From: Porphyrobacter sp. AAP60
GTDB lineage: Bacteria; Pseudomonadota; Alphaproteobacteria; Sphingomonadales; Sphingomonadaceae
Assembly (NCBI RefSeq): GCF_001296025.1
Contig: NZ_LJHV01000011.1
Location: 124,001-188,000, forward strand
Length of the DNA: 64,000 nt
Direction: 5' to 3'
Shown here one piece after another: positions 1 to 64,000 of the stretch. The position numbers and the translations under genes are program-made. Positions within the stretch are counted from its first letter, which is position 1. Each line of letters starts with the position of its first letter. A model generated the notes under the pieces. The model was not told the origin of the DNA, did no database searches, and was given only the letters and a program-made list of their open reading frames with translations.

Positions 1-1
1 G

Positions 2-2416
2 CTGTTCGCCGATGCGATCATGAGCCTTGGCTTCCGCCATGCGTTCAAGGCTGGCATCAGCTTCGGCAAGGATGACATGATCATCCCCGACGCCAAGATC
101 AAACTGGTCGACGAGACCAAGGATCTGGTGGCCGGATACGAGCAGCAGTACCAGGACGGCCTGATCACCCAGCAGGAAAAGTACAACAAGGTGATCGACG
201 CCTGGTCGAAGTGCGGTGACATGGTCTCCGACGCGATGATGGCGGAGATCAAGGCGACTCCGATCGATGCGGAAACGGGCAAGGAAGCCCAGATCAACTC
301 GATCTACATGATGAGCCACTCCGGCGCCCGTGGTAGCCCGGCACAGATGAAGCAGTTGGCCGGGATGCGCGGGCTGATGGCCAAGCCTTCGGGCGAGATC
401 ATCGAAACGCCGATCATCTCGAACTTCAAGGAAGGTCTGACCGTTCTTGAATACTTCAACTCGACCCACGGTGCCCGTAAGGGCCTTGCGGATACCGCGT
501 TGAAGACCGCAAACTCCGGTTACCTGACCCGCCGTCTGGTCGACGTGTCGCAGGATTGCGTCATCGTCGAAGAAGATTGCGGCACGCAGAACGCGCTCGA
601 AATGCGCGCCATCGTGCAGGGCGGTTCCGTAATTGCCTCGCTCGGCGAGCGTATTCTGGGCCGCACTGTGGCCGAGGACATTCTCAACGCGGCAACCGGC
701 GAAGTGATCGTTCCTGCGGGCACCTTGCTCGACGAAGCGATGGTGAAGGATATCGAGGCGGCTGAAGTGCAGTCGGCCAAGATCCGCTCGCCGCTGATCT
801 GCGAAGCCGACATGGGCGTATGCGGCACCTGCTACGGCCGTGACCTTGCCCGCGGGACTCCGGTGAACATCGGTGAAGCTGTTGGCGTTATTGCCGCGCA
901 GTCGATCGGCGAGCCCGGCACCCAGCTGACGATGCGGACCTTCCACATCGGCGGCGCGGCGCAGCTCAATGAAACCAGCCACCTCGAGGCGATCTCGGAT
1001 GGCCGGATCGAACTGCGTGACATGCCGACCATCAGCGACAAGCGTGGTCGTATCCTCAGCCTTGCCCGCAACGGCGAGATTGCGGTGATCGATGCCGAAG
1101 GGCGCGAGCGCGAAATGCACAAGGTGCCCTATGGTACCGTGCTGATGTTCAAGGATGGCGATCAGGTGAAGATCGGCGACCGGATTGCCGAATGGGATCC
1201 GTTCACCCTGCCGATCATCACCGAACAATCGGGTGTGGTGAAGTATCAGGATCTGGTCGAGGGCATTACGCTCGAAGAACAGATGGATGATGCAACCGGT
1301 ATCGCGCAGCGCGTCGTGACCGAAAACCGTGCAACCGGCCGCAAGAAGAAGGAAGATCTGCGTCCACGTATGACCCTTCTGGCCGAGGGCAGCGGTGACA
1401 TCGAAGCGGCACGTTACATGCTCGCTCCAGGCACCACCCTGTCGGTCGAGGATGGCCAGACGGTTGAAGCCGGCGATATTCTCGCCCGCGCCAGCCGCGA
1501 AGCCGCCAAGACCCGTGACATCACCGGCGGTTTGCCGCGCGTGGCCGAACTGTTCGAGGCGCGTATGCCAAAGGACGTATCGGTCATCGCCAAGATTTCC
1601 GGCCGGATCGAATTCGTCCGCGAATACAAGGCGAAGCGCAAGATCGCGATCATCCCCGAGGAAGGCGAAGCAGTGGAATACCTGATCGCCAAGACCAAGG
1701 TGATTGACGTGCAGGAAGGCGATTACGTGAAGAAGGGTGACACCCTTGTTTCCGGATCACCCAACCCGCACGACATCCTTGAAGTGATGGGCGTGGAAGC
1801 GTTGGCCGAATATCTGGTTGACGAGATCCAGGAAGTCTATCGCTTGCAGGGCGTGAAGATCAACGACAAGCACATCGAAGTGATCGTTCGCCAGATGCTG
1901 CAAAAGGTCGAGATCACCGAAGGCGGGGACACCACCCTGCTGCCCGGCGAACAGGTCGATCTGGCAGAAATGCTCGAGATCAACGGCAAGCTGGCCAAGG
2001 GCAAACAGCCCGCGGAAGGCAAGCCGGTGCTGCTCGGCATCACCAAGGCGTCGCTGCAAACCCGCAGCTTCATCTCGGCGGCCTCGTTCCAGGAAACCAC
2101 CCGCGTGCTGACGCAGGCGGCGGTCGAAGGGAAAAAGGACACGTTGATCGGTCTGAAGGAAAACGTGATCGTCGGTCGTCTCATCCCTGCCGGTACCGGC
2201 GCGGGCATGAACCGTCTGCGCGTGACCGCCAACAGCCGTGACGCCTCGCTGAAGGCGGCGTGGAAGAAGCAGCAGGATGCGCTTGCCGCGTCCGGTCAAC
2301 GCGAAGCCGAACCGGCGGCCGATGCTGTCGGCTCGGAAGAGAAGATGAAGGCTGCGATGGCTGCCATGGCAGCCGCAGCGCCTGCAACCGATGTCGAGGA
2401 TGCCGGCGAGGAATAA
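2..2416 (+). CDS. rpoC: RNA polymerase beta' subunit, C-terminal part (5' end outside window)
   Basis: Carries the C-terminal ~805 residues of the DNA-directed RNA polymerase beta' subunit, the largest catalytic subunit of the transcription machinery in the cytoplasm. The reading frame is open from the first bases of the window, so the internal methionine at 20 is not the real start. Visible family landmarks are the four-cysteine zinc site ([15 protein letters not shown], bases about 800-842) and directly after it the bridge helix/trigger loop region ([11 protein letters not shown] then TMRTFH). A run of SBHM-type beta barrels follows, then the conserved segment near [17 protein letters not shown]. 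The tail is Ala/Glu rich. Gene end is followed 32 bases later by a strong intrinsic terminator, so rpoC closes its operon. Identification is certain. Confidence 0.98.
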
Positions 2417-2447
2417 GCTCCGCCACCTATTTTTCAGACCACGGATT

Positions 2448-2484
2448 GCCCCGCCGCAGCCTTTGGGCCGCGGCGGGGCTTTTC
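2448..2484 (+). terminator. Intrinsic terminator after rpoC
   Basis: A perfect 10-base inverted repeat (GCCCCGCCGC at 2448-2457, GCGGCGGGGC at 2470-2479) with a 12-base loop is followed at once by TTTTC. It lies 32 bases after the rpoC stop and is the best Rho-independent terminator seen in the window. Confidence 0.9.
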
Positions 2485-2547
2485 TTTGTCCGGACGCACA
2501 AGAATACGCTATTGCAAATCACTCGCATCAAGGATAGGTCTGTGATC

Positions 2548-3018
2548 ATGCCACTGGCCCAGCAAAAGCGAGGTTTCATGCCGCAGCACCGCCCATCTTC
2601 CGCCACTACGAGAAACATCATCGCCGCTTTGGCTGTGCCGCCGCGGATCGAGACGCTGGGGCCGGTTGCGGGGCGTTTTCTCCACGCCTTGCGGCTGATC
2701 GCGCTGCACGAGCGCATGGGCCGCGATCCGGTGCCGGAACTGGCGATACGGCTGGGCAGTGTGGCGATCGCGGCCAAGGCGCTGATCCTGGCGCAGACCA
2801 TCTCCGCGGCCTGGCCGGAAAACATCCACGTTTCGCGCTTCTGCTGCCGCTTGCTCAGCCATGACGAGGCGACCATCGGTGCTTTCATCGATGCTGCCTT
2901 TCATGGCAACAGGGCCGGTTTTGAAGACGCGCTTGCCGGTCTGATCCGGCCCGAACGTATGCACCGCCTGTGGGAGGGCGCGCTTGCCTTGACAGCGGCA
3001 GAGCTGCGCGCCGCCTGA
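2548..3018 (+). CDS. Short conserved-looking protein of unknown function (possible DUF6628-type)
   Basis: A 156-residue protein without signal peptide or obvious catalytic motif. It is mostly predicted helical, with two hydrophobic helical stretches (around GRFLHALRLIALHE and SVAIAAKALILAQ) and a Cys-Cys pair in the centre (RFCCRLLSHDE). The size and the 'RFCCRLLSxDE' region resemble a small protein family I associate with sphingomonads (DUF6628), but this is from memory and unconfirmed. Two starts are possible. ATG at 2548 has AAGGA about 12 bases upstream; ATG at 2578 has GCGAGG about 6 bases upstream and would give 146 residues. It stands between the rpoC terminator and gltX, so it probably has its own promoter. 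No function is proposed. Confidence 0.6.
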   Translation: MPLAQQKRGFMPQHRPSSATTRNIIAALAVPPRIETLGPVAGRFLHALRLIALHERMGRDPVPELAIRLGSVAIAAKALILAQTISAAWPENIHVSRFCCRLLSHDEATIGAFIDAAFHGNRAGFEDALAGLIRPERMHRLWEGALALTAAELRAA

Positions 3019-3058
3019 GGCCTTGCGGGCAAGGCGTGCGCGCTTTACCGCACCGGCC

Positions 3059-4429
3059 ATGACCACCGCGCCCGCCATCACCCGCTTTGCCCCTTCACCC
3101 ACCGGCCGCCTTCACGTCGGCAATATCCGCACCGCTCTGCACAACTGGATGTTGGCGCGGCGCAATGGCGGAACTTTCATTCTGCGGATCGATGATACCG
3201 ATGCGGCGCGCAGTCTTGAGGAATATGTCGACGCGATCCGCATGGATCTGGTCTGGCTGGGCCTCGATTGGGATCAGGAGGAGCGCCAGTCTGCGCGGTT
3301 GGATCGCTACGAAGCAGCCTTTGCCGCGCTGAAAGCAGCAGGGCGCATCTATCCCTGTTATGAAACCGCGCAGGAACTGGACGTGAAGCGCAAGATTGCG
3401 CTGGGGCGCGGGTTGCCGCCTATCTACGATCGCGGGTCTCTGAAGCTGACTGATGCCGAGCGGGCTGCCAAGGAAGGTGAGGGCGTCGCGCCGCATTGGC
3501 GCTTCCTGCTCGATCATGCAGAACCGATCGTGTGGGAGGACGGGATCCGCGGTACCCAGAAATTTGATGCCGCCCAGCTATCCGATCCAGTGATCCGCCG
3601 TGCAGACGGATCATGGCTCTACATGATGCCGAGCGCGGTGGACGATATTGACATGGGCGTAACCCAAGTGCTGCGCGGCGAAGATCATGTTTCCAACACT
3701 GCGGTGCAAATTCAGATATTTACCGCGCTTTATGCTGCGGGTTTTGCTGCAACCGGAAGTGCAGCAAAAACATTGCCGGAATTTGCGCATGAGGCGCTGC
3801 TGGTGGGGCGGGAGGGCAAGCTTTCGAAACGACTGGGCTCCTTGGGCTGCGATGCTTTTCGTGAACGCGGGATCGAACCGGAAGCGATCATCTCGCTGCT
3901 GGCTCGGCTCGGCACCTCGCAACCGGTCGAGCCCGTGGCTGACCGTGCGGCACTGGTCGAAAGCTTCGACCTCTCCACCTTCGGGCGCGCGCCGGCGAAG
4001 TTTGATGAGAAAGACCTTGAACGGCTCAATGCCGGGATCGTCCATCAACTGCCCTTCGAAGCGGTCGCATCGCGCCTGCCGAAGGGGATGGATGCTGCCG
4101 GTTGGCACGCCGTCCGCCCTAATCTTGCCCATGTCGGCGAGGCGGTGGACTGGTGGCGGTTGGTGACCGGTCCGATTGACCAGCCCGAGTTCTCGAAGGA
4201 CGACAAAGAGTTTCTTGCCGAGGCTGCGCGGTTGCTGGTGTGGGGCGAAAATCCCTGGGCGGCCCTCACCACCGCTCTGAAAGAAGCGACCGGGCGAAAG
4301 GGCAAGCCGCTGTTCCTGCCGCTGCGTCAGGCGTTGACCGGGATGGATCACGGCCCCGATATGGGCGAACTCCTGCCTCTGATCGGAGAACAAGAGGCAA
4401 GGGCGCGACTGGCAAAGGCAATCGCATAA
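3059..4429 (+). CDS. gltX: Glutamate--tRNA ligase
   Basis: Class I aminoacyl-tRNA synthetase charging tRNA with glutamate in the cytoplasm (456 residues, within the usual range). The N-terminal Rossmann domain carries the HIGH-like signature as PTGRLHVGNIR (about residues 12-22) and the KMSKS-like signature as KLSKRLGS (about residue 247). Between them lies the acceptor-binding insertion (LRGEDHVSNT). The C-terminal anticodon-binding helical domain looks short. Many alphaproteobacteria carry two GluRS paralogues, and this may be the second, noncanonical one; that cannot be decided without the rest of the genome. ATG 3059 is chosen because the family begins a few residues before ITRFAPSPTG; the frame is open upstream to 3023. 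Confidence 0.95.
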   Translation: MTTAPAITRFAPSPTGRLHVGNIRTALHNWMLARRNGGTFILRIDDTDAARSLEEYVDAIRMDLVWLGLDWDQEERQSARLDRYEAAFAALKAAGRIYPCYETAQELDVKRKIALGRGLPPIYDRGSLKLTDAERAAKEGEGVAPHWRFLLDHAEPIVWEDGIRGTQKFDAAQLSDPVIRRADGSWLYMMPSAVDDIDMGVTQVLRGEDHVSNTAVQIQIFTALYAAGFAATGSAAKTLPEFAHEALLVGREGKLSKRLGSLGCDAFRERGIEPEAIISLLARLGTSQPVEPVADRAALVESFDLSTFGRAPAKFDEKDLERLNAGIVHQLPFEAVASRLPKGMDAAGWHAVRPNLAHVGEAVDWWRLVTGPIDQPEFSKDDKEFLAEAARLLVWGENPWAALTTALKEATGRKGKPLFLPLRQALTGMDHGPDMGELLPLIGEQEARARLAKAIA

Positions 4430-4561
4430 TCCCCCGCGCTCGCGTGGCTGGCAGCGAGAAACCAGACCATCCAATATTCTTGAAGTGTAACAGCCTTTGT
4501 AATTTGAGGCGATTTTGCCAGCCAGCTATGCCCGCTCCATTCGGTGTCGAAGGGGGGAATC

Positions 4562-5794
4562 GTGCAAAAAGCTGGACCAACCCCCGGCGAGGCGCATGGG
4601 CAAACCAATGCTGTACCGTCGACAGCAGCCGGGCCGGGGAACGGCGGGCGGCCTTTCGCGATCTGGCGATCGTTGGCATTTCTCTTACTCGCCGTTCCGG
4701 CATTGGCTCTCCCCGCAGCCGCACAGGCGCAGGGCCAATCGCTTAGTCAAGATGCTGCGTCTTGCGATGGGGGTAACATTGCCGCCTGCTCCCGCGCCGG
4801 TCTGCTGTATTCCGACCCTGAGAGCGCCGATTACGATAGCTTCACCAGTCTACGATTCCTTCAAAAGGCTTGTTTTGCCTTGGATGGGGCGGCGTGCGGC
4901 AGGCTGGCCCTGATCTATTTTGACGGCGAAGGCGATGTAGAGCGGGACTGGAGCGCGGCGGCCAAGTTTTCGCAAGATGCCTGCAGCAAGAACGACCGTG
5001 ACGGCTGCGATGTGGCAGAAGCCATCTTCGCTGACAGCAATTCATCCTTTTTCGATGCCGCAAGAGCGCTTCGCTTTCGTAAGGTGAATTGCAATTTTGG
5101 CCGCTGGGAATCGTGTTCGCAGCTGGCGCGCATCATTTATAATCTCGGCGATTATCGTAACGCCGAACAAATCGCCGCACGTTCGTGTGGCGCGGCAGGC
5201 TCCACAGGCCCCGATCGCAAGGAAATCTGCGATCTGGCCGGTGCGCTCGCATCGCGGCGGATCAAGCTGGAGGAAGCCGAAGCGCAGGCGAGTGCTCGCC
5301 AGCAGGCGGCCCAGCAGGCCGAACGTGCCAACAGGCGCGGCATGGTGGATCTGTTTCTGCGCAAGGGCGATTACGACGGTGCAATATACGCCGCGATCTA
5401 CCACGCACGCACCGTCTCGGATGCCGAATACGCTCTTTCTGCCACGATCAGGGGCGGTGCGATCGGCAGTGTTTACCTCGAACATCTCTACATTCTCGAT
5501 AACTGGATAGCGTCCGGTAATCTCAACCAGATCGTCAACGCCGAAATTGCACGCCGATCAAAGGGCAATGATTGCGGGATCTATAATTGCACCAACACGC
5601 CCGGCGCATCGTCTGCGCGATGGGCCGCAGCAAATGGCGGACGCAGCAGCAGCGGGTACCGGCCGCCATCATCGTCGGCTCCCGAAGTGAAATACGGATT
5701 GAGCAGCGCAGAAGCGCGCCAGCAGACGCGCGAGAAGTACCGCAGCGCGCATTGCACCATGACCAACAACGCCAATCGCTATGCCTGCCAGTAA
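4562..5794 (+). CDS. Exported cysteine-paired Sel1-repeat protein with coiled coil
   Basis: A 410-residue secreted protein. A signal peptide (FLLLAVPALALPAAAQA) is followed by about four Sel1-like repeats, each with a cysteine pair spaced Cys-x7-Cys (for example ASCDGGNIAACS, ACFALDGAACG, ACSKNDRDGCD). This is the arrangement of the Helicobacter cysteine-rich Hcp proteins, whose repeats are disulfide-locked outside the cytoplasm. After the repeats comes an Ala/Gln/Glu-rich helix, probably a coiled coil, then a C-terminal TPR-like region and a Ser/Pro-rich tail with further cysteines. A GTG start at 4562 is preferred because AAGGGGGG ends 5 bases before it; GTG 4544 in the same frame lacks this. 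First gene of the exported-protein block. Role unknown; SLR proteins usually mediate protein contacts. Confidence 0.8.
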   Translation: MQKAGPTPGEAHGQTNAVPSTAAGPGNGGRPFAIWRSLAFLLLAVPALALPAAAQAQGQSLSQDAASCDGGNIAACSRAGLLYSDPESADYDSFTSLRFLQKACFALDGAACGRLALIYFDGEGDVERDWSAAAKFSQDACSKNDRDGCDVAEAIFADSNSSFFDAARALRFRKVNCNFGRWESCSQLARIIYNLGDYRNAEQIAARSCGAAGSTGPDRKEICDLAGALASRRIKLEEAEAQASARQQAAQQAERANRRGMVDLFLRKGDYDGAIYAAIYHARTVSDAEYALSATIRGGAIGSVYLEHLYILDNWIASGNLNQIVNAEIARRSKGNDCGIYNCTNTPGASSARWAAANGGRSSSGYRPPSSSAPEVKYGLSSAEARQQTREKYRSAHCTMTNNANRYACQ

Positions 5795-5854
5795 GGCGTC
5801 AGGCGTTCCCGCAACCATCGCAACAAGGGCCACCGCCCCTGCCGGAGATGCAAT

Positions 5855-6730
5855 ATGCTGAGCACAATCTTTAAATCGACATTCGCCGTGGCATTGATTT
5901 GTATCGCCAACACGGCAAGCGCGCAGGGCACGCCTTCGGTGTATCAGCAGGCGGCGCTGGACGGACAGGAAGCGCAGAACCGCGGCGATCTGAAAACCGC
6001 GTTCGATAAGTTCACCTTCGCTTGTCTGAGCGGGGATGTTTACGTCGCGTGCAACAACGCTGGCTCCATGGCCTATGACGGTACGCATGTGACCAAGGAC
6101 CTGCCGCTTGCGCGGCGCCTCTACAGCCGGGCCTGCGCTGCCAAGATCGCCGCATCCTGCGAAGTCTATGGTGCAATGCTGAAGTCGGGCGAAGGCGGGC
6201 CGAAGGACATTGCAGGTTCGCTCGGGCCGCTGGGGATTGCATGCGACAGCACCTATGGCGGCGCGTGCTACAATGCGGGCTATATCCATTTTGCCGCCTT
6301 GCTGGGCAAAAGTGATCTGGCAATCGCGCGCAGATATTTCGATCTGTCGTGTGACCGCCAATATGCGCCGGGATGCTATGCCGCCGGCCTGGCGAAGCAG
6401 AAGGCCGAAGGCGCCGCCGCAATAGATCTTGTCGGAGCAGCGAGAGCTTTCGGCAAGGCTTGCGAACTCGGCTATGCCGACGGGTGCCTGAATTACGGTG
6501 TTGCGCAGATCAGCGCTGAAGGCATGGCGGAAGATGCTGCAGGTGCCCGGTCAAGCTTTGCCCGCGCCTGCAATGCCGGGTCGCTTGGCGGCTGCATGAA
6601 CGCCGGGATGATGGCGCGTGACGGTACGGGGGGCACGCGTGACGCCGCAGCAGCGGCCAGATATTTCGGCAATGCCTGCAAGCTCGGAGAGCAGGCCGGG
6701 TGCAATGAAGCGCAAGCGTTGAAGAATTAG
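5855..6730 (+). CDS. Exported cysteine-paired Sel1-repeat protein (Hcp-like)
   Basis: A 291-residue protein: signal peptide (cleavage about ANTASAQG) followed by seven tandem Sel1-like repeats filling the rest. Each repeat has a Cys-x7-Cys pair (ACLSGDVYVACN, ACAAKIAASCE, ACDSTYGGACY, SCDRQYAPGCY, ACELGYADGCL, ACNAGSLGGCM, ACKLGEQAGCN). The regular spacing predicts one disulfide per repeat, as in Hcp proteins, and hence a periplasmic or secreted location. ATG 5855 follows GGAG at good spacing. The next gene starts 10 bases after its stop, so the pair is probably cotranscribed. No catalytic residues are visible; a scaffold or adaptor role is an inference. Confidence 0.85.
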   Translation: MLSTIFKSTFAVALICIANTASAQGTPSVYQQAALDGQEAQNRGDLKTAFDKFTFACLSGDVYVACNNAGSMAYDGTHVTKDLPLARRLYSRACAAKIAASCEVYGAMLKSGEGGPKDIAGSLGPLGIACDSTYGGACYNAGYIHFAALLGKSDLAIARRYFDLSCDRQYAPGCYAAGLAKQKAEGAAAIDLVGAARAFGKACELGYADGCLNYGVAQISAEGMAEDAAGARSSFARACNAGSLGGCMNAGMMARDGTGGTRDAAAAARYFGNACKLGEQAGCNEAQALKN

Positions 6731-6740
6731 GACTGCCCGG

Positions 6741-7640
6741 ATGACGCACACACCGGCGCTTCGGCCCGCCCTGACGATCATTGGCAGCTTTGCCCGCGTC
6801 TCGGCCGCCACAAAGGTTGCTTGCATCTGTGCCGTCTTGCTTGCAGCTTTCCTTTCGTCTGGCCCTTTGCTCGCCCAAAAAGGGCGGCTGCCACGAGCAG
6901 AGGTCGTCGCCATCTGTGAAGCTGGAGATATACCCACCTGCACCAATGCCGGCGCTGCATTTGTTGACGGGCGCGGCGGGCCGGTCGATCTGGTTCAGGG
7001 CGTGAAATACAACCAGATGGGCTGCGAGGGCGGCAATGCGGCCGGTTGCGCCAATCTCGGCATTCTGACGCGCGACGGGCGCGGGACCGAGGCTGACATT
7101 GCAGAGGCACGGCGGCTGTTCACCATCGCCTGCAATGGCGGCATTGAAACCGCGTGCAACGACCTCGGCCTCACCTGGGCCGATCAGGCCATGGCCGAGC
7201 CTGACAAGCCCGCCTACTTCGTCCTTGCCAGCAAGGCCTTTGCCCAAGCCTGCGAGATCGGCAGCCCCGAAGGGTGCAGCAATCTGGCCACGGCCTATTA
7301 CCATGGCAACGGGCCTGAGAAATCTTACGCGCAGGCTCTGATTTTCGCTGAAAAAGCCTGCAAGTTGCGCAATGCCAATGGCTGTTACACCGCCGGTGTC
7401 ATGCATTTGCGCGGCGAAGGTGTGCCGCAGGATTTCGCCGAATGGCAAAGCTACGTTTCGTTTGCCTGCAATCTCGGCCATGGCCAGGCCTGCACCAATT
7501 ACGGATACATGTATCTCGAAGGCCAATTGGGCGTTCGGCAGGATCTGGACAAGGCGCGCGAATATCTCGCTCGGGGGTGTGAGGGCGGCTACCCGAATGG
7601 CTGCGCCGGTCTCGACAAATTGGCAGCCACCGGGAAATGA
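6741..7640 (+). CDS. Exported cysteine-paired Sel1-repeat protein (Hcp-like)
   Basis: A 299-residue relative of the upstream gene. It has an unusually long N-terminal region before the hydrophobic export segment (VACICAVLLAAFLSSGPLLAQ), then about six Sel1-like repeats with the same Cys-x7-Cys pairs (ICEAGDIPTCTN, GCEGGNAAGCAN, ACNGGIETACND, ACEIGSPEGCSN, ACKLRNANGCYT, ACNLGHGQACTN, GCEGGYPNGCAG). The repeats are closer to the Sel1 consensus (YHGNGxxKSYxQAxxFxEKAC) than those of the first gene in the block. Its stop overlaps the next start (ATGA at 7637-7640), a sign of translational coupling. Acts outside the cytoplasm; partner unknown. Confidence 0.85.
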   Translation: MTHTPALRPALTIIGSFARVSAATKVACICAVLLAAFLSSGPLLAQKGRLPRAEVVAICEAGDIPTCTNAGAAFVDGRGGPVDLVQGVKYNQMGCEGGNAAGCANLGILTRDGRGTEADIAEARRLFTIACNGGIETACNDLGLTWADQAMAEPDKPAYFVLASKAFAQACEIGSPEGCSNLATAYYHGNGPEKSYAQALIFAEKACKLRNANGCYTAGVMHLRGEGVPQDFAEWQSYVSFACNLGHGQACTNYGYMYLEGQLGVRQDLDKAREYLARGCEGGYPNGCAGLDKLAATGK

Positions 7641-8848
7641 GCGGGTTTGTGAGGAGCGTCAGCGCCGTGATTATCGCTGCGTGTCTGGTCGCAGCGACGC
7701 CCGCTTTGGCGCAGGCGGCGATCGACCCTGAACTCAGGCGGCTCGCCGGAATGCACGCTGCGAGCACCTATGCCTTGGGAGCCAACGACACGTGTGACTT
7801 GTTCAAACAGGGCGAACTGCGCGCGCTTGATGTTCTCGCCCGGGCGACCGGCGAAGCGCTGGAAGTGGACGCAGGGCCGGGAACCAGTGATCGGGTAAAC
7901 CGGTACTCTAGTGGTTTTGAAGAGTGGAAAGGCTGCCCAACGAAGGCTGCCGCTCCCGATGCGTGGCGCCACATCCATAATGCAAAAATTCTCGCCAGCG
8001 CGCTGATTGCGGCCCCGGCGATGATGTCCCGTGATCCTGCGACCTGCGAAATCGAGGGAGAGGGGCGTGCATATGATCGCAAGGTCTGGCAGATCGCGGC
8101 TGACGTGAAGGCGGCAGAATATCGATCGTCTGCCCGTCACGCCGAATTCGAGGCGCTGCAAAGCTACTTTGCCGGGCAGGTGGATGATGAATGCGCTTAC
8201 GGCAGGCGCCACTCCATCATCATGCAGGCGGCTTTCGATTTTATCCGTCAGATCGATCAAGGCATTATCATGCGCAATTTCTACGCGCCGCATATGCCCG
8301 CCGACCAGACGATTGTTCTGGGACCGGGAGCCGTGCCGATCCCCGAAGAACATTTCTTCTGGCGTTCGCGGCGCGGTGACTTTGTGGCTTCGGAAACGCC
8401 GGTCAATTTCGGGGTCTACCGGATATCCGGGAAGGGCGACAAGAAAGCGATTTCCGCCGTGATCGTGCCGCTTTCTGCCGGGGCGCCTGCTGGTTTCCTG
8501 TTTATCAGCAAACAGGGCAAATGGTCTGCGCGTCTTGATAGGGACGTTCGCGTGCTGAGCCTGGATATGGGGGGCGGCCAGTTTGTGCCGTTTGATCGGG
8601 TGATGCCAAAACCGGTGGCGGGCGAGCCTACGGCTTACGTGTTTGAATTGTCGGACGCGAACCGCGCTTTGCTGGATAGGTTGAAGGCCTCGACCCAGAT
8701 CGGTCTGCAATATCAGGACAATGAGCGGCGTTGGGCCAGTTTTGCCGCCCTCACACGCAATCAGGCCGCGGAGCCACTCCGCATGGTCGACATACGGACC
8801 GCACTGGCATGGGTGAATAGCCCGGCCGCAGATGTCGGCAAGGAGTAA
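7637..8848 (+). CDS. Exported protein of unknown function with conserved cysteines
   Basis: A 403-residue protein with signal peptide (VIIAACLVAATPALAQA). The N-terminal half is helical and contains four well-spaced cysteines (NDTCDLF, WKGCPTK, PATCEIE, DDECAYG), suggesting two disulfides in the periplasm. The C-terminal half is beta-rich, with no recognised catalytic motif. The four cysteines lie in similar surroundings to those of the protein encoded at 10149-11285 (ERKCDAF, AGECAAL, DAPCRAA, ATQCNPS), so the two may be distant paralogues; this is a by-eye comparison. Start ATG 7637 overlaps the preceding stop; the following gene begins 3 bases after its stop. I do not recognise the family. 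Confidence 0.7.
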   Translation: MSGFVRSVSAVIIAACLVAATPALAQAAIDPELRRLAGMHAASTYALGANDTCDLFKQGELRALDVLARATGEALEVDAGPGTSDRVNRYSSGFEEWKGCPTKAAAPDAWRHIHNAKILASALIAAPAMMSRDPATCEIEGEGRAYDRKVWQIAADVKAAEYRSSARHAEFEALQSYFAGQVDDECAYGRRHSIIMQAAFDFIRQIDQGIIMRNFYAPHMPADQTIVLGPGAVPIPEEHFFWRSRRGDFVASETPVNFGVYRISGKGDKKAISAVIVPLSAGAPAGFLFISKQGKWSARLDRDVRVLSLDMGGGQFVPFDRVMPKPVAGEPTAYVFELSDANRALLDRLKASTQIGLQYQDNERRWASFAALTRNQAAEPLRMVDIRTALAWVNSPAADVGKE

Positions 8849-8851
8849 ACG

Positions 8852-9310
8852 ATGAAAATTGGCTCTTCAATTCGGTTCGTTTCCGTCTTCGCTCCGGCGG
8901 TGATCATGTGCTGCACGGCATCTTCCGCGGCGGCGGAGCCGCTCGACGCGGCGACCGCCAGAGCGAGCTTCGAGGAAGGCCGCGCCACCGGGGTTACGCC
9001 CCAGACCCCGGGCGAATATCTGAGTTGCGCGGCGATGTGGGACCGCTGGGAATATTTCATGCTCAGCGCCAACACCCCTGATTTGAAGCGCGGCATCGGC
9101 AAGGCCTTATCCGCGCCTGCCGCCCGCAAACAGGCGGCAAAACTGCGCCAGAAAGCCCGCGCTCTCGCCAAACGCTGGGATGATGTCGACGATTTGCCTG
9201 CCCTGACGGCGGAGGGAGAGGCATACGCTGACGCGCAATACGCCGCCTTCATCACCAGCCAGCCGGACGCCGCGCATGATTTTCTGATGTCGCTGGGGAT
9301 TTGCAAATGA
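8852..9310 (+). CDS. Small exported protein of unknown function
   Basis: A 152-residue protein with a signal peptide (FAPAVIMCCTASSAAAEP) and a mature part that is almost entirely helical (long Ala/Arg/Lys-rich helix about residues 85-115). Two cysteines of the mature protein (YLSCAAMW and the penultimate GICK) could form a disulfide. Start ATG 8852 lies 3 bases after the preceding stop (with AAGGAG just upstream, inside the end of that gene) and its own stop overlaps the next ATG (ATGA, 9307-9310), so it is embedded in the operon. Not recognised; no function is suggested. Confidence 0.65.
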   Translation: MKIGSSIRFVSVFAPAVIMCCTASSAAAEPLDAATARASFEEGRATGVTPQTPGEYLSCAAMWDRWEYFMLSANTPDLKRGIGKALSAPAARKQAAKLRQKARALAKRWDDVDDLPALTAEGEAYADAQYAAFITSQPDAAHDFLMSLGICK

Positions 9311-10152
9311 GCATTTTCCTGCACCGGATGATTGAACTGACCGCCGGAACCCTTTCTCTGGTTCTTGCCTTTGTGCCGGCGTTGAGCCCTGCCGCTGCGG
9401 TGCAGCCCGCGCCGGAGCGGGCCGAGGTCGAGACTGGCCCGCCCACTGTGTCCGTGTGCCCCAACGGGGCCTATGAAAGCGGATGCACTGTGGCCGAAAT
9501 GGAGGCAGCCATTGCCCGCACGCCTGCCGCCATGGTGCTGCTGTCGAAGCAATGCCTTTTCGAAACAGAGGCGCGTTGCTGGGTGCAGGCAAGCGGGACG
9601 ATTTCCAGCCTCGAACGAGGCCGCCCGGTTGTCTGGCAACTGACGCTGTTGTCCCCGATTGATGGGCCTGCGGTGCAGATGATCGCGCTGTTTGAACTTG
9701 GCGGATCGCCCCGCCCGGCATTGATTGCAGCAGCGCAGACCGAAGGCTGGTTCGGCCCGCCCGACATCGTGCAGAACAGCGATGATGGCGTGCTGATCCA
9801 TGTGCCGGGTGTGACCGGCGGTAACGGTGCGGGCAATGCCGATGTTCTGGTGCTGCGAACCCGCGGCGGTTGGGCCAAGCCGGATTTGGAGTCGTGGTAC
9901 GACGCGGTGAACGCGATGCTGCCTGACGGGTTTGAAATCCGCAGCCGCGTCAATTTCAATTTCCGCGAGATGCACGCCAGTTCCCCTGTCTGGCGCACCG
10001 ATGATGGCAATTGCTGCGCCACGGGCGGCGTGGTCCAGATCGATTTCGCACTCGGACAGGGAGGCGGGCTGACTGTCGACCGCATCGCTTTCGATGAAAC
10101 CAAACCAGTGGGCCGAACCATGTATATTGACGCAAAAGGATCAGACAGATGA
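9307..10152 (+). CDS. Exported six-cysteine protein, paralogue of the opposite-strand gene at 11282-12103
   Basis: A 281-residue exported protein (signal peptide LSLVLAFVPALSPAAAVQP). Its sequence aligns by eye along its length with the product of 11282-12103. Shared landmarks are a VCPxG...C segment at the start of the mature domain, CLF..EARC against CFF..QAPC, PVVWQ..LLSPIDGP against PVIWQ..ELSPSDGP, and a C-terminal DDGNCCATGG against DDPCCPAGG followed by a VDRI/VSRI strand and ETRPV-like end. The conserved cysteines, including an adjacent Cys-Cys, suggest a disulfide-stabilised domain. ATG 9307 is preferred over the in-frame TTG 9301 because it makes the usual ATGA overlap with the preceding gene. 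Family not recognised. Confidence 0.7.
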   Translation: MSIFLHRMIELTAGTLSLVLAFVPALSPAAAVQPAPERAEVETGPPTVSVCPNGAYESGCTVAEMEAAIARTPAAMVLLSKQCLFETEARCWVQASGTISSLERGRPVVWQLTLLSPIDGPAVQMIALFELGGSPRPALIAAAQTEGWFGPPDIVQNSDDGVLIHVPGVTGGNGAGNADVLVLRTRGGWAKPDLESWYDAVNAMLPDGFEIRSRVNFNFREMHASSPVWRTDDGNCCATGGVVQIDFALGQGGGLTVDRIAFDETKPVGRTMYIDAKGSDR

Positions 10153-11285
10153 TGCCAAGCCGTGTGCGTATTCGCCGCCAGATAACGGCGCTGGCGGGGG
10201 TACTTGCACTTTCCGCCAGTCCGGCTGCCGCGCCTGCCATCGCCCAGAGCGCGGCCCCATCACCCGAAGTGCAGGTGATGACCCTCATTGCGCAGGCCGA
10301 ACATATCGAACGCAAGTGCGATGCCTTCACGCTTGAAGGCCAATACACCTATCGGGAAATGAAACTGCGCCTGCTGAACACGTTCAACCAGCCGTTGTTC
10401 GAAAGCATCTCGAACGGGCAGGCACCGGGTTTTGCGGGCGAATGCGCGGCGCTCGCCGCCAATCCCGCCGCTGTCCGGGTGGTCGATTACTTCAACGCCG
10501 AGGGCGCACGGATGCTGGCGGCCCATCATTTTCTGAGCCCGGATGCCCCATGCCGTGCCGCCAACACACCTGTGTTCCGGCAACGCGCCGCCGCGCAGTG
10601 GAAGGCGCTTGCGGGTAGCAACGACCCGCGTTTGCAGCAGGCAGCAATGCAACAGGAAGCAGCGATGATTGCCACCCAGTGCAATCCCTCCAGCCCGGGG
10701 AATCGCGCACGCTCGCTTCTGTCGGCGACAATGGCGTCTTCGATCGAAGCCGCCTATGCCAAGCCAAAGGGCTATGGCGGCGAGATGGACTTGACCGGGG
10801 CCAATCCGGATGCGTCCACAACCGTGGTCGGCTACCGCGATCCCTTGGCGCAGATCGTCAAGAACGGGGTGCTGGCGGGAACCTGCGAAAAATATGCGGC
10901 GGGCCGGATCGGCGTGCTGCGCGATGGCCGCCTTGCGGTGATGATCCCGGCGGGCGCGAGCGCTGCAAACGTGACATCAGCATTGATAAATCTGGGTGCG
11001 ACAAGGTTCGAGGCCAAGGCCGCGCCTTCGCTCGATCCGCGATATCCTAAGGTCTTCCTGCTCGATGCGAAGGCGAGCAGCGCCGTGCTGTCGCCGCAGA
11101 AGCCGGGATCGACCTTCTATGTGAGCTTCGTGACCGGCACCGGCGAAGTGAAGGCGTGGGAAGAGGAATACGAATATCAGGGGCGCAAGAGAAGCGACCG
11201 CGGCACTTCGACACGCCCGATCCAGTTCGATCCGGCGGTCTTCCGTGCTGCCATAACCTACAGCAAGGCGCCCAAATTCCGTTAA
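10149..11285 (+). CDS. Exported protein of unknown function with conserved cysteines
   Basis: A 378-residue exported protein (signal peptide ending near PAIAQSA). It has a helical N-terminal domain with four cysteines and a beta-rich C-terminal part (GRLAVMIPAG, KVFLLDAKAS, STFYVSFVTG). A fifth cysteine lies in GTCEKYAAG. The domain order and cysteine spacing resemble the product of 7637-8848, a possible distant paralogue. Starts ATG ATG at 10149, overlapping the preceding stop. It ends tail to tail with the minus-strand gene, the two stop codons overlapping within TTAA at 11282-11285. No function recognised. Confidence 0.68.
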   Translation: MMPSRVRIRRQITALAGVLALSASPAAAPAIAQSAAPSPEVQVMTLIAQAEHIERKCDAFTLEGQYTYREMKLRLLNTFNQPLFESISNGQAPGFAGECAALAANPAAVRVVDYFNAEGARMLAAHHFLSPDAPCRAANTPVFRQRAAAQWKALAGSNDPRLQQAAMQQEAAMIATQCNPSSPGNRARSLLSATMASSIEAAYAKPKGYGGEMDLTGANPDASTTVVGYRDPLAQIVKNGVLAGTCEKYAAGRIGVLRDGRLAVMIPAGASAANVTSALINLGATRFEAKAAPSLDPRYPKVFLLDAKASSAVLSPQKPGSTFYVSFVTGTGEVKAWEEEYEYQGRKRSDRGTSTRPIQFDPAVFRAAITYSKAPKFR

Positions 11286-12103
11286 TCTCGCTCCGCATCA
11301 GCCGTGCCGTCTGGCGTCAGCGAGTGGGCGGCGACCGGGCGGGTTTCCCTCAACACGATCCGGCTGACGCGGATCAGGTTGCCTTCGGGCATGTCGAGCA
11401 CGATCAGGGCTGTCCCGCCGGCCGGACAGCAGGGATCATCGCCCTCGCGGCTGACGGCGACGGTAAGGATCATCGCGGAAAAATCCATGTCAGCCGATGG
11501 CGTCAGCGTGAAGCCCTGCGGCATCATGCGCTGCGCCTCGTCCAGCAGATCGTGAATGTTGAAGGCGGTCCAACCCGCCGCATGGCGCGACAGAATGAGA
11601 TCGCTGCGCCCGTCAGTCCCGCCCGCGCTGCGGCCGCGTGCGTGAATGATCAGACCTTCGGTGCCGTTTTCCACCAGCATCGGCGGCGCATAGGATCCAA
11701 CGGTCTGGCGCGCGGCAAGCACATAGGGTTCGCCCGCGCCGCTATCTTCGGCAATCACCAGCATGTGGGTGAGCGGGCCATCGGAAGGCGACAATTCCAT
11801 GTATTGCCAGATCACGGGCTCTCCCTGCCGCGCGCCGAAAATCCGCCCTGCGGAAATCGGACGACAGGGCGCCTGGGTCATAAAGAAACACCGGGTTTCC
11901 ATGGCCGCGGCATAGTTGGCGCCGAATTCGACAGCGTTCAGAATATCCTCGCTGTCACACGCGCCCGGGCTGCCATCGGGGCAGACCAGTGCGGGGTTGA
12001 ATTCCTGTTCGGGTAAGGTGAGGCCCGATGCTGCACTATCTGCCGCACCGGCCGGTGCCGCGATCAGCAAGGCGGCAAGCAACGGCAGGTGTTCGCGCAT
12101 CAT
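11282..12103 (-). CDS. Exported six-cysteine protein, paralogue of 9307-10152
   Basis: A 273-residue exported protein (signal peptide LLAALLIAAPAGAADS) and the only minus-strand gene in the block. It belongs to the same family as the 9307-10152 product: VCPDGSPGACDSED at the mature N-terminus, CFFMTQAPC, PVIWQYMELSPSDGP, and DDPCCPAGG near the C-terminus. The paralogue pair sits on opposite strands around one unrelated gene (10149-11285), so an inverted duplication or independent recruitment is possible. It starts about 200 bases from the divergent response regulator gene, and the shared intergenic region may control both. Function unknown. Confidence 0.7.
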   Translation of the reverse strand: MMREHLPLLAALLIAAPAGAADSAASGLTLPEQEFNPALVCPDGSPGACDSEDILNAVEFGANYAAAMETRCFFMTQAPCRPISAGRIFGARQGEPVIWQYMELSPSDGPLTHMLVIAEDSGAGEPYVLAARQTVGSYAPPMLVENGTEGLIIHARGRSAGGTDGRSDLILSRHAAGWTAFNIHDLLDEAQRMMPQGFTLTPSADMDFSAMILTVAVSREGDDPCCPAGGTALIVLDMPEGNLIRVSRIVLRETRPVAAHSLTPDGTADAERD

Positions 12104-12196
12104 TTTTGTCCTTCGTCGTTGCAGACCGGCAGGCCGCCTGTGTCATGATCCCACCCGGCTAACACCCGATCCAGCAACAATCGCCGTCAGAATGAT

Positions 12197-12219
12197 GACA
12201 ATGCCTGTTATGACCATTG
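12197..12219. promoter_or_regulatory. Inverted repeat in the divergent promoter region of the response regulator gene
   Basis: ACAATG (12197-12202) and CATTGT (12214-12219) form a perfect 6-base dyad with an 11-base centre. It lies in the 198-base region between the minus-strand exported protein (start 12103) and the response regulator (start 12302). OmpR-type regulators often bind near their own promoter, so an autoregulatory site is possible; nothing else supports it. The rest of this intergenic region shows no clear -10/-35 pair. Confidence 0.25.
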
Positions 12220-12301
12220 TTAAGGACTTGCGGCGCGCGTTGCGCACCTTCAGACATTAATGGCCGCCCGACCGGCAATCAGAGGTGCGATCCGATCCGT
12301 C

Positions 12302-13009
12302 ATGAAAGTTCTGTACATCGAGGACGATCCACGCGCTGCGGCCGAGCTATGTGAGCTGGGCTGGCAGCAGGGCGATATCATCGCGGTCGAGACCGACGGG
12401 CAGAGTGGATTGCGCCGAGCCGGGATCGAAGCCTTCGACGTGATTATCATGGACCGGATGCTGGGCGATAGCGACGGCCTCGCGCTGGTCGCCCGGCTAC
12501 GCGATAGCGGGGTGAGCACGCCGGTACTGATGCTGAGCGCACTGGGACGCACCAGCGACCGGGCCGAGGGGCTTGAGGCCGGCGCGGACGATTACCTTGC
12601 CAAACCGTTCGAGGCTCTGGAACTGCTGGCTCGCATTCGCGCGCTGCATCGCCGCGCATCGGGGCGCGAACACAGTGCGGTGATCCTGTACGGCGCTTTC
12701 GAGTGCCACGTGAAGGCGCGCACCGCATTCCGCAGCAACCGGCACCTCGCATTGTCCCCGCGCGAGTTTGAACTGTTTCGCTATTTCATGGAAAATGCAG
12801 GCGAAGTGATAACCCGCGAAATGCTGTTGTTCGATGTCTGGAATATGGCGTTCGACCCGCAAACCAATGTGGTAGACGTGAATATCGGGCGGCTGCGGCG
12901 CAAGCTGGAAGAGGGCTTCGATAGCCCGGCGCTGGAAACGGTGTGGGGATCGGGTTACCGGCTGCTCGAAGGCCGGGCCGAGCCGCGGACCGAAGATCAG
13001 GCGCCCTGA
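12302..13009 (+). CDS. Two-component response regulator, OmpR/PhoB family
   Basis: A 235-residue DNA-binding response regulator. The receiver domain (residues 1-115) has the acidic pair in YIEDD (D8/D9), phospho-acceptor D51 (DVIIMDRM), the conserved S79 (MLSA) and K101 (YLAKPF). The C-terminal winged helix (about 130-230) shows LSPREFELFRYFMENAG, DVNIGRLRRKLEE and VWGSGYRL. It should be phosphorylated by the kinase encoded directly downstream (start 2 bases after the stop) and control transcription, plausibly of the surrounding exported-protein genes. ATG 12302 gives the canonical N-terminus MKVLYIEDD; the frame is open 14 codons further up. Confidence 0.93.
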   Translation: MKVLYIEDDPRAAAELCELGWQQGDIIAVETDGQSGLRRAGIEAFDVIIMDRMLGDSDGLALVARLRDSGVSTPVLMLSALGRTSDRAEGLEAGADDYLAKPFEALELLARIRALHRRASGREHSAVILYGAFECHVKARTAFRSNRHLALSPREFELFRYFMENAGEVITREMLLFDVWNMAFDPQTNVVDVNIGRLRRKLEEGFDSPALETVWGSGYRLLEGRAEPRTEDQAP

Positions 13010-13011
13010 TA

Positions 13012-14349
13012 TTGCGCCGTTCGATCTTCACTCACATCACTGTGCTTTCCGCAGCGTTGTCGGCCGCACTGCTGCTGGGCCTGTGGTGGGTGACCGACCG
13101 GACGATCGACGAAACCATCGCGGCATCGCTGGCTGAAGGGGTCGATGTCGATCTGGCCGGGCTTGTCGATATCCACGCGAGCGGCGGCGCAGACGAATTG
13201 GCCCGCCGCATTGATGATCGCCTCGCCGTCATGCCGAAAGACGGCGCGCGCGCGCATTACCTGCTGATTGATGGCGAAGGCGTACGCATAGCTGGCGATC
13301 TTGCCGCCTGGCCCGATCTCGACCCGGCGATTTCGGAGCGCGGCCCGATCCGCATTGGCCAACAAACCAGGGCCGAAGCGCGCGCGACCATGCTGGCGGG
13401 CAATCTGCGCCTGCTGGTTGCGCATGAACCGGTGGGGCGGGGGGCATTGCTGTCACGGGTCGGACTGGTGTTCGTGCTGGGCGGGGCGGTGTTTGTTGCT
13501 TGCATCGCCCTGTTTGCGCAGGTCGCGGGCGCGCGTGTGCGCCACCGGGTGGCGAGCGTAGGGGCCGCGTTCCGCAATGGCGACGATCAGGCGCTCGCCG
13601 CGCTGGCGACCGCCGAACGCAAGGACGAGATCGACGAGATCGCGCGTCAGGCGGCGCTCGCGCTGGAGCGGGACCGGCAGCTGATGACAGCATATCGCGA
13701 AACGTCCGAGCAGGTCGCCCATGAAATCCGCACGCCCCTCTCGCACCTTGATGCGCGGCTGGTGAAGGCGCTGGCAGCCAGCAACAACCGGCAGGCGGGC
13801 GATCATCTGGTTGCAGCGCGCGGCGATATCAGGCGGCTGGTCGGCACGCTGGAGGCGTTGCTGGATATCGCCGCCAGCAAGGCGCATCGCGGCCAGCGCA
13901 AGGGATTGCGACCGGTTGACCTCAGCGCGCTGACCCGCGGAATTTGCGAATTGTATCAGGATACCGCCGAGGATGCAGGATATGCCTTCAGCTGGGATAT
14001 TGCTCCGGATATCACTTTACCCGGAGACGAGGCGCAATTGGGCAGGGTGGTGACCAACCTGCTCGACAATGCTTTCAAGTACAATCGCCCCGGCGGAACG
14101 ATCCGAGTGGTGCTTGAACCGGGGCCCCGGCTGAGCATCGCCGATAACGGCCCCGGCATTGCACCAGCAGACCGCACGCGCGTGTTCGAGCGGTTCTACC
14201 GCGGAAACGCAGTGACGGGCGGCGACCAGCCGGGGGCAGGGCTGGGGCTTGCCCTGGCGCAGGCGATTGCGCAGCGCCATGGCCTTGTTCTCAAATTGTT
14301 GCCAAGTGAACCGGGCGCGCATTTCATACTGCTGCCGGAGGAGGGTTGA
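13012..14349 (+). CDS. Two-component sensor histidine kinase
   Basis: A membrane histidine kinase, about 445 residues. TM1 (TVLSAALSAALLLGLWWV) is followed by a periplasmic sensor of roughly 120 residues, TM2 (VGLVFVLGGAVFVACIALF) and a linker. The dimerisation domain has phospho-acceptor His in QVAHEIRTPLSH, followed by N box NLLDNAFKYN, G1 IADNGPGIAP, F box VFERFYRG and G2 GAGLGLALAQ. The periplasmic part has no cysteine and no named sensor fold I can recognise. No ATG fits the N-terminus; TTG at 13012, two bases after the regulator stop, is the likely coupled start, with GTG 13039 as an alternative that would cut into TM1. Partner of the regulator just upstream. Confidence 0.88.
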   Translation: MRRSIFTHITVLSAALSAALLLGLWWVTDRTIDETIAASLAEGVDVDLAGLVDIHASGGADELARRIDDRLAVMPKDGARAHYLLIDGEGVRIAGDLAAWPDLDPAISERGPIRIGQQTRAEARATMLAGNLRLLVAHEPVGRGALLSRVGLVFVLGGAVFVACIALFAQVAGARVRHRVASVGAAFRNGDDQALAALATAERKDEIDEIARQAALALERDRQLMTAYRETSEQVAHEIRTPLSHLDARLVKALAASNNRQAGDHLVAARGDIRRLVGTLEALLDIAASKAHRGQRKGLRPVDLSALTRGICELYQDTAEDAGYAFSWDIAPDITLPGDEAQLGRVVTNLLDNAFKYNRPGGTIRVVLEPGPRLSIADNGPGIAPADRTRVFERFYRGNAVTGGDQPGAGLGLALAQAIAQRHGLVLKLLPSEPGAHFILLPEEG

Positions 14350-14924
14350 TGCGCATCGGGATGCTTGCCTTGGTGGTGGTTTTCGCAGTGTCGGCCTGCA
14401 CCAATACGCCCGGAGCGCTCACACCCCTGCGCCCTGCGCCTCCGGCCGGCGCCGCCGCTTCCGTGCAGCTGGCTGAGGCGCTGGCGCAGGCCGATATCGC
14501 AGCCGAGACGCGCAACGCGGCAGGCCTTGCGCAGTCCCTTGCCACAATCGCCGCTCTGGGCGCCCGTCCGCTGGACGCCTCGAGCGCTGCACAGCTGGCA
14601 CAATGGCAAAGCCAAAGCCCTGTGCCGCCACCGATGCGGGGGCGCACGCTGGGGCCCGGATACCGCCAGGGAGTGCTGGCGGCTGGCGAGGGACTTAGCC
14701 TTGAACAGTCATTCCTTTCGGGTCAGAAAGCCTCGATCGCCCTGACCGCGCCTGCCGGTTCAGCGCTGCTTTTGCAGGTAACCGATAGTTCCGCAAAACC
14801 GGTCTGCACCGATCGCGCAGCGACAGTCAGCTGCCAATGGATTCCGATATTCACCCAGCGACACACGATCCGCCTCACCAACCCCGGCCAACAGTCTGCG
14901 CGTTTCTATCTTGTGATCGAATGA
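14349..14924 (+). CDS. Lipoprotein with PPC-like C-terminal beta domain
   Basis: A 191-residue protein with a clear lipobox (VFAVSAC, lipidated Cys about residue 17), so it is anchored in the envelope. After a Pro-rich and an Ala-rich helical stretch, the last ~80 residues look like an all-beta sandwich resembling bacterial pre-peptidase C-terminal (PPC) domains: LSLEQSFLSGQKASIALTA, LLLQVTDS, two cysteines (PVCTD, VSCQW), then FYLVIE at the end. The start shares one base with the kinase stop (TGATG at 14347-14351). The CHAT gene follows 38 bases later. An envelope-anchored partner of the exported CHAT protein is an inference from position and domain. Confidence 0.7.
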   Translation: MRIGMLALVVVFAVSACTNTPGALTPLRPAPPAGAAASVQLAEALAQADIAAETRNAAGLAQSLATIAALGARPLDASSAAQLAQWQSQSPVPPPMRGRTLGPGYRQGVLAAGEGLSLEQSFLSGQKASIALTAPAGSALLLQVTDSSAKPVCTDRAATVSCQWIPIFTQRHTIRLTNPGQQSARFYLVIE

Positions 14925-14962
14925 CCAATCCCTAAGCTTGCGCAAGCGGGGGGATTTTCTTC

Positions 14963-17884
14963 ATGAACTTGAAAACCGGACTGGTCGTGCTGTCATGTCT
15001 CGCCGGGCAGATGGCGATGGTCGGCACCAGCCATGCCCAGCAGGCAGAGGCGACCGCAAATCTGGCCGATCCTGCTTCATTGCGCGCTGCCGCCGAAGCA
15101 ATCGACCCACTGGCCAAGGCAGCCGAGGCCGAAGCGGCGTGGCAGGCCTATCTTGCTGCGCTTGAAGCAACAGGTGGCCAGGTTACCGACCAGGCACAGG
15201 CGCTCAACCGCATCGGTGATACCCGCTATTACCGGCAGGATATGCAGGGCGCGCTTGATGCCTCGCTGGATGCGCGGCGCCGGCTGGAGGCGGCAGGCGA
15301 ACTGGACGGTGAAGCGATGGCCGATACGCTGGCCAACATCGCCACCTTTCAGGGCGCGCTAGGGCAGTGGGATCTGGAACTGCCCTTGCAGGAACAGTCG
15401 CTGGCCATCCGCAAGCGGTTGTATGGCGCCGATCCTGCCGGGCTGCCGCCCGAACAGGCGAAGTTGCTGGGTTTGGGGTATCTCAATTACGCCAATGCAT
15501 TGTACACTGCGGGACGTTTCAATGAGGCCGCCGATCTGGTTGGGCCCTCGATCGACGGGCTGGTGACTGGCGAATTGCGGGATGCCACGCTGTTCGTCGC
15601 CATGTCGAGCGGTGCGAACATGCTGTCCGATGCGGGACGCCAAAGCGAGGCGCTGGAGTTGGCGCAGCGCGGGGTTTCCACCGCGATCCGCTTACTACCG
15701 GAAAACCATCCCTTCATCGGTTTCGCCCACGGCACCCTTGCCAAGGTTCTGTTGCAATCAGACCGATTTGCCGAGGCCGAGGAGCCTGCGCGCCGGGCGG
15801 TGGACATTCTGGCCACAAGGCTCGGCCCCACCAACCGCACTACCGGTGTTGCCGTGCACAATCTCGGTGTCATTCTGGCGCGGCTTGGCCGGTTTGAGGA
15901 AGCCATCGCGCTCAATATGTCGAGCCATGACGAGTTGCGGGCAACCGATCCCGGTAACGCCATCAATCAGCTCGTGAGTGCATCCAATTCAGCCCATGAG
16001 GCAGGCATGGCGCCGCGCGCGCTCGACCTTGCCCGGCGCGCTGCAGAATTGGCCGCATCGCTTCCAGATGAAGATAGCCGCGCGTCCAAAGGTCTGACCG
16101 TGTTGGCGCTGCGGCAGGACGAGGCTGGCGATCACCCTGCTGCATTGGCCACGCTGGATATGATCGTCGCCCGCCGTGCCAAAGCTGGCGACGCAATGCC
16201 GGACAATGTGCTGGAACTTCAACGCGGGCTGTTTGCGATCAAGGCGGGGCAGCTGGACAGGGGCTGGGCCACAGCGTCGATGGCGGCCGCTTCGCTGGAA
16301 GCCGAACTGGTCGCCGATTCCGAACGGTTCGAGCTGGGTCCGGATCTAGCCAGTTATTACGAATCCGTCATGCACATGGTCGAAGCCGCGTTCGAGGCTG
16401 ATCGGCCCGATGACGCGCTGCGCGCTTTCGAGCTGGCCGGATGGGGCGTCAATGCGCGCGCGCGCCAGTTGCTGGCTCTGAAGGACAGTGTCGATGACGC
16501 CCCCGGACTGAAGGCCAAGGTCGAAGAATTTGGACTTGGCAGCAAGCAGCTTCGCATCTTTTACCGCGAACGCGCCGCCCTGCTGGCGAGCGACCGGATC
16601 GAAGCGGCAGCAGAGCGCGCAGACGACATTGCCCGGCTTTCCGCCTCGCTCACGCAGTTGCGGGGCGAGCTGGTGTCCGCGATCCCCGATTTTGGCCAGT
16701 GGGTCCGCCCCTCCGCGCCGACGGTGGCCGAAATGCAGGAGCAATTGCAAGCGGATGAGGCGATCCTCATCACGATGCCGAGCCGCAGTCGTACCTTTAC
16801 GATGGTGATCACGGCTGATGCCGCTGTCATGGCTTCAAGCACAAGCGGCCGCCCGCAAGTGCGTGGCCTTGTGTCCGAACTGAGATCTGTTCTCGATGGA
16901 AGGGCGCCTGCCGATCCGGCAAGATTTGCGCGCAATGCCGCCGCGCTTCACGGCATCGTGCTTCCCCCAGGCGCTGCTGCGGCATTGGCCGGACGGAGCC
17001 GGGTCACGGTGGTAACGAGCGACGCCTTGTCGCGCCTGCCCTTCGCTGTGCTGTTGCCTGACGCACCTCCTCCCGAACAGGCGGATTACAAGGATATGGA
17101 CTGGCTGGTCCGGCGCCATGCCTTTTCCATTGCGCTCACCCCGTCCACCGCCTTTAAAACGCGCGGCGCTCCAGCCACGGCGCGGGGATTTCTGGGGGTC
17201 GGCGCCCCTACGCTCAGCGGTGTGGCAGACCCTGCCGGTGGATCTGTCAGCCTGTTTCGCAGCGGTGCAGTCGCCATCGACAGCTTGCGATCACTTGGCC
17301 CCTTGCCGGGCTCTGTCGAAGAGGTTGCCCGGGTGGCGGCATTCGGGGCTTTTTCCAGCAGTCTGGCGCTGGTCGGGGACGAGGCCACGGAATTGCGGGT
17401 GCGGCAAGCCAGTGCCGATCGCTATGGCGTTTTGCTGTTTGCAACGCATGGCGTCATGGACGGCGAGATAGCCGGGCTGAACGAACCGGCACTGGTGCTC
17501 ACGCCGCCATCAGAGATCGAAAACTCCGACAATGACGGGCTTTTACTGGCCAGCGAGATTGGCGCGATGGGATTGCGTGCAGATTTCGTGATCCTTTCAG
17601 CCTGCAACAGCGCTGCGGGCAGCAATGAAACTGCGCCAGCCTATACCGGTCTTGCCAATGCATTTCTGGGAAGCGGCGCGCGCGAACTCATGCTTTCGCA
17701 CTGGCGGGTGCGCGATGATGCAGCGACCCACCTCAGTACCGCGACCGTCGAGGGCGTGCTGGCTGGCGTCCCGCCTGCGGATTCTCTGCGTCAGGCGCAA
17801 ATGGCGCTAATCGGTGGAATTGCAAATGTGCCTGAGGGCGCCAATCCCGCCATCTGGGCGCCGTTCGTGCTGATCGAGGGGTAG
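14963..17884 (+). CDS. Exported TPR-CHAT domain protein (caspase-like peptidase)
   Basis: A 973-residue protein. A signal peptide (VVLSCLAGQMAMVGTSHAQ) is followed by about 500 residues of tetratricopeptide repeats (for example ALNRIGDTRYYRQDMQGAL, AVHNLGVILARLGRFEEAI), a helical linker, and a C-terminal CHAT domain from about residue 620. The caspase-type dyad is intact: His829 in LLFATHGVMDGE and Cys881 in VILSACNSAAG, with the usual GLANAFLGSGAR and SHWRVRDDA motifs after it. Members of this clan cut proteins after specific residues. The export signal would put the enzyme in the periplasm or outside. It is the last gene of the block. ATG 14963 follows a G-rich tract by about 10 bases. Substrate unknown; the neighbouring Sel1 and cysteine-rich exported proteins are candidates. 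Confidence 0.9.
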   Translation: MNLKTGLVVLSCLAGQMAMVGTSHAQQAEATANLADPASLRAAAEAIDPLAKAAEAEAAWQAYLAALEATGGQVTDQAQALNRIGDTRYYRQDMQGALDASLDARRRLEAAGELDGEAMADTLANIATFQGALGQWDLELPLQEQSLAIRKRLYGADPAGLPPEQAKLLGLGYLNYANALYTAGRFNEAADLVGPSIDGLVTGELRDATLFVAMSSGANMLSDAGRQSEALELAQRGVSTAIRLLPENHPFIGFAHGTLAKVLLQSDRFAEAEEPARRAVDILATRLGPTNRTTGVAVHNLGVILARLGRFEEAIALNMSSHDELRATDPGNAINQLVSASNSAHEAGMAPRALDLARRAAELAASLPDEDSRASKGLTVLALRQDEAGDHPAALATLDMIVARRAKAGDAMPDNVLELQRGLFAIKAGQLDRGWATASMAAASLEAELVADSERFELGPDLASYYESVMHMVEAAFEADRPDDALRAFELAGWGVNARARQLLALKDSVDDAPGLKAKVEEFGLGSKQLRIFYRERAALLASDRIEAAAERADDIARLSASLTQLRGELVSAIPDFGQWVRPSAPTVAEMQEQLQADEAILITMPSRSRTFTMVITADAAVMASSTSGRPQVRGLVSELRSVLDGRAPADPARFARNAAALHGIVLPPGAAAALAGRSRVTVVTSDALSRLPFAVLLPDAPPPEQADYKDMDWLVRRHAFSIALTPSTAFKTRGAPATARGFLGVGAPTLSGVADPAGGSVSLFRSGAVAIDSLRSLGPLPGSVEEVARVAAFGAFSSSLALVGDEATELRVRQASADRYGVLLFATHGVMDGEIAGLNEPALVLTPPSEIENSDNDGLLLASEIGAMGLRADFVILSACNSAAGSNETAPAYTGLANAFLGSGARELMLSHWRVRDDAATHLSTATVEGVLAGVPPADSLRQAQMALIGGIANVPEGANPAIWAPFVLIEG

Positions 17885-18315
17885 GCGGATCTATCCCATC
17901 CCTCACCACTGCAGCTTTTGACCGGAAATGGCCCGTCATGGATCGGAAAGTGGTGCCCCTTCGAGTCCGAAGATGGGAACCAAAACATGTGGCGGATTGC
18001 TTTGTCGGCCCTCTGAAAACGGTGCCGGCATGACTTCAATTAGGCAGGTTACTGAGCGGCGGTTTCCAAGTGGCGAAAGGCGGAAAGCAGCCGTTCGATC
18101 AACCATTCAGCAACGGCAGCTCTCGACCCACAAATCGCCGTTCGTCCGATGGGACGCAAATGGCCGCTTTTCCTGAAACCCGCCCTCTCTCGATAAACAA
18201 CCGTCAAGTGGATTCAATAGATAGGAAGCCCTGAGGGTCATGAAGGCTCTCAGGCACCGACACATTCCGCTTGGCAATTATTATTTGAAGCTTGTGGAGA
18301 CTGCGGAAAGCCAAA
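17885..18315. other. 431-base intergenic region without a convincing gene
   Basis: Lies between the convergent CHAT and TonB-receptor genes. Short open frames are present but none has a credible start and ribosome site or a protein-like sequence. Several loosely similar stretches of the type GGAAA-n-GGC-CGTT (near 17922, 18078, 18130 and 18160) look like decayed copies of a dispersed intergenic repeat. No strong Rho-independent terminator was found for either gene. Confidence 0.4.
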
Positions 18316-20388
18316 TTAAAAAGTGTATCTCAGGCTCGCCCGGACCTGACGCGGTTCGACCGGGTGGAAATGGCGATCTTCAATGCCGTTCGCTTCGCCT
18401 GGGAGGCGGGATTCATAAAAATAGGTGATGTCGGCGTCTCGGCTATCGAACAGATTGAAAACTTCGACCCCCAATCGCATCGCGCCGAGATCGTAATAGC
18501 CTGCCAGATTGACCAGCGTGGTCGCATCCGAGCTGACCGATCGGTCCTCGATCAGCGGCGCGTTACCGAAATGGCGCAGGCGGGCGGTAACGGTGAGGTC
18601 GGGCGTGGGGCTCACTGCGATCCCTGCCGCGATAACGTCCGGAACCGCGCCGGGAATGGCATCGGCGCCCGCCCCCTGCCCGACGAATTTGGCATCGGTA
18701 TAGGAATAGGCGGCATCGATCACCACGCCGGGCACAGGGCGCCAGAACAGATTGGCCTCGACCCCGTAGCGCCGCGATCCGTCATTGGGCTCAGTCGTGC
18801 CGCCATCACCGATGAAGACCAGTTCGGAATCGAGTTCGAGCCAGAAGCCGACCACCGTAGCATCAAGCGTCGCGGTCTCCAGTCGTGCGCCCAATTCGGC
18901 TCCCTCGGCCCTGACCAGCAACGGCACCCGCTCCGCCGGACCGCCACTGACCGGATCGACCGCGATGGTCGCCCCGCGTGCGTCATTGGAATGGAAGGAC
19001 TGACCATAGTTGGCGTAAAGCTCGATGATCTTGGATGCCTGCCATGCCAGTCCGAACTTCGGGGCGAAAAGGTCATCGTCGGCGTTGCCCGAATTGGCGG
19101 CGAGATCAGACCGCACGTCGACAGTCTGGTAGTCAAATCTGAGGCCGGCAAAGCCGCGTACACCCGGCGCAATCGCGATCTGGCTATCGACATAGACGCC
19201 CAGCCCGGTCTGGTCGATCGCGTCGAGCCGCACGGTCTCTACCGGGACCGCATCAACACTGCGGAACAGCCCGACCTCGTCAATTGCGTCATGGCGTAGA
19301 TCGGCGCCGATATTGATGGCGACCGGCCCGCGTTCGATCTTGTGCGACACCCCGCCGCCAAGCACCCAGCGTTTGTCGCGCTGGACGAATTCGTCACCGC
19401 GCACCGGGTCTTCGAGTAAGTAGGTGAAGTTGGACACCAGCGCGAATTCGTACCGCGTGGCATAGGCCGAAAATGAAGTGTCGCCGACTGCCCCGCCGAA
19501 CACAAAGCCGAGGCGGGTGGTGCTTCCGCCAAGATCATCGTCGATATTGCCGAAGCGGTCGATAAGCCCGCTGGCTACCGCGCGTTCCGGCACCTGATCG
19601 GTTGAGGTCCAGCGCGCATCATAGGCGTTGACCTGGAGCGAAAAGCGGCTCGCCTCGCCGCCGAAGGAATACTTTACCAAGCCAGCGAAACGCTCGAGAT
19701 TTTCGTCGAGCACCCAAGGGCCATCATAAAATTGCGCATCGCCCACGATGAGCAGGTCGCCGCCCGCAAGTTCGGTGCTGCCGCCTGCGACACCCCGGAC
19801 AAAGCCGAATTCGCCCGCCTGTACCTCGGCGAAGGGGCGCAAGGTGTCGGCGGTCTTGAAGGCGGCGGTGCCGGCCGCGCTGAAATCGCCGACATCCGCG
19901 AAATAGGGCCCCTTGCGGAAATCAATCCGCTCGACCGTTTCGGGAATCAGAAAGTTGAAATCGAGATAGCCTTGCCCGTGACCGTGCGAGCGCATGTTGA
20001 TCGGCACACTATCGACAAAACCGGCAAAATCCGTGCCGTGATCGAGATTGAATCCGCGCAGGAAGAACTGGTTGGCCTTGCCGCTGCCAGAATGCTGCGT
20101 GGCGATCAGGCCGGGCACGTTTTCCAGCAATTCGCCGACCCGGGAAATCGGGATCGCGTCGAAATCGGCATAGCCGACCGTGCCCTGCGATCCGGACCGG
20201 GCAATGCCGATTTCCTCCAGCCCGCGGCCGTAGACGATGATCTGTTGGGGCTCACCGCTCTGCTTGTCTGCGGGTTCGGGCTCGGGTGCGGTTTGTGCTG
20301 CTGCGGCAGAGGCGAACGTGCACAGCGCTGTCCCAGCCAGCCCAATTGCCAGATGTCGGGCATGTGCCGGTGCGGTGTTTGCAGGCAT
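18316..20388 (-). CDS. TonB-dependent receptor
   Basis: A 690-residue outer-membrane active transporter. Signal peptide (LAGTALCTFASAAAAQ), a TonB-box-like segment (QQIIVYGR), plug domain (about 60-190: VGELLENVPGLIATQHSG, QFFLRGFNLDHGTDF, VERIDFRKGPYFADVG), then a 22-strand-type beta barrel ending in an aromatic residue (RASLRYTF). The plug contains a His-rich RSHGHGQG segment. Start ATG 20388 follows AGAGGA at good spacing. It lies 31 bases after the HupE-like gene in the same direction and is the last gene of the module. The ligand is not evident; the HupE/UreJ neighbour suggests a metal or metal complex, which is only inference. Confidence 0.92.
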   Translation of the reverse strand: MPANTAPAHARHLAIGLAGTALCTFASAAAAQTAPEPEPADKQSGEPQQIIVYGRGLEEIGIARSGSQGTVGYADFDAIPISRVGELLENVPGLIATQHSGSGKANQFFLRGFNLDHGTDFAGFVDSVPINMRSHGHGQGYLDFNFLIPETVERIDFRKGPYFADVGDFSAAGTAAFKTADTLRPFAEVQAGEFGFVRGVAGGSTELAGGDLLIVGDAQFYDGPWVLDENLERFAGLVKYSFGGEASRFSLQVNAYDARWTSTDQVPERAVASGLIDRFGNIDDDLGGSTTRLGFVFGGAVGDTSFSAYATRYEFALVSNFTYLLEDPVRGDEFVQRDKRWVLGGGVSHKIERGPVAINIGADLRHDAIDEVGLFRSVDAVPVETVRLDAIDQTGLGVYVDSQIAIAPGVRGFAGLRFDYQTVDVRSDLAANSGNADDDLFAPKFGLAWQASKIIELYANYGQSFHSNDARGATIAVDPVSGGPAERVPLLVRAEGAELGARLETATLDATVVGFWLELDSELVFIGDGGTTEPNDGSRRYGVEANLFWRPVPGVVIDAAYSYTDAKFVGQGAGADAIPGAVPDVIAAGIAVSPTPDLTVTARLRHFGNAPLIEDRSVSSDATTLVNLAGYYDLGAMRLGVEVFNLFDSRDADITYFYESRLPGEANGIEDRHFHPVEPRQVRASLRYTF

Positions 20389-20419
20389 GGAATATCCTCT
20401 GCGAAAGGGGGAAATAGGG

Positions 20420-21679
20420 TCAGGCCGGGCGGATTTTCGGCACAAAGGAGCGACGCGCGAACAGACCCAATCCGGCGACGAGCACGGTAAAAAACACCAG
20501 CATCAGGCCTGCTTCGACGACGGCTTCGAACGGTGCCACAAATTGCTCATCGAGGCCGACATAGCGGTCGGCAACCCAGACCGCCGCGATGACGCAACAA
20601 AGCAGTGCCAATCCGGCACGCAGCCGCTGATAGGCGGGTGTGGCGGCGATGGTGACCAGCGCCGGGACGATCAGGAGCGCGATGGCGATCTGGACCAGCT
20701 CAATCCCGATATTGAAGCCGAGCAGCGTGACGATATTGCGCGCGACGGACAGATCGGTCGAACTCAGGAACCCGGCAAAACCCAGGCCATGGATCAGCCC
20801 GAACAGCGTGGCGAACAGAGCCTCTCGGCGCGGGAAGATCGGGCGGATCGCGTGGATCGCAGCAATCAACACAGAGACCGCAATCAGCGTTTCGACCAGC
20901 GCGCCGGGTAGGGTCAGCCCGCCCAGCGTTGCCGCGATCAGGGTGGCGCTGTGCCCCAGCGTGAAGCCCGAAATCAGGATCGCCGCCGATCGAATGGCCG
21001 GTTTGGCCTTGCGCGCTTCGCGCCAGCGCCCGCCGCGCGCCACCAGCGGCAAGGGAAGCAGCAAGGCAAGCAAGAATGCGAGGTGATCGATCCCGCCAAG
21101 GATATGCCCGGCGCCGAGGCTGACCGCGTTGGCAAAAGGCATCCAGCTGCGCGCGGCGCCGCGATTGATCGCCAATGCATTGCGATCTCCACGAAGGGTG
21201 CCGACGACGTCGGGCTCATCGCCCAGCTTGCTCGCCGGATCGCGGCGTAGCATGACAAGCACGAAATGGTCGGGCACCACCCCGATGACGGCGCGCCAGC
21301 GAAGCGTGAAGTCGCTGAGGTCCGAGGCCTGTTGCGGCATCAGGGAGAGCGTCGCGACAAGGTCCGTGGTGGCGTCGCTATTAACGAACGTGACGCTGTT
21401 CACCTGCGTGCGCCAGCCGCCCGCTGCGCTGCTGGCCGAGACGGTTTCGCCGAGATAGCGCCGCGCCTGTGCCCATGCAGCGTCATCATCCGCGACACGG
21501 TTGCCGCTGGCATAGGCATATTCGGCCGCGGGGATTACGACCTCAAGTTCGACGTGGTCGGTCTGAAAATCAAGATAGGCCTCGCTGTTCGGTGCCTGAT
21601 GCGCCCTTGCCGCGCCGGTCAGCGCGACAGCAGCGAGCAGCCATGCCGTGACGATCATGATCAGCCGTGCGCGAGCCAT
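20420..21679 (-). CDS. HupE/UreJ-type membrane protein with exported N-terminal domain
   Basis: A 419-residue membrane protein. Signal peptide (AWLLAAVALTGAARAHQ), an exported N-terminal domain of about 170 residues, then about seven hydrophobic helices with the family's histidine motifs (LGAGHILGGIDHLAFLLALL, SGFTLGHSATLI, FGLIHGLGFAGFL, GFNIGIELVQ). This pattern fits the HupE_UreJ_2 group, whose relatives are linked to nickel/cobalt uptake for hydrogenase or urease. The substrate here is not known and no such enzyme is in the window. ATG 21679 has GAGG 6 bases upstream and overlaps the end of the TPR gene by 19 bases, so translation is probably coupled. Confidence 0.85.
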   Translation of the reverse strand: MARARLIMIVTAWLLAAVALTGAARAHQAPNSEAYLDFQTDHVELEVVIPAAEYAYASGNRVADDDAAWAQARRYLGETVSASSAAGGWRTQVNSVTFVNSDATTDLVATLSLMPQQASDLSDFTLRWRAVIGVVPDHFVLVMLRRDPASKLGDEPDVVGTLRGDRNALAINRGAARSWMPFANAVSLGAGHILGGIDHLAFLLALLLPLPLVARGGRWREARKAKPAIRSAAILISGFTLGHSATLIAATLGGLTLPGALVETLIAVSVLIAAIHAIRPIFPRREALFATLFGLIHGLGFAGFLSSTDLSVARNIVTLLGFNIGIELVQIAIALLIVPALVTIAATPAYQRLRAGLALLCCVIAAVWVADRYVGLDEQFVAPFEAVVEAGLMLVFFTVLVAGLGLFARRSFVPKIRPA

Positions 21680-22992
21680 ATCAGCCTCGTTATCGGGTCA
21701 TCGATTCTGGGGTTGATCGCGCGCGCCTGTTTGTCGGCAACTTCAGACGCTTGCGTTTCGCCAAGGATCATGAGCGCTTGCGCCTTGACGGCGAAGAGCT
21801 GCGCGGATCGCCAGCCGGACCGCTCGGCAAGGCCGATCTCTTTCAGCGCCGCGCGAGCCTGATCATTCGCCATAAGCGCCCGGGCGAGCAGCAGCCGTGC
21901 CTCTCCGTAGGGACGGGCCTGGGTATTAATCCGGGCCAAACGCAGGGCCTCTGCGGCATTGCCGAAAACCAGTTCATGCTCTGCGGCATGGGCAGCGAAG
22001 GCCGCGGGGTATTTGCCAACCCACGCCTGCCAGATTGCACCCGATTTTTCCGTCCAGGCGCGGCTTTGCGCGATATCTCCGCGAACCCGCCAGACAAGCG
22101 CAAGCATGTCCATAGCTTCGGGTCGGTCATGATCGCGCGCCACTCTTTCAAGCTCGGCAATGGCGCTGTCCGTGTGGCCATTGGCAAGGCGCGCCTCGGC
22201 GCGGTAGAGCGCGGTGAGCCAGTGTCCCGGAAACAGCGCCTCCGCGCGGTCGTACCAGTCTTTCGCCCCATCATAATCACCACGGGCGCTTGCGATCATC
22301 CCGGTCTGGAGTGCGATGCCGGACAGTACAACAGGAGTGTGTTTCTCGGTCCGCGTGGCTTCAGCCAGCGTAGCGATTGCGGCTTCGAATTCGCCGGAGA
22401 CGCGCTGAAGGTTGGCGATACGCAGTGCGACGCTGACATGCGGATCGATCTGTGCTGCCTCGTGATAAAGGCGTGCGGCATGAGCATGATCGCCTGCGTA
22501 AAGTGCCAGATCGCCGCGCATGGCAGCGGCTTCCGACAGGGTCGGCTTCTCGGGCTTCACGGCGGCGCGCGAAAGGATGTCGAGCTCACGCGCCGCGCCA
22601 ACCAGATCGTGTTGCGCCAGCGCAACTTCGGCCCGCAATTCGGGCACGCCGGAGGGCGGTTTGGCAAGATCCCGCACCGCGGTGATCTCCTGCTCGGCCA
22701 TGTCGAGATAGGCAATCTCGCCCGTCAGGCGAAACAGCGAAAGTGCTGCCCCGCCCGCGCCTGCGCGAGGCAGCCATTCATTCGGGGTGCGTTCGACGCG
22801 AGCCTGCGACAGAGCGAGGCGCTGATCCGCAACGGTCAGCAGGTCGGTGTAGGTCGCCGGGCCGTAGGCTGGCCGCTCCATGGCAAAAACGGCCGCTGGG
22901 ACGCCGTTGCCGCGCTGGATCATCCATTGCAGCAGCGTAACCGCCAGCAGGGCCAGCATTGCGATAAACGGCCAACGAAGCAGTCTGGTCAT
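21661..22992 (-). CDS. Membrane-anchored tetratricopeptide repeat protein
   Basis: A 443-residue protein with one N-terminal membrane segment (FIAMLALLAVTLLQWMI), probably an uncleaved anchor, followed by TPR-like helical pairs over the whole periplasmic part (for example DLALYAGDHAHAARLYHEAAQ, ALRIANLQRVSGEFEAAIATL, LYRAEARLANGHTDSAIAEL). No catalytic domain. ATG 22992 follows AAGGAC. It overlaps the HupE-like gene by 19 bases and follows the DUF4331 lipoprotein gene by 107 bases. Likely an assembly or interaction partner for the envelope proteins encoded with it. Confidence 0.85.
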   Translation of the reverse strand: MTRLLRWPFIAMLALLAVTLLQWMIQRGNGVPAAVFAMERPAYGPATYTDLLTVADQRLALSQARVERTPNEWLPRAGAGGAALSLFRLTGEIAYLDMAEQEITAVRDLAKPPSGVPELRAEVALAQHDLVGAARELDILSRAAVKPEKPTLSEAAAMRGDLALYAGDHAHAARLYHEAAQIDPHVSVALRIANLQRVSGEFEAAIATLAEATRTEKHTPVVLSGIALQTGMIASARGDYDGAKDWYDRAEALFPGHWLTALYRAEARLANGHTDSAIAELERVARDHDRPEAMDMLALVWRVRGDIAQSRAWTEKSGAIWQAWVGKYPAAFAAHAAEHELVFGNAAEALRLARINTQARPYGEARLLLARALMANDQARAALKEIGLAERSGWRSAQLFAVKAQALMILGETQASEVADKQARAINPRIDDPITRLIWLAHG

Positions 22993-23019
22993 GTCGTCCT
23001 TGCTGCATTCATGAGAGCC

Positions 23020-23075
23020 GGGCAGGCCCAACGTTGTCAGGCCTGCCCAGCTGCCGGGAAAGGGGGCTCCCCCGG
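23020..23075 (-). other. Two hairpins between the DUF4331 lipoprotein and TPR genes
   Basis: The 107-base spacer holds two inverted repeats: GGGCAGGCC/GGCCTGCCC (23020-23028 with 23040-23048, 11-base loop) and GGGGG/CCCCC (23062-23066 with 23069-23073), enclosed by CCGGG/CCCGG. In the minus-strand transcript the second is followed only by UUUCCC, so it is a weak terminator at best. An attenuator or mRNA-processing site reducing expression of the downstream three genes would fit. Confidence 0.4.
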
Positions 23076-23099
23076 CTATTTTTTACACCGGACGGACTT

Positions 23100-23825
23100 T
23101 TACAGGGGGCGGGCACAGGGTGTCAGCCCGGCCCCGACCAGATCGTCCGCCAGAGCGTTGGTCAGCCCGGTCAACTGCGCGCTCAATTCCGGCACGAAAT
23201 CGCCGTTGGCATCGTCGGCCGGATTGGCATCATTATAGGCGTTCTTTTGGGCCGAACCGATCAGCGCGGTCGAAACCGCCGGCATCCCCATGCGATCGAC
23301 CCGCGTGTAGGCGCTGGCCGCGTCGCTGCGGAACGCGAAGCCCGAACCCGGCGAGGTCAACACCTGCGTTCCTTGCGCGGGTGCAAGGAAGGGGAAGCCT
23401 GCCGGAAACGGCACATCATTGCGCGCCGGGTTCAGCGGCAAACCGGCCAATGTGCCCGGGCCGTTCGTGCTGAGATCAAGGAAAATCACCGCCAAGGTCA
23501 CATCGATAACCGGATCGGGCAACCGCCGACCATTGGGGAACCCTGCGTTGGCAGCAAGGTTGAGCGTCAAGGTATCGGGAACCACTGCGCCTGCTACCGT
23601 GACCCCGCCGGTGCCCGGCACAACCTGATTGAGGCAAGGCCCGACGTCAAAGCTGGTCGGCGAGGGCGCTGGGCTCGGCGTCGGGCTTGGCATCGGGGCC
23701 GGTGCCTCTGAAACAGGGGGCGGAGTCTTCTCGTCGTTCCCGCAAGCCGCAAGTAAGCCGAGCGTCACGATCAGAGGGGCAGTTGCCAGCTTTTTGCGCA
23801 GCGATGCTGAAAAGTTCGTCGTCAT
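23100..23825 (-). CDS. DUF4331-related lipoprotein (C-terminal half of the family)
   Basis: A 241-residue lipoprotein: lipobox LGLLAACGN, then a Pro/Ser/Thr-rich linker (PMPSPTPSPAPSPTS) and a globular part. The end of the protein (YTRVDRMGMPAVSTALIGS, KNAYNDANPADDA, FVPEL) resembles the C-terminal portion of single-chain DUF4331 proteins as I remember them, while the preceding gene carries the N-terminal portion. Start ATG 23825 shares bases with the upstream stop (TGATG), so the two halves are translationally coupled. Probably anchored in the outer or inner membrane facing the periplasm. Biochemical role unknown. Confidence 0.7.
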   Translation of the reverse strand: MTTNFSASLRKKLATAPLIVTLGLLAACGNDEKTPPPVSEAPAPMPSPTPSPAPSPTSFDVGPCLNQVVPGTGGVTVAGAVVPDTLTLNLAANAGFPNGRRLPDPVIDVTLAVIFLDLSTNGPGTLAGLPLNPARNDVPFPAGFPFLAPAQGTQVLTSPGSGFAFRSDAASAYTRVDRMGMPAVSTALIGSAQKNAYNDANPADDANGDFVPELSAQLTGLTNALADDLVGAGLTPCARPL

Positions 23826-24490
23826 CACAATTGGCCTCCAAAACGCGCAGTGGTGGCCCATACGTCCACCAGGTTTGATCCGTTTTCGATCCGGTCACGC
23901 GGGATCGTGATGACGATTGCCGTCAGGTTCTGTCCGGCGAAGAAATCGCGCTGGTTGTTGAAGCTCAAAGTTCCGGTAGAAAGCGTGTCGCGGAAGCCCT
24001 GAAGATCGAAAAAGAACGGATCGTCGAACAGGCCGGCCCGCACAGTTACGCCGTCCTTGACGAGATTGGTTTCCACCGCCCCTTCGATTGTTCCGGTCAC
24101 GCCGGGAAGGCCGCTGACCTGAACGCCGAAGGTATTGCTGCCGGAACCCCGGCCGAAGCGGACCTCGACGGGAATGTTGGGCGTTGTGCGCGGTGCGGCA
24201 TTCGACACATTGATCGTGTAGAGCACATCGGGATCATAAACCGCCGGCAGATCCGTCGCCTGCGGGCCCGCGAAGGTCAGCACGAGGTTGATATCGGTTG
24301 CAGTATGCCAAGCGAAGACGTCGGCGATATCTGCTGCCTTGTCAGGCGTTGTGTCGTTTGCCGGATTTGTGCGCCCGGGCGGATCAAGGTGGTCAGCAGC
24401 GGTAAGACCGGCGCCGGTCATATAGAACGCGCCCCCTGCCAACGCCATCATGACCCCTGCAGTCAGGGGCAGTGCGTGTTTCATTTTCAC
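23825..24490 (-). CDS. DUF4331 family exported protein (N-terminal half)
   Basis: About 220 residues. A hydrophobic export segment (LPLTAGVMMALAGGAFYMTGAG) is followed by the DUF4331 hallmark start (AADHLDPPGR, then DIADVFAWH), beta-rich sequence and the ending DLVDVWATTAR-like segment. It is much shorter than single-chain DUF4331 proteins and lacks their C-terminal part, which is encoded next door. GTG 24490 has AAGGAG 7 bases upstream and is preferred; ATG 24484 in the same frame is 13 bases away. First gene of the minus-strand module, 164 bases from the divergent ECF sigma gene. Confidence 0.75.
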   Translation of the reverse strand: MKMKHALPLTAGVMMALAGGAFYMTGAGLTAADHLDPPGRTNPANDTTPDKAADIADVFAWHTATDINLVLTFAGPQATDLPAVYDPDVLYTINVSNAAPRTTPNIPVEVRFGRGSGSNTFGVQVSGLPGVTGTIEGAVETNLVKDGVTVRAGLFDDPFFFDLQGFRDTLSTGTLSFNNQRDFFAGQNLTAIVITIPRDRIENGSNLVDVWATTARFGGQL

Positions 24491-24600
24491 CCGAATTCTC
24501 CTTGCGCAATGCATCGATAGAGCGGCGGTGCACGTTACTGTGCCGAGGCCCTACGCTCGCGGATCGCGTCCGGTTTTGGGTTGGTTGAAATATTTTTTTG

Positions 24601-24614
24601 AACTTGCTTAAGTT
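24601..24614. promoter_or_regulatory. Dyad AACTT-GCTT-AAGTT between sigma factor and DUF4331 genes
   Basis: The 164-base divergent region contains this perfect 5-base inverted repeat with a 4-base centre, just after an AT-rich stretch (24583-24600). It could be an operator or part of an ECF-type promoter, but no second copy was found to define a consensus. Confidence 0.25.
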
Positions 24615-24654
24615 GCTACCGCCTTCCTAGATCGCGGTCTGCCGAAGCTGGAGA

Positions 24655-25224
24655 ATGACGGCGCGCATGGCCAACGATCCACAAAATAGTGAACTAGTTC
24701 ACATCCTTCTTGCGATGGCTGGGGGTGATAAAGCTGCCATGCATAAGCTATACGTGCGGACGTCACGTGAGCTTTATTCTCTCTGTTTCAGTTTTATTCA
24801 AAACCGGGAAGCCAGCGAAGACGTAGTGCATGAAGTCTATCTAAAAGCCTGGAACCGGGCGGCCAGTTACGATCAGACAAGAGGTACACCGATGGCGTGG
24901 CTGACCAGGATTGCGCGCAACAGCGCAATCGACTGGATCAGAGCCCAGAGGCGCCGACGGACAACCGGTGACGACGAACTCATCTTCGTCGCTGACCAAA
25001 GTGAGACTGCAGAAGAAATGCTGATCCGGGTAGAACAATCGGATATTGCCAGACAGCAGGTGGAGAATCTGGCGACAGCCGATGCCAATCTGATCCGCAG
25101 CGCTTATTTGCGTGGGATGACCTATTCCGAAGTGGCAAATTCGACAGGTTTGCCGCTGGGTACGGTCAAGACGCGGATTCGCAGGGGGCTTCGCATCATG
25201 CGTGAAAGAATGATCCATGACTGA
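24655..25224 (+). CDS. ECF-type RNA polymerase sigma factor (SigK-like)
   Basis: A 189-residue group 4 sigma factor. Region 2 (about residues 25-95) shows LYSLCFSFIQNREASEDVVHE and MAWLTRIARNSAIDWIRAQRRR; region 4 (about 130-185) shows IRSAYLRGMTYSEVA then GLPLGTVKTRIRRGL. Directs core polymerase to a small regulon. The gene overlaps a RskA-type anti-sigma gene by 8 bases and is divergent from the DUF4331/HupE/TonB module, which is its likeliest target. GGAG sits only 1 base before ATG 24655 and 13 bases before ATG 24667, so the exact start is uncertain. Confidence 0.9.
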   Translation: MTARMANDPQNSELVHILLAMAGGDKAAMHKLYVRTSRELYSLCFSFIQNREASEDVVHEVYLKAWNRAASYDQTRGTPMAWLTRIARNSAIDWIRAQRRRRTTGDDELIFVADQSETAEEMLIRVEQSDIARQQVENLATADANLIRSAYLRGMTYSEVANSTGLPLGTVKTRIRRGLRIMRERMIHD

Positions 25225-26008
25225 CGACGCTGACGCTGGGAACGATCCGGAGACGCTGGCGGCCGAATATGCTCTCGGCTTGCTGGACGCCGATGCGCAC
25301 GCAGCGGCCGAAGCGCGCATCGCCATTGATAGGGATTTTGCAGCCCGCGTGGCACGGTGGGAGGCGGTTGGCCATGACTGGGCCAGCACGGCTCCCGCGG
25401 ACAAGGGCTGGTCGCCGGAAGACCTGTGGCACCGGATGGAGGCCACTTTTCCAGGCGAGCGCGAAGCGCGCGTCCTCCCTTTGCCTGCCAATGATGCCGG
25501 CGCGCCTGCATCCGCATTCCGGCCAGCTTCCGGGTGGCGACTTGGCACGATGGCCGCATCATTGGCGGCGGTGGTGCTTGGCGGGCTCTACATAAGCGAA
25601 CGGGGCCGGGTGCAGGAATTCAGCGAGAGGCTCGCTTTGGTTCAGGCACAAGCCGAGGTGGCCACATCGGCCATTCGCGTGGCACAGGTAAGCCAGGCGG
25701 ACGGCGCCCCCCTGCTGAGCGTGATCTACCAGGGGCAAGACGGAAAGCTTACCGCGCGCATTGCAGAGATTGCGGACCAAGGCCTCGTGCCTGAATTGTG
25801 GGTGATCGGTCCTGACGGAGATCCGCGCTCGCTGGGGCAGGGTATTGGAGGCTCGGTCTTCGTGGTCGAGATTACCGACAAGATGCGCAAAGACATTGCC
25901 GCCGGAAGCGTGATCGCAATCTCGCTCGAAAAACCGGCACCAGTCCCTAGCGCTCAACCGACGGCTGAGCGCATCCTCGGCGCTGCGCAGCTTGCGCCGG
26001 TGACGTAG
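25217..26008 (+). CDS. Anti-sigma factor, RskA family
   Basis: A 263-residue membrane regulator that should hold the ECF sigma factor inactive. The N-terminal cytoplasmic domain (ETLAAEYALGLLDADAHAAAEARI, about residues 10-35) is the sigma-binding zinc-finger-like fold. A single membrane segment follows at about residue 108 (LGTMAASLAAVVLGGLYI), then a periplasmic RskA C-terminal domain (QAVYQGQDGKL-like LLSVIYQGQDG, LWVIGPDGDPRSLG, ITDKMRKDIAAGSVIAISLE). Released by regulated proteolysis in the family. Start ATG 25217 overlaps the sigma gene, typical for such pairs. Confidence 0.9.
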   Translation: MTDDADAGNDPETLAAEYALGLLDADAHAAAEARIAIDRDFAARVARWEAVGHDWASTAPADKGWSPEDLWHRMEATFPGEREARVLPLPANDAGAPASAFRPASGWRLGTMAASLAAVVLGGLYISERGRVQEFSERLALVQAQAEVATSAIRVAQVSQADGAPLLSVIYQGQDGKLTARIAEIADQGLVPELWVIGPDGDPRSLGQGIGGSVFVVEITDKMRKDIAAGSVIAISLEKPAPVPSAQPTAERILGAAQLAPVT

Positions 26009-26182
26009 GCACAGGTAGGCGACTTTGGTCATTCTGCTTTGCGCCTCCATCGCTCAAGCGCCGGGACGTTCCTTGCCCACGTCTGCCAACTAGGTCGCGC
26101 AATTGGGCTTAGAGTGCCGCGACAGGAAAATGCGTTGATGTGCCACAGTTGATGGCTTCGGCTGCTCTGAGGAGAAGATGTG

Positions 26183-26539
26183 ATGATAGTTCAGAAATGC
26201 CCGCATTGTGGCATATCGTCGTTTCAAGATCATCCGATCAGTTTCGGAAATGTCACTCTTGAAGACAAGGGCGTGCTCGTTTTTGAAAGAACGGCAATGA
26301 CGCTGCCAAGAGTCCAGCACCAGATCGTGCACGCATTGGTGGTGGCGAAGGGCAGGGCTTTGACACGCGCGCACCTTGCAGATTGGCTTGATGGCGAAGT
26401 ATTTGATCAGTCTGTCGCAGTTTACGTAGCTCGGGTGCGTTCGACCTTTCGGAGGATCGATCCGGCTTTCGACCAGATTTTGTCTGTCCGTGGCTTCGCA
26501 GCTTACAAATGGTTGTTCAAACCCATGGCCGTCTCGTAG
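26183..26539 (+). CDS. Orphan winged-helix (OmpR-type) DNA-binding protein
   Basis: A 118-residue protein consisting of a short N-terminal segment with CPHCG and then an OmpR/PhoB-type winged helix (LPRVQHQIVHALVVAKGRALTR, VAVYVARVRSTFRRI, ILSVRGFAAYKW). It has no receiver domain. The sequence looks less GC-rich than its neighbours, suggesting transfer. ATG 26183 has GGAG 8 bases upstream. Its 3' end runs into the broken end of an integrase gene on the other strand (overlap 26503-26539), so the gene probably belongs to a largely lost integrated element. Target unknown. Confidence 0.7.
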   Translation: MIVQKCPHCGISSFQDHPISFGNVTLEDKGVLVFERTAMTLPRVQHQIVHALVVAKGRALTRAHLADWLDGEVFDQSVAVYVARVRSTFRRIDPAFDQILSVRGFAAYKWLFKPMAVS

Positions 26540-27018
26540 TGCCCCTTGGCTTCGACTGTCTTCAGGGCCGCTAGGAGCTGTGCTGGCTTAATTTCTGAGA
26601 TCGGCATCGCTCCAATCGTTGGGATCAGTAGCGACAACAGCCAGCGGCTTTTTTTGATCGTGACCGCCTCACGGCCCTCTGCAGCAATTTTTTCGAGATA
26701 CTCTTCGGCGACATGTTCAAAGCTGTTGGCGCTACGCTCAATCGCCTCGCGCTCAGCATCTTTTCTCGCTTCTGTAGGATCACTACCGTTCGCAAGAATG
26801 ACGCGCGCTTCGTCCCTCCGTTTACGAGTTTCCTGCAGCGACACGTCGGGATAGCGGCCGAAGCTGAGCTTCTTCTCCTTGCCGTCGAAGCGATACTTAA
26901 AGCGCCAGAGCTTTCCTCCCGACGGCTGCACCAACAAGAAGAGACCACCAGAATCGCCAAGCTTCTTGGGCTTGTCGCCAGGCTTGGCTGCTCGGATCTT
27001 AACGTCGGAAAGAGGCAT
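26503..27018 (-). pseudogene. Truncated tyrosine recombinase (phage/island integrase)
   Basis: The N-terminal 170 residues of a P4-type integrase: DUF4102-like arm domain (MPLSDVKIRAAKPGDKPKKL, GLFLLVQPSGGKLWRFKYRF, LSFGRYPDVSLQETR) and the start of the core-binding domain (FEHVAEEYLEKIAAE, IGAMPISEIKPAQLL). The frame then leaves the family after GHYETA and stops six residues later, so the catalytic domain with the Arg-His-Arg-Tyr residues is absent. The start at 27018 lies 166 bases from the 3' end of tRNA-Leu, the normal position for an integrase beside its tRNA attachment site. The break point is about 26520-26540. Cannot be an active recombinase. Confidence 0.85.
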
Positions 27019-27184
27019 AGCTGGGGGCCACTTTTTTGAGGGTCTGCGCTTGGCCCCCAACGTGGCCCCCAGAAGCGCCCGATTTCTGGCGAACAAGGGC
27101 GAACCACGGCGGTGTCCCGTGGCTCGCTTTTACCAGATTTCTGCTATTTTTCCAACCTTTAGCGAACGTTCGCGGTTGGGTAAC

Positions 27185-27271
27185 TGGTGCCCAGAAGAGG
27201 ACTCGAACCTCCACGCCCTTGCGAGCGCCAGCACCTGAAGCTGGTGCGTCTACCAATTCCGCCATCTGGGC
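27185..27271 (-). tRNA. tRNA-Leu, anticodon CAG
   Basis: 87-base tRNA including an encoded CCA end. Acceptor stem GCCCAGA (27271-27265) pairs with TCTGGGC, discriminator A, then CCA. D arm contains GGCGGAATTGGTAGACGC. The anticodon stem CCAGC/GCTGG encloses the loop TTCAGGT, so the anticodon is CAG (reads CUG). A long class II variable arm and the T arm GGTTCGAGTCC follow. Flanked on its 3' side by an integrase remnant, consistent with use as an integration site. Confidence 0.95.
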
Positions 27272-27653
27272 ACGGTGCAACCGGTCATCGCTGCCGGAAG
27301 CTGGGTAGGGGCGGGCCAATAGCGGGGGGGAGGGGGCGCTGTCAATCACTACCTTGCGACGAATTGCGACCCGATCAAAATGGGAGTCAGGAGCCAGTCT
27401 GGATTGGGCCTGGCAGGGGTCTAGAGGGGGTTTAGAGGGGGGCTAGCAGGGTCTGGCAGGGGTCTGGGCGACATCTGCGTCAGGCCAGCGAAGATTATCC
27501 TCCAACACCGGCAAAATCATCGTCCCATGCCCGCCAAACCACGCGCTGCCGTTGCCGGACTGCATCGCCCCTCTTGCCTGTCCGCGCGCATTGCCGCAAA
27601 GCGCGGCCAGCACTTTGCCCGCACTGAGACAGCCATCAAGAGCACCCGAACCC
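27272..27653. other. Gene-free region with G-rich direct repeat
   Basis: Apart from the tRNA promoter this 382-base region holds a low-complexity purine-rich stretch, 27408-27470. It includes two exact copies of TGGCAGGGGTCT (27411-27422 and 27454-27465) and several degenerate GGGGTCTAGA/GGGGTTTAGA-type units. Short open frames here show no coding character. Confidence 0.4.
27316..27345 (-). promoter_or_regulatory. Probable sigma70-type promoter of tRNA-Leu
   Basis: On the minus strand TTGACA (27345-27340) and TATTGG (27321-27316) are separated by 18 bases; transcription would begin about 35-40 bases before the mature tRNA. The spacer is almost pure C (G-rich on the plus strand). Confidence 0.5.
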
Positions 27654-28616
27654 ATGCCCAGATCCTCCCCGCTTTCCGGCCAGCTTGTCACCCTGTTTGG
27701 CGGCAGTGGCTATATCGGCAACTATGTCGCGCAAGCCCTGTTGGAGCGCGGCGCGCGGCTGCGGCTGGCGAGCAGGGCTCCCTACAAGGCGCAAGGGCTC
27801 AAACCGCTTGCCAATCTCGGTCAGCTGCAATTCCTGCCGTGCGACATCACGAATGAGGCGCATGTCGCCGCGGCGCTGGACGGGGCGAGCCACGTGGTCA
27901 ATCTGGTCGGTGCCTTTGATGGCGATCTGAATGCCGTGATGGGCGAGGCCCCCGGCACCATCGCCCGCCTCGCCGCCGCTGCAGGTGTTGCCGCGCTGGT
28001 GCACATCAGTGCGATCGGGGCCGATGCCGCATCGCCGATTCCCTATGCCAAGTCCAAGGCGCTGGGCGAGAGCCGCGTGCGCGAAGGCTTTGCCAAGGCG
28101 ACGATCCTGCGGCCTTCGATAGTGTTCGGCAAGGATGACAATTTCCTCAACCTGTTTGGCGGGATGATTGCAACATTGCCGGTGCTGCCGGTGTTCGGGC
28201 CTGAGGCGAAACTGCAGCTGGTCTATGCCGACGATGTGGCTGAAGCGGTCGCTACCGCGCTGGAGCACCCTGAAAAGCACGGCGGGCACACCTATGAACT
28301 GGGCGGCCCGGAACAGCTTTCGATGATGGATATTCACGAGCGTATCGCGCAGGCGCAAGGGCGCAGCCGGCGGTTCATCGCCATGCCCGATGGCCTCAGC
28401 GCGGCTTTTGCGGCCATGCCCGGAACCCCGATGAGCCGCGACCAATGGGCGCTGCTTAAGCCCGGCAGCACAGTGGCACCCGGCGCACAGGGCTTTGCCG
28501 AGCTGGGGATCGAGCCCAAGCCGCTGGGCCTGTTTCTCGACAAGTGGATGCTGCGCTATCGCAAGCACGGGCGGTTTGGCGCCGAGAATGAACGGGCCAA
28601 AGCGCGTAAGGCGTAG
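27654..28616 (+). CDS. NAD(P)-binding protein, complex I NDUFA9-like SDR family
   Basis: A 320-residue atypical short-chain dehydrogenase/reductase. The dinucleotide motif is at the N-terminus (VTLFGGSGYIGNYVAQALLERG), followed by DITNEAHVAAALDGASHVVNLVGAF, the family serine (HISAIGADAA) and a YAKSK motif. It resembles the NDUFA9-like/NmrA-like proteins of alphaproteobacteria, which are linked to respiratory complex I in mitochondria; an enzymatic activity is not established. ATG 27654 gives a normal N-terminus; no strong ribosome site precedes it. Followed by convergent ktrA after 135 bases. Confidence 0.85.
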   Translation: MPRSSPLSGQLVTLFGGSGYIGNYVAQALLERGARLRLASRAPYKAQGLKPLANLGQLQFLPCDITNEAHVAAALDGASHVVNLVGAFDGDLNAVMGEAPGTIARLAAAAGVAALVHISAIGADAASPIPYAKSKALGESRVREGFAKATILRPSIVFGKDDNFLNLFGGMIATLPVLPVFGPEAKLQLVYADDVAEAVATALEHPEKHGGHTYELGGPEQLSMMDIHERIAQAQGRSRRFIAMPDGLSAAFAAMPGTPMSRDQWALLKPGSTVAPGAQGFAELGIEPKPLGLFLDKWMLRYRKHGRFGAENERAKARKA

Positions 28617-28751
28617 CCCGCGCTGATTCGTCCGTGCGCCCGGCCGTAAGCGGCAGCTTTGCCGAACACGCCGCCGAAAGTGGCGCTTCGGCTATCGAGC
28701 CCGAACCAGACATTGGCGAAAGTGTCTTGCGACACAGCCGCCCATGCCGGA

Positions 28752-29411
28752 TCAGATCGCCGAAAACCGCTCGATATCCTTGATCCGGCCTGACACGACC
28801 AATTCATCGTCGGGGAAGATGATCGTGTCGGGGACGGCGTGTATGAACGCCTCGCCCGTCCGCTTCACACCGACGACGGTTACATCGTATTTCTTGCGGC
28901 ACGCACTGGTCACCAAGGGCAGGCCGACAATTGGATCGGGCGCACATAAGCGCGCGATCGCGAATTCGTCGTCGAAGGCGATGAAATCAAGCAGCCGTTC
29001 ATTGAGCAGATGCGCGACCCGTTCGCCCATCCGCTGTTCAGGGAACACCACATGCGTTGCGCCGATACGTTCGAGGATGCGGGCGTGCTTCGCATTGCTC
29101 GCCTTGGCCCAGATATTGGTGAGGCCCAGATCGGCCAGTGCCAGCACCGTGAGCACGCTGGCTTCGATATCGCTGCCTATGGCGACCACTGCCGCCTCGA
29201 AATCAGCCACGCCCAGCTGGCGCAGCACATCGCCATCGGTGCAATCGGCTTCGACCACCTTGGTCAGGTCGGCCGCATATTCCTGCACCAGCGCCGGGTT
29301 GCTATCGACTCCCAGCACTTCACTGCCCATGCTGGTGAGCGTGCGAGCGACTGCGCCGCCGAAACGGCCCAATCCGACAACCAGAACGGGTTTGCGCTTG
29401 TCAGCCGACAA
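28752..29411 (-). CDS. ktrA: Potassium uptake regulatory subunit (TrkA/KtrA family)
   Basis: A 219-residue cytoplasmic RCK protein gating the potassium channel subunit encoded just upstream. The RCK-N Rossmann domain (VLVVGLGRFGGAVARTL, EVLGVDSN, VVEADCTDGDVLRQLG) is followed by an RCK-C domain (IVGLPLVTSACRKKYDVTVVGVKR, FPDDELVVSGR). TTG at 29411 is proposed as start: AAGGAG lies 7 bases before it and it yields MSADKRKPVLVVG. The in-frame ATG at 29429 contains this ribosome site inside its own codons and is less likely. Either way the gene overlaps the end of ktrB. Confidence 0.88.
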   Translation of the reverse strand: MSADKRKPVLVVGLGRFGGAVARTLTSMGSEVLGVDSNPALVQEYAADLTKVVEADCTDGDVLRQLGVADFEAAVVAIGSDIEASVLTVLALADLGLTNIWAKASNAKHARILERIGATHVVFPEQRMGERVAHLLNERLLDFIAFDDEFAIARLCAPDPIVGLPLVTSACRKKYDVTVVGVKRTGEAFIHAVPDTIIFPDDELVVSGRIKDIERFSAI

Positions 29412-30753
29412 TGAGGTTCTCCTTGGCATAGCGATAAGGCCGCGCTGGCCGTCCTACAGCAAGCGCGGTGGCAACGGTGATGGTTCCCACCCGGCCGATG
29501 AACATCAGCAGCACGATCACCACCTGCGCGGATGGGGGCAGGTCGGCGGTGATGCCGGTGGAAAGGCCCACAGTAGAAAAAGCGGAAATGCACTCGAACA
29601 GGATTTTCGGCAGGGCCAGCGACGTAATCGACGCAATATAGGTTGTCGCTGCGAAGATCAGGCTGGCGGCCAACACCGTGACTGTCAGCGCCTGCCGTTC
29701 GACCTCGCTGCCGAAGCGGCGGTCGAACAACCCGGCATCGCGGCGGCCAAGCACTTCGGACAGCACAATCGCGAACAGCACGATAAAGGTGGTCACTTTG
29801 ATCCCGCCCGCCGTGCCCGCGCTGCCGCCGCCGATGAACATCAGCAGGTAATTCATCATCAGCGTCTGATCATGGAACGCGCCCACATCCACGCTGTTGA
29901 ACCCCGCGGTGCGCGGCATCACAGAATGGAACGCGGCATTGAGCAGTTTGCTGCCTACGCTCATCGGGCCGAGCGTTCCGGCGTTCGTCCACTCCATCGC
30001 TAGGATCGCGACGAACCCCAGTGCGAGCAGAGCGACGGTGCCGTAGACCGTAACCTTGGAATGCAGCGACCAGCGCTTCCACGCGAACCGCTTGTCGCGC
30101 AAATCCTGCATCACCGGAAAGCCCAATGCCGTCAGAATCACGGCCAGCATGATCGGCACCAGAATGACCGGATCGGACTGATACCCCATGACGCTGTCGG
30201 AGTGGGTGGAAAAGCCGGCATTGTTGAACGCGCTGACCGCATGAAACACGCCGTGCCACAGGGCGGTGCCTGCACTCATGTCGTAGCTCGTCATCATCCG
30301 CAGCGCGAGGATAGTTGCAACCACCGCCTCCACTGCAATCGTGATGGCGAATACCAGTTTGAGCACTGACAGCGCGTCGCCGGTCTCCAGCCGCCCGCGT
30401 TCAACCTGTGTCGCCATACGGTCATGCAGGCCGAAGCCGCGCCCCGCGATAAGGCCGAACAGGGTCGCCGCTGTCATGATCCCCAACCCGCCGATCTGGA
30501 ACATCAGCAGGATCGCCACTTGCCCGAACGGCGACCAGTAGCTGCCGGTATCGACCACCACCAACCCCGTCACCGCAACGGCAGAAGTGGCTGTGAAGAG
30601 AGCGGTGAGAACAGATGCGCGGGTGCCGTCAGCGGTCGCGATCGGCAGGCTTAGCAGCACTGTTCCGATGGCGATTGCGAGCAGAAACAGACTCGGAACC
30701 AGCCGGATCGGATTACGCATCAGCTTCATCAGCGCGGAATGCCGATGAATCAT
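29401..30753 (-). CDS. ktrB: Potassium uptake transmembrane subunit (TrkH/KtrB family)
   Basis: A 450-residue inner-membrane potassium channel-like transporter. Four M1-P-M2 units are visible by their selectivity-filter segments: TSAVAVTGLVVVDT, SAFNNAGFSTHSD, GGGSAGTAGGIKVT and SAFSTVGLSTGIT, each with the conserved glycine. The length fits KtrB rather than the longer TrkH. Works with the RCK protein encoded by the overlapping downstream gene. ATG 30753 is the first in frame; ATG 30729 (MKLMRNP) is an alternative. No promoter is evident in the 147-base gap upstream. Confidence 0.9.
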   Translation of the reverse strand: MIHRHSALMKLMRNPIRLVPSLFLLAIAIGTVLLSLPIATADGTRASVLTALFTATSAVAVTGLVVVDTGSYWSPFGQVAILLMFQIGGLGIMTAATLFGLIAGRGFGLHDRMATQVERGRLETGDALSVLKLVFAITIAVEAVVATILALRMMTSYDMSAGTALWHGVFHAVSAFNNAGFSTHSDSVMGYQSDPVILVPIMLAVILTALGFPVMQDLRDKRFAWKRWSLHSKVTVYGTVALLALGFVAILAMEWTNAGTLGPMSVGSKLLNAAFHSVMPRTAGFNSVDVGAFHDQTLMMNYLLMFIGGGSAGTAGGIKVTTFIVLFAIVLSEVLGRRDAGLFDRRFGSEVERQALTVTVLAASLIFAATTYIASITSLALPKILFECISAFSTVGLSTGITADLPPSAQVVIVLLMFIGRVGTITVATALAVGRPARPYRYAKENLIVG

Positions 30754-30900
30754 GTGCTGGGCAACAGTTTGATGGGACTAACGCTGCGCGCGCGGAGGGA
30801 ATCAACCCACTTTCGGCCATTCAAAGCACCACTGCATCGGCCCAGAACCGGACCTCCATTGTGTTCGTAATGGCGGCCCGCTCGGCGGCGGTCGTGAGAG

Positions 30901-31782
30901 CTAAGCCAGCGCGGCGGCGTAAAGCGCCTTCAGATCGGCCTCGCCGCGAGCGGCGGCGGTGGCATCATAGGCCGGGCTATCGGGCACCATCCAGCCGTGG
31001 TCGCCGGGATAGACGGTGACGGTTGCGGGAACATCGGCTGCCTTGGCCGCAGCGGCAAAGGTCGTCTTGTCTGCCGGTGCCTTGGCATCATCATCCTGTG
31101 CCACAGCGATCAGCAGGCTGGCATCGACCTTGCCCAGCAGCGCGTGCGGGCTCATCGGGTTATCGGCCCGCACCAGCCCGCCGCCGTGGAAGCTGGCCGC
31201 CGCCTTGACGCGCGCAGGCTTTGCCGCTGCTGCCCAGATGGTGAACGGCCCGCCCATGCAATAGCCCTGCGTGCCGATCCCCATCGCCTGGCTGACGCCT
31301 TCCTGCCGGTCAAGCCAGTCGACGATTGCGGTCGTGTCGCGCATGATCGCTTCGGCATCCAGCTTGCCGCGCCACGGGCCGACTTTCTGGAACCCGCCAT
31401 CCGCAATGAAGGCGGCGAAATCGGCAAACTGTTCGCCGGTCACGTCGCGGTAATAGGGGTTCACCACCAGCACGGCATAGCCTGCGCCCGCGAGCTTGCG
31501 GGCGATGTTGCGCTTTGCCTCGCGGATGCTGGCGATATCGGGCCACAGGATCACGGCGGCGTGGCTGCCGGTTTCAGGCTGGACGAAGAACCCGTCGAGC
31601 GTACCGTCTGCGGTAGCGAAATTGACCCCCCGTTCCTTGAGGCCTGCGGTTGCGGCCCGCGCGCTACCGGTGCTTTCACCCGGCGCGCAGGCAGCAAGGG
31701 CAGCAACGCCTGACAGCGCGCCAAACTGGCGGCGGTTGATGGTCTGGCGGGCCCAATCGGCCAATTTGCTCTCATCGCACAT
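30901..31782 (-). CDS. Dienelactone hydrolase family lipoprotein (Tat-type signal)
   Basis: A 293-residue alpha/beta hydrolase. The N-terminus has a twin-arginine motif (NRRQF, R17/R18) and a lipobox (ALAAC, Cys32), so it should be exported folded and lipid anchored. The catalytic triad is that of dienelactone hydrolases: Cys175 in GYCMGG, Asp near 230 (AQDDDAK) and His262 (PGDHGWM). Substrate unknown; the family hydrolyses lactones and esters. Divergent from the PQQ dehydrogenase gene (118 bases), without proof of a common pathway. Confidence 0.87.
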   Translation of the reverse strand: MCDESKLADWARQTINRRQFGALSGVAALAACAPGESTGSARAATAGLKERGVNFATADGTLDGFFVQPETGSHAAVILWPDIASIREAKRNIARKLAGAGYAVLVVNPYYRDVTGEQFADFAAFIADGGFQKVGPWRGKLDAEAIMRDTTAIVDWLDRQEGVSQAMGIGTQGYCMGGPFTIWAAAAKPARVKAAASFHGGGLVRADNPMSPHALLGKVDASLLIAVAQDDDAKAPADKTTFAAAAKAADVPATVTVYPGDHGWMVPDSPAYDATAAARGEADLKALYAAALA

Positions 31783-31900
31783 TTGATACTCTCCTGTCGG
31801 CCCCTACCGCAGCACACAGATAGCCATGACCGGGAGGCATGGACAAGCGGCGAATGACACGCCAACATGCCCGCAAAACAAAACGGGGAGAGCGGGATCA

Positions 31901-34078
31901 ATGGACCTTACGCGGTGGGTGGGCAGTGCTGCCCTTTTGCTTTCGGCCGGGATGCTGGCGAATTGCAGCCAGATTTTCGGCGATTCGGGCGCGGGCGGAG
32001 AAGGGATTACCGCCGCGATGCTGGTGGGGGCAGATGGCGATAGCGCCAACTGGATCAGCCACGGGCGAACCTATTCCGAACAACGCTATTCCCCGCTTGA
32101 TGCGGTAAACACCCAGACCGTGGGCGATCTCGGCCTTGCGTGGTTTGCCGATATGGACACCGCACGCGGGCAGGAAGCGACCCCGCTGGTGATGGACGGC
32201 AAGCTGTATATCACGACCGCGTGGAGCAAGGTGAAGGCTTTTGATGCCGCCACCGGCACAGCCTTATGGGAATATGATCCCAAGGTGCCCGGCGAAACTG
32301 CGGTCAAGGCTTGCTGCGATACCGTCAATCGCGGGCTGGCGGCGTGGGATGACAAGCTGTTCCTCGGCACGCTGGACGGGCGGTTGATTGCGCTCGACCG
32401 GGACAGCGGCGCGGTTGCATGGGAAAAAGTCACCGTCGATCAGTCTAAAAGCTACACCATCACCGGCGCGCCGCGGGTGATCGATGGCAAGGTGATCATC
32501 GGCAATGGCGGGGCGGAGTTCGGGGTGCGCGGGTTCGTTGCGGCCTATGACGCGAACAGCGGCGAGCAGCTGTGGAAGTTGTACACTGTGCCCGAAGGCG
32601 GCGATCCGAAAGACGCGCCCGCCTATCTGCAAAAAGCCGCCGAAACCTGGAACATGGATGTGCTGGGCGCATCCGATGCGATTGGCGGCGGCGGGACGGT
32701 GTGGGATTCGATGGCCTATGATCCCGATCTCGATCTGCTGTATATCGGGGTGGGCAATGGCTCTCCATGGAACCGCGCCTATCGTTCGCCCGGTGCTGAT
32801 GGCACGGGCGAGGGCGATAACCTTTACCTTTCCAGCATCGTCGCAGTGCGGCCATCTACCGGCGAATATGTCTGGCATTACCAGACCACACCGGGCGAAA
32901 CGTGGGATTTCACCGCCACCCAGCACATCATGCTGGCCGACATGGAAATCGATGGCGCGGTGCGCAAGGTGCTGATGCAGGCGCCCAAGAACGGGTTCTT
33001 CTATGTGATCGACCGGGAAACCGGCAAGTTCATCAGCGCCAAGCCCTATGTCAGCGTCAACTGGGCCACCGGCATTGATCCGGTAACAGGCCGTCCGATC
33101 GAAAATTCCGAAACGCGGGTGGACAAGACCGGCAAGCCTGCGCTGGTCACTCCGGGCGCGTTGGGCGGGCATAACTGGCACCCGATGGCGTTCCACCCCG
33201 GCGAGGGGCTGGTCTACATCCCTGCGTTCGAGGCCGGAATGCTCTACGCACCGGAAGCCGGCTGGAAGCCCGATACCGCGCGCGGTTTCAATGTCGGGTT
33301 TGATCTGGGTGCGGGCGATGTCCCTGCGGACGAAGGCTTCCGCAAGCAAGTGGCTGGCACCCTGAAGGGCATGTTGGTGGCGTGGGATCCGGTGGCGCAG
33401 AAGGCGCGCTGGACGGTCGAGCATCCCGGCCCGTGGAATGGCGGTTTGCTGGCCACGGGCGGCGGCCTTGTGTTCCAGGGCACCACCGGCAGCGAATTCA
33501 ACGCCTATGACGCAGGCACAGGCAAGAAGCTGTGGAGCTTTGCCGCGCAGACCGGGGTGGTCGCGCCGCCGGTCACCTATACCGTGGGCGGGGAGCAATA
33601 TGTCGCGGTGTTGGCGGGCTGGGGCGGGGCCTATGCGCTCAGCGTCGATGGCGATCTCATCAACCGCAAGGCGCCGGTGCGCAATGTCAGCCGGTTGCTG
33701 GTTTTCAAGCTGGGCGGCACGGCCAAGCTGCCCGATGAAGTGGTGGTGGAAAAGCTCCCGCTCGATCCGCCGCCAAGCACGGCTGCGGCCGAGGTGATCG
33801 CGGTGGGTCAGGCCAAATATGGCCGCTATTGCGCGGTGTGCCATGCGCCTGGTGCGGTGGGTTCCACCGTGCTGCCCGATCTGCGCCGTGCCGGATCTCT
33901 CGAAAGCGCGAGCGCTTGGAATGCGGTGGTCGAAGGCGGGATGCTGAAGGACAACGGCATGGCGAGCTTTGCAGGCTCGCTGTCGAAAGACGAGATCGAA
34001 GCGATCCGCGCCTACGTGATCAAGCGTGCCAATGAAGACAAGGCGATCGAAGGGGCGAAAAAGGTGGCGCTGCGGTAA
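31901..34078 (+). CDS. PQQ-dependent quinohemoprotein dehydrogenase (alcohol dehydrogenase type)
   Basis: A 725-residue periplasmic enzyme oxidising alcohols (or related substrates) with pyrroloquinoline quinone and passing electrons to its own heme. Export signal WVGSAALLLSAGMLA, then an eight-bladed propeller with the family motifs: the Cys-Cys pair (VKACCDTVNRG), TPLVMDGKLYITTAWSKV, and W-motifs such as GAPRVIDGKVIIGNGGAEFGVRG. At the C-terminus is a cytochrome c domain with CAVCH (Cys644, Cys647, His648), typical of type II quinohemoproteins. ATG 31901 follows GGGGAGAGCGGG; the frame is open upstream to 31826. A cysteine after the signal (LANC) could be a poor lipobox. PQQ synthesis genes are not in the window. 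Confidence 0.92.
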   Translation: MDLTRWVGSAALLLSAGMLANCSQIFGDSGAGGEGITAAMLVGADGDSANWISHGRTYSEQRYSPLDAVNTQTVGDLGLAWFADMDTARGQEATPLVMDGKLYITTAWSKVKAFDAATGTALWEYDPKVPGETAVKACCDTVNRGLAAWDDKLFLGTLDGRLIALDRDSGAVAWEKVTVDQSKSYTITGAPRVIDGKVIIGNGGAEFGVRGFVAAYDANSGEQLWKLYTVPEGGDPKDAPAYLQKAAETWNMDVLGASDAIGGGGTVWDSMAYDPDLDLLYIGVGNGSPWNRAYRSPGADGTGEGDNLYLSSIVAVRPSTGEYVWHYQTTPGETWDFTATQHIMLADMEIDGAVRKVLMQAPKNGFFYVIDRETGKFISAKPYVSVNWATGIDPVTGRPIENSETRVDKTGKPALVTPGALGGHNWHPMAFHPGEGLVYIPAFEAGMLYAPEAGWKPDTARGFNVGFDLGAGDVPADEGFRKQVAGTLKGMLVAWDPVAQKARWTVEHPGPWNGGLLATGGGLVFQGTTGSEFNAYDAGTGKKLWSFAAQTGVVAPPVTYTVGGEQYVAVLAGWGGAYALSVDGDLINRKAPVRNVSRLLVFKLGGTAKLPDEVVVEKLPLDPPPSTAAAEVIAVGQAKYGRYCAVCHAPGAVGSTVLPDLRRAGSLESASAWNAVVEGGMLKDNGMASFAGSLSKDEIEAIRAYVIKRANEDKAIEGAKKVALR

Positions 34079-34091
34079 CCGCGCCCTCCCC

Positions 34092-35360
34092 TCAGTCCCC
34101 TTGCGGACCGACATAATCCGCGCCGTAAACAGCGATGCGGAAATCGCGGTGCAGATCATTGTCGAATGGCACTTTCTGGGTGGCGAGGATTACCGCCATG
34201 TCCTGCGCCGGATCGACCCAGAACAGCATCGAGGGGAACCCGTCCCAGTAGAACTCCCCAACGCTGCCGCGGTTCTCTTGCGGCGTCTGCGGTTTGCCCG
34301 TGCGCACGAAGACATCGAAGCCGAACCCGCCGCTGCCCTTGCCCACCAGCCATGACCGGTTGGCGGGCGCGATGCGCGGATCGAGCTGGTCAGTCGCCAT
34401 CAGCCGGATGGTCGAAGGCTTGAGGATGCGGGTGCCGTCCAGCGAACCTTCCCCCAGCAGCATCCGCGCGAATTTCATGTAATCATCGACTGTGGTGACG
34501 ATGCCCGATCCGCCCATTGTCATCGGGCGGCCCATGAAATTGGCATCGATCAGCTTGTCCTCCGGCCACGGTGCCAGCGCGCCATTCTCGCCTTCGTAGA
34601 TGCGCGCCAAACGCAGGCGATCCGCGGCGCTGCGCTTCCAGCCCGTGTCGGCCATGCCCAGCGGCTGGAAGATATGCTGCGCGACATATTCGGCGAACGG
34701 CTGCCCCGACAAGACCTCGACCAGCCGCGCCTGAACATCCACCCCGGCACTGTAGTTCCAATGCGTGCCGGGGTCGAACAGCAGCGGCACCTGCGCCATT
34801 TTTTGCGAGAACTGCGCCAGCGTGTTGGTGGACGACAGCGGCTGCAGTTCCGCCCAAATCCGGTCAGCGGTGTTTTCGGGCTCGCCATCCGCGCCATAGG
34901 TGAAACCCGCCGTGTGGCGCAGCACATCGCGCACCGTCACCTTGCGGCTTGGATCACGCAGGATCGGCGTACCATCGGGATTTGCACCATCGGCGACCTT
35001 CAAGGCAGCATATTCGGGCAGGTGCCATTCGAGAGGATCATCGAGCCCGAATTTGCCCTGTTCCCACAATTGCATCAGCGCCACGCCGGTTACCGGCTTG
35101 GTCATCGAGAAAATCTGGAACAGCGTGTCGCGCGCAATCGGGCGTGCTGCCTCGCGGTCGGCATCGCCTGCGTTTTCGAAACAGCGTTCGGCCCCATCTT
35201 TCCACACCAGCGCCGAAGCGCCGACCGTGCGGCCCTGAGCAACAGCACTATCGAGGAAGGCGCCGATAGTGGCGCAATCAGGCTCATAGGCGACTGTATC
35301 CTGCGCCGCTGCGGGCACCGCCAGCACCGCCAGCGCCGCCCCTGCAAAAGCCTTGATCAT
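34092..35360 (-). CDS. Exported serine hydrolase, beta-lactamase class C-like
   Basis: A 422-residue protein of the serine beta-lactamase/transesterase fold with signal peptide (GAALAVLAVPAAAQ). Active-site motif S85-M-T-K88 (FSMTKPVTG) and Tyr203 in the YSAG box. It belongs to the esterase/peptidase-like family VIII group rather than being an evident resistance enzyme; the substrate is unknown. ATG 35360 is preferred because the signal peptide starts there; the frame is open further upstream. Ends 13 bases from the convergent dehydrogenase gene. Confidence 0.87.
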   Translation of the reverse strand: MIKAFAGAALAVLAVPAAAQDTVAYEPDCATIGAFLDSAVAQGRTVGASALVWKDGAERCFENAGDADREAARPIARDTLFQIFSMTKPVTGVALMQLWEQGKFGLDDPLEWHLPEYAALKVADGANPDGTPILRDPSRKVTVRDVLRHTAGFTYGADGEPENTADRIWAELQPLSSTNTLAQFSQKMAQVPLLFDPGTHWNYSAGVDVQARLVEVLSGQPFAEYVAQHIFQPLGMADTGWKRSAADRLRLARIYEGENGALAPWPEDKLIDANFMGRPMTMGGSGIVTTVDDYMKFARMLLGEGSLDGTRILKPSTIRLMATDQLDPRIAPANRSWLVGKGSGGFGFDVFVRTGKPQTPQENRGSVGEFYWDGFPSMLFWVDPAQDMAVILATQKVPFDNDLHRDFRIAVYGADYVGPQGD

Positions 35361-35379
35361 GCGCCGTCTCCCGCCTGAA

Positions 35380-36246
35380 TTAACCCCTGAACACAACCGT
35401 CCGCGTGCCGTTCATCAATACTCGCTCCTGCGCGAACAGGCGCACCGCTTCCGCGAGCACGCGGCGTTCGATGTCGCGGCCCTTGCGCACCAGATCGGCC
35501 GGGCTATCGGCGTGGGTGATGCGTTCCACATCCTGATGGATGATCGGGCCTTCATCGAGATCGGCGGTGACGAAATGCGCAGTCGCGCCAATGATCTTGA
35601 CCCCGCGTTCGTGCGCCTGATGGTAAGGACGCGCACCCTTGAAACCGGGCAGGAAGGAGTGGTGGATATTGATGCAGCGCCCCGCAAAATGGGCGGATTG
35701 TTCGTCCGAGAACACCTGCATGTATCGTGCGAGAACGATCAGTTCGGCGTCGGTCTCTGCCGCCAAAGCGCGGAAGGCCGCCTCGGCCTGCGGCTTGGTG
35801 TCTGGCGTCACCGGAATGTGGTGGAACGGGACATCGCCAATATCCACCCTTATCGCAGCGTCACGCGGGTGGTTCGAGACTATCGCCACCGGATCGATCG
35901 GCAACTCGCCCGTGCGGCAGCGGTACAGCAGATCGACCAGACAATGATCGAACTTGCTGACTAGGATGATAGTGCGACGCGGGCGATCTTCGCGCACCAT
36001 CTTCCATTCAAACGCATAGTCATCCGCCAGCGCGGCAAAATCGGTGCGCAAGCCTTCGGCGGTCGAGCCATCGGGATCGAACACCACGCGCATGAAGAAC
36101 CGGTCGGTTCCCCCCGCTTCAGCCCGATCATTGAACTGCTGCGCGTCAAGGATATTGCAATTGCGCTCGAACAGGAAGCCGGTGACCCGCGCCGTGATAC
36201 CGGGCCGGTCGGCGCAGGCGAGCGTAAGGATCAGCGGTGCGGCCAT
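35380..36246 (-). CDS. purU: Formyltetrahydrofolate deformylase
   Basis: A 288-residue cytoplasmic enzyme hydrolysing 10-formyl-tetrahydrofolate to formate and tetrahydrofolate. N-terminal ACT domain ([20 protein letters not shown], residues 5-80) and C-terminal formyl-transferase domain with the catalytic segment [19 protein letters not shown] (Asn/His) and [13 protein letters not shown] (Asp). The formate can feed PurT, encoded two genes upstream in the same transcript direction. The start lies 2 bases after the stop of the nitronate monooxygenase gene, so the genes are cotranscribed. Confidence 0.95.
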
Positions 36247-36247
36247 C

Positions 36248-37258
36248 TTACTTGGCGAGCGCCGCCTCGCACTGGCCCATCAACTCGGCAATGATCTTCG
36301 CGGCGGGTTCCTCGGCCTTGACCATGCCGACCGATTGCCCGGCCATCACACTGCCGTTTTCAACGTCGCCTTCGATCACCGCACGGCGCAGCGCGCCTGC
36401 CCAGTAATGTTCGATCTGCAATTGCGCCTCAAGCATGTCGACTTCGCCCGCATCGAGCAGCGCGGCGACTTCGCGCTGCTTCGCGGTGAACTCTTCGGTG
36501 CCCTTGTTCTTCAGGGCGCGCACCGGGATCACCGGCAGGCGCGGATCGACCTGCACTGATGCAATGGCCTCGCGGGCCGAAGCGCGGAAGAAGGCTTTCT
36601 TGAAATCGGGGTGGGCGATGCTTTCGGTCGCGCAGGCGAAGCGCGTGCCAAGCTGCACACCCGCCGCGCCCATTTCCAGATAACTGGCAATCGCCTCGCC
36701 CCGGCCAATCCCGCCGGCGACGAAGATCAGGTGTTCGCTTGCCAATTCTGGCAGAATTTCCTGCGCCAGGACTGACGTCGAGACCGGGCCGATATGGCCG
36801 CCTGCTTCCATCCCTTCGATCACCATGGCATCCGCGCCGGACCGCAGCAGCTTCTTGGCGAGCGCGAGGGTGGGGGCAAAGCAGATCACCCTGGTATCGC
36901 CGCCATCTTTAATGGCTTCGACCGAACCCTTGGGCGGAATCCCGCCAGCCAGCACAACATGGGTTACGCCATGCTTGCGGCACACCGCAATCAGGTCGAA
37001 CAGCGCGGGGTGCATGGTGATGAGGTTCACGCCGAAGGGCTTCGACGTAAGCGCCTTGGTCGCGGCGATTTCGGTGTCGAGCAGTTCGGGCGTCATCGCC
37101 CCGCAGGCAATCACGCCGAAACCACCTGCATTGGAAATCGCGGCAACCAGATTGCGCTCGCTCACCCAGCTCATCGCGCCGCACAAAATCGCGGTGTCGC
37201 AGCCGAGGAAATCAGTGCCGCGCTGCATCATGGCAGCGGTGTTGGGATAATGGGTCAT
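36248..37258 (-). CDS. Nitronate monooxygenase family flavoprotein
   Basis: A 336-residue TIM-barrel FMN enzyme of the nitronate monooxygenase/2-nitropropane dioxygenase group. Motifs: [15 protein letters not shown] at the N-terminus, [25 protein letters not shown] (family glycine-histidine loop), [29 protein letters not shown] (FMN phosphate site). It oxidises alkyl nitronates in characterised members. It sits between purT and purU with tiny gaps (11 and 1 bases), an arrangement with no obvious biochemical explanation. Confidence 0.88.
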
Positions 37259-37269
37259 GGCGGCGGCGC

Positions 37270-38469
37270 TTAGTCCGAACCGGGCGAATAGACAATCCGC
37301 ACAGCGTCGGCTGCCTGTTTGGCGAGCGCGACGGCAGCAGATGCGTCAGCAGAGCGGGCCAACGCCACGCCCATGCGGCGGTAAGGACGGGTAACGGGCT
37401 TGCCGAAAATCCGCACATCGACATCAGGCGAAAAGGCTAGAGCATCGGCCAGGCCTTCGAAGGAGAAGCTTTCGCTGTCGCGGTCGGCGAGGATCACGGC
37501 TGACGCGGCGGGCCGGGCGGTGATGCTGCCCGGCACCGGCAGTCCAAGGATGGCGCGGGCGTGAAGATCGAACTCGGTGAGGTCTTGCGACGCCAGCGTT
37601 ACCATGCCGGTATCATGCGGGCGGGGGGAAAGTTCGGAGAAGATCACTTCGTCCCCCTTCACGAAGAACTCCACGCCGTAGAGCCCCCAGCCGCGCCCTT
37701 CGCCTTGCAGCGCCATGACGACCTTGGCGGCCATATCCTGCGCGGCGGCGAGCGCGGCGTTGGACATCGCGGCAGGCTGCCAGCTTTCGCGGTAATCGCC
37801 GCGTTCCTGCCGGTGGCCGATCGGCGGGCAGAAGCTGATGCCGCCCCCGTCTTTGGCAGCATGGCGAACGGTCAGCAGGGTGATTTCATAGTCGAAGGCG
37901 ATGAACTGTTCGCAGATCACCCGCGCCCGGTCGCCGCGCATATTGGCAACGGCATATTCCCACGCCGCCTCCAAAGCCTCGGCATCGTCAACCTTGCTCT
38001 GGCCCTTGCCCGATGAGGACATGACCGGCTTCATCACCAGCGGATAGCCGATGCGCGCGGCCACTTCCTGCGCCTCGGCAAAACTTGTCGCATAGCCATA
38101 TTGCGAAGTGACGAGACCCAATTCACCCGCCGCCAGATCGCGGATCGCATCGCGGTTCATGGTCAGTTGCGCGGCGCGGGCAGATGGCACGATGGTGAAA
38201 CCTTCAACCTCCAGATCGGCCAGAACCTCGGTGCGGATCGCTTCGATTTCGGGGACGATCAGATCGGGGCGATGCTTTTCCGCCGCCGCCCGCAACGCGT
38301 CGCCGTCGAGCATGGAGAACACCTCGCGGCCATCGGCCACCTGCATCGCGGGGGCGTTGTCATAGCTATCACAGGCAATCACCCGCGCGCCGAGGCGCTT
38401 GGCGGAGATGACGAATTCGCGGCCCAGCTCGCCCGAACCGAGCAGCAGGATGGTGGCAATGTGGCTCAT
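37270..38469 (-). CDS. purT: Formate-dependent phosphoribosylglycinamide formyltransferase
   Basis: A 399-residue ATP-grasp enzyme making formyl-GAR from GAR, formate and ATP in purine synthesis, independent of folate. N-terminal PreATP-grasp domain ([21 protein letters not shown]), ATP-grasp with [14 protein letters not shown] and the metal site [23 protein letters not shown], and the C-terminal domain with [18 protein letters not shown]. The formate can come from PurU encoded in the same operon. First gene of the purT-nitronate monooxygenase-purU run. Confidence 0.95.
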
Positions 38470-38511
38470 GGGAGCGGTTTAGCTGCCCCGCGAGCCAAGT
38501 CTACCGGCGTG

Positions 38512-39444
38512 TTATGCTGCGCGCCGGTGGGTGGACACCGCAACCTGTCGCCCGCCGCCTGCCCGCGCCATGACAAGGCCCAGCTCCGCCTCGCGCAGAG
38601 TCCAGTCGACGGTGCATTCCACCCGCGCCAGCCCGGCGCTGGCAGTGAGCTGCTGGGACTTGGCCGATACGGGCGCGGCCAACGCGGAAAAGGTTGCCAC
38701 CACATCCTCGGCCCATTCGCGGGCGTGGCGCGATGTCATATCGGGCAGCAGCACGCCAAAGCGTTCGCCATCGAGCTGCGCGACTTCGTGCCCCGGCGTT
38801 GTCAGTGTCTGGGCCATGGTTTCGAGGAACTTGGCGAACCCCCACATCACTTCGTCCGCAGTGCGCTGGCCATAACGCAGCATCAGCGCCCGCATCCCGT
38901 CCACCGCCATGACGGCCACCATCTGTCCGCCGCCGGTTGCAAGTTGCCGCCTGAGGCTGGCGCAGAAGGCCTGACGGTTGGCAAGCCCGGTCAGCGGATC
39001 GGTGACTGCGCGGGCGTGCAATTCGCCTTCGAGACTGCGCAATTGCTGCACTGATCGCAGCAGGCATAGCGCGCCTTCCGCCGCGCCGCCCGCGTCAAAC
39101 ATCGGGCGCAGGCTGAGCGCATACCAGCGCTGGCAAGGGCTTTCCCGGCCAGCTTCGTGATCATGGTGGGTGATTACCGGAAACTCGATCCAGCCGCCCT
39201 GCGTGCGCCCGCCCAGCGTGGCGGTGACATGTTCGGCTACGAACGCGGCATGATCACGCCCGGCCAGATCGGTAATGTGCGGGAGCAGCAGAGCTTCGGA
39301 AAAATCCAGACCCAGTTCCGCGATATTGGCAGATGCGTGGACGATGAAACCACGCCGATCCAGCCGCACTACAATGTCACCCGAAGCTTCTTCCAGCAGG
39401 CCGTTCAAAACGCGGCCTTCAACGTCGCTCAAACCCAATTTCAT
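38512..39444 (-). CDS. PAS-GGDEF protein with degenerate active site
   Basis: A 310-residue cytoplasmic signalling protein: N-terminal PAS-like sensor (about 1-135) and a C-terminal GGDEF-type domain starting with VTDPLTGLANRQAFCASL. The catalytic GG(D/E)EF loop is replaced by LDGERFG, which lacks the tandem glycine and the conserved second acidic residue order. Diguanylate cyclase activity is therefore doubtful; it may bind GTP or act through protein contacts. Minus strand, 42 bases before purT, so possibly in the same transcript. Confidence 0.82.
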   Translation of the reverse strand: MKLGLSDVEGRVLNGLLEEASGDIVVRLDRRGFIVHASANIAELGLDFSEALLLPHITDLAGRDHAAFVAEHVTATLGGRTQGGWIEFPVITHHDHEAGRESPCQRWYALSLRPMFDAGGAAEGALCLLRSVQQLRSLEGELHARAVTDPLTGLANRQAFCASLRRQLATGGGQMVAVMAVDGMRALMLRYGQRTADEVMWGFAKFLETMAQTLTTPGHEVAQLDGERFGVLLPDMTSRHAREWAEDVVATFSALAAPVSAKSQQLTASAGLARVECTVDWTLREAELGLVMARAGGGRQVAVSTHRRAA

Positions 39445-39599
39445 ACTGATCGTGCCCCGAACCGTCCCGCATGGTGTCCATCCATTTCGCGTCGCTATAA
39501 GTTGCCGACTAACTCAGCCGCAACAATACAGGAAAATTCCCGAATTTCTGCGGATATTTGTGAGGTTTTGAGTAAAGCAACTTAACTAACAAGACTAAA

Positions 39600-39624
39600 A
39601 AACGAATCAACTAAGGCTTCGTTT
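39600..39624 (-). terminator. Weak terminator-like hairpin downstream of the PilZ-HTH gene
   Basis: AAACGAA and TTCGTTT (39618-39624 and 39600-39606) form a 7-base stem with an 11-base loop; on the minus-strand transcript it runs into a U tract. AT-rich stem, 83 bases after the PilZ-HTH gene end. The surrounding 262 bases (39445-39706) are AT-rich and otherwise empty. Confidence 0.4.
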
Positions 39625-39706
39625 ACCATAAATCCGATGATCGCAGCGCGATTAGTGGTGCTTTTTGGGCGATGGTTTGCATATTCAGCTAGGTGTTGGA
39701 TTGATG

Positions 39707-40375
39707 TTACAGTTCGATCATTATCTTCACAGAAGCCGCCGGAGTGCCGCACGCTGCGGCGATCCGGCTGCGACATTCCTCGATCACGGTGCTCGCATCG
39801 CCGGCGGCGCTGGTAGATTCGGCAAGCTGTTCGGGCGCGCTGCCGAGCGCGGCGGCGATGGCTTCCAGCCGTTCCGGCAGGGGGCGCGCCTTGCCCTTTT
39901 CCCACGCCCACACCGTTGGCTTGCTGACGCCCAGCGCCGCCGCGACATCGGCTAGCGTCAATCCGGCCTCGCGCCGCAGCCGGTTGAGCTTGGGGCCAAG
40001 CGCCTCGTGCGTTCCTGCGCCGCGCAATGCGGCATGGCCGGGACTGGAAGGCGCCAGCCCCTGAAGCTGCGCCGCGGCCAGTGCTGCCGGGCCAAGCGCC
40101 TGTTCGAACGCGCAGCCAAACAACCGCTCGCTCCGCCACACGATCACTGCTGTCACGATCCCGGCTTCGGGCAGGTCGATCGCCAGCTGTTCGCCGGTGT
40201 TCAACGCCAGCCCGGTTTCCAGCAGCAACCCGGCGGCCGAGATATTGTGGATAGTGACATTGGCTTCTGCGCCGTCCGGGCCCAGCCCGCTGGCCTCCAG
40301 CCGCAGGGCGCGGCGGGGGGTGGCACGCTGGCTATCGCTTGCAGCCGGGGAGCCGAGGTGGGCCTTTATGGCCAT
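39707..40375 (-). CDS. PilZ domain fused to a helix-turn-helix (XRE) domain
   Basis: A 222-residue cytoplasmic protein. The N-terminal half looks like a PilZ domain (TPRRALRLEASG with an RxxxR-like start, then TIHNISAAGLLLETG with the N-x-S-x-x-G motif), the classic cyclic-di-GMP site. The C-terminal half has an XRE-type helix-turn-helix (LNRLRREAGLTLADVAAALGV, SKPTVWAWEKGKARPLPERLEAIA). This suggests DNA binding controlled by cyclic-di-GMP, which is inference. ATG 40375 follows AAAGGCG. The nearby PAS-GGDEF gene is on the same strand. Confidence 0.82.
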   Translation of the reverse strand: MAIKAHLGSPAASDSQRATPRRALRLEASGLGPDGAEANVTIHNISAAGLLLETGLALNTGEQLAIDLPEAGIVTAVIVWRSERLFGCAFEQALGPAALAAAQLQGLAPSSPGHAALRGAGTHEALGPKLNRLRREAGLTLADVAAALGVSKPTVWAWEKGKARPLPERLEAIAAALGSAPEQLAESTSAAGDASTVIEECRSRIAAACGTPAASVKIMIEL

Positions 40376-40479
40376 GATCTGCGCCTTTCGCTCTCGTGGA
40401 TGAGAGCACGCACAGTCTGGCTCCAAAGGTTAAGCCCGCGTCACCGGAAATGGTTAATACCGGCGAAGCGGGCTACTTT

Positions 40480-41766
40480 TCAGCTAACCGCATCCAGCCC
40501 GTAAGCCGTGTGCAGCACCCGCACGGCGAGTTCGGTCTCGTCCTCGTCGATCATCACGCTGACCTTGATCTCGCTGGTCGAGATCGCCTGAATGTTGATG
40601 CCGCGATCCGAAAGCGCGCGGAACATCGTGCTGGCCACACCGGCGTGGCTCTTCATGCCGACGCCCACGACGCTGATCTTGGCAATCTTGCTGTCGGTGA
40701 TGATGCGGTTGAAGCCGATGGCATCGCGGCGATCTTCCAGCAGAGCCTGCGCGCGGGCAAGATCGGATTGCGGCACGGTGAAGGTCACGTCGGTCTCACC
40801 CTTGTCGCGGCCCACGTTCTGGATGATCATGTCGACATTGATGCTGGCCGCGGCGAGCGGTTCGAAGATGTTCGCCACCGCGCCGGGCCGGTCGGGCACG
40901 CGGGTGAGGATCACCTTGGCTTCGTTCTTGTCATGCGCGATGCCGGTTACAAGCTGGCGTTCCATCAGGCCGTTCTCCACCAATTCGTCCATTTCCTGTT
41001 CCGAGACGATCATCGTCCCCGGCAGATCATCGGCAGGCGGTGCGCCTTCGCCGATAAAACTCGAAAGCACCTGCACCCGCACCTTTTCCTTCATGGCAAG
41101 GCCGACAGAGCGGGTCTGGAGCACCTTGGCGCCCACCGATGCAAGTTCGAGCATTTCCTCGTAAGTCACCGCCTTCTGCTTGCGCGCCTTGGCGACAATG
41201 CGGGGATCGGTGGTATAGACGCCGTCGACATCGGTGTAGATGTCGCACCGGTCTGCCTTGATCGCTGCTGCCACCGCCACCGCCGAGGTATCCGAACCGC
41301 CGCGCCCCAGTGTGGTGATACGGCCATCGTCAGAAATGCCCTGAAAGCCGGGGATCACTGCAATCTCGCCCGCTTCAAGCGAGGCGATCAGCGCAGGCGC
41401 GTCAATCACGTCGATCCTGGCCTTGGCGTGGGCTTCGATGGTCTGGATCGGCAATTGCCAGCCCAGCCAGCTGCGCGCCTTGCAGCCCAGCGCCTGAAGC
41501 GTGAGCGCCAGCAGCCCGCTGGTGACCTGTTCGCCGCTGGCGACGACCACGTCATATTCGGCCGGATCATAGAGCGGGTTCGCTTCGCGGCAGAAATTCA
41601 CGAGCCGGTCCGTCTCGCCCGCCATCGCGCTGACCACCACCGCGACGGAATCCCGAGTGCCGTCGGGTTTGGGTGCGGCCTGTGCGCGCACAATATTGGC
41701 CACCCGGCGGATACGCTCCGTCCCGGCCATCGATGTGCCGCCGAATTTCATCACAATGCGGGCCAA
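40480..41766 (-). CDS. lysC: Aspartate kinase
   Basis: A 428-residue aspartokinase, catalysing the first step to lysine, threonine and methionine. N-terminal kinase domain (VMKFGGTSMAGTERIRRVA, TLGRGGSDTSAVAVAAAI, YTDVDGVYTTDPRIV) and two C-terminal ACT domains (VILTRVPDRPGAVANIFEPL, ISVVGVGMKSHAGVASTMFRAL) that carry lysine/threonine feedback control. Full-length for the family. Divergent from ubiG with 49 bases between starts. No internal small-subunit start was examined in detail. Confidence 0.96.
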   Translation of the reverse strand: MARIVMKFGGTSMAGTERIRRVANIVRAQAAPKPDGTRDSVAVVVSAMAGETDRLVNFCREANPLYDPAEYDVVVASGEQVTSGLLALTLQALGCKARSWLGWQLPIQTIEAHAKARIDVIDAPALIASLEAGEIAVIPGFQGISDDGRITTLGRGGSDTSAVAVAAAIKADRCDIYTDVDGVYTTDPRIVAKARKQKAVTYEEMLELASVGAKVLQTRSVGLAMKEKVRVQVLSSFIGEGAPPADDLPGTMIVSEQEMDELVENGLMERQLVTGIAHDKNEAKVILTRVPDRPGAVANIFEPLAAASINVDMIIQNVGRDKGETDVTFTVPQSDLARAQALLEDRRDAIGFNRIITDSKIAKISVVGVGMKSHAGVASTMFRALSDRGINIQAISTSEIKVSVMIDEDETELAVRVLHTAYGLDAVS

Positions 41767-41815
41767 GATGCAGCTCCTGCTGGTGAGTGTTCGCGGCGGC
41801 TGTTAGGAGGGGTTC

Positions 41816-42553
41816 ATGGGAAACGCAAACATTCCGAATGTTACAATTCGCCCCGAAGAGGCAGATTTTTTCGCAAAGCTGGCACGCGACTGGTGGAATC
41901 CGAAAGGGCCGATGGCGAGCTTGCATCAGGTGAACCCGGTGCGGATGGCGTTTATCCGGGAAGCGATAGACGCGCATTGGACGGGCGCTGGTGCTTCAGC
42001 GAAGCCGTTGGCGGGCAAGAGCGCGCTCGACATTGGCTGCGGGGCAGGGCTGGTGTGCGAGCCATTGGCGCGGCTGGGTGCGAGCGTGACGGGTGTTGAT
42101 GCGGCGGCAGAAAATGTGGCGGCGGCGGCCGCTCATGCGGAGGGCGTGGGGCTCGATATCCGATACATGGCGGGCGAGGTTGCCGGACTGGATATCGGCA
42201 CCTTCGATCTGGTCACCACTGTCGAAGTGATCGAACACGTGGCCGACAAGCCTGCTTTCCTAAGGGATGTGGCGGCGCGGCTGGCGCCGGATGGCTTGCT
42301 GGTCATGTCGACACCCAACCGCACTGCGGCTTCGCGTGTGCTTCTGGTCGGCGCGGCAGAAGCAGTCGGCTATGTCCCCAAGGGCACGCATCATTGGGAG
42401 GATTTCATTACGCCCGACGAATTGGAAGCGCTGCTGGGAGATGCGGGGCTGGCGGTGACGGCCAAGCGCGGGATCGCATGGCGACCGGGCAAGGGCTTGC
42501 ACCTGTCGGATGACATGGCGCTGAATTATATTCTGAGCGCGCGGCGGGTTTAG
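41816..42553 (+). CDS. ubiG: Ubiquinone biosynthesis O-methyltransferase
   Basis: A 245-residue SAM-dependent methyltransferase that makes both O-methylations of ubiquinone synthesis at the membrane. Family start (PEEADFFAKLARDWWNPKGPM and LHQVNPVRMAFI), SAM motif LDIGCGAGLV, then VEVIEHVADKPAFL and the typical YVPKGTHHWEDFITPDEL region. Perfect ribosome site AGGAGG 6 bases before ATG 41816. Overlaps the convergent glpQ-like gene by 4 bases. Confidence 0.95.
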   Translation: MGNANIPNVTIRPEEADFFAKLARDWWNPKGPMASLHQVNPVRMAFIREAIDAHWTGAGASAKPLAGKSALDIGCGAGLVCEPLARLGASVTGVDAAAENVAAAAAHAEGVGLDIRYMAGEVAGLDIGTFDLVTTVEVIEHVADKPAFLRDVAARLAPDGLLVMSTPNRTAASRVLLVGAAEAVGYVPKGTHHWEDFITPDELEALLGDAGLAVTAKRGIAWRPGKGLHLSDDMALNYILSARRV

Positions 42554-43581
42554 AGACAGCTCCGCCCCTTCAGCGGCCCGTCACTGAACACTCCGGCCAC
42601 ACCTGCGGCCATCAGCATCTGCGCCAGTTTCACATCGCCGCAGCCCTTGCCCTTGGGGTCTTCGCCCGTGCGCAAGGCCACCGGCAGGAATTCGTTCTCC
42701 GGTCGCACTGTCCATGCGTGCACTGCTAGCCCTGCCGCTTTCGCGTCTGCCACCAGTGCCGTGGGTGCCCCTTCTGGTGTGAGAACCAGTGCGGTATGTG
42801 CCCCGACCGCATCGGCATATTTCGCGATCTCCGCCAGCCCGGTCGGCGTCACCATCTCGGCATAGCGCATCGCCGGTTCGTCCGCCGGGCCGCCGATAGG
42901 GGCGACCAGCTGCACCAGCCTGAACCCTCCGCCGCGTTGCTTCAAACGCTGGAGCGGCGCGATCTCGAAGCTCTGGATGAATACCGGATCGGTTGGCGTG
43001 ATGCCGAGTGTACGCAATTCCCGCAGCAGCAGATCGACCATGTCGATCCCGGCGTTCTGCAACAGGAATTCTGGGTGCTTGAGTTCGGGATAAAGCCCGA
43101 TCTTGCGCGCCGTCGCCGCTTCTTTGGCGCGCACCAGCTTCACTATTTCCGCCAAGGTCGGCACCTGATACAGCCCGTCGTAGCGCGCATTGGCGGGCCG
43201 CAGCGACGGAATGCGTTCCTTGGCGCGCAGGGTGCGCAGTTCGGCCAGGGTAAAGTCCTCGGCGAACCAGCCTGCCACCTTCTGCCCATCAATCGTCTTG
43301 TCGCGGCGGCGGTCTTCGAATTCCTCGCGACTCGCCACATCGGTGGTGCCGGAAAGTTCGTTTTCGTGGCGCGCAACCAGCACGAGATCCTTGGTCGCGA
43401 CCAGATCGGGCTCGATGTAATCCGCCCCATGATCGATCGCCAATTCATAGGCGGCGAGTGTGTGTTCGGGCCGCTCTGCACTCGCGCCGCGGTGAGCGAT
43501 GATCAGCATGCCGCTTTCCTGTGCCGCCACCGGAGTTGTCACCAGCGCCATAAGCGCGATCAGAGCAAGACTGCGGACCAT
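42550..43581 (-). CDS. glpQ: Glycerophosphodiester phosphodiesterase, exported
   Basis: A 343-residue periplasmic enzyme splitting glycerophosphodiesters to glycerol-3-phosphate and an alcohol. Signal peptide (LALIALMALVTTPVAAQ), catalytic site IAHRGASAERPEHTLAAYELAI with the two active-site residues His and Arg, then metal ligands in YIEPDLVATKD, and ARHENELSGTTD. The length fits the GlpQ group. It overlaps the end of the ArsC-like gene by 22 bases and its stop overlaps ubiG. Confidence 0.92.
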   Translation of the reverse strand: MVRSLALIALMALVTTPVAAQESGMLIIAHRGASAERPEHTLAAYELAIDHGADYIEPDLVATKDLVLVARHENELSGTTDVASREEFEDRRRDKTIDGQKVAGWFAEDFTLAELRTLRAKERIPSLRPANARYDGLYQVPTLAEIVKLVRAKEAATARKIGLYPELKHPEFLLQNAGIDMVDLLLRELRTLGITPTDPVFIQSFEIAPLQRLKQRGGGFRLVQLVAPIGGPADEPAMRYAEMVTPTGLAEIAKYADAVGAHTALVLTPEGAPTALVADAKAAGLAVHAWTVRPENEFLPVALRTGEDPKGKGCGDVKLAQMLMAAGVAGVFSDGPLKGRSCL

Positions 43582-43907
43582 TCGTCTTCCTTGAAACCGA
43601 CCAGAATGCCACCGGAAAATTCGACGATTGGCCGCTTGATAATGCTCGGTTGCTGAACGAGCAAAGCGACAGCGGTGTGACTATCAGTCGCCAGCGCTTT
43701 GTCTGCGTCAGACAGCTTGCGATAGGTGGTGCCCTTGCGGTTGACCACCACATCAAGCCCGGCGGCAGCAATCCAGGCGGCGACTTTCGCCGGATCGGCA
43801 CCTTCCTTCTTGTAATCGTGGAAGGTGTAGGCGTGGCCCTGTGCATCAAGCCAGACCCGCGCCTTCTTCACCGTGTCGCAATTGGGGATGCCGTAGAGGT
43901 GGATCAC
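43560..43907 (-). CDS. ArsC/Spx family reductase-like protein (YffB type)
   Basis: A 115-residue thioredoxin-fold protein of the ArsC family. The N-terminal IPNCDTVKKARVWLD has the single redox cysteine of the family (Cys10), followed by YTFHDYKKEG and the conserved IKRPIVEF. Characterised YffB-type members are not clearly arsenate reductases, so a specific substrate is not claimed. Between ruvC (12 bases) and the overlapping glpQ-like gene. Confidence 0.87.
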   Translation of the reverse strand: MIHLYGIPNCDTVKKARVWLDAQGHAYTFHDYKKEGADPAKVAAWIAAAGLDVVVNRKGTTYRKLSDADKALATDSHTAVALLVQQPSIIKRPIVEFSGGILVGFKEDEWSAVLL

Positions 43908-43919
43908 ACTAATCTCCGT

Positions 43920-44393
43920 TCAACTCCAGGGTGCAAGGTGTGCGTCGGCAATCGCCACCGCCAGTGCATCGGCAGCGTCGCTTCCAGCAATCGCTACGCC
44001 CGGCATCAGCACCTTTACCATCGCGGCGACCTGCGCCTTTTCCGCCGCGCCTGTGCCGGTGACGGCTTTTTTGACCAGCCGCGCCGCGTGTTCGTTGACG
44101 CTTAGCCCCGCCGCCCCGCACGCCGCCAGCACTGCGCCGCGGGCTTGCGCCAGCTTCAGGGTGGATTGGGGGTTCTTGTTGACGAAGATTTCCTCTGCCG
44201 CTGCGCGGTCAGGCCGGTGGGCGGCGATCACGGCGGCCAGCCCAATCTGCAATGCCGCCAGCCGAGCCGCCATCGGCGCAACCGCGTCGGTCTTGATCTG
44301 GCCGTTGGCCACATGGCTGATCCGCGCACCTTCGCTTCGGATCACGCCCCAGCCGGTGCAGGACAGCGAGGGATCAAGGCCGAGGATGATCAT
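43920..44393 (-). CDS. ruvC: Crossover junction endodeoxyribonuclease RuvC
   Basis: A 157-residue Holliday junction resolvase that cuts symmetrically in the RuvABC complex. All four catalytic acids are present: Asp7 (LGLDPSLS), Glu67 (AAAEEIFVNKN), Asp139 and Asp142 (GSDAADALA). Length normal. Downstream of yebC, a common alphaproteobacterial neighbourhood; ruvA and ruvB are not in the window. Confidence 0.96.
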   Translation of the reverse strand: MIILGLDPSLSCTGWGVIRSEGARISHVANGQIKTDAVAPMAARLAALQIGLAAVIAAHRPDRAAAEEIFVNKNPQSTLKLAQARGAVLAACGAAGLSVNEHAARLVKKAVTGTGAAEKAQVAAMVKVLMPGVAIAGSDAADALAVAIADAHLAPWS

Positions 44394-44397
44394 TCGA

Positions 44398-44490
44398 TCA
44401 CAGCCCGATCCTGAACCCGAACCGCCACAGCATCGCGATCAGGAACGCAGCCCCGAGCATCAGTGCCAGCAGCCATTCGCGCTTTTTCAG
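44398..44490 (-). CDS. Possible 30-residue membrane peptide between yebC and ruvC
   Basis: Open frame starting at a CTG codon that overlaps the yebC stop (CTGA, 44490-44487). It has GGAG 8 bases upstream, inside the last codons of yebC, and stops 4 bases before ruvC. The product would be a Lys/Arg-rich N-terminus (MKKREW) followed by one hydrophobic segment ([16 protein letters not shown]) and a basic end (RFGFRIGL). The fit of the frame to the whole 93-base gap and the transmembrane pattern argue for a gene; the CTG start argues against. No known family. Confidence 0.38.
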
Positions 44491-45230
44491 CCGAGCTTCT
44501 CCATGACTTCGTCGGAGATTTCGTAATTGCCCCACACGGTCTGCACATCGTCATCATCGTCGAGCGCATCGATCAGCTTCATCAGCGTGCCGGCGGTGTC
44601 TTCATCGACATCGACCGTCAGTACCGGCTTCCACGCCAGCTTGACGTTTTCCGCTTCGCCGAGTGTCACCTCGAGCGCGGTCGCGACCCCATGCAGCGCA
44701 TCGTCAGCGGTCCAGATGGTGTGGCCATCTTCGGAGGATTCCACATCATCCGCGCCGGCTTCGATCGCGGCTTCGAGCATCGCTTCCTCGTCGCCAGCCG
44801 AAGCGGGATATTCGATCAACCCGCGCCGTTCGAACCCGTGGCTGACCGACCCTTCGGAGCCAAGGTTCCCGCCGTTTTTGCTGAAGGCGGTGCGCACATT
44901 GGTGGCGGTGCGGTTGCGGTTATCGGTCAGCGCCTCGACAATCAGCGCGACCCCGCCGGGGCCATAGCCTTCGTAGCGGATTTCGGCGTAATCCTCGCCG
45001 CCCGCCATGCTCGCCTTGTCGATTGCCCGCTGGATATTGTCCTTGGGCATCGACTGCGCCTTGGCAGCGTTGACCGCGAGGCGCAGGCGCGGGTTCATGT
45101 CGGGATCGGGCATGCCCATCTTGGCCGCCACGGTAATTTCGCGGCTCAGCTTGGAGAACATAGCCGAGCGTTTCTTGTCCTGCGCACCCTTGCGGTGCAT
45201 GATGTTCTTGAACTTGGAATGGCCTGCCAT
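44487..45230 (-). CDS. yebC: YebC/PmpR family regulatory protein
   Basis: A 247-residue cytoplasmic protein of the widespread YebC family (DNA-binding regulator; some members help ribosomes through difficult sequences). Canonical start [20 protein letters not shown], then [22 protein letters not shown] and [21 protein letters not shown]. The acidic C-terminus has a run of aspartates (DDDDD). Heads the minus-strand yebC-(small frame)-ruvC run; divergent from the CPBP protease gene with about 50 bases between. Confidence 0.95.
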
Positions 45231-45280
45231 TGGACGACTTCACCGGAAATGTTGGAAATACAGGCGCGCGCCTTACTCCG

Positions 45281-46021
45281 ATGGGCGCGGACGATGCAAG
45301 GGCGCGTGTGGGCGTAATGGGCCTGCGCGAGCGGTTGGCCGACATCGCCCGCTTTGCCATGCGCCCATCCTATGTGATCCAGCCGATGGCGTGGGGGCGG
45401 CCTGCCGCGCTTGTGCTGCTGGCGTTGTTTGCGCTCGACATGGCTATCGACACCTTGGCTTACGCCCTGATCGGAGCTTGGGACGAAAGCGCCGCATTCC
45501 TGCCCGATCCGATCGAATACGAATCGACTCTGGCCGAAGACTTGATCGATTTCCTGATCTTTGCGCCGATCATGGAAGAACTGGCGTTCCGGGGCTGGCT
45601 GACCGGGCGGTTGGCTGCGCTCAGGTTCGGCGCCTATGGGATGGCGGCGATGGGGTTGCTGACGGCGAGTGTGTTCGCCGCAGCAGAATACACCATGCCG
45701 CTGACGCTGGCGGGGATCGTGCTGGCCTTTGCCGGGATGATCCATTGGCTGTGCACCCGCGATACCGATACGGCCGTCCCTGCGTGGTTCACGCGCCGTT
45801 TTCACTGGTTCGTGTGGGGATCGTCGCTGGCGTTCGGCCTGATCCATCTGGGTAATTACGAACCGCTTACCCACCCGCTCGGTCTGCTGGCGGTGCTGCC
45901 GCAGACCATCGGAGGGCTGCTACTGGCCTATACCCGCACCCGATTGGGGCTGGGCGCAGCGATGGCGCACCATGCGGCCTACAATGCGCTGTTTCTGGCG
46001 AGCGATTACGGCTGGTGGTGA
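45281..46021 (+). CDS. CPBP family intramembrane metalloprotease
   Basis: A 246-residue integral membrane protein with about six helices. Family motifs are EELAFRGW (the Glu-Glu-x-x-x-Arg site), FGLIHLGNY and the late His/Asn site HHAAYNALF. CPBP (Abi/Rce1-like) proteins cleave prenylated or other membrane peptides; substrate unknown. Start uncertain: ATG 45281 is chosen, ATG 45317 would still keep all helices, and TTG 45230 is possible but unlikely. Confidence 0.82.
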   Translation: MGADDARARVGVMGLRERLADIARFAMRPSYVIQPMAWGRPAALVLLALFALDMAIDTLAYALIGAWDESAAFLPDPIEYESTLAEDLIDFLIFAPIMEELAFRGWLTGRLAALRFGAYGMAAMGLLTASVFAAAEYTMPLTLAGIVLAFAGMIHWLCTRDTDTAVPAWFTRRFHWFVWGSSLAFGLIHLGNYEPLTHPLGLLAVLPQTIGGLLLAYTRTRLGLGAAMAHHAAYNALFLASDYGWW

Positions 46022-46025
46022 GGGC

Positions 46026-46373
46026 CTAGGCCTTTACCGCCGTGCCGCTGGCGCTGACCATCAGCATCGATCCGTTGGGGCCGATCACTTCGTAATCGAG
46101 ATCGATGCCCACCACCGCATTGCCGCCCAGCGCTGCGGCTTCGGCCTGCAATTCCTCGATCGCCTGCTTGCGCGCGTCAGCGAGAATCCGTTCATACGAT
46201 CCCGAACGCCCGCCAACGATGTCGCGGATATTGGCAAACATGTCGCGAAAGATGTTGGCCCCAACGATCACCTCGCCAGTGACGATGCCGAGATAATCCT
46301 GGATCGGGCGGCCTTCGATCGTGGGCGTAGTGGTGACAATAACGCCGCGCGCGTCTTTCCAAGGGGATGCCAT
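46026..46373 (-). CDS. YbjQ/DUF74 family protein
   Basis: A 115-residue cytoplasmic protein of the heavy-metal-binding-like YbjQ (DUF74) family: [30 protein letters not shown], then [11 protein letters not shown] and [12 protein letters not shown]. Forms pentameric rings in solved relatives, function unknown. Convergent with the CPBP gene (4-base gap). Confidence 0.9.
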
Positions 46374-46450
46374 GGGTGTTCTCCTGCTACTGTGTTAGTA
46401 AGATAACACAGCCGGATGATATTTCAATGACAGGCGCGCGGCCCGGGTGG

Positions 46451-46696
46451 TTACGCCATGCCGAGCGCGTTCTTGTAGGTATCCAGCAGCATGTCCTGTT
46501 CGCTGCGGTCATCGGGCTTCATTTTGCGCAGGCGCACGATCTGGCGCATGATTTTGGGATCGTAACCGACCGCCTTGGCTTCCATGTAAACATCGCGGAT
46601 GTCGTCGGCGATGCCCTTCTTTTCCTCTTCAAGACGCTCGATCCGCTCGATCAGCAGGCGCAGGCGGTCATCGGTTGCGTTTGTATCTTCGCTCAT
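46451..46696 (-). CDS. gapR: Nucleoid-associated protein GapR (DUF2312)
   Basis: An 81-residue helical protein of the DUF2312 family. In Caulobacter, GapR binds over-twisted AT-rich DNA ahead of polymerases and stimulates topoisomerases. Signature RIERLEEEKKGIADDIRDVY, EAKAVGYDPKIMRQIVRLRK, with the tail DMLLDTYKNALGM. Next to DUF1244 and pyruvate kinase genes as in many alphaproteobacteria. Confidence 0.95.
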   Translation of the reverse strand: MSEDTNATDDRLRLLIERIERLEEEKKGIADDIRDVYMEAKAVGYDPKIMRQIVRLRKMKPDDRSEQDMLLDTYKNALGMA

Positions 46697-46776
46697 CGGG
46701 GGTCTCCATCGGGAATCAGAATCGGTTGGCGGGTGCGATAGCCAGCCATGCCGTCCGATAGAACCGCCTGCGAAAA

Positions 46777-47088
46777 TTATTCCTGTGCGTTCTTCGCGAC
46801 ACTCGCTTCCATCCGGGCAAGCTGTTCCTCAGATGCGGTGCTCTGGCGGGTCGCCTTCCATTCGCCGCTCGGCATTCCGTGGATCACTTCGCGCGCCGCC
46901 TCCTTGTCGCCTTCGTAGCCTGCATCGCGGATCCAGTCGGCCAGGCAGTTGCGGCAGAAGCCGGCGAGGCCCATCAATTCGATGTTCTGCGCATCGTGTC
47001 GGTGGCGCAAATGCCGCACCAGCCGGCGGAAAGCGGCGGCAGCCTGAGCATCATCAAGCGAATCGAGCGGATCGGCATTGCTATTCAT
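46777..47088 (-). CDS. DUF1244 domain protein
   Basis: A 103-residue protein of the DUF1244 family, almost entirely helical. Hallmarks are AAFRRLVRHLRHRHDAQNIE, ELMGLAGFCRNCLADWIR with a Cys-x2-Cys pair, and REVIHGMPSGEWK. Function unknown. ATG 47088 is chosen (AAGGA about 10 bases upstream); the frame is open upstream but that part overlaps pyk. Divergent from pyk. Confidence 0.88.
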   Translation of the reverse strand: MNSNADPLDSLDDAQAAAAFRRLVRHLRHRHDAQNIELMGLAGFCRNCLADWIRDAGYEGDKEAAREVIHGMPSGEWKATRQSTASEEQLARMEASVAKNAQE

Positions 47089-47153
47089 CACGGCTTTTCC
47101 TTGAGTTGAAATCCGGCTGTGCCATAGGCCAAGCCAATCAGGGATAGCCACAA

Positions 47154-48626
47154 ATGTCACGACGCGACCAGTCAAGGATCGACCCGCGCGGCCGCAAGGT
47201 CAAAATTCTCGCCACCATCGGCCCCGCCAGCCGCTCGCCCGAGATGCTGGATCGGTTGGTGCGTGCGGGCGCGGATGCCTTCCGCCTCAACATGAGCCAC
47301 GGCGCGCATGCCGATCACGAGGCGGCGATCCACGCGATCCGCGCGCTGGAAAAGCAGTTCGGGCGGCCGATCGCGATCCTCGCCGATTTGCAGGGGCCAA
47401 AGCTGCGTGTCGGCACCTTTGCGCAAGGGCAGGCGGTGATTCGCCATTCAGGCCACTTCGTGCTCGACCGTGACGAGACGCCGGGCGATGAAAACCGCGT
47501 GTGCCTGCCACACCCCGAATTGTTCGGCATTCTGGAACGCGGGCAGCGGTTGCTGATCAATGACGGCAAGATCCGCCTGAAAGTGCTGGAGGCGGATGAT
47601 GCCCGCATCCTGTGCAGCGCCGAGGTAGGCGGGGTGATTTCCGACCGCAAGGGCGTGAACGTTCCTGATGCCGAGGTGCCGATCCCCGCGCTGACTGAAA
47701 AAGACCGCCGCGATCTCGCCTTCGCCACCGAACACGGGGCGGACTGGATCGCGCTCAGCTTCGTGCAGCGGCCAGAGGACATTGCCGAAGCGCGCAAGCT
47801 GATCAGCAACCGCGAGGTGGCGATTTGTGCCAAGATCGAAAAGCCGCAGGCGGTCCACCGCCTGGATGAGATCATCGAACTGGCCGACGGGATCATGGTG
47901 GCGCGCGGCGATCTGGGTGTCGAACTTGAACCTTACGAAGTGCCGCCGCTGCAGAAGCGCATCGTCAATGCCGCGCGCAGGGCGGGCAAGCCGGTGATCG
48001 TGGCGACGCAGATGCTCGAGTCGATGATCGACAGCCCCAGTCCGACCCGCGCCGAAGTCTCCGACGTCGCCAACGCGGTGTATGACGGCGCGGACGCGGT
48101 CATGCTGTCAGCCGAAAGCGCGGCGGGCGCGTGGCCGGAAGAATCGGTCGCCATGATGGACCGGATCGCGGTGCAGGTAGAGCGCGACGAAGGCTACAAG
48201 GCGCGGGTGCGGTTCCTTGAAACCCCGCCCGATGCCACAACCTCCGACGCACTGGCGCATGCCTGCATGACCATTGCCGATACCGTGCCGATCAGCGCGA
48301 TCACCGTGTTCACCGCCAGCGGTTCGACCGCGCGGCGGGTTGCCCGCGAACGGCCGGCCACGCCGATGATGGTGCTCACCCCGTCGGTCCGCACGGCGCG
48401 GCGGGTGGCATTGTTGTGGGGCGCACACGCCGTGACCACCAAGGATATCGGCAGCTTTGAAGAGATGATCGGCAAGGGCCGCCGCATGGCGCTGCGCCAT
48501 GGTTTTGCGCAGGGCGGGGCCAAACTGATCGTGCTGGCAGGAGTGCCGTTTGGCACACCGGGTGCGACCAATCTGCTGCATGTCGTGACTGTCACCGGCG
48601 ACGAGCTTGACAAGCACGGCGGCTGA
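47154..48626 (+). CDS. pyk: Pyruvate kinase
   Basis: A 490-residue glycolytic enzyme converting phosphoenolpyruvate and ADP to pyruvate and ATP. TIM barrel start (KVKILATIGPASRSPEML, ADAFRLNMSHG), B domain insert after LADLQGPKLRVG, the catalytic ICAKIEKPQAV with the active-site Lys, and MVARGDLGVELEP (Mg site), then VATQMLESMI and a C-terminal regulatory domain. Full-length type. Confidence 0.97.
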   Translation: MSRRDQSRIDPRGRKVKILATIGPASRSPEMLDRLVRAGADAFRLNMSHGAHADHEAAIHAIRALEKQFGRPIAILADLQGPKLRVGTFAQGQAVIRHSGHFVLDRDETPGDENRVCLPHPELFGILERGQRLLINDGKIRLKVLEADDARILCSAEVGGVISDRKGVNVPDAEVPIPALTEKDRRDLAFATEHGADWIALSFVQRPEDIAEARKLISNREVAICAKIEKPQAVHRLDEIIELADGIMVARGDLGVELEPYEVPPLQKRIVNAARRAGKPVIVATQMLESMIDSPSPTRAEVSDVANAVYDGADAVMLSAESAAGAWPEESVAMMDRIAVQVERDEGYKARVRFLETPPDATTSDALAHACMTIADTVPISAITVFTASGSTARRVARERPATPMMVLTPSVRTARRVALLWGAHAVTTKDIGSFEEMIGKGRRMALRHGFAQGGAKLIVLAGVPFGTPGATNLLHVVTVTGDELDKHGG

Positions 48627-48702
48627 CAGGGCTGGACGCAGCGCGGCTGCCTGATACCTTGATCCATGTCGCCGAACATCGGTGTGAATGAAGGAGGATG
48701 CC

Positions 48703-49008
48703 ATGAAGCACGCAATTGCTGCTGCAGCGGCCGTCGGGCTGGCTGGATGCGCCACGACGGGGGAAAATGCCGGCCCCGGTCAGACGGGTGCGCCGCCGAT
48801 GGCGATGACCTGCGATGCAGCCCCGGCCCAATACCATATCGGCCACGATGCCACGCAGGCGATGGGCACTGCGGTGCTGAAGGACAGCGGTGCGCGCACC
48901 TTGAGGTGGGGTCCGCCCAATTCGGCCTGGACGATGGATTACCGCGAAGATCGGGTAAACGTCCGCTATGACGCGGGCATGAAAATTATCGAGATAACCT
49001 GCGGATGA
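48703..49008 (+). CDS. I78 family peptidase inhibitor lipoprotein
   Basis: A 101-residue lipoprotein (lipobox VGLAGCAT). The mature part matches the inhibitor I78 family: ending GPPNSAWTMDYREDRVNVRYD and a final TCG. Members inhibit serine peptidases in the envelope. ATG 48703 has AAGGAGG 8 bases upstream; the first ATG at 48688 lies before that site. The stop overlaps the RidA start (ATGA). Confidence 0.87.
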   Translation: MKHAIAAAAAVGLAGCATTGENAGPGQTGAPPMAMTCDAAPAQYHIGHDATQAMGTAVLKDSGARTLRWGPPNSAWTMDYREDRVNVRYDAGMKIIEITCG

Positions 49009-49394
49009 ACGACAAGGCGCGGGCGACTTCGGGTTCGCCTTTCGAGGCGACCTTCGGCTTTGCCCGCGCGGTGCGTCACGGTGATCGCATTATCGTGGCG
49101 GGCACCGGCCCGGTCGAACCTGACGGCACCACCACGCCCGGCGACGCAGCCGCGCAGGCGATCCGGTGTTGCAAGATCATCCTTGCGGCAATTGAAGAAC
49201 TTGGCGGCAGCGCTGGCGATGTCGTGCGCACCCGGATGTTGCTGACCGATCCCGATGATCAGGACGCGGTCGGGGCAGTGCATGCCCGCTTTTTCGGGGT
49301 GGCCCGGCCTGCCTCCACCATGGCCGGCGTCGCATGGCTCGCACGACCTGAATGGCGTGTCGAGATCGAGGCGGAAGCCGTGATTACCCGCTGA
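49005..49394 (+). CDS. RidA/YjgF family protein
   Basis: A 129-residue small cytoplasmic protein of the RidA family, which deaminates reactive enamine/imine intermediates. Motifs: SPFEATFGFARAVRHGDRIIVAGT, QAIRCCKIILAAIEELGG and the final MAGVAWLARPEWRVEIEAEAV with the arginine-glutamate signature. Coupled to the I78 inhibitor gene through the ATGA overlap, an association I cannot explain. Confidence 0.9.
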   Translation: MNDKARATSGSPFEATFGFARAVRHGDRIIVAGTGPVEPDGTTTPGDAAAQAIRCCKIILAAIEELGGSAGDVVRTRMLLTDPDDQDAVGAVHARFFGVARPASTMAGVAWLARPEWRVEIEAEAVITR

Positions 49395-49418
49395 CGGGGC
49401 ATCTGCCTGCGTCCCGGA

Positions 49419-49790
49419 TCAGGCGAAGCACACTACTTCCAGCCTATGCTCCACGAACGCTATCAGAGCATCGCAATCGTCCAGCCCGCTCAGTTCGTCT
49501 GCATCAACCAGCACCTCTGGCTGTCCCGGCCCGCGCGCCAGCAGGATTACGGGCAATGCGAGATCGTCTATGTGAGGCAGGTCACGCATCTCATCGCGGT
49601 AGAGAAACAGCTTTGCGCAACCCAGCGAGTCCAGAAAGTTGCGCCACCCCCGCCGCATCGCAAAGGGGCCGTAGGTGAGCGCACAAAGCGAACAGGGGTA
49701 GGTCGCTGGCGAGATGATTTTATGCACCATGTCACGCAGCGCATTCAGCGGGCCACCATCGGCGTTATAAACGAAAATCAGCGTCGGCAT
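49419..49790 (-). CDS. Small protein of unknown function with Cys-x2-Cys motif
   Basis: A 123-residue cytoplasmic protein. It begins MPTLIFVYNADGGPLNALRD, contains PCSLCALTYG and a WRNFLDSLG segment, and ends in ELSGLDDCDALIAFVEHRLE. I recall this arrangement (VYN-x-n-G, C-x2-C-LTYG) in an uncharacterised family sometimes annotated GTPase, but no GTPase motif is present. ATG 49790 has GGA 7 bases upstream; ATG 49802 adds four residues. Confidence 0.65.
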   Translation of the reverse strand: MPTLIFVYNADGGPLNALRDMVHKIISPATYPCSLCALTYGPFAMRRGWRNFLDSLGCAKLFLYRDEMRDLPHIDDLALPVILLARGPGQPEVLVDADELSGLDDCDALIAFVEHRLEVVCFA

Positions 49791-49928
49791 GCGGCGTTCC
49801 ATGTGGGCAGATACGATCCGGATGGCCCGTTTGGTTTCGCAGCTGGCAGCCGCACTAGCAATATTCCATAGACGATCGGTGCGCGCCGCCCTTTTCCAAC
49901 CCCGCCACACCCGCTAGAGCACGTCGCC

Positions 49929-51074
49929 ATGCAAGGACAATTTCAGCTTACCGACGATCAGCTCGCGATCCAGGAGGTCGCCCAGCGGTTCACCACCGAC
50001 CAGATCACGCCCCATGCGGCGGAATGGGACGAGAAACATATCTTCCCGCGCGATACGATCCAGCGCAGCGCCGAACTCGGCTTTGGCGCAATCTATGTCT
50101 CCGAAGAATCGGGCGGAATCGGATTGGGGCGGCTCGAAGCAGCGCTGATCATGGAGGCGATGGCCTATGGCTGCCCTTCCACCAGCGCCTTCATCTCGAT
50201 CCATAACATGGCCGCATGGATGATCGACCGCTTTGGCGGCGATGCAGTAAAGGCGAAATACCTGCCGCAACTGATCACGATGGAGCACATCGCCAGCTAT
50301 TGCCTGACCGAACCGTCGAGTGGTTCGGACGCCTCGGCGCTGCGCACCACAGCGCGGCGCGACGGCGATCACTTCGTGATCAACGGTACCAAGCAATTCA
50401 TCTCCGGCGCGGGCGCGAACGAGATTTACGCAGTGATGGTGCGCACTGGCGAGGATGGCCCGAAAGGCATTTCCTGCGTGGTGATCGAAAAGGACATGCC
50501 CGGCGTCAGCTTCGGCGCGAACGAGAAGAAGCTTGGCTGGCATTCCCAGCCGACCGCACAGCTGATCCTTGAAGATGTGCGCGTGCCGGTAGAAAACCTC
50601 GTCGGCGGTGAGGGCGAAGGTTTCCGCATTGCGATGATGGGGCTGGATGGCGGGCGGCTGAACATCGGCGCGTGTTCGCTGGGCGGCGCACAACGGTGCC
50701 TTGATGAAGCGATCCAATATACCAAGGATCGCAAGCAGTTCGGCCAAGCCGTCGCCGAATTCCAGAACACCCAGTTCATGCTTGCTGACATGGCCACCGA
50801 TCTGGAGGCGGCGCGCGCGCTGCTTTATCTGGCGGCGGCGAAGGTGACCGATAACGCGCCTGACAAAACGCGTTTCTCCGCCATGGCAAAGCGGCTGGCG
50901 ACCGATAATGGCAGCGCCGTGGTCGACCGCGCGCTGCAATTGTTCGGCGGTTACGGCTATTTGCAGGACTACCCGATCGAACGCTTCTGGCGTGACTTGA
51001 GGGTGCATTCTATCCTTGAAGGCACCAACCAGATCATGCGCATGGTGGTCGGCCGCGACCTGCTGCGACAGTGA
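49929..51074 (+). CDS. Acyl-CoA dehydrogenase (isobutyryl-CoA dehydrogenase type)
   Basis: A 381-residue FAD enzyme oxidising short branched acyl-CoA to the enoyl-CoA, here probably isobutyryl-CoA in valine breakdown. Motifs are YCLTEPSSGSDASALRTTA (FAD site), ISGAGANEIYAVMVRTG, the family arginine segment CLDEAIQYTKDRKQFGQAVAE, and LEGTNQIMRMVVGRDLL with the catalytic Glu near the C-terminus. First gene of the valine-type cluster; followed by the hydrolase gene 20 bases later. Confidence 0.92.
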   Translation: MQGQFQLTDDQLAIQEVAQRFTTDQITPHAAEWDEKHIFPRDTIQRSAELGFGAIYVSEESGGIGLGRLEAALIMEAMAYGCPSTSAFISIHNMAAWMIDRFGGDAVKAKYLPQLITMEHIASYCLTEPSSGSDASALRTTARRDGDHFVINGTKQFISGAGANEIYAVMVRTGEDGPKGISCVVIEKDMPGVSFGANEKKLGWHSQPTAQLILEDVRVPVENLVGGEGEGFRIAMMGLDGGRLNIGACSLGGAQRCLDEAIQYTKDRKQFGQAVAEFQNTQFMLADMATDLEAARALLYLAAAKVTDNAPDKTRFSAMAKRLATDNGSAVVDRALQLFGGYGYLQDYPIERFWRDLRVHSILEGTNQIMRMVVGRDLLRQ

Positions 51075-51094
51075 CGGCGGCCAAGGAAAGCACA

Positions 51095-52150
51095 ATGACT
51101 GACGACGTCCTGATTTCCACCAACGGCCCGATTGGCCATATCAGCCTCAACCGGCCCAAGGCGCTGCATGCGCTCACACTCGACATGTGCCATGCGATGA
51201 GCGCGGCGCTGACCGAATGGGCGCAGGACGACGCCATCAAGGCGGTGATCCTCGATCACAACGAAGGGCGCGGCTTCTGCGCGGGGGGAGACATCGCCTT
51301 CCTACGCGATTCGGCACTGAATGATGACGGCGTGTCGGGCCGCAAGTTCTTCCACGACGAATACCAGCTCAACCACCAGATGTTCAGCTATGCAAAGCCG
51401 ATTGTGGCTTTCATGGATGGTATCACGATGGGCGGCGGCGTGGGCATCTCGCAGCCCGCCAAATACCGTGTGGCGACCGAGAACACCCGGTTCGCCATGC
51501 CGGAAACCGGGATTGGCCTGTTCCCCGATGTCGGCGGCGGTTGGTACTTGTCGCGGTTGGGGCGCAGGCTTGGGCAGTTCCTGGCGCTGACAGGTGCCCG
51601 GCTCGATGGGGCGGAGTGCCTGTGGACGGGTCTCGCCACGCATTACGTGCCGCACGAAATACTCGAAGACATCAAGGCGCGGATCCACGATCACCCGGAC
51701 CGGATCGCCGGCATCCTCAGCGAACCGGTCGGCACCCCGCCCAAGGCGCGGATCGAAGCCAATGCTGACAAGGTTGCGAAGCATTTCGCCTCGGACGCTT
51801 ATGAAGACATCCTCGCCAGCCTCGAAGCGGCTGCGGATGGGGGCGACGATTGGGCGGCGAAGGAACGCGACACCCTTGGCACCAAGAGCCCGCAAACCTG
51901 CAAGGTAGCACTGCGGCAGCTCGCCGAGAGCGCGGTACTGAGCGACTTTGCCGACAATATGCGGATGGAATACCGCATCGCCAGCCGCGTGTTGACCCGC
52001 CCGGACTTTGCCGAAGGCGTGCGCGCGGTGATCACTGACAAGACTGGCGATCCCAAATGGAACCCGGCCTCGCCCGAGGAGGTGACCGAAAATTTGCTCG
52101 ACGCGATCTTCGCGCCCTTGCCCGCTGATGAGGAATGGAAGCCCCTATGA
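51095..52150 (+). CDS. 3-hydroxyisobutyryl-CoA hydrolase (crotonase family)
   Basis: A 351-residue crotonase-fold enzyme; the long C-terminal extension and the DGITMGGGVGIS and GLFPDVGGGWYLSR motifs mark it as 3-hydroxyisobutyryl-CoA hydrolase rather than hydratase. Releases 3-hydroxyisobutyrate for the dehydrogenase encoded downstream. N-terminal HISLNRPKALHALTLDM and GRGFCAGGDIAFLRD are typical. ATG 51095 has AAGGA 7 bases upstream and is preferred to GTG 51071. Overlaps the next gene (ATGA). Confidence 0.92.
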   Translation: MTDDVLISTNGPIGHISLNRPKALHALTLDMCHAMSAALTEWAQDDAIKAVILDHNEGRGFCAGGDIAFLRDSALNDDGVSGRKFFHDEYQLNHQMFSYAKPIVAFMDGITMGGGVGISQPAKYRVATENTRFAMPETGIGLFPDVGGGWYLSRLGRRLGQFLALTGARLDGAECLWTGLATHYVPHEILEDIKARIHDHPDRIAGILSEPVGTPPKARIEANADKVAKHFASDAYEDILASLEAAADGGDDWAAKERDTLGTKSPQTCKVALRQLAESAVLSDFADNMRMEYRIASRVLTRPDFAEGVRAVITDKTGDPKWNPASPEEVTENLLDAIFAPLPADEEWKPL

Positions 52151-52941
52151 CTTACGAAACCATCACCGCTGAAGCCAATGCGCAAGGGCATAGGGGCGTC
52201 ACGCTGCTGACGATCAACCGTCCGCAGGCGTTGAACGCCTTGAATTCCAAGGTGCTGGAGGAGTTGATCCACGCTTTCGCCGCCTATCAGGCGGACGGCT
52301 CGCAGCTTTGCGCGATCTTGACCGGCAGCGGCGACAAGGCGTTTGCCGCCGGGGCCGACATCAAGGAAATGAGCGAGAAAGCGGCCGCCGATTTCTTCCT
52401 CGACGATTTCTTCAGCCCGTGGACGGCCGAGATCGTCAAGAAGACCCGCAAGCCGTGGATCGCGGCGGTCAACGGCTTTGCGCTGGGCGGGGGGTGCGAA
52501 TTGGCGATGATGGCGGATTTCATCATCGCGTCCGACAAGGCGAAATTCGGCCAGCCCGAAATCAAGCTGGGCGTCGCGCCGGGCATGGGCGGATCGCAGC
52601 GGCTGACCCGCGCGATCGGCAAGTCGAAGTCGATGGAAATGTGCCTGACCGGGCGGATGATGGCGGCGGACGAAGCCGAGCGCAGCAATCTCGTCGCCCG
52701 CGTGGTGCCGCATGAGGAGCTGATTGCCGAAACGCTCAAGGCCGCCGCAACTATTGCGGGGATGCCGCCGATGGCCGTGATTGCGAACAAGGAAATGGTG
52801 AATTCGGCGTTTGAAATGACGCTGGATCAAGGGCTGATCGTCGAGCGCCGGATCTTCCAGATCCTCACCGCGAGCGAGGATAAGGCCGAGGGCATGGCCG
52901 CCTTCATTGAAAAGCGGGAAGGGCAGTGGAAGGGGCGGTAG
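52147..52941 (+). CDS. Enoyl-CoA hydratase
   Basis: A 264-residue crotonase-fold hydratase acting on the enoyl-CoA made by the dehydrogenase (methacrylyl-CoA or a fatty-acid intermediate). Motifs are TINRPQALNALNSKVLEEL, FAAGADIKEM (oxyanion hole), ALGGGCELAMMADFIIAS and the catalytic Glu in PEIKLGVAPGMGGSQRL. Overlaps the hydrolase stop by ATGA at 52147-52150. Confidence 0.93.
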   Translation: MTYETITAEANAQGHRGVTLLTINRPQALNALNSKVLEELIHAFAAYQADGSQLCAILTGSGDKAFAAGADIKEMSEKAAADFFLDDFFSPWTAEIVKKTRKPWIAAVNGFALGGGCELAMMADFIIASDKAKFGQPEIKLGVAPGMGGSQRLTRAIGKSKSMEMCLTGRMMAADEAERSNLVARVVPHEELIAETLKAAATIAGMPPMAVIANKEMVNSAFEMTLDQGLIVERRIFQILTASEDKAEGMAAFIEKREGQWKGR

Positions 52942-52953
52942 GCCTGCCAAAAC

Positions 52954-53056
52954 TCGTCATTGCGAGGAACGCAGTGACGGCGCAATCCATGGTACGACAG
53001 ATAGATAACCAAGCGCCATGGATTGCCACGCGACCTTCGGCCGGTCGCGATGATGA
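52954..53056. repeat. Palindromic dispersed repeat (imperfect, about 103 bases)
   Basis: Two arms in inverted orientation: 52954-52992 (TCGTCATTGCGAGGAACGC ... CAATCCATGG) and 53016-53056 (CCATGGATTGCC ... CGCGATGATGA). They match outermost (TCATTGCGA-type against the opposite strand) and innermost (CAATCCATGG/CCATGGATTG) with a 23-base centre. The outer motif is of the GTCATTGCGAGnAGCGAAGC kind I recall as widespread intergenic palindromes in many bacteria. It sits between the hydratase and the dehydrogenase genes, ending 12 bases before the ATG of the latter. Confidence 0.75.
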
Positions 53057-53068
53057 ACGGAGAGTAAC

Positions 53069-53935
53069 ATGAAAATCGCCTTTATCGGGCTCGGCAACAT
53101 GGGCGGCGGGATGGCTGCCAACCTGGTCAAGGCTGGCCACGAAGTCCGCGCCTTCGACCTTTCCGAACCCGCGCTCGCCGCAGCGCGCGAGGCTGGCTGC
53201 GAGACCTTCGCTACTGCCAAGGAAGCCTGTGCCATCGCCGAAGCGGTCGTCTCGATGCTGCCCAATGGCGCGATCGTCAAACAGGTCTACTGGGACGACG
53301 TGATCGGCCATGCGCCCGAAGGCGCGATCCTGCTCGATTGCTCGACCATCGACGTCGCCACCGCGCGCGAAGTGATCGAAGTGACCGAGGCGCACGGCTA
53401 TCAGATGGTCGATGCCCCTGTATCTGGCGGGATCGCAGCGGCCAATGGTGGCACACTCACCTTCATGGTCGGCGGCACCGCTGAAGCTTTTGCCCGCGCG
53501 CAGCCAATCCTTGCAGCAATGGGCAAGGCGGTGATCCACGCAGGCGATGCAGGCAACGGTCAGGCCGCCAAGATCTGCAACAACATGCTGCTGGCAGTCC
53601 ACATGATCGGCACCTGCGAGGCTTTCGCCATGGCCGAGAAGCTGGGGCTGGACGCGCAGACATTTTACGACATTTCCAGCGTCTCAAGCGGGCAGAACTG
53701 GTCAATGACATCCTATTGCCCGGTTCCCGGTGTCGGCCCGACCACACCCGCCGACAACGCCTATCAGGGCGGCTTCGCCGCCGGACTGATGCTGAAAGAC
53801 CTGCGGCTGGCGATGGAAGCAGCGTCGAAAGCGGGCGCGAAGGTTGAACTGGGCGAACACGCCCGCGCTATCTATGAAGCCTTTGCCAAGGAAAATGCAG
53901 CGTTGGACTTCTCGGGAGTGATCCGCACCCTTTAG
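53069..53935 (+). CDS. mmsB: 3-hydroxyisobutyrate dehydrogenase
   Basis: A 288-residue NAD-dependent dehydrogenase oxidising 3-hydroxyisobutyrate to methylmalonate semialdehyde. Rossmann start IAFIGLGNMGGGMAANLVKAG, DAPVSGGIAAANGGTLTFM (substrate loop), catalytic Lys168 in GNGQAAKICNN, and a helical C-terminal domain. GGAG lies 6 bases before ATG 53069. Completes the valine route in the cluster; the methylmalonate-semialdehyde dehydrogenase is not in this window. Confidence 0.93.
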   Translation: MKIAFIGLGNMGGGMAANLVKAGHEVRAFDLSEPALAAAREAGCETFATAKEACAIAEAVVSMLPNGAIVKQVYWDDVIGHAPEGAILLDCSTIDVATAREVIEVTEAHGYQMVDAPVSGGIAAANGGTLTFMVGGTAEAFARAQPILAAMGKAVIHAGDAGNGQAAKICNNMLLAVHMIGTCEAFAMAEKLGLDAQTFYDISSVSSGQNWSMTSYCPVPGVGPTTPADNAYQGGFAAGLMLKDLRLAMEAASKAGAKVELGEHARAIYEAFAKENAALDFSGVIRTL

Positions 53936-54657
53936 TTTCGCCGACAATTTTCGATTGTCGGTGCAAGGGAGCGCGCCGCTTCCTGATCGCGCCGAGCGAG
54001 CGCCCTGACTGCCTGCTCCAGCGCCGGACAATCGAAGGCTTTCCCCTGCGCAACACTTCCAGCGATGATTTCCGCAAAGGCATCGGGTTTGATCACCACT
54101 TGCCCGCGCCGCAGAAACCGGGACTGCCAACGTTCTGCCGCGCTGACGATATCGATCATCGTCTGGCGCCCGGGGCCTCCTGCCTCGTCAAGCACTTGCT
54201 CTCCCAGTTCCTGCAGTACGTCATTGGACGCGGCGCTGTGAAGCATCAGCGCTGCGTACCGCCGGGCGGCCTCGGGCTTATCTCCAGCTGCCAGCGCAAG
54301 CCGCAATACGGATTCCTGTGCAAGCGGCTCACGCCAGCCGCGTTGTCCGGCAATCTGGATGGTGAGCGCGGCCCGTTCTGCCTGCCCGGCGCGCGCCTGT
54401 GCGATGGCCAGCAGGCTTAGATATTCAGCCGGAACAGGGCGGCGCTGCACCAGCACCTCTGCCTCTGCCAGTGCTATTGCCGGATCGCCCGCTTCCAGCG
54501 CCGCCAATGTGACACGGGTCTGGGCGTAATTGCGCAGGGGCGGCGGCACGGTCGCTGCGAGCGAGGGCGTAATGTCCGACTGTTTGTCGATTTGCAGTGC
54601 TGTCGTAATTACGGCCAGAGCCGCCAAGGCGATGAACCAGACCAGGCGTGCGATCAT
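53932..54657 (-). CDS. Exported helical-repeat protein of the polysaccharide locus
   Basis: A 241-residue protein with an N-terminal hydrophobic export segment or anchor (LVWFIALAALAVITTALQI) and TPR-like helical pairs (TLAALEAGDPAIALAEAEVLVQ, LLAIAQARAGQAERAALTIQ, LALAAGDKPEAARRYAALML). It ends with NCRRN. ATG 54657 overlaps the stop of a truncated membrane-protein fragment (ATGA). Small TPR proteins of this kind often accompany O-antigen ligase genes. Overlaps mmsB tail to tail by 4 bases. Confidence 0.72.
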   Translation of the reverse strand: MIARLVWFIALAALAVITTALQIDKQSDITPSLAATVPPPLRNYAQTRVTLAALEAGDPAIALAEAEVLVQRRPVPAEYLSLLAIAQARAGQAERAALTIQIAGQRGWREPLAQESVLRLALAAGDKPEAARRYAALMLHSAASNDVLQELGEQVLDEAGGPGRQTMIDIVSAAERWQSRFLRRGQVVIKPDAFAEIIAGSVAQGKAFDCPALEQAVRALARRDQEAARSLAPTIENCRRN

Positions 54658-55675
54658 TGTTGCGCTCTCCTGCCATCGCTTGCGATGCGGGCGAGGAGCA
54701 GCAGCGCGAGGCCTGCAAAGGCGAGCATCGTCTGGTTCCTGAGCGGGTAGTCCGTAATTGATGACTGGGAGCCTCCTCCTGGATGCCGCCAGAATCGGTC
54801 AGCATCAAAGTGCTCGCCTCCATCATCGCGACGAAATTGAGGTAATCGAGCGGTTCGATCAGAGCGATGTTGGGCTTGCCCTCCAGCGCCGGCCGCATCA
54901 CCTGCGCGACAGAGGGGTTGGGATGAAGTGGATAGATGATCGCCACATCCTCGCGTTCAGCCAGAGTGGCCAGGGCAGCGGCGATCTGGCGCATCCCTTC
55001 GCCGAAATTCTCGCGCCGGTGAGCAGTGACTGCAATGATCCGTTTGCCCGCGAAGCGTTTTTTCAAAGACAAAATCGTCGGCGCCAAGCCTGGGTCTGCG
55101 GCAATCCGGTTGCGCGCGAACAGGAGCGCATCGATCACGGTGTTGCCCGTCACATGGATCGCACTTTCATCAACGTTTTCAGCACGCAATGCCGCCGCTG
55201 CGGTCTCGGTCGGAGCGAAATGCAGATCGGCGACCGCGCCGGTTACCTTGCGATTCACTTCCTCCGGCCAAGGCGAATAGATGTCGCCGCTGCGCAAACC
55301 GGCTTCGACATGACCGACCGGAATCCGCCGGAAATAGCATGCCAGGGTCGCCATCATGGTGGTGAGCGTATCGCCATGAACCAGCACCCGATCAGGCTTC
55401 AAAGCGTCCAAAGCCTCGCCAAACCGCGTCAGAATGCGGGCCGACAGCGCATCAAGCGACTGGCTGGGCTGCATCAGGTCGAGGTCTAGATCGGGTCTGA
55501 GCGAGGCTAGTGCCAGAACCGAATCGAGCAATTCGCGATGTTGGGCGGTCACGACCACTTTTACATCAAACCGCCCAGTGTCTTGCAATGCAGCCACCAG
55601 CGGGAACATCTTGATCGCTTCGGGCCGGGTGCCGAATGTGATGAGGATGCGCGGCTGCGCGCCCGCTTTGCTCAT
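54425..55675 (-). pseudogene. wecB: Truncated UDP-GlcNAc 2-epimerase fused to foreign tail
   Basis: The first ~305 residues are a clear non-hydrolysing UDP-N-acetylglucosamine 2-epimerase (ILITFGTRPEAIKMFPLVAA, VLVHGDTLTTMMATLACYFRRIPVGHVEAGLRSG, VTAHRRENFGEG, IYPLHPNPSVAQV, LMLTDSGGIQEEAPS). Immediately after EEAPS (base ~54765) the family sequence stops; the remaining ~110 codons (54425-54760) read a different frame of the downstream genes and look random. The C-terminal ~70 residues, which complete the UDP-binding domain, are missing. Normal product would make UDP-ManNAc for the dehydrogenase encoded just upstream (overlap ATGA 55672-55675). Confidence 0.85.
54654..54764 (-). pseudogene. 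C-terminal remnant of an O-antigen ligase/polymerase-like membrane protein
   Basis: In the frame shifted relative to wecB, 35 codons read SSITDYPLRNQTMLAFAG and then a Leu-rich hydrophobic stretch (LALLLLARI) and SDGRRAQQ, ending at TGA 54656-54654, overlapped by the next ATG. The 'DYPLR' followed by a last transmembrane helix is characteristic of the C-terminus of O-antigen ligase (Wzy/WaaL-type) proteins. Everything before it is missing, replaced by wecB, so a deletion removed the rest. Confidence 0.6.
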
Positions 55676-56976
55676 CGCCGCAGCATGCCGCGTGTATCGA
55701 ACACCAGCTTGCCCGCCAGATCGGCAGGCGAGAGGTGTTTGAAAGCAGTGTGATCGACCAGCACCACGACAATTTCGGCCTGACGCAGCGCCGCGTCAAG
55801 CGTGACCAGTTGTGCGCCGGATCCTGCAAACCCCCTGGGTAGGTCTTCGGTAAAGGGTTCCACCACCAGCATGCGATTGCCGTGAGTGCGGGATAGCGCT
55901 TCGGCAATCTCCAGCGCGGGGCTTTCGCGGAAATCGTCGATATCGGGTTTGAAGGCGAGACCGAGCAGCGCGACCTTGCCTTCGGGCGCGGCTTCCAGCA
56001 GCGCGCGTACCTTGCCTTCGGTATGCACCGCCTTGTGATCATTGACCTCGCGCGCGGTGCGCACCAGCCGTGCGGTGTCCGGTGCGCCCGCCACCAGAAA
56101 CCAGGGATCGACAGCGATGCAATGCCCACCCACGCCAGGGCCGGGTTGCAGGATGTTGACGCGCGGGTGGCGGTTGGCGAGCCGGATCACGTCCCACACA
56201 TCGACATCGATGATATCGGCGATCATCGAAAGTTCGTTGGCAAATGCGATGTTCACATCGCGGAAGCTGTTTTCAACCAGCTTGACGGTCTCGGCCACGC
56301 GGGCTGTGGTATACAGGCAATCGCCGCGCACGAAGCTGGTATAAAGCACTGCCGCGCGCTCGGCGCAGGCGGGTGTCACGCCGCCGATCACGCGATCATT
56401 GTGAACCAGTTCGTTGACGATCCGGCCCGGCAACACCCGTTCGGGGCAATAGGCGAGCGCGATGTCAGCATCGTCCGCGCAACCATCGCGCGGCACCGCA
56501 AGGTCCGGGCGCAATTCAGAGATGATTGCGGCAACCCTTTCGGTGGTGCCAACCGGCGAGGTGCTCTCCACGATGACGCAGGCGCCGGGAAGAATCTTGG
56601 GTGCAATCGCGCGGGCGGCGGCTTCGACATAGGAAATGTCGGGCGCATTATCCGGCCCCAGCGGGGTGGGCACAGCGATCATGTAGAAACTGGCGGTCGG
56701 CACCTCGGTGGAGGCGACCAGCGTTTGTGCGGTGATGGCGTCATGCACCAGCTTGTCGAGATCGCGTTCCTCGATATGCACTCCGCCCGCGTTTACGGTA
56801 TCCACGACGCGCTGTGATACGTCGACGCCGCAAACGCTCCAGCCATAAGAGGCGAGCAGTGCGGCGGTCGGAAGGCCGATATAGCCGAGCCCGATTACCG
56901 CGACCTGATGATCTGGCGCAGGATTGCCGAGGGCGTCTTTACCAAGCGCCGTACTGGCATCGAAAGGTGCGTTCAT
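55672..56976 (-). CDS. wecC: UDP-N-acetyl-D-mannosamine dehydrogenase
   Basis: A 434-residue NAD-dependent nucleotide-sugar dehydrogenase oxidising UDP-ManNAc to UDP-ManNAcA, a building block of surface polysaccharides. Rossmann start VAVIGLGYIGLPTAALLAS, VAVPTPLG (IAVPTPLGPD), VESTSPVGTTER, the active-site Cys in PGVGGHCIAVDPWF, and LGLAFKPDIDDFRESPALEI. Its start is about 104 bases from the glycosyltransferase gene; its stop overlaps wecB. Confidence 0.93.
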   Translation of the reverse strand: MNAPFDASTALGKDALGNPAPDHQVAVIGLGYIGLPTAALLASYGWSVCGVDVSQRVVDTVNAGGVHIEERDLDKLVHDAITAQTLVASTEVPTASFYMIAVPTPLGPDNAPDISYVEAAARAIAPKILPGACVIVESTSPVGTTERVAAIISELRPDLAVPRDGCADDADIALAYCPERVLPGRIVNELVHNDRVIGGVTPACAERAAVLYTSFVRGDCLYTTARVAETVKLVENSFRDVNIAFANELSMIADIIDVDVWDVIRLANRHPRVNILQPGPGVGGHCIAVDPWFLVAGAPDTARLVRTAREVNDHKAVHTEGKVRALLEAAPEGKVALLGLAFKPDIDDFRESPALEIAEALSRTHGNRMLVVEPFTEDLPRGFAGSGAQLVTLDAALRQAEIVVVLVDHTAFKHLSPADLAGKLVFDTRGMLRR

Positions 56977-57080
56977 GAAGTGATTGTCCCGCTCATCGCA
57001 GACGGGACATTGGCGGCAGAGCCTTAAAATCGCGTTAGGCTTGTCATGTTTTTTACCATAACCAGCCTGTTTGCGGGCGG

Positions 57081-58337
57081 TTAGCGTGCCAGCGCCTGCG
57101 TGTAGGCGGCCAGCAGCGGAGTGATCTGGTGCTGCCAGTTGAGTTCATTGATAACGCGTTCGCGGCCAAAGGCACCCATTGCTTCGCGCGCTTGGGGATC
57201 ATCCACCAGCGCCGCGATTTTTTCGGCCAGATCGACCGGATTGTTGGCTTGGGCATAGAGCGAGGCGTCCTGCGCCGAAAACCGCCCTTCGGTGACATCG
57301 AACTGCACCATCGCCTTGCCGAGGCTCATATACTCCATGATCTTGTTCATGGTCGACTTGTCGTTCATCGCGTTGACCCGGTCGGGGTTCACGCCGAGAT
57401 CCATGGTCGACAGCACCTCGAACAGATCGGCATCGGGCGCACGGCCGGTGAAGGTGATGAAGTCCGCGAGGCCCCGAGCTTCGGTGAGCGCCTTCAGATC
57501 CGCCAGCGCGGGCCCGCCGCCCACTAGCACGAACTGGATATCCTCCCGGCCTGTGTTGCGCACCAGATGCTCCACCGCGTCGATCAGCAGGTCGATCCCC
57601 TCCTGCTCGCCCATCACCCCGACATAGCCGACCATGTGGGCGCGGCCGTTCTTCCAGTTTTCTGCGGGAGGCACGCGTTTCAGCTTCGAAAGATCAGGGC
57701 CAGAGCGCACGACATGCACCCGATCAGGCGCCATGCCGCCGCGTTCGATGGCAATCTTGCGATAGGAATGGTTGGTTGCGATCGACACATCCGCCGCCAT
57801 GAAGGTCAGCTTTTCGAACAGCACCATCAGCCACCAGAAGAACCCGCGCTTGTTGAACTTGGCTTCGTAAAGCTCGGGATTGATGTCGTGGTGATCAAAG
57901 ATGTAGCGCACGCCAAACAGTTTGAAGGGCAGGGCCACAAGGAAGATCAGATCGGGCGGATTGCAGCCCTGGATCACATCGATCCGGCGTTTGCGGTGGA
58001 TGCGCCACGCCAGCAGCGTTTCCCAGAACAGCGCCGCGCCATATTCGGCGAGAAAACCGATCGCACCCTTGGCCTCCAGCGGCAGGGGGTGGCGGTGGAT
58101 CTCGATGCCGTCGATCACCTCGAAACGGCTCTCGTACCCCTTGCCGGTGGGGCAGATGATCGAAACATGCGCGCCTGCCGCCTTCAGCGTGCGCGCTTCC
58201 TGCCACACCCGCCGATCGAACGGCAGGGGCAGGTTTTCTACCACAATCAGAACATGGCGACCCTTCAGCGGTTCACCTTCGATGACCGCTGGGATGCCTT
58301 CTTCGGCGGTGATGGTGGCGGCGAGCGCGGCGTTCAT
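57081..58337 (-). CDS. Glycosyltransferase, GT4 family
   Basis: A 418-residue cytoplasmic glycosyltransferase with two Rossmann domains (GT-B). Motifs: HVLIVVENLPLPFDRRVWQEARTL, DHHDINPELYEAKF, YVGVMGEQEGIDLLIDAVEHL, and the nucleotide-sugar site PDRVNAMNDKSTMNKIMEYMSLGKAMVQFD. Acceptor and donor are unknown; the neighbours suggest an exopolysaccharide or O-antigen repeat unit. Two bases before the next upstream dehydrogenase gene end, so cotranscribed with it. Confidence 0.9.
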   Translation of the reverse strand: MNAALAATITAEEGIPAVIEGEPLKGRHVLIVVENLPLPFDRRVWQEARTLKAAGAHVSIICPTGKGYESRFEVIDGIEIHRHPLPLEAKGAIGFLAEYGAALFWETLLAWRIHRKRRIDVIQGCNPPDLIFLVALPFKLFGVRYIFDHHDINPELYEAKFNKRGFFWWLMVLFEKLTFMAADVSIATNHSYRKIAIERGGMAPDRVHVVRSGPDLSKLKRVPPAENWKNGRAHMVGYVGVMGEQEGIDLLIDAVEHLVRNTGREDIQFVLVGGGPALADLKALTEARGLADFITFTGRAPDADLFEVLSTMDLGVNPDRVNAMNDKSTMNKIMEYMSLGKAMVQFDVTEGRFSAQDASLYAQANNPVDLAEKIAALVDDPQAREAMGAFGRERVINELNWQHQITPLLAAYTQALAR

Positions 58338-58339
58338 CC

Positions 58340-59605
58340 TCAGGCTATGGTGCTGGTGTCGACGACCTTGGCCGCATCGACGCCGAGCGCGTCGATCAGG
58401 CGGTTGGTGGCGATAATGCGGGAATAATCACGGCTTTCGGCGGTCTCTTTGGTCACCATCAGCCCGTCGATCCGCGGCAGCACCGAATAGGCATAGCCGA
58501 GGTTCTGGCCGACCAGATTGTCGGGCGCGACCTTGGGGTCGTAGATGTCGAGATCGTATCCTGCTTCGAGCAGCTTGCGCGCCATATCGACCGCGGGGCT
58601 TTCGCGCAGATCATCGGTCTCCAGCTTGAAGGCAAGGCCGACGAGCAGCACCTTGGCACCAGGCTCCAGCCCGTTAGTGGCAGAGAGGAACTGGTGGTGC
58701 TTGTGCGCCTCGTTGGAGCGGATCAGCGAGTCCACGAGGTGTGTGGCAGAGCCCGTGTCAGCGGCGATGTATTGCAGCGCACGCACATCCTTGGGCAGAC
58801 AGCTCCCGCCGAACGCACCGCCGGGACGGGTATAATAGGCGCTGAGATTGAGCTTGGTGTCGCTCTTGAAGATCGCGTGCACTTCTTTCGCGGAAATGCC
58901 CAGGTTCTGGCACACGCGTCCGATTTCATTGGCAAAGGCGACCTTGACCGCGTGCCAGGAGTTATCGACGAATTTGGTGATCTCCGCCTCGCGCAGGCCC
59001 ACTTCGAATACCGGAGCCTCGATCCCTTCGTTGAGCTTCGCCATGTTGGCCGAAGGCCGCCCGCCCAGCGTGCCGATCACGATCTTGGGCGGGTTGAAGA
59101 AGTCCTCGATGGCGCTGGCTTCGCGCAGGAATTCGGGATTGTACACCAGCTCGACGGCGCTTTCTGCCGCATCGCCCAGATGGCTCTGGATGATCGGCCA
59201 GATGATGTTTTCGCAGCTGCCGGGCCGCATGGTCGAGCGGTAGGCCAGCGTCAGCGGCACCTTGCGGCCAGGCTTGATGGCGGCGGCAATCGATCGCGTG
59301 ACCTGCGCAATATAGCTCATGTTGTGCGCGCCATCGACGCCGCTTGGCGTGCCGACGCAGACGATGGCGATGTCGGCATCGTCAAGCTCGTCGGTCAGTT
59401 TGGTCACGGCTTTGACCCGGCCATCGGCGTGGGCGGCGGCGATCAGATCGTCGAGCCCAGGTTCATACACCGGCGCACGCCCTTCATTGAGGGCAGCGAC
59501 CTTGGCGTCGCTGACATCGACCCCGATGATCGTATGCCCTTGGCTGGCGATGCAACCTGCGGCGGTAGAGCCGACGTAACCCAGTCCGAAAATGGCAACT
59601 TTCAC
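58340..59605 (-). CDS. Nucleotide-sugar 6-dehydrogenase (GDP-mannose/UDP-glucose type)
   Basis: A 421-residue NAD-dependent dehydrogenase making a uronic-acid nucleotide sugar. Start VKVAIFGLGYVGSTAAGCIA, VYEPGLDDLI, NPEFLREASAIEDFFNPPKIVIG, catalytic Cys in GGAFGGSCLPKDVRAL and GLAFKLETDDLRESPAVDMARKL. The FGGSCLPKD form and the STMRPGS segment favour the GDP-mannose dehydrogenase (AlgD-like) group over Ugd; not certain. GTG 59605 follows GGGGGA and yields the canonical N-terminus; the frame is open further up to 59632. Confidence 0.9.
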   Translation of the reverse strand: MKVAIFGLGYVGSTAAGCIASQGHTIIGVDVSDAKVAALNEGRAPVYEPGLDDLIAAAHADGRVKAVTKLTDELDDADIAIVCVGTPSGVDGAHNMSYIAQVTRSIAAAIKPGRKVPLTLAYRSTMRPGSCENIIWPIIQSHLGDAAESAVELVYNPEFLREASAIEDFFNPPKIVIGTLGGRPSANMAKLNEGIEAPVFEVGLREAEITKFVDNSWHAVKVAFANEIGRVCQNLGISAKEVHAIFKSDTKLNLSAYYTRPGGAFGGSCLPKDVRALQYIAADTGSATHLVDSLIRSNEAHKHHQFLSATNGLEPGAKVLLVGLAFKLETDDLRESPAVDMARKLLEAGYDLDIYDPKVAPDNLVGQNLGYAYSVLPRIDGLMVTKETAESRDYSRIIATNRLIDALGVDAAKVVDTSTIA

Positions 59606-59792
59606 GAAAATCCCCCAGTGGAGCGACCCCACGGTAAGGGAAATCGCCTAGCAAGCACCCCCTATTGGTGCAATGCACAATCGTCCTCGCAACGCCCCGT
59701 TCGGCCTGAAGCGAGCCGCAGAATCGACAGTCTGCCGCCCCTTGCCAGTCCGCCGCGCCCGCGCATAAAGCGTGGGGCAAAGGGAGAGACGC

Positions 59793-60875
59793 ATGACCAA
59801 CTTAAACGGGCCGCTCGCCGGCCTCAGGGTTCTGGAGTTCAGCGGGATCGGGCCGGGGCCGCACGTCGCCATGCTGCTGGCGGATCTGGGCGCTGAAGTA
59901 GTGCGGATTGACCGCCCGGGTGCGGTGTCAAGCAACCCGGTGGTCGAACGCGCGCGGCACCGGCTGGCGGTTGATCTCAAAAGCGACGAAGGCAAAACCG
60001 CCGTGCGCGCCGCTGCTGCGAACGCTGACGTGCTGATTGAAGGGTTCCGCCCCGGTGTTATGGAGCGGCTGGGGCTGGGGCCGGAAGAACTCCTCGGTGC
60101 CAACCCGCGCCTTGTCTATGCCCGCATGACCGGGTGGGGACAGGAAGGCCCGCTCGCGCACGCAGCAGGCCACGACATCAACTATATCGCCATCACTGGC
60201 GCGCTGGCTGCAGTGGGCAAGCCGGGCGAGCCCGCTACGCCGCCGCAGAACCTTGTCGGCGATTTCGGGGGCGGATCGATGTATTGCGCTTTCGGGATCA
60301 TGGCGGCGCTGTATGAGCGCGAAAAGTCGGGCAAGGGTCAGGTGGTCGATGCTGCAATCGTCGACGGGGCAACCAGCCTGATGAGCTTCTTCTTCGGGGT
60401 GCGCAATATGCCGCACCTTTCCACCGACCGCGGCAAGGGGATGCTGGGCGGGGCGGCGCATTTCTACCGCTGCTTCACCTGCGCGGACGGCAAGGAAATC
60501 TCGCTGGGGTCGATCGAGCCGCAGTTCTATGCCGAACTGTTGGCGAAAACCGGCGCTCCTGCCGAACTGGCGCAGGGGCAGATGAACCCCGCCAACTGGG
60601 ATGACCACGCCGCGAAACTCGCTGCGCTGTTCATCACGAAAACTCAAGCCGAATGGTGCGATCTGCTCGAAGGCACCGATGCCTGTTTCGCCCCCGTGCT
60701 GGGGATCGAGGAGGCGCGCGATCACCCGCATATGAAGGCGCGGGGCGCCTATGTGGAGCATGACGGGATATGGCACACCGCACCTGCTCCGCGGTTCAGC
60801 CGCACGCCCGGTGCGGTGCGTTCCGGCGCGGATGATGGCGCAGATGTGGTCGCGCGCTGGGCCGAGGAGGCATAA
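59793..60875 (+). CDS. CaiB/BaiF CoA-transferase family protein (alpha-methylacyl-CoA racemase type)
   Basis: A 360-residue enzyme of the type III CoA-transferase fold. N-terminal [33 protein letters not shown] and DLKSDEGK, then [17 protein letters not shown] and the catalytic-region DEAHxxR-like GHDINY, with [21 protein letters not shown]. This variant (GHDINY, no aspartyl transfer) matches alpha-methylacyl-CoA racemases. GGGAGA precedes ATG 59793; the frame is open upstream. Followed by MaoC with a 1-base overlap. Confidence 0.9.
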
Positions 60876-61324
60876 TGGCTGGCAAGTTCTTCGATGAATG
60901 GGTGGTGGGTGAGCGGATCGAACACGAAATCCGCCGCACCGTGACCGAGACCGACAACCTGCTGTTTTCAACCATGACCCACAATCCGCAGCCGCTGCAT
61001 CTGGATGTCGAGGCAGCCAAGGCCAGCGGCTTCGGGCAGATTCTGGTCAATTCCACCTTCACCTTCAGCCTGCTGGTCGGGCTTTCGGTCGGGGACACTA
61101 CATTGGGTACGCTGGTCGCCAACCTCGGCTTTGACAAGGTAGTGACGCCCAAGCCGGTGTTCATCGGTGACACCCTGCGCGCTTATTCCGAGGTCAAGGA
61201 ACTGCGGGAAAGCAAATCGCGCCCCGATGCGGGGATTGTCACCTGGGTTCACGAAATGTGGAACCAGCGCGATGAAGTCGTGTGCCGGTGTGAACGGTCA
61301 GCCCTGATCCAGCGCCGCGCCTGA
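60875..61324 (+). CDS. MaoC family dehydratase
   Basis: A 149-residue hot-dog fold hydratase acting on acyl-CoA thioesters. Hydratase motif region: [28 protein letters not shown] with the catalytic Asp/His pair as N/H variants ([10 protein letters not shown]), [10 protein letters not shown], and [23 protein letters not shown]. The usual catalytic Asp (D-x-N) is an Asn-Pro here, so true hydratase activity is uncertain. Starts within the preceding stop (TAATG) and ends inside the convergent outer-membrane-factor gene. Confidence 0.85.
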
Positions 61325-62725
61325 GCTGACCTCGCCGCCCAGCGCCTGCCACAGCACGATCCGCGCGCGGCTGGCGCGGCCCAGTGCGGCGGCGGCGCGT
61401 TCACCGCTGGCATCGGCAGCGCGGCGCGCTTCGAGCACTTCGAGGAAACTGGCGAGGCCTGCGCGGTAACGTGTATCGGCAAGGCTGGCGGCGCGCTGCA
61501 ACAGGTCGCGCTCGTTGACGGAAAGCTGCGCTTCCCGGTCGGCAGCGTTGACCACGCCATAAGCCGCCTCGGCATCGCCCAGCGCCTGGAATACCGCGCC
61601 GCGATATGTGGCAAAGGCGGCGCGCTTGTCTGCCGCTGCGGCATCGATGCCAGCGCCCACCCGTCCGAAATCGAGCAGTGGCCCGGCGATCCCGGCAGTC
61701 AGCGTGCCGACGATAGAATCCGTATCGAAGAAATCGCCGGGGCTGAATGCCAGCAGCCCGATCACACCCGACAGGGTAATGCGCGGGAAGCGGGCGCGGG
61801 CGGCGGCGGCCAGATCGGCATCGCTGGCGGCAAGGTTTGCGGCCGCAGCGGCCACGTCGGGCCGGTTGGCGAGCAGTTCGGAAGGCAGCGAAGGGGGCGC
61901 GGCAGCGGGAGCCAGCTTCGGCGCTGCCGCAGCGAGCGCGGTGCGCACAGTCGCGGCATCCTGCGCGGTCAGCGTGACCAGACGCCCGATCAAGCGCGCC
62001 CGTTCGCTTTCCAGCGCGGCAAGGCGCACCTGCGAAGAACTGGCGGTCGCTTCGGCCCGTACGCGGTCGAAGCCGGGGGCGATGCCCGCATCCTCCCGCG
62101 ACCGGGCAAGCCTGGCGAGTTCCTGCGCGGCGGCGGCATCATCGTTGATCGCGGCAGAGCGCGCCTCGATCACGCGCCAATCGGTTACGCTGGCGGCGAT
62201 CTCCGCCAGCAGCGCCAGCCGCACGCCCTGCGCCTGTGTGGACGCGGCATCAATCCGGGCAATTGCGGCGCGTTCCTGCGCCCTCAGCCGCCCGAAGATG
62301 TCGGGATCCCAGCTGGCAGTGATGTTCGCGCCGTAAGATGTCTGCTCTTCGGGGATGAAACCCTGCGCGCCCGCTGCACCGAATTGCGCGGTGTTGATGC
62401 GGTTCTGGCGAATGCTGGTATCGGCGGTGATGTTGGGCAGGCGTTCGGCCCCGGCGCGGCGGGCACCGGCGCGAGCGGCCTCGATCCGGGCGGCAGCTTC
62501 GGCAAGGCTTGGCGCGTCCGCGATGGCGGCTTGCGATAAGGAAAGGTAGGCCGGATCACTTGCGGGCATCAGCGCGGCGAGGCTGGACTGCGTTCCTGTG
62601 TCAGGCGCGAAAAAGAACGCGTCGGGCACGGGCGGCGCAGGCGTGGCGATATCCGGCGCGGGGTTGGCGGAGCAGGCGCCAAGCGTGAGCGCCAGCAGCG
62701 AAGTGATGAGAAGCGGACGGCGCAT
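61298..62725 (-). CDS. Outer-membrane efflux lipoprotein (OprM/NodT type)
   Basis: A 475-residue TolC-like channel with lipobox ([11 protein letters not shown]). Two repeats of the OEP domain are visible, with the characteristic long Ala-rich helices ([75 protein letters not shown]). It exports substrates with the membrane fusion protein and ABC transporter encoded just upstream in the same direction. ATG 62725 begins 4 bases after that gene's stop. Overlaps the MaoC gene by 27 bases at the 3' end. Confidence 0.9.
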
Positions 62726-62729
62726 GGCC

Positions 62730-63713
62730 TCAGCCCCCCTTCTTGGCAGCCGCTGCCTTGGCGGGGATGAAGGCATCGATCTGCTGGCCGACGCGGAAGG
62801 CATCGCTTTGCGGCAGGGCATAAATCAGCTGCAAAACCCGCACATCGACGCGTTCGGCAGCAGAATTGGTGAGCGATCGCTTGGGCACCACCTGCGGTTC
62901 GGCGCGGACGAAGGTGGCGTTGACGTGGAGTTCGGCGGCGCCGCGCGGTGAAATCACTGCTGGTTCGCCCAGTGCCACGCGGGCGACTTCGTTCTCGTCG
63001 ATATCCACGCGCACGTGCAGCGGATTGGTTTCGCCCATTTGGATGAAGGGTTGGCTGTTGCCGCCCCCTTGCGTGGCGACGAATTCGCCTGGGCGGATGT
63101 TCACGGCGAGGATTTCGCCCGCAATCGGCGCGCGGATTACCAACCGTTCAATCTCGGTGCGGGCGGCAGCAGCAGCGGATTGCGCCGCGGCGAGGCGCGC
63201 ACGGGCAAGGCCGAGGCGACTAGTCGCGGCGGCTTCCTCACCCTCGGCCCGGATCACTTCGGCGCGGCTGACAGCGGCCGGGTCGTCGAGATTGCGATAG
63301 AGCGCCAGCTGCTGGCGCGCGGTGGATTGCGCCGCGTTCGCCTCGGCTATCGCGGCGCGGGCTTCGCCGATAGCGGCGCCCGCCTGATCAAGGCTGGCAC
63401 GCGCGGCGCGGGCATCGACGGTGAACAACACCTCGCCTTTGCCCACCCTGTCGCCGGGCTGGACCCGCACATCGGTGACGAGGCCCGACAGCGCCGAGCC
63501 GATGTCGATCACCTCGCTGGATGGTTCGACAATACCGGCACCCGCCACGCGCGGCCCTTCGGCCAGCTTGCCGACCGCCTTGGGCGGTTGTTCGGCAGGC
63601 TCTGAAGTGGAGCGATCAGGCAGGCCGAAGAATATCAGCCAAGCGCCAAGGGCTACGCCGATCAGCGCGGCGACCGGCAGGATCTGGCGGGCAAAGCTTA
63701 GATTGCGCAGCAT
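62730..63713 (-). CDS. Efflux membrane fusion protein (HlyD/MacA family)
   Basis: A 327-residue periplasmic adaptor with one N-terminal membrane anchor (QILPVAALIGVALGAWLIFF). Biotinyl-lipoyl-like barrel-sandwich (IDIGSALSGLVTDVRVQPGDRVGKGEVLFTVD and RAPIAGEILAVNIRPGEFV) flanking a helical hairpin of Ala-rich sequence, then a beta-barrel domain (MGETNPLHVRVDIDENEVARVALG). Links the ABC transporter to the outer-membrane factor. Substrate unknown. Confidence 0.9.
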   Translation of the reverse strand: MLRNLSFARQILPVAALIGVALGAWLIFFGLPDRSTSEPAEQPPKAVGKLAEGPRVAGAGIVEPSSEVIDIGSALSGLVTDVRVQPGDRVGKGEVLFTVDARAARASLDQAGAAIGEARAAIAEANAAQSTARQQLALYRNLDDPAAVSRAEVIRAEGEEAAATSRLGLARARLAAAQSAAAAARTEIERLVIRAPIAGEILAVNIRPGEFVATQGGGNSQPFIQMGETNPLHVRVDIDENEVARVALGEPAVISPRGAAELHVNATFVRAEPQVVPKRSLTNSAAERVDVRVLQLIYALPQSDAFRVGQQIDAFIPAKAAAAKKGG

Positions 63714-63758
63714 GGTGTCCTCGGACTTTTCGGGAGGGAAGGGTAGTGGGAGGGGGCG

Positions 63759-64000
63759 TCAGTGATCATCGGGCATTTCCTTGCCGTCATGGGTCACGCG
63801 GCCATCTTCCAGCACGATGATCCGGTCAGCCAGATCGAAGATGCGGTTATCGTGGGTCACGATGATGCAGGCGCGATCTGGCGCCACTGCAACTTCGCGC
63901 AGCAGATCCATTACCCGGCGGCCCGACGAGGCATCGAGCGCTGCGGTGGGTTCGTCGCACACCACAAGGCGCGGTTCGTGCACCAGCGCGCGGGCGATGG
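63759..64000 (-). CDS. ABC transporter ATP-binding protein (MacB/LolD type), C-terminal part
   Basis: The last ~80 residues of an ABC ATPase; the gene continues beyond the window. Visible are the end of the signature helix (AIARALVHEP), Walker B LVVCDEPTAALD, and the H-loop IIVTHDNRIFDLADRIIVLEDGRV. With the fusion protein and outer-membrane channel downstream it forms a MacAB-TolC-like exporter. Confidence 0.92.
   Translation of the reverse strand, partial: IARALVHEPRLVVCDEPTAALDASSGRRVMDLLREVAVAPDRACIIVTHDNRIFDLADRIIVLEDGRVTHDGKEMPDDH

Follow-up and report, generated by a model that had tools for sequence, protein, structure and literature searches.

A candidate two-component envelope regulon with cysteine-rich repeat proteins and an exported CHAT protease in Porphyrobacter sp. 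AAP60

Genes and features of the block

The window, a 64,000-nucleotide stretch of contig NZ_LJHV01000011.1 from Porphyrobacter sp. AAP60, contains a block of twelve genes. An original prediction made from the letters alone had claimed these twelve open reading frames, and all of them were found at the predicted positions. The genes and two predicted operators are as follows.

4488..4502, no strand, predicted operator before the S1 operon, TAACAGCCTTTGTAA, matrix score 18.6
4562..5794, plus strand, S1, exported cysteine-rich Sel1-like protein, 14 Cys; start uncertain, reading frame open from 4544
5855..6730, plus strand, S2, exported cysteine-rich Sel1 protein, 15 Cys; Sel1 2.9e-6, below the Pfam cut-off
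6741..7640, plus strand, S3, exported cysteine-rich Sel1 protein, 16 Cys; Sel1 5.4e-24; 1ouv 1.2e-37
7637..8848, plus strand, X4, exported protein without assigned family, 5 Cys
8852..9310, plus strand, X5, small exported protein
9307..10152, plus strand, X6, exported beta-rich protein, 6 Cys
10149..11285, plus strand, X7, exported protein after X6, 5 Cys
11282..12103, minus strand, X8, X6 paralogue (blastp 2e-40; alignment A1)
12196..12210, no strand, predicted operator before the regulator in the X8/RR intergenic region, TGACAATGCCTGTTA, matrix score 19.5
12260..13009, plus strand, RR, OmpR-class response regulator (Pfam)
13012..14349, plus strand, HK, sensor histidine kinase (HATPase_c 1.6e-21)
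14349..14924, plus strand, LP, lipoprotein with three helices and a PPC/GOLD-like beta sandwich
14963..17884, plus strand, CHAT, exported TPR-CHAT protease, His829/Cys881 (PF12770 4.5e-45)

The gene junctions, several of which had been read as overlaps or nearly so, are as described, with 8848-8852 and 13009-13012 being near-contacts without overlap. The start of HK at about 13012 is a TTG, and a longer alternative begins with GTG at 12943. A minus-strand reading frame over X5 and X6, proposed by automatic gene picking, was overruled by homology. Ten of the twelve products, rather than the nine first counted, have a hydrophobic N-terminus or a lipobox. These export calls rest on hydropathy scanning and visual inspection rather than on a signal peptide program, and they leave out the kinase, although it carries a hydrophobic stretch.

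Exported proteins

The block had been said to encode three disulfide-repeat Sel1 proteins. The Cys-x7-Cys repeat spacing is plain in S1 to S3, but S3 alone passes the Pfam Sel1 cut-off (5e-24), S2 (3e-6) and S1 (0.017) falling below it. Besides 1ouv, S3 matches the solved structure of Cysteine Rich Protein B (1klx, 2.7e-9). Homologues of S1 (49%) adjoin S2 in G265 and G296, and those of S2 (47%) come after S1.

No Pfam or NCBIfam family matches X4 to X8 significantly, in agreement with the earlier reading of five exported proteins that could not be assigned. The paralogy of X6 and X8 (32% identity) had been overlooked. In X6, cysteines 51, 60, 83, 91, 236 and 237 are invariant among 11 sequences (alignment A6). 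Its AlphaFold model has a pLDDT of 84, and a PDB search with the fold gave no match below 1e-3. A relationship of X6 to the lysozyme inhibitor LprI was rejected, as LprI matches were sub-threshold and confined to three of ten remote relatives scanned. In relatives, X5 homologues sit between S2 and X6, and X7 homologues follow X6 (46% in G296, 31% in G265). X4 had appeared too rare for membership (two of 199 family genomes), but a wider scan placed it after X6 in Tsuneonella and others. Its homologues come after X6/X8 in Tsuneonella (L205, L206), L203 and L221. Profile comparison did not show X4 and X7 to be a single family (E 0.066, probability 0.8%).

Regulators, lipoprotein and protease

Both members of the proposed two-component pair are recognised by Pfam. 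RR is nearest to the heavy-metal regulator subfamily, below its cut-off (TIGR01387, 183.7 bits vs 279.2 required). In Pfam, HK has HATPase_c and HisKA domains alone, and NCBIfam does not class it as ChvG (HistKinChvGCaul, 86.4 bits vs a cut-off of 740). The predicted fold of LP confirms the PPC-like domain proposed for it, but a Pfam PPC match is absent. The LP model has a pLDDT of 84, and its Foldseek matches in the PDB start at 1.5e-6 and include a PPC domain at 2.9e-4 and GOLD domains. The lipobox Cys17 is invariant in alignments A4 and A14. The TPR-CHAT assignment stands, with TPRs beside the PF12770 match. The His-Cys pair is intact in 20 of 20 aligned CHAT sequences, that of the window among them.

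Conservation among sphingomonads

Conserved gene order in relatives had been suggested as the check on the block. The exported half recurs beside the RR-HK-LP-CHAT half in nine other genomes from at least four genera, where the two halves are divergent. The idea of one compact unit holds in that the genes are kept together, but two predicted operators divide them into two halves, and in G100 these halves lie on different contigs.

RR, HK and LP occur together in all 52 mapped LP loci, with HK within 600 bases of LP in each. CHAT lies within 6.5 kb in 38 of the 52; among the other 14, L181 has CHAT at 6.6 kb and the L095 contig stops at LP. Since CHAT is often absent and the triad is found in 52 of 52 loci, RR-HK-LP is the invariant core. 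Eight loci have at least three Sel1/X genes close to the triad, and in the other 44 fewer were found, so the Sel1 proteins are one of several interchangeable partner sets. C3 is present in 30 of the 52 loci.

In the LP tree and in a quick CHAT tree, the window groups with Blastomonas and Sphingomonas 35-24ZXX, and in the kinase tree with G278/G279. Because of this difference in grouping, LP and CHAT seem to have travelled as a pair. Judged from the loci compared, CHAT is exchangeable and often absent from triad loci.

LP was found in seven of eight genomes with a strong X6 match, compared with 33 of 298 family genomes overall (hypergeometric 8e-7, with kinship ignored). The block could be a chance assemblage of unrelated envelope genes, since its composition varies among species and X6 is the only gene of the block in L208, L209 and L214. 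We regard this as hardly credible, because it is contradicted by the conserved neighbourhood and the common operator described below, barring misassembly of the listed loci. By its gene neighbourhoods, the block is a conserved, genuine unit.

The predicted operator

A palindrome, TRACA-N5-TGTYA, is found at regulator promoters. The window was part of the set in which the motif was first spotted, but the scoring matrix was trained on other genomes with the window excluded. In the 64 kb, the matrix ranks 12196-12210 first and 4488-4502 second. In ten random 64 kb sequences, one top score reached 19.4 but the second-best never exceeded 12.9, so that one site by itself says little and the weight rests on the pair. 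A score of at least 15 was reached in 26 of 30 held-out loci, four falling below it, and in none of 23 control loci. With up to one mismatch, the pattern lies upstream of 27 of 52 regulators, compared with 0 to 6 of 52 in each of 20 shuffles. Five of these regulator sites have one mismatch, and those of L035 and L047 resemble chance matches in G+C-rich sequence.

In G100 and L210, where the exported half is an orphan, the site precedes it. L203, L221 and L217 lack a triad in range, and their exported sets also lack the site (scores 6.8, 9.4 and 9.2). The genome of the window has eight perfect sites, 4488-4502 among them, and two matches to a reversed control pattern. Four of the eight lie away from genes of these families (one is inside the end of fmt), and the perfect site at a C3-family gene overlaps its start codon and may be due to chance. 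A separate upstream motif of type A, TTCGG-N7-GGCTG, was an artefact, identified by eye as the end of the C3 coding sequence.

No site was found at 11 CHAT loci apart from the triad, which ruled out such CHAT genes as regulon members. Given also that 14 of the 52 LP loci have no CHAT at 6.5 kb or less, CHAT need not be an output of the system. The proposed control of the block by its regulator pair agrees with the common predicted operator before both halves. The original prediction is partly supported in this way; its further step, CHAT cutting the repeat proteins or being activated through them, is hypothetical. On the genomic evidence, a conserved and co-regulated envelope regulon is well supported. 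No description of such a cell-envelope response system was found in the sources consulted.

Partner genes outside the block

C53 and C11, usual members, are missing from the block of the window. Homologues of both do occur outside the block in this genome, downstream of a TRACA-N5-TGTYA site. The operator could be used as a finder of missing members in each genome, as it was here for C53-C11. The loci compared show RR-HK-LP as an invariant triad and TRACA-N5-TGTYA as the mark of the predicted promoters of the regulator, S1-X7 and C53-C11.

In 20 of 52 loci, LP has C7 and/or the giant C4 no more than 11 kb away, and several C7 genes have a predicted operator upstream. TPRs and a weak TPR_Slam match (E up to 0.1, best 3.7e-5) were seen in each of the six C7 proteins scanned, and a weak barrel match in five. 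A FecR domain suspected by eye in C4 was not matched by Pfam in ten members. These genes raise the alternative of a secretion or maturation module, in which CHAT would trim surface or secreted clients; in other species its client would be the giant C4, exported via the TPR-barrel protein C7. We consider this quite unlikely. C7 was not found in the genome of the window or in eight others of 15 searched, C7-C4 also stand at triads lacking a nearby CHAT, and in the member for which scores are given the Slam and barrel matches fall short of the Pfam thresholds (TPR_Slam, 24.5 bits vs 35.2).

Proposed mechanism

On balance, we lean slightly towards the block being the chief locus of an envelope regulon under two-component control. 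The kinase would respond to an envelope signal, with LP as its periplasmic accessory. Phosphorylated RR would activate its own operon and a set of exported scaffold proteins rich in disulfides. TPR-CHAT, also exported, may be held or gated by LP and may cleave a periplasmic client, most likely one brought in by the repeat proteins. Proteolysis would be the output or a feedback step.

In Sinorhizobium meliloti, the JspA protease and the LppA lipoprotein act jointly, and ExoR is a periplasmic repressor alongside the ExoS-ChvI pair (PMC10659215). By analogy with this precedent, CHAT and LP might act proteolytically on the repeat proteins. A full counterpart of this switch would have periplasmic Sel1 proteins restrain the kinase until, under stress, CHAT and LP degrade them and the kinase turns on. 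The functional cast would equal ExoR, JspA, LppA and ExoS-ChvI. The operator is predicted in front of the Sel1 operon as well as the RR-CHAT operon. ExoR itself carries Sel1 repeats. Such a feedback switch is unlikely, however, as the scarcity of Sel1/X genes at 44 of 52 triads means that Sel1 repression cannot be a general feature, and the kinase is far from the ChvG cut-off.

An envelope-level defence or self-killing device, a periplasmic counterpart of conflict-system CHAT effectors, is very unlikely. The patchy distribution of LP (25 of 114 genomes of the genus, 33 of 298 of the family), the exchange of CHAT type and the caspase-like enzyme would suit it, but a predicted autoregulated operator would better suit a stress response.

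Beyond the envelope regulon that we favour, we tentatively raise, with the balance against it, a new signalling family: a kinase and a PPC-type lipoprotein with an exported caspase-fold protease as periplasmic executor and swappable clients. The client sets would be the Sel1/X proteins or the C7-C4 secreted giant, all wired to one operator. CHAT enzymes are mainly familiar as cytoplasmic effectors. If the reading is true, CHAT and LP would be a transferable activation unit with which bacteria could carry out caspase-like proteolysis beyond the cytoplasm in a regulated way. The link of a widespread, exported CHAT with a dedicated two-component pair, a lipoprotein and a defined operator would place such proteolysis in the envelope. 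It would also give a concrete, genetically tractable regulon, with predicted sites and members, in erythrobacters and other sphingomonads.

Comparison with known systems

Likened by function, the block and the ExoR-ExoS-ChvI/JspA/LppA system both have a two-component pair, a protease, a lipoprotein and a periplasmic protein. JspA is a metalloprotease lipoprotein, whereas the protease of the block is a CHAT enzyme. The block also differs in having several cysteine-rich repeat proteins in an operon and a kinase that is not ChvG by NCBIfam.

RR and HK are nearest to heavy-metal subfamilies, below their cut-offs, which recalls CusRS/HprRS of Escherichia coli. The CusR/HprR box, given as CATTACAAAATTGTAATG in PMC9302797, is a similar palindrome, but its half-sites are spaced by four and those of the block's operator by five. 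No copper efflux gene was found by Pfam among the proteins scanned in the window (20-24514).

The TPR and CHAT architecture is shared with the TPR-CHAT of type III-E CRISPR (Craspase, Csx29). Unlike that enzyme, the CHAT of the block has a signal peptide and stands with a two-component system and a lipoprotein. No gRAMP/Cas7-11 was found among the proteins of the block by Pfam. C7 of related loci resembles type 11 secretion (Slam) in its N-terminal TPRs and probable C-terminal barrel, but its TPR_Slam and barrel matches are below the cut-off.

S1 to S3 have cysteine-paired Sel1 repeats in common with secreted cysteine-rich Sel1 proteins of the Hcp type. Unlike the Hcp-type proteins, S1 to S3 are encoded in an operon with X4 to X7 behind a predicted operator.

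Block structure and gene order in relatives

The twelve genes of the block (4562..17884) were confirmed at the positions that the original prediction had assigned to them in the window. By eye and hydropathy, 10 of the 12 products have either an N-terminus resembling a signal peptide or a lipobox. The exported half comprises the Cys-rich Sel1 proteins S1-S3 and the proteins X4-X8, which have no assigned family (X8 is a paralogue of X6). The cassette encodes a response regulator (RR), a sensor kinase (HK), a lipoprotein (LP) and an exported TPR-CHAT protease (CHAT), the first three forming the triad. The flanks are as follows:

Left flank: rpoC (RNA polymerase beta-prime) and gltX (glutamyl-tRNA synthetase)
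Right flank, 18316-24514, minus strand: a TonB receptor, a HupE-like membrane protein, a TPR protein and two DUF4331 proteins, a separate cluster adjoining the block

Gene maps of six genomes (G265, G296, G006, G321, G162 and G317) show S1-S2-X5-X6-(X7)-(S3) divergent from RR-HK-LP-CHAT. An X6 scan of named species genomes, which gave 69 loci, found the same divergent layout in Tsuneonella suprasediminis, T. flava, Sphingomonas sp. 35-24ZXX, Blastomonas sp. AAP53, Qipengyuania sp. XHP0207, Alteriqipengyuania abyssalis, Citromicrobium bathyomarinum and Erythrobacter longus DSM 6997. This list overlaps the first one: five of its entries are, or are near-identical to, G317, G006, G321, G296 and G265 (98-100% identity for G265), and the two lists merged comprise nine genomes besides the window's. 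The gene-order check proposed with the original prediction is thus positive in sphingomonad genomes: the exported half and the cassette adjoin in all nine, and the details of order vary. The window differs in placing S3 and X4 between S2 and X5 and in having every gene except X8 on one strand; in the relatives, a Sel1 gene ends the exported half or is missing there. The relatives usually open this half with two partner families, C53 and C11; no C11 was found in G006, G321 or G162, and the window has neither family. The slot after X6 is filled by X4 in Tsuneonella and at loci L203 and L221, and by X7 in E. longus, Qipengyuania and G100. Both genes are present in the window.

Partial sets also occur. 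G133 carries X5-X6-S3-C53-C11 without the cassette, and exported genes without RR-HK-LP in range are found at L220 (G100), L210, L203 and L221. X6 stands without other block genes at L208, L209 and L214, the L214 copy adjoining gltX, as in the window. Distant X6 relatives (L218, L219, L222-L270) have no other exported block gene, save one Sel1 match in L247. In the related MAG G249, a lone X6 follows rpoC and gltX (L118, 910-8766), where the window's block sits, and is perhaps a remnant.

The triad and its changing partners

Genus and family searches gave 58 LP places, 52 of which were mapped (25 genus loci, window included, and 27 family loci); six weak places (E > 1e-8; G280, G397, G059, G131, G049 and G330) and the extra places of the order search were left unmapped. 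At all 52 loci, LP has HK no more than 600 bases and RR no more than 2,500 bases away. CHAT is found within 6.5 kb at 38, C7 and/or C4 within 11 kb at 20, and at least three Sel1/X-set genes near LP at 8. The SH3-domain protein C3 is present at 30 of the 52. Among the eight Sel1/X-set loci, G278 has just C11, an X5-like match and the partner family C20, and E. longus is counted twice (two loci). The E. longus genome G296 has one Sel1/X-type and one C7/C4-type locus. C7 has TPRs and matches an outer-membrane barrel weakly. C4 is a giant, with ORFs of 1,420 to 2,105 residues and no convincing known domain in a Pfam scan of its members. The two form an uncharacterised pair that is a frequent triad partner (for example, L089 16092-17423 and L093 1608-6023).

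CHAT proteins form a large family. The CHAT query matches 54 of 100 genus genomes, and RR, HK and LP adjoin CHAT at 10 of 16 fetched genus CHAT places. Another CHAT neighbourhood, at L042 and L044 (G223 and G234), has five common upstream neighbours (clusters c40-c44) and no operator. LP occurs in 25 of 114 genus, 33 of 298 family and 31 of 296 order genomes. X6/X8 occurs in 4 of the 114 genus genomes, all with LP, and in 12 of the 298 family genomes; 8 of these 12 are strong (E < 1e-77), and 7 of the 8 have LP. The hypergeometric value of this association is 8e-7 for the strong genomes and 6e-5 counting all 12, with kinship ignored.

Protein features

His829 and Cys881 of CHAT are kept in 20 of 20 aligned sequences. 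The predicted LP fold (pLDDT 84, nine sequences) has three helices and an eight-stranded sandwich, and resembles GOLD and PPC domains. X6 has six invariant cysteines over 11 aligned sequences and four over 39 that include distant ones. Its model is confident and beta-rich, and nothing in the PDB matches it under 1e-3. RR comes nearest to the heavy-metal regulators, yet falls below their NCBIfam cut-off.

A predicted operator

A palindromic operator, TRACA-N5-TGTYA, is predicted from ten upstream sequences, two of them from the window (the S1 and RR promoters) and the others from six type-B loci, G278 and G279. Seven of the ten have the best gapped word in common, against 3 or 4 in five shuffles. 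With at most one mismatch, TRACR-N5-YGTYA occurs in the 300 bases before RR at 27 of 52 loci, against 0 to 6 in 20 shuffles; this set of 52 overlaps but differs from the LP set and includes near-duplicates. At genus loci without a predicted site before RR, RR usually comes after C3, which has the site in front of it. Several loci have a second predicted site before C7, and paired predicted sites 21 bases apart precede C7 at L052, L089, L092, L093, L094 and L095.

A matrix built from 20 sites, all outside the window, gave these best scores in the 64-kb window, the third being 14.0:

12196-12210, before RR: 19.5
4488-4502, before S1: 18.6

On ten random 64 kb sequences, top scores were 9.9 to 19.4 and second scores at most 12.9. 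A score of at least 15 was reached at 26 of 30 LP loci unused in training (window included), against a maximum of 14.2 at 23 control loci picked by the analyst (CHAT loci without the triad, X6 alone, and exported sets without the triad). A predicted site precedes C53 in G100, though the exported half and the triad are on different contigs, and one also precedes the exported half at L210, where no triad is in range. The matrix found no site at L203, L221 and L217, exported sets with no triad in range.

Perfect TRACA-N5-TGTMA sites occur at 8 places in the window's genome (two listed on both strands), against 2 for the reversed control:

Window: upstream of S1
Window: upstream of RR
L293, 5839-7145, contig C30, far from the block: homologues of C53 (2e-16) and C11 (4e-38); the site begins 76 bases before the C53 gene
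L288: a C3-family gene (4e-90); the predicted site covers the start codon and may be a chance match
L289, 6013-6652, contig C16: a gene for a small lipoprotein that follows fmt and may belong to the regulon as well; the site, within the end of fmt, is 148 bases upstream of it
An EF-hand gene
Two remaining sites, which look unrelated

Possible joint exchange of LP and CHAT

Type-B kinases need three label changes on the tree, against a shuffled mean of 8.4. The window's HK groups with G278/G279 (support 99/99), and its LP groups with Blastomonas and Sphingomonas 35-24ZXX (99/86), as does its CHAT. The Tsuneonella LP (100/99) and CHAT group with G278/G279, and the Tsuneonella kinase with other type-B kinases (96/91). 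Since the LP and CHAT trees (the latter by a quick method, three rows omitted) agree but differ from the kinase tree, the sequences suggest that the two genes are exchanged together.

Mechanism and comparison with known systems

At the level of genome comparison, the linkage is conserved and the predicted sites are shared. We infer steps of signal, phosphorylation, binding and proteolysis; in the general reading that we prefer, these would make up a response of the envelope in which CHAT, at loci that have it, is the executor. No such locus is described in the titles and abstract openings of the papers found in open-access literature, a scope that makes this weak evidence of absence. The word CHAT does not appear in the main text of PMC12282271 or PMC7159879.

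The nearest functional precedent is ExoR-ExoS-ChvI, in which, according to PMC10659215, the metalloprotease lipoprotein JspA and the lipoprotein LppA act together to reduce ExoR, a periplasmic repressor. An ExoR-like switch is the first-ranked rival, with a similar cast of components. However, HK is not ChvG by NCBIfam and most triads here lack the Sel1 set, and the general envelope-response reading is preferred for these two reasons. The predicted operator is a palindrome similar to the E. coli CusR/HprR box, given as CATTACAAAATTGTAATG in PMC9302797.
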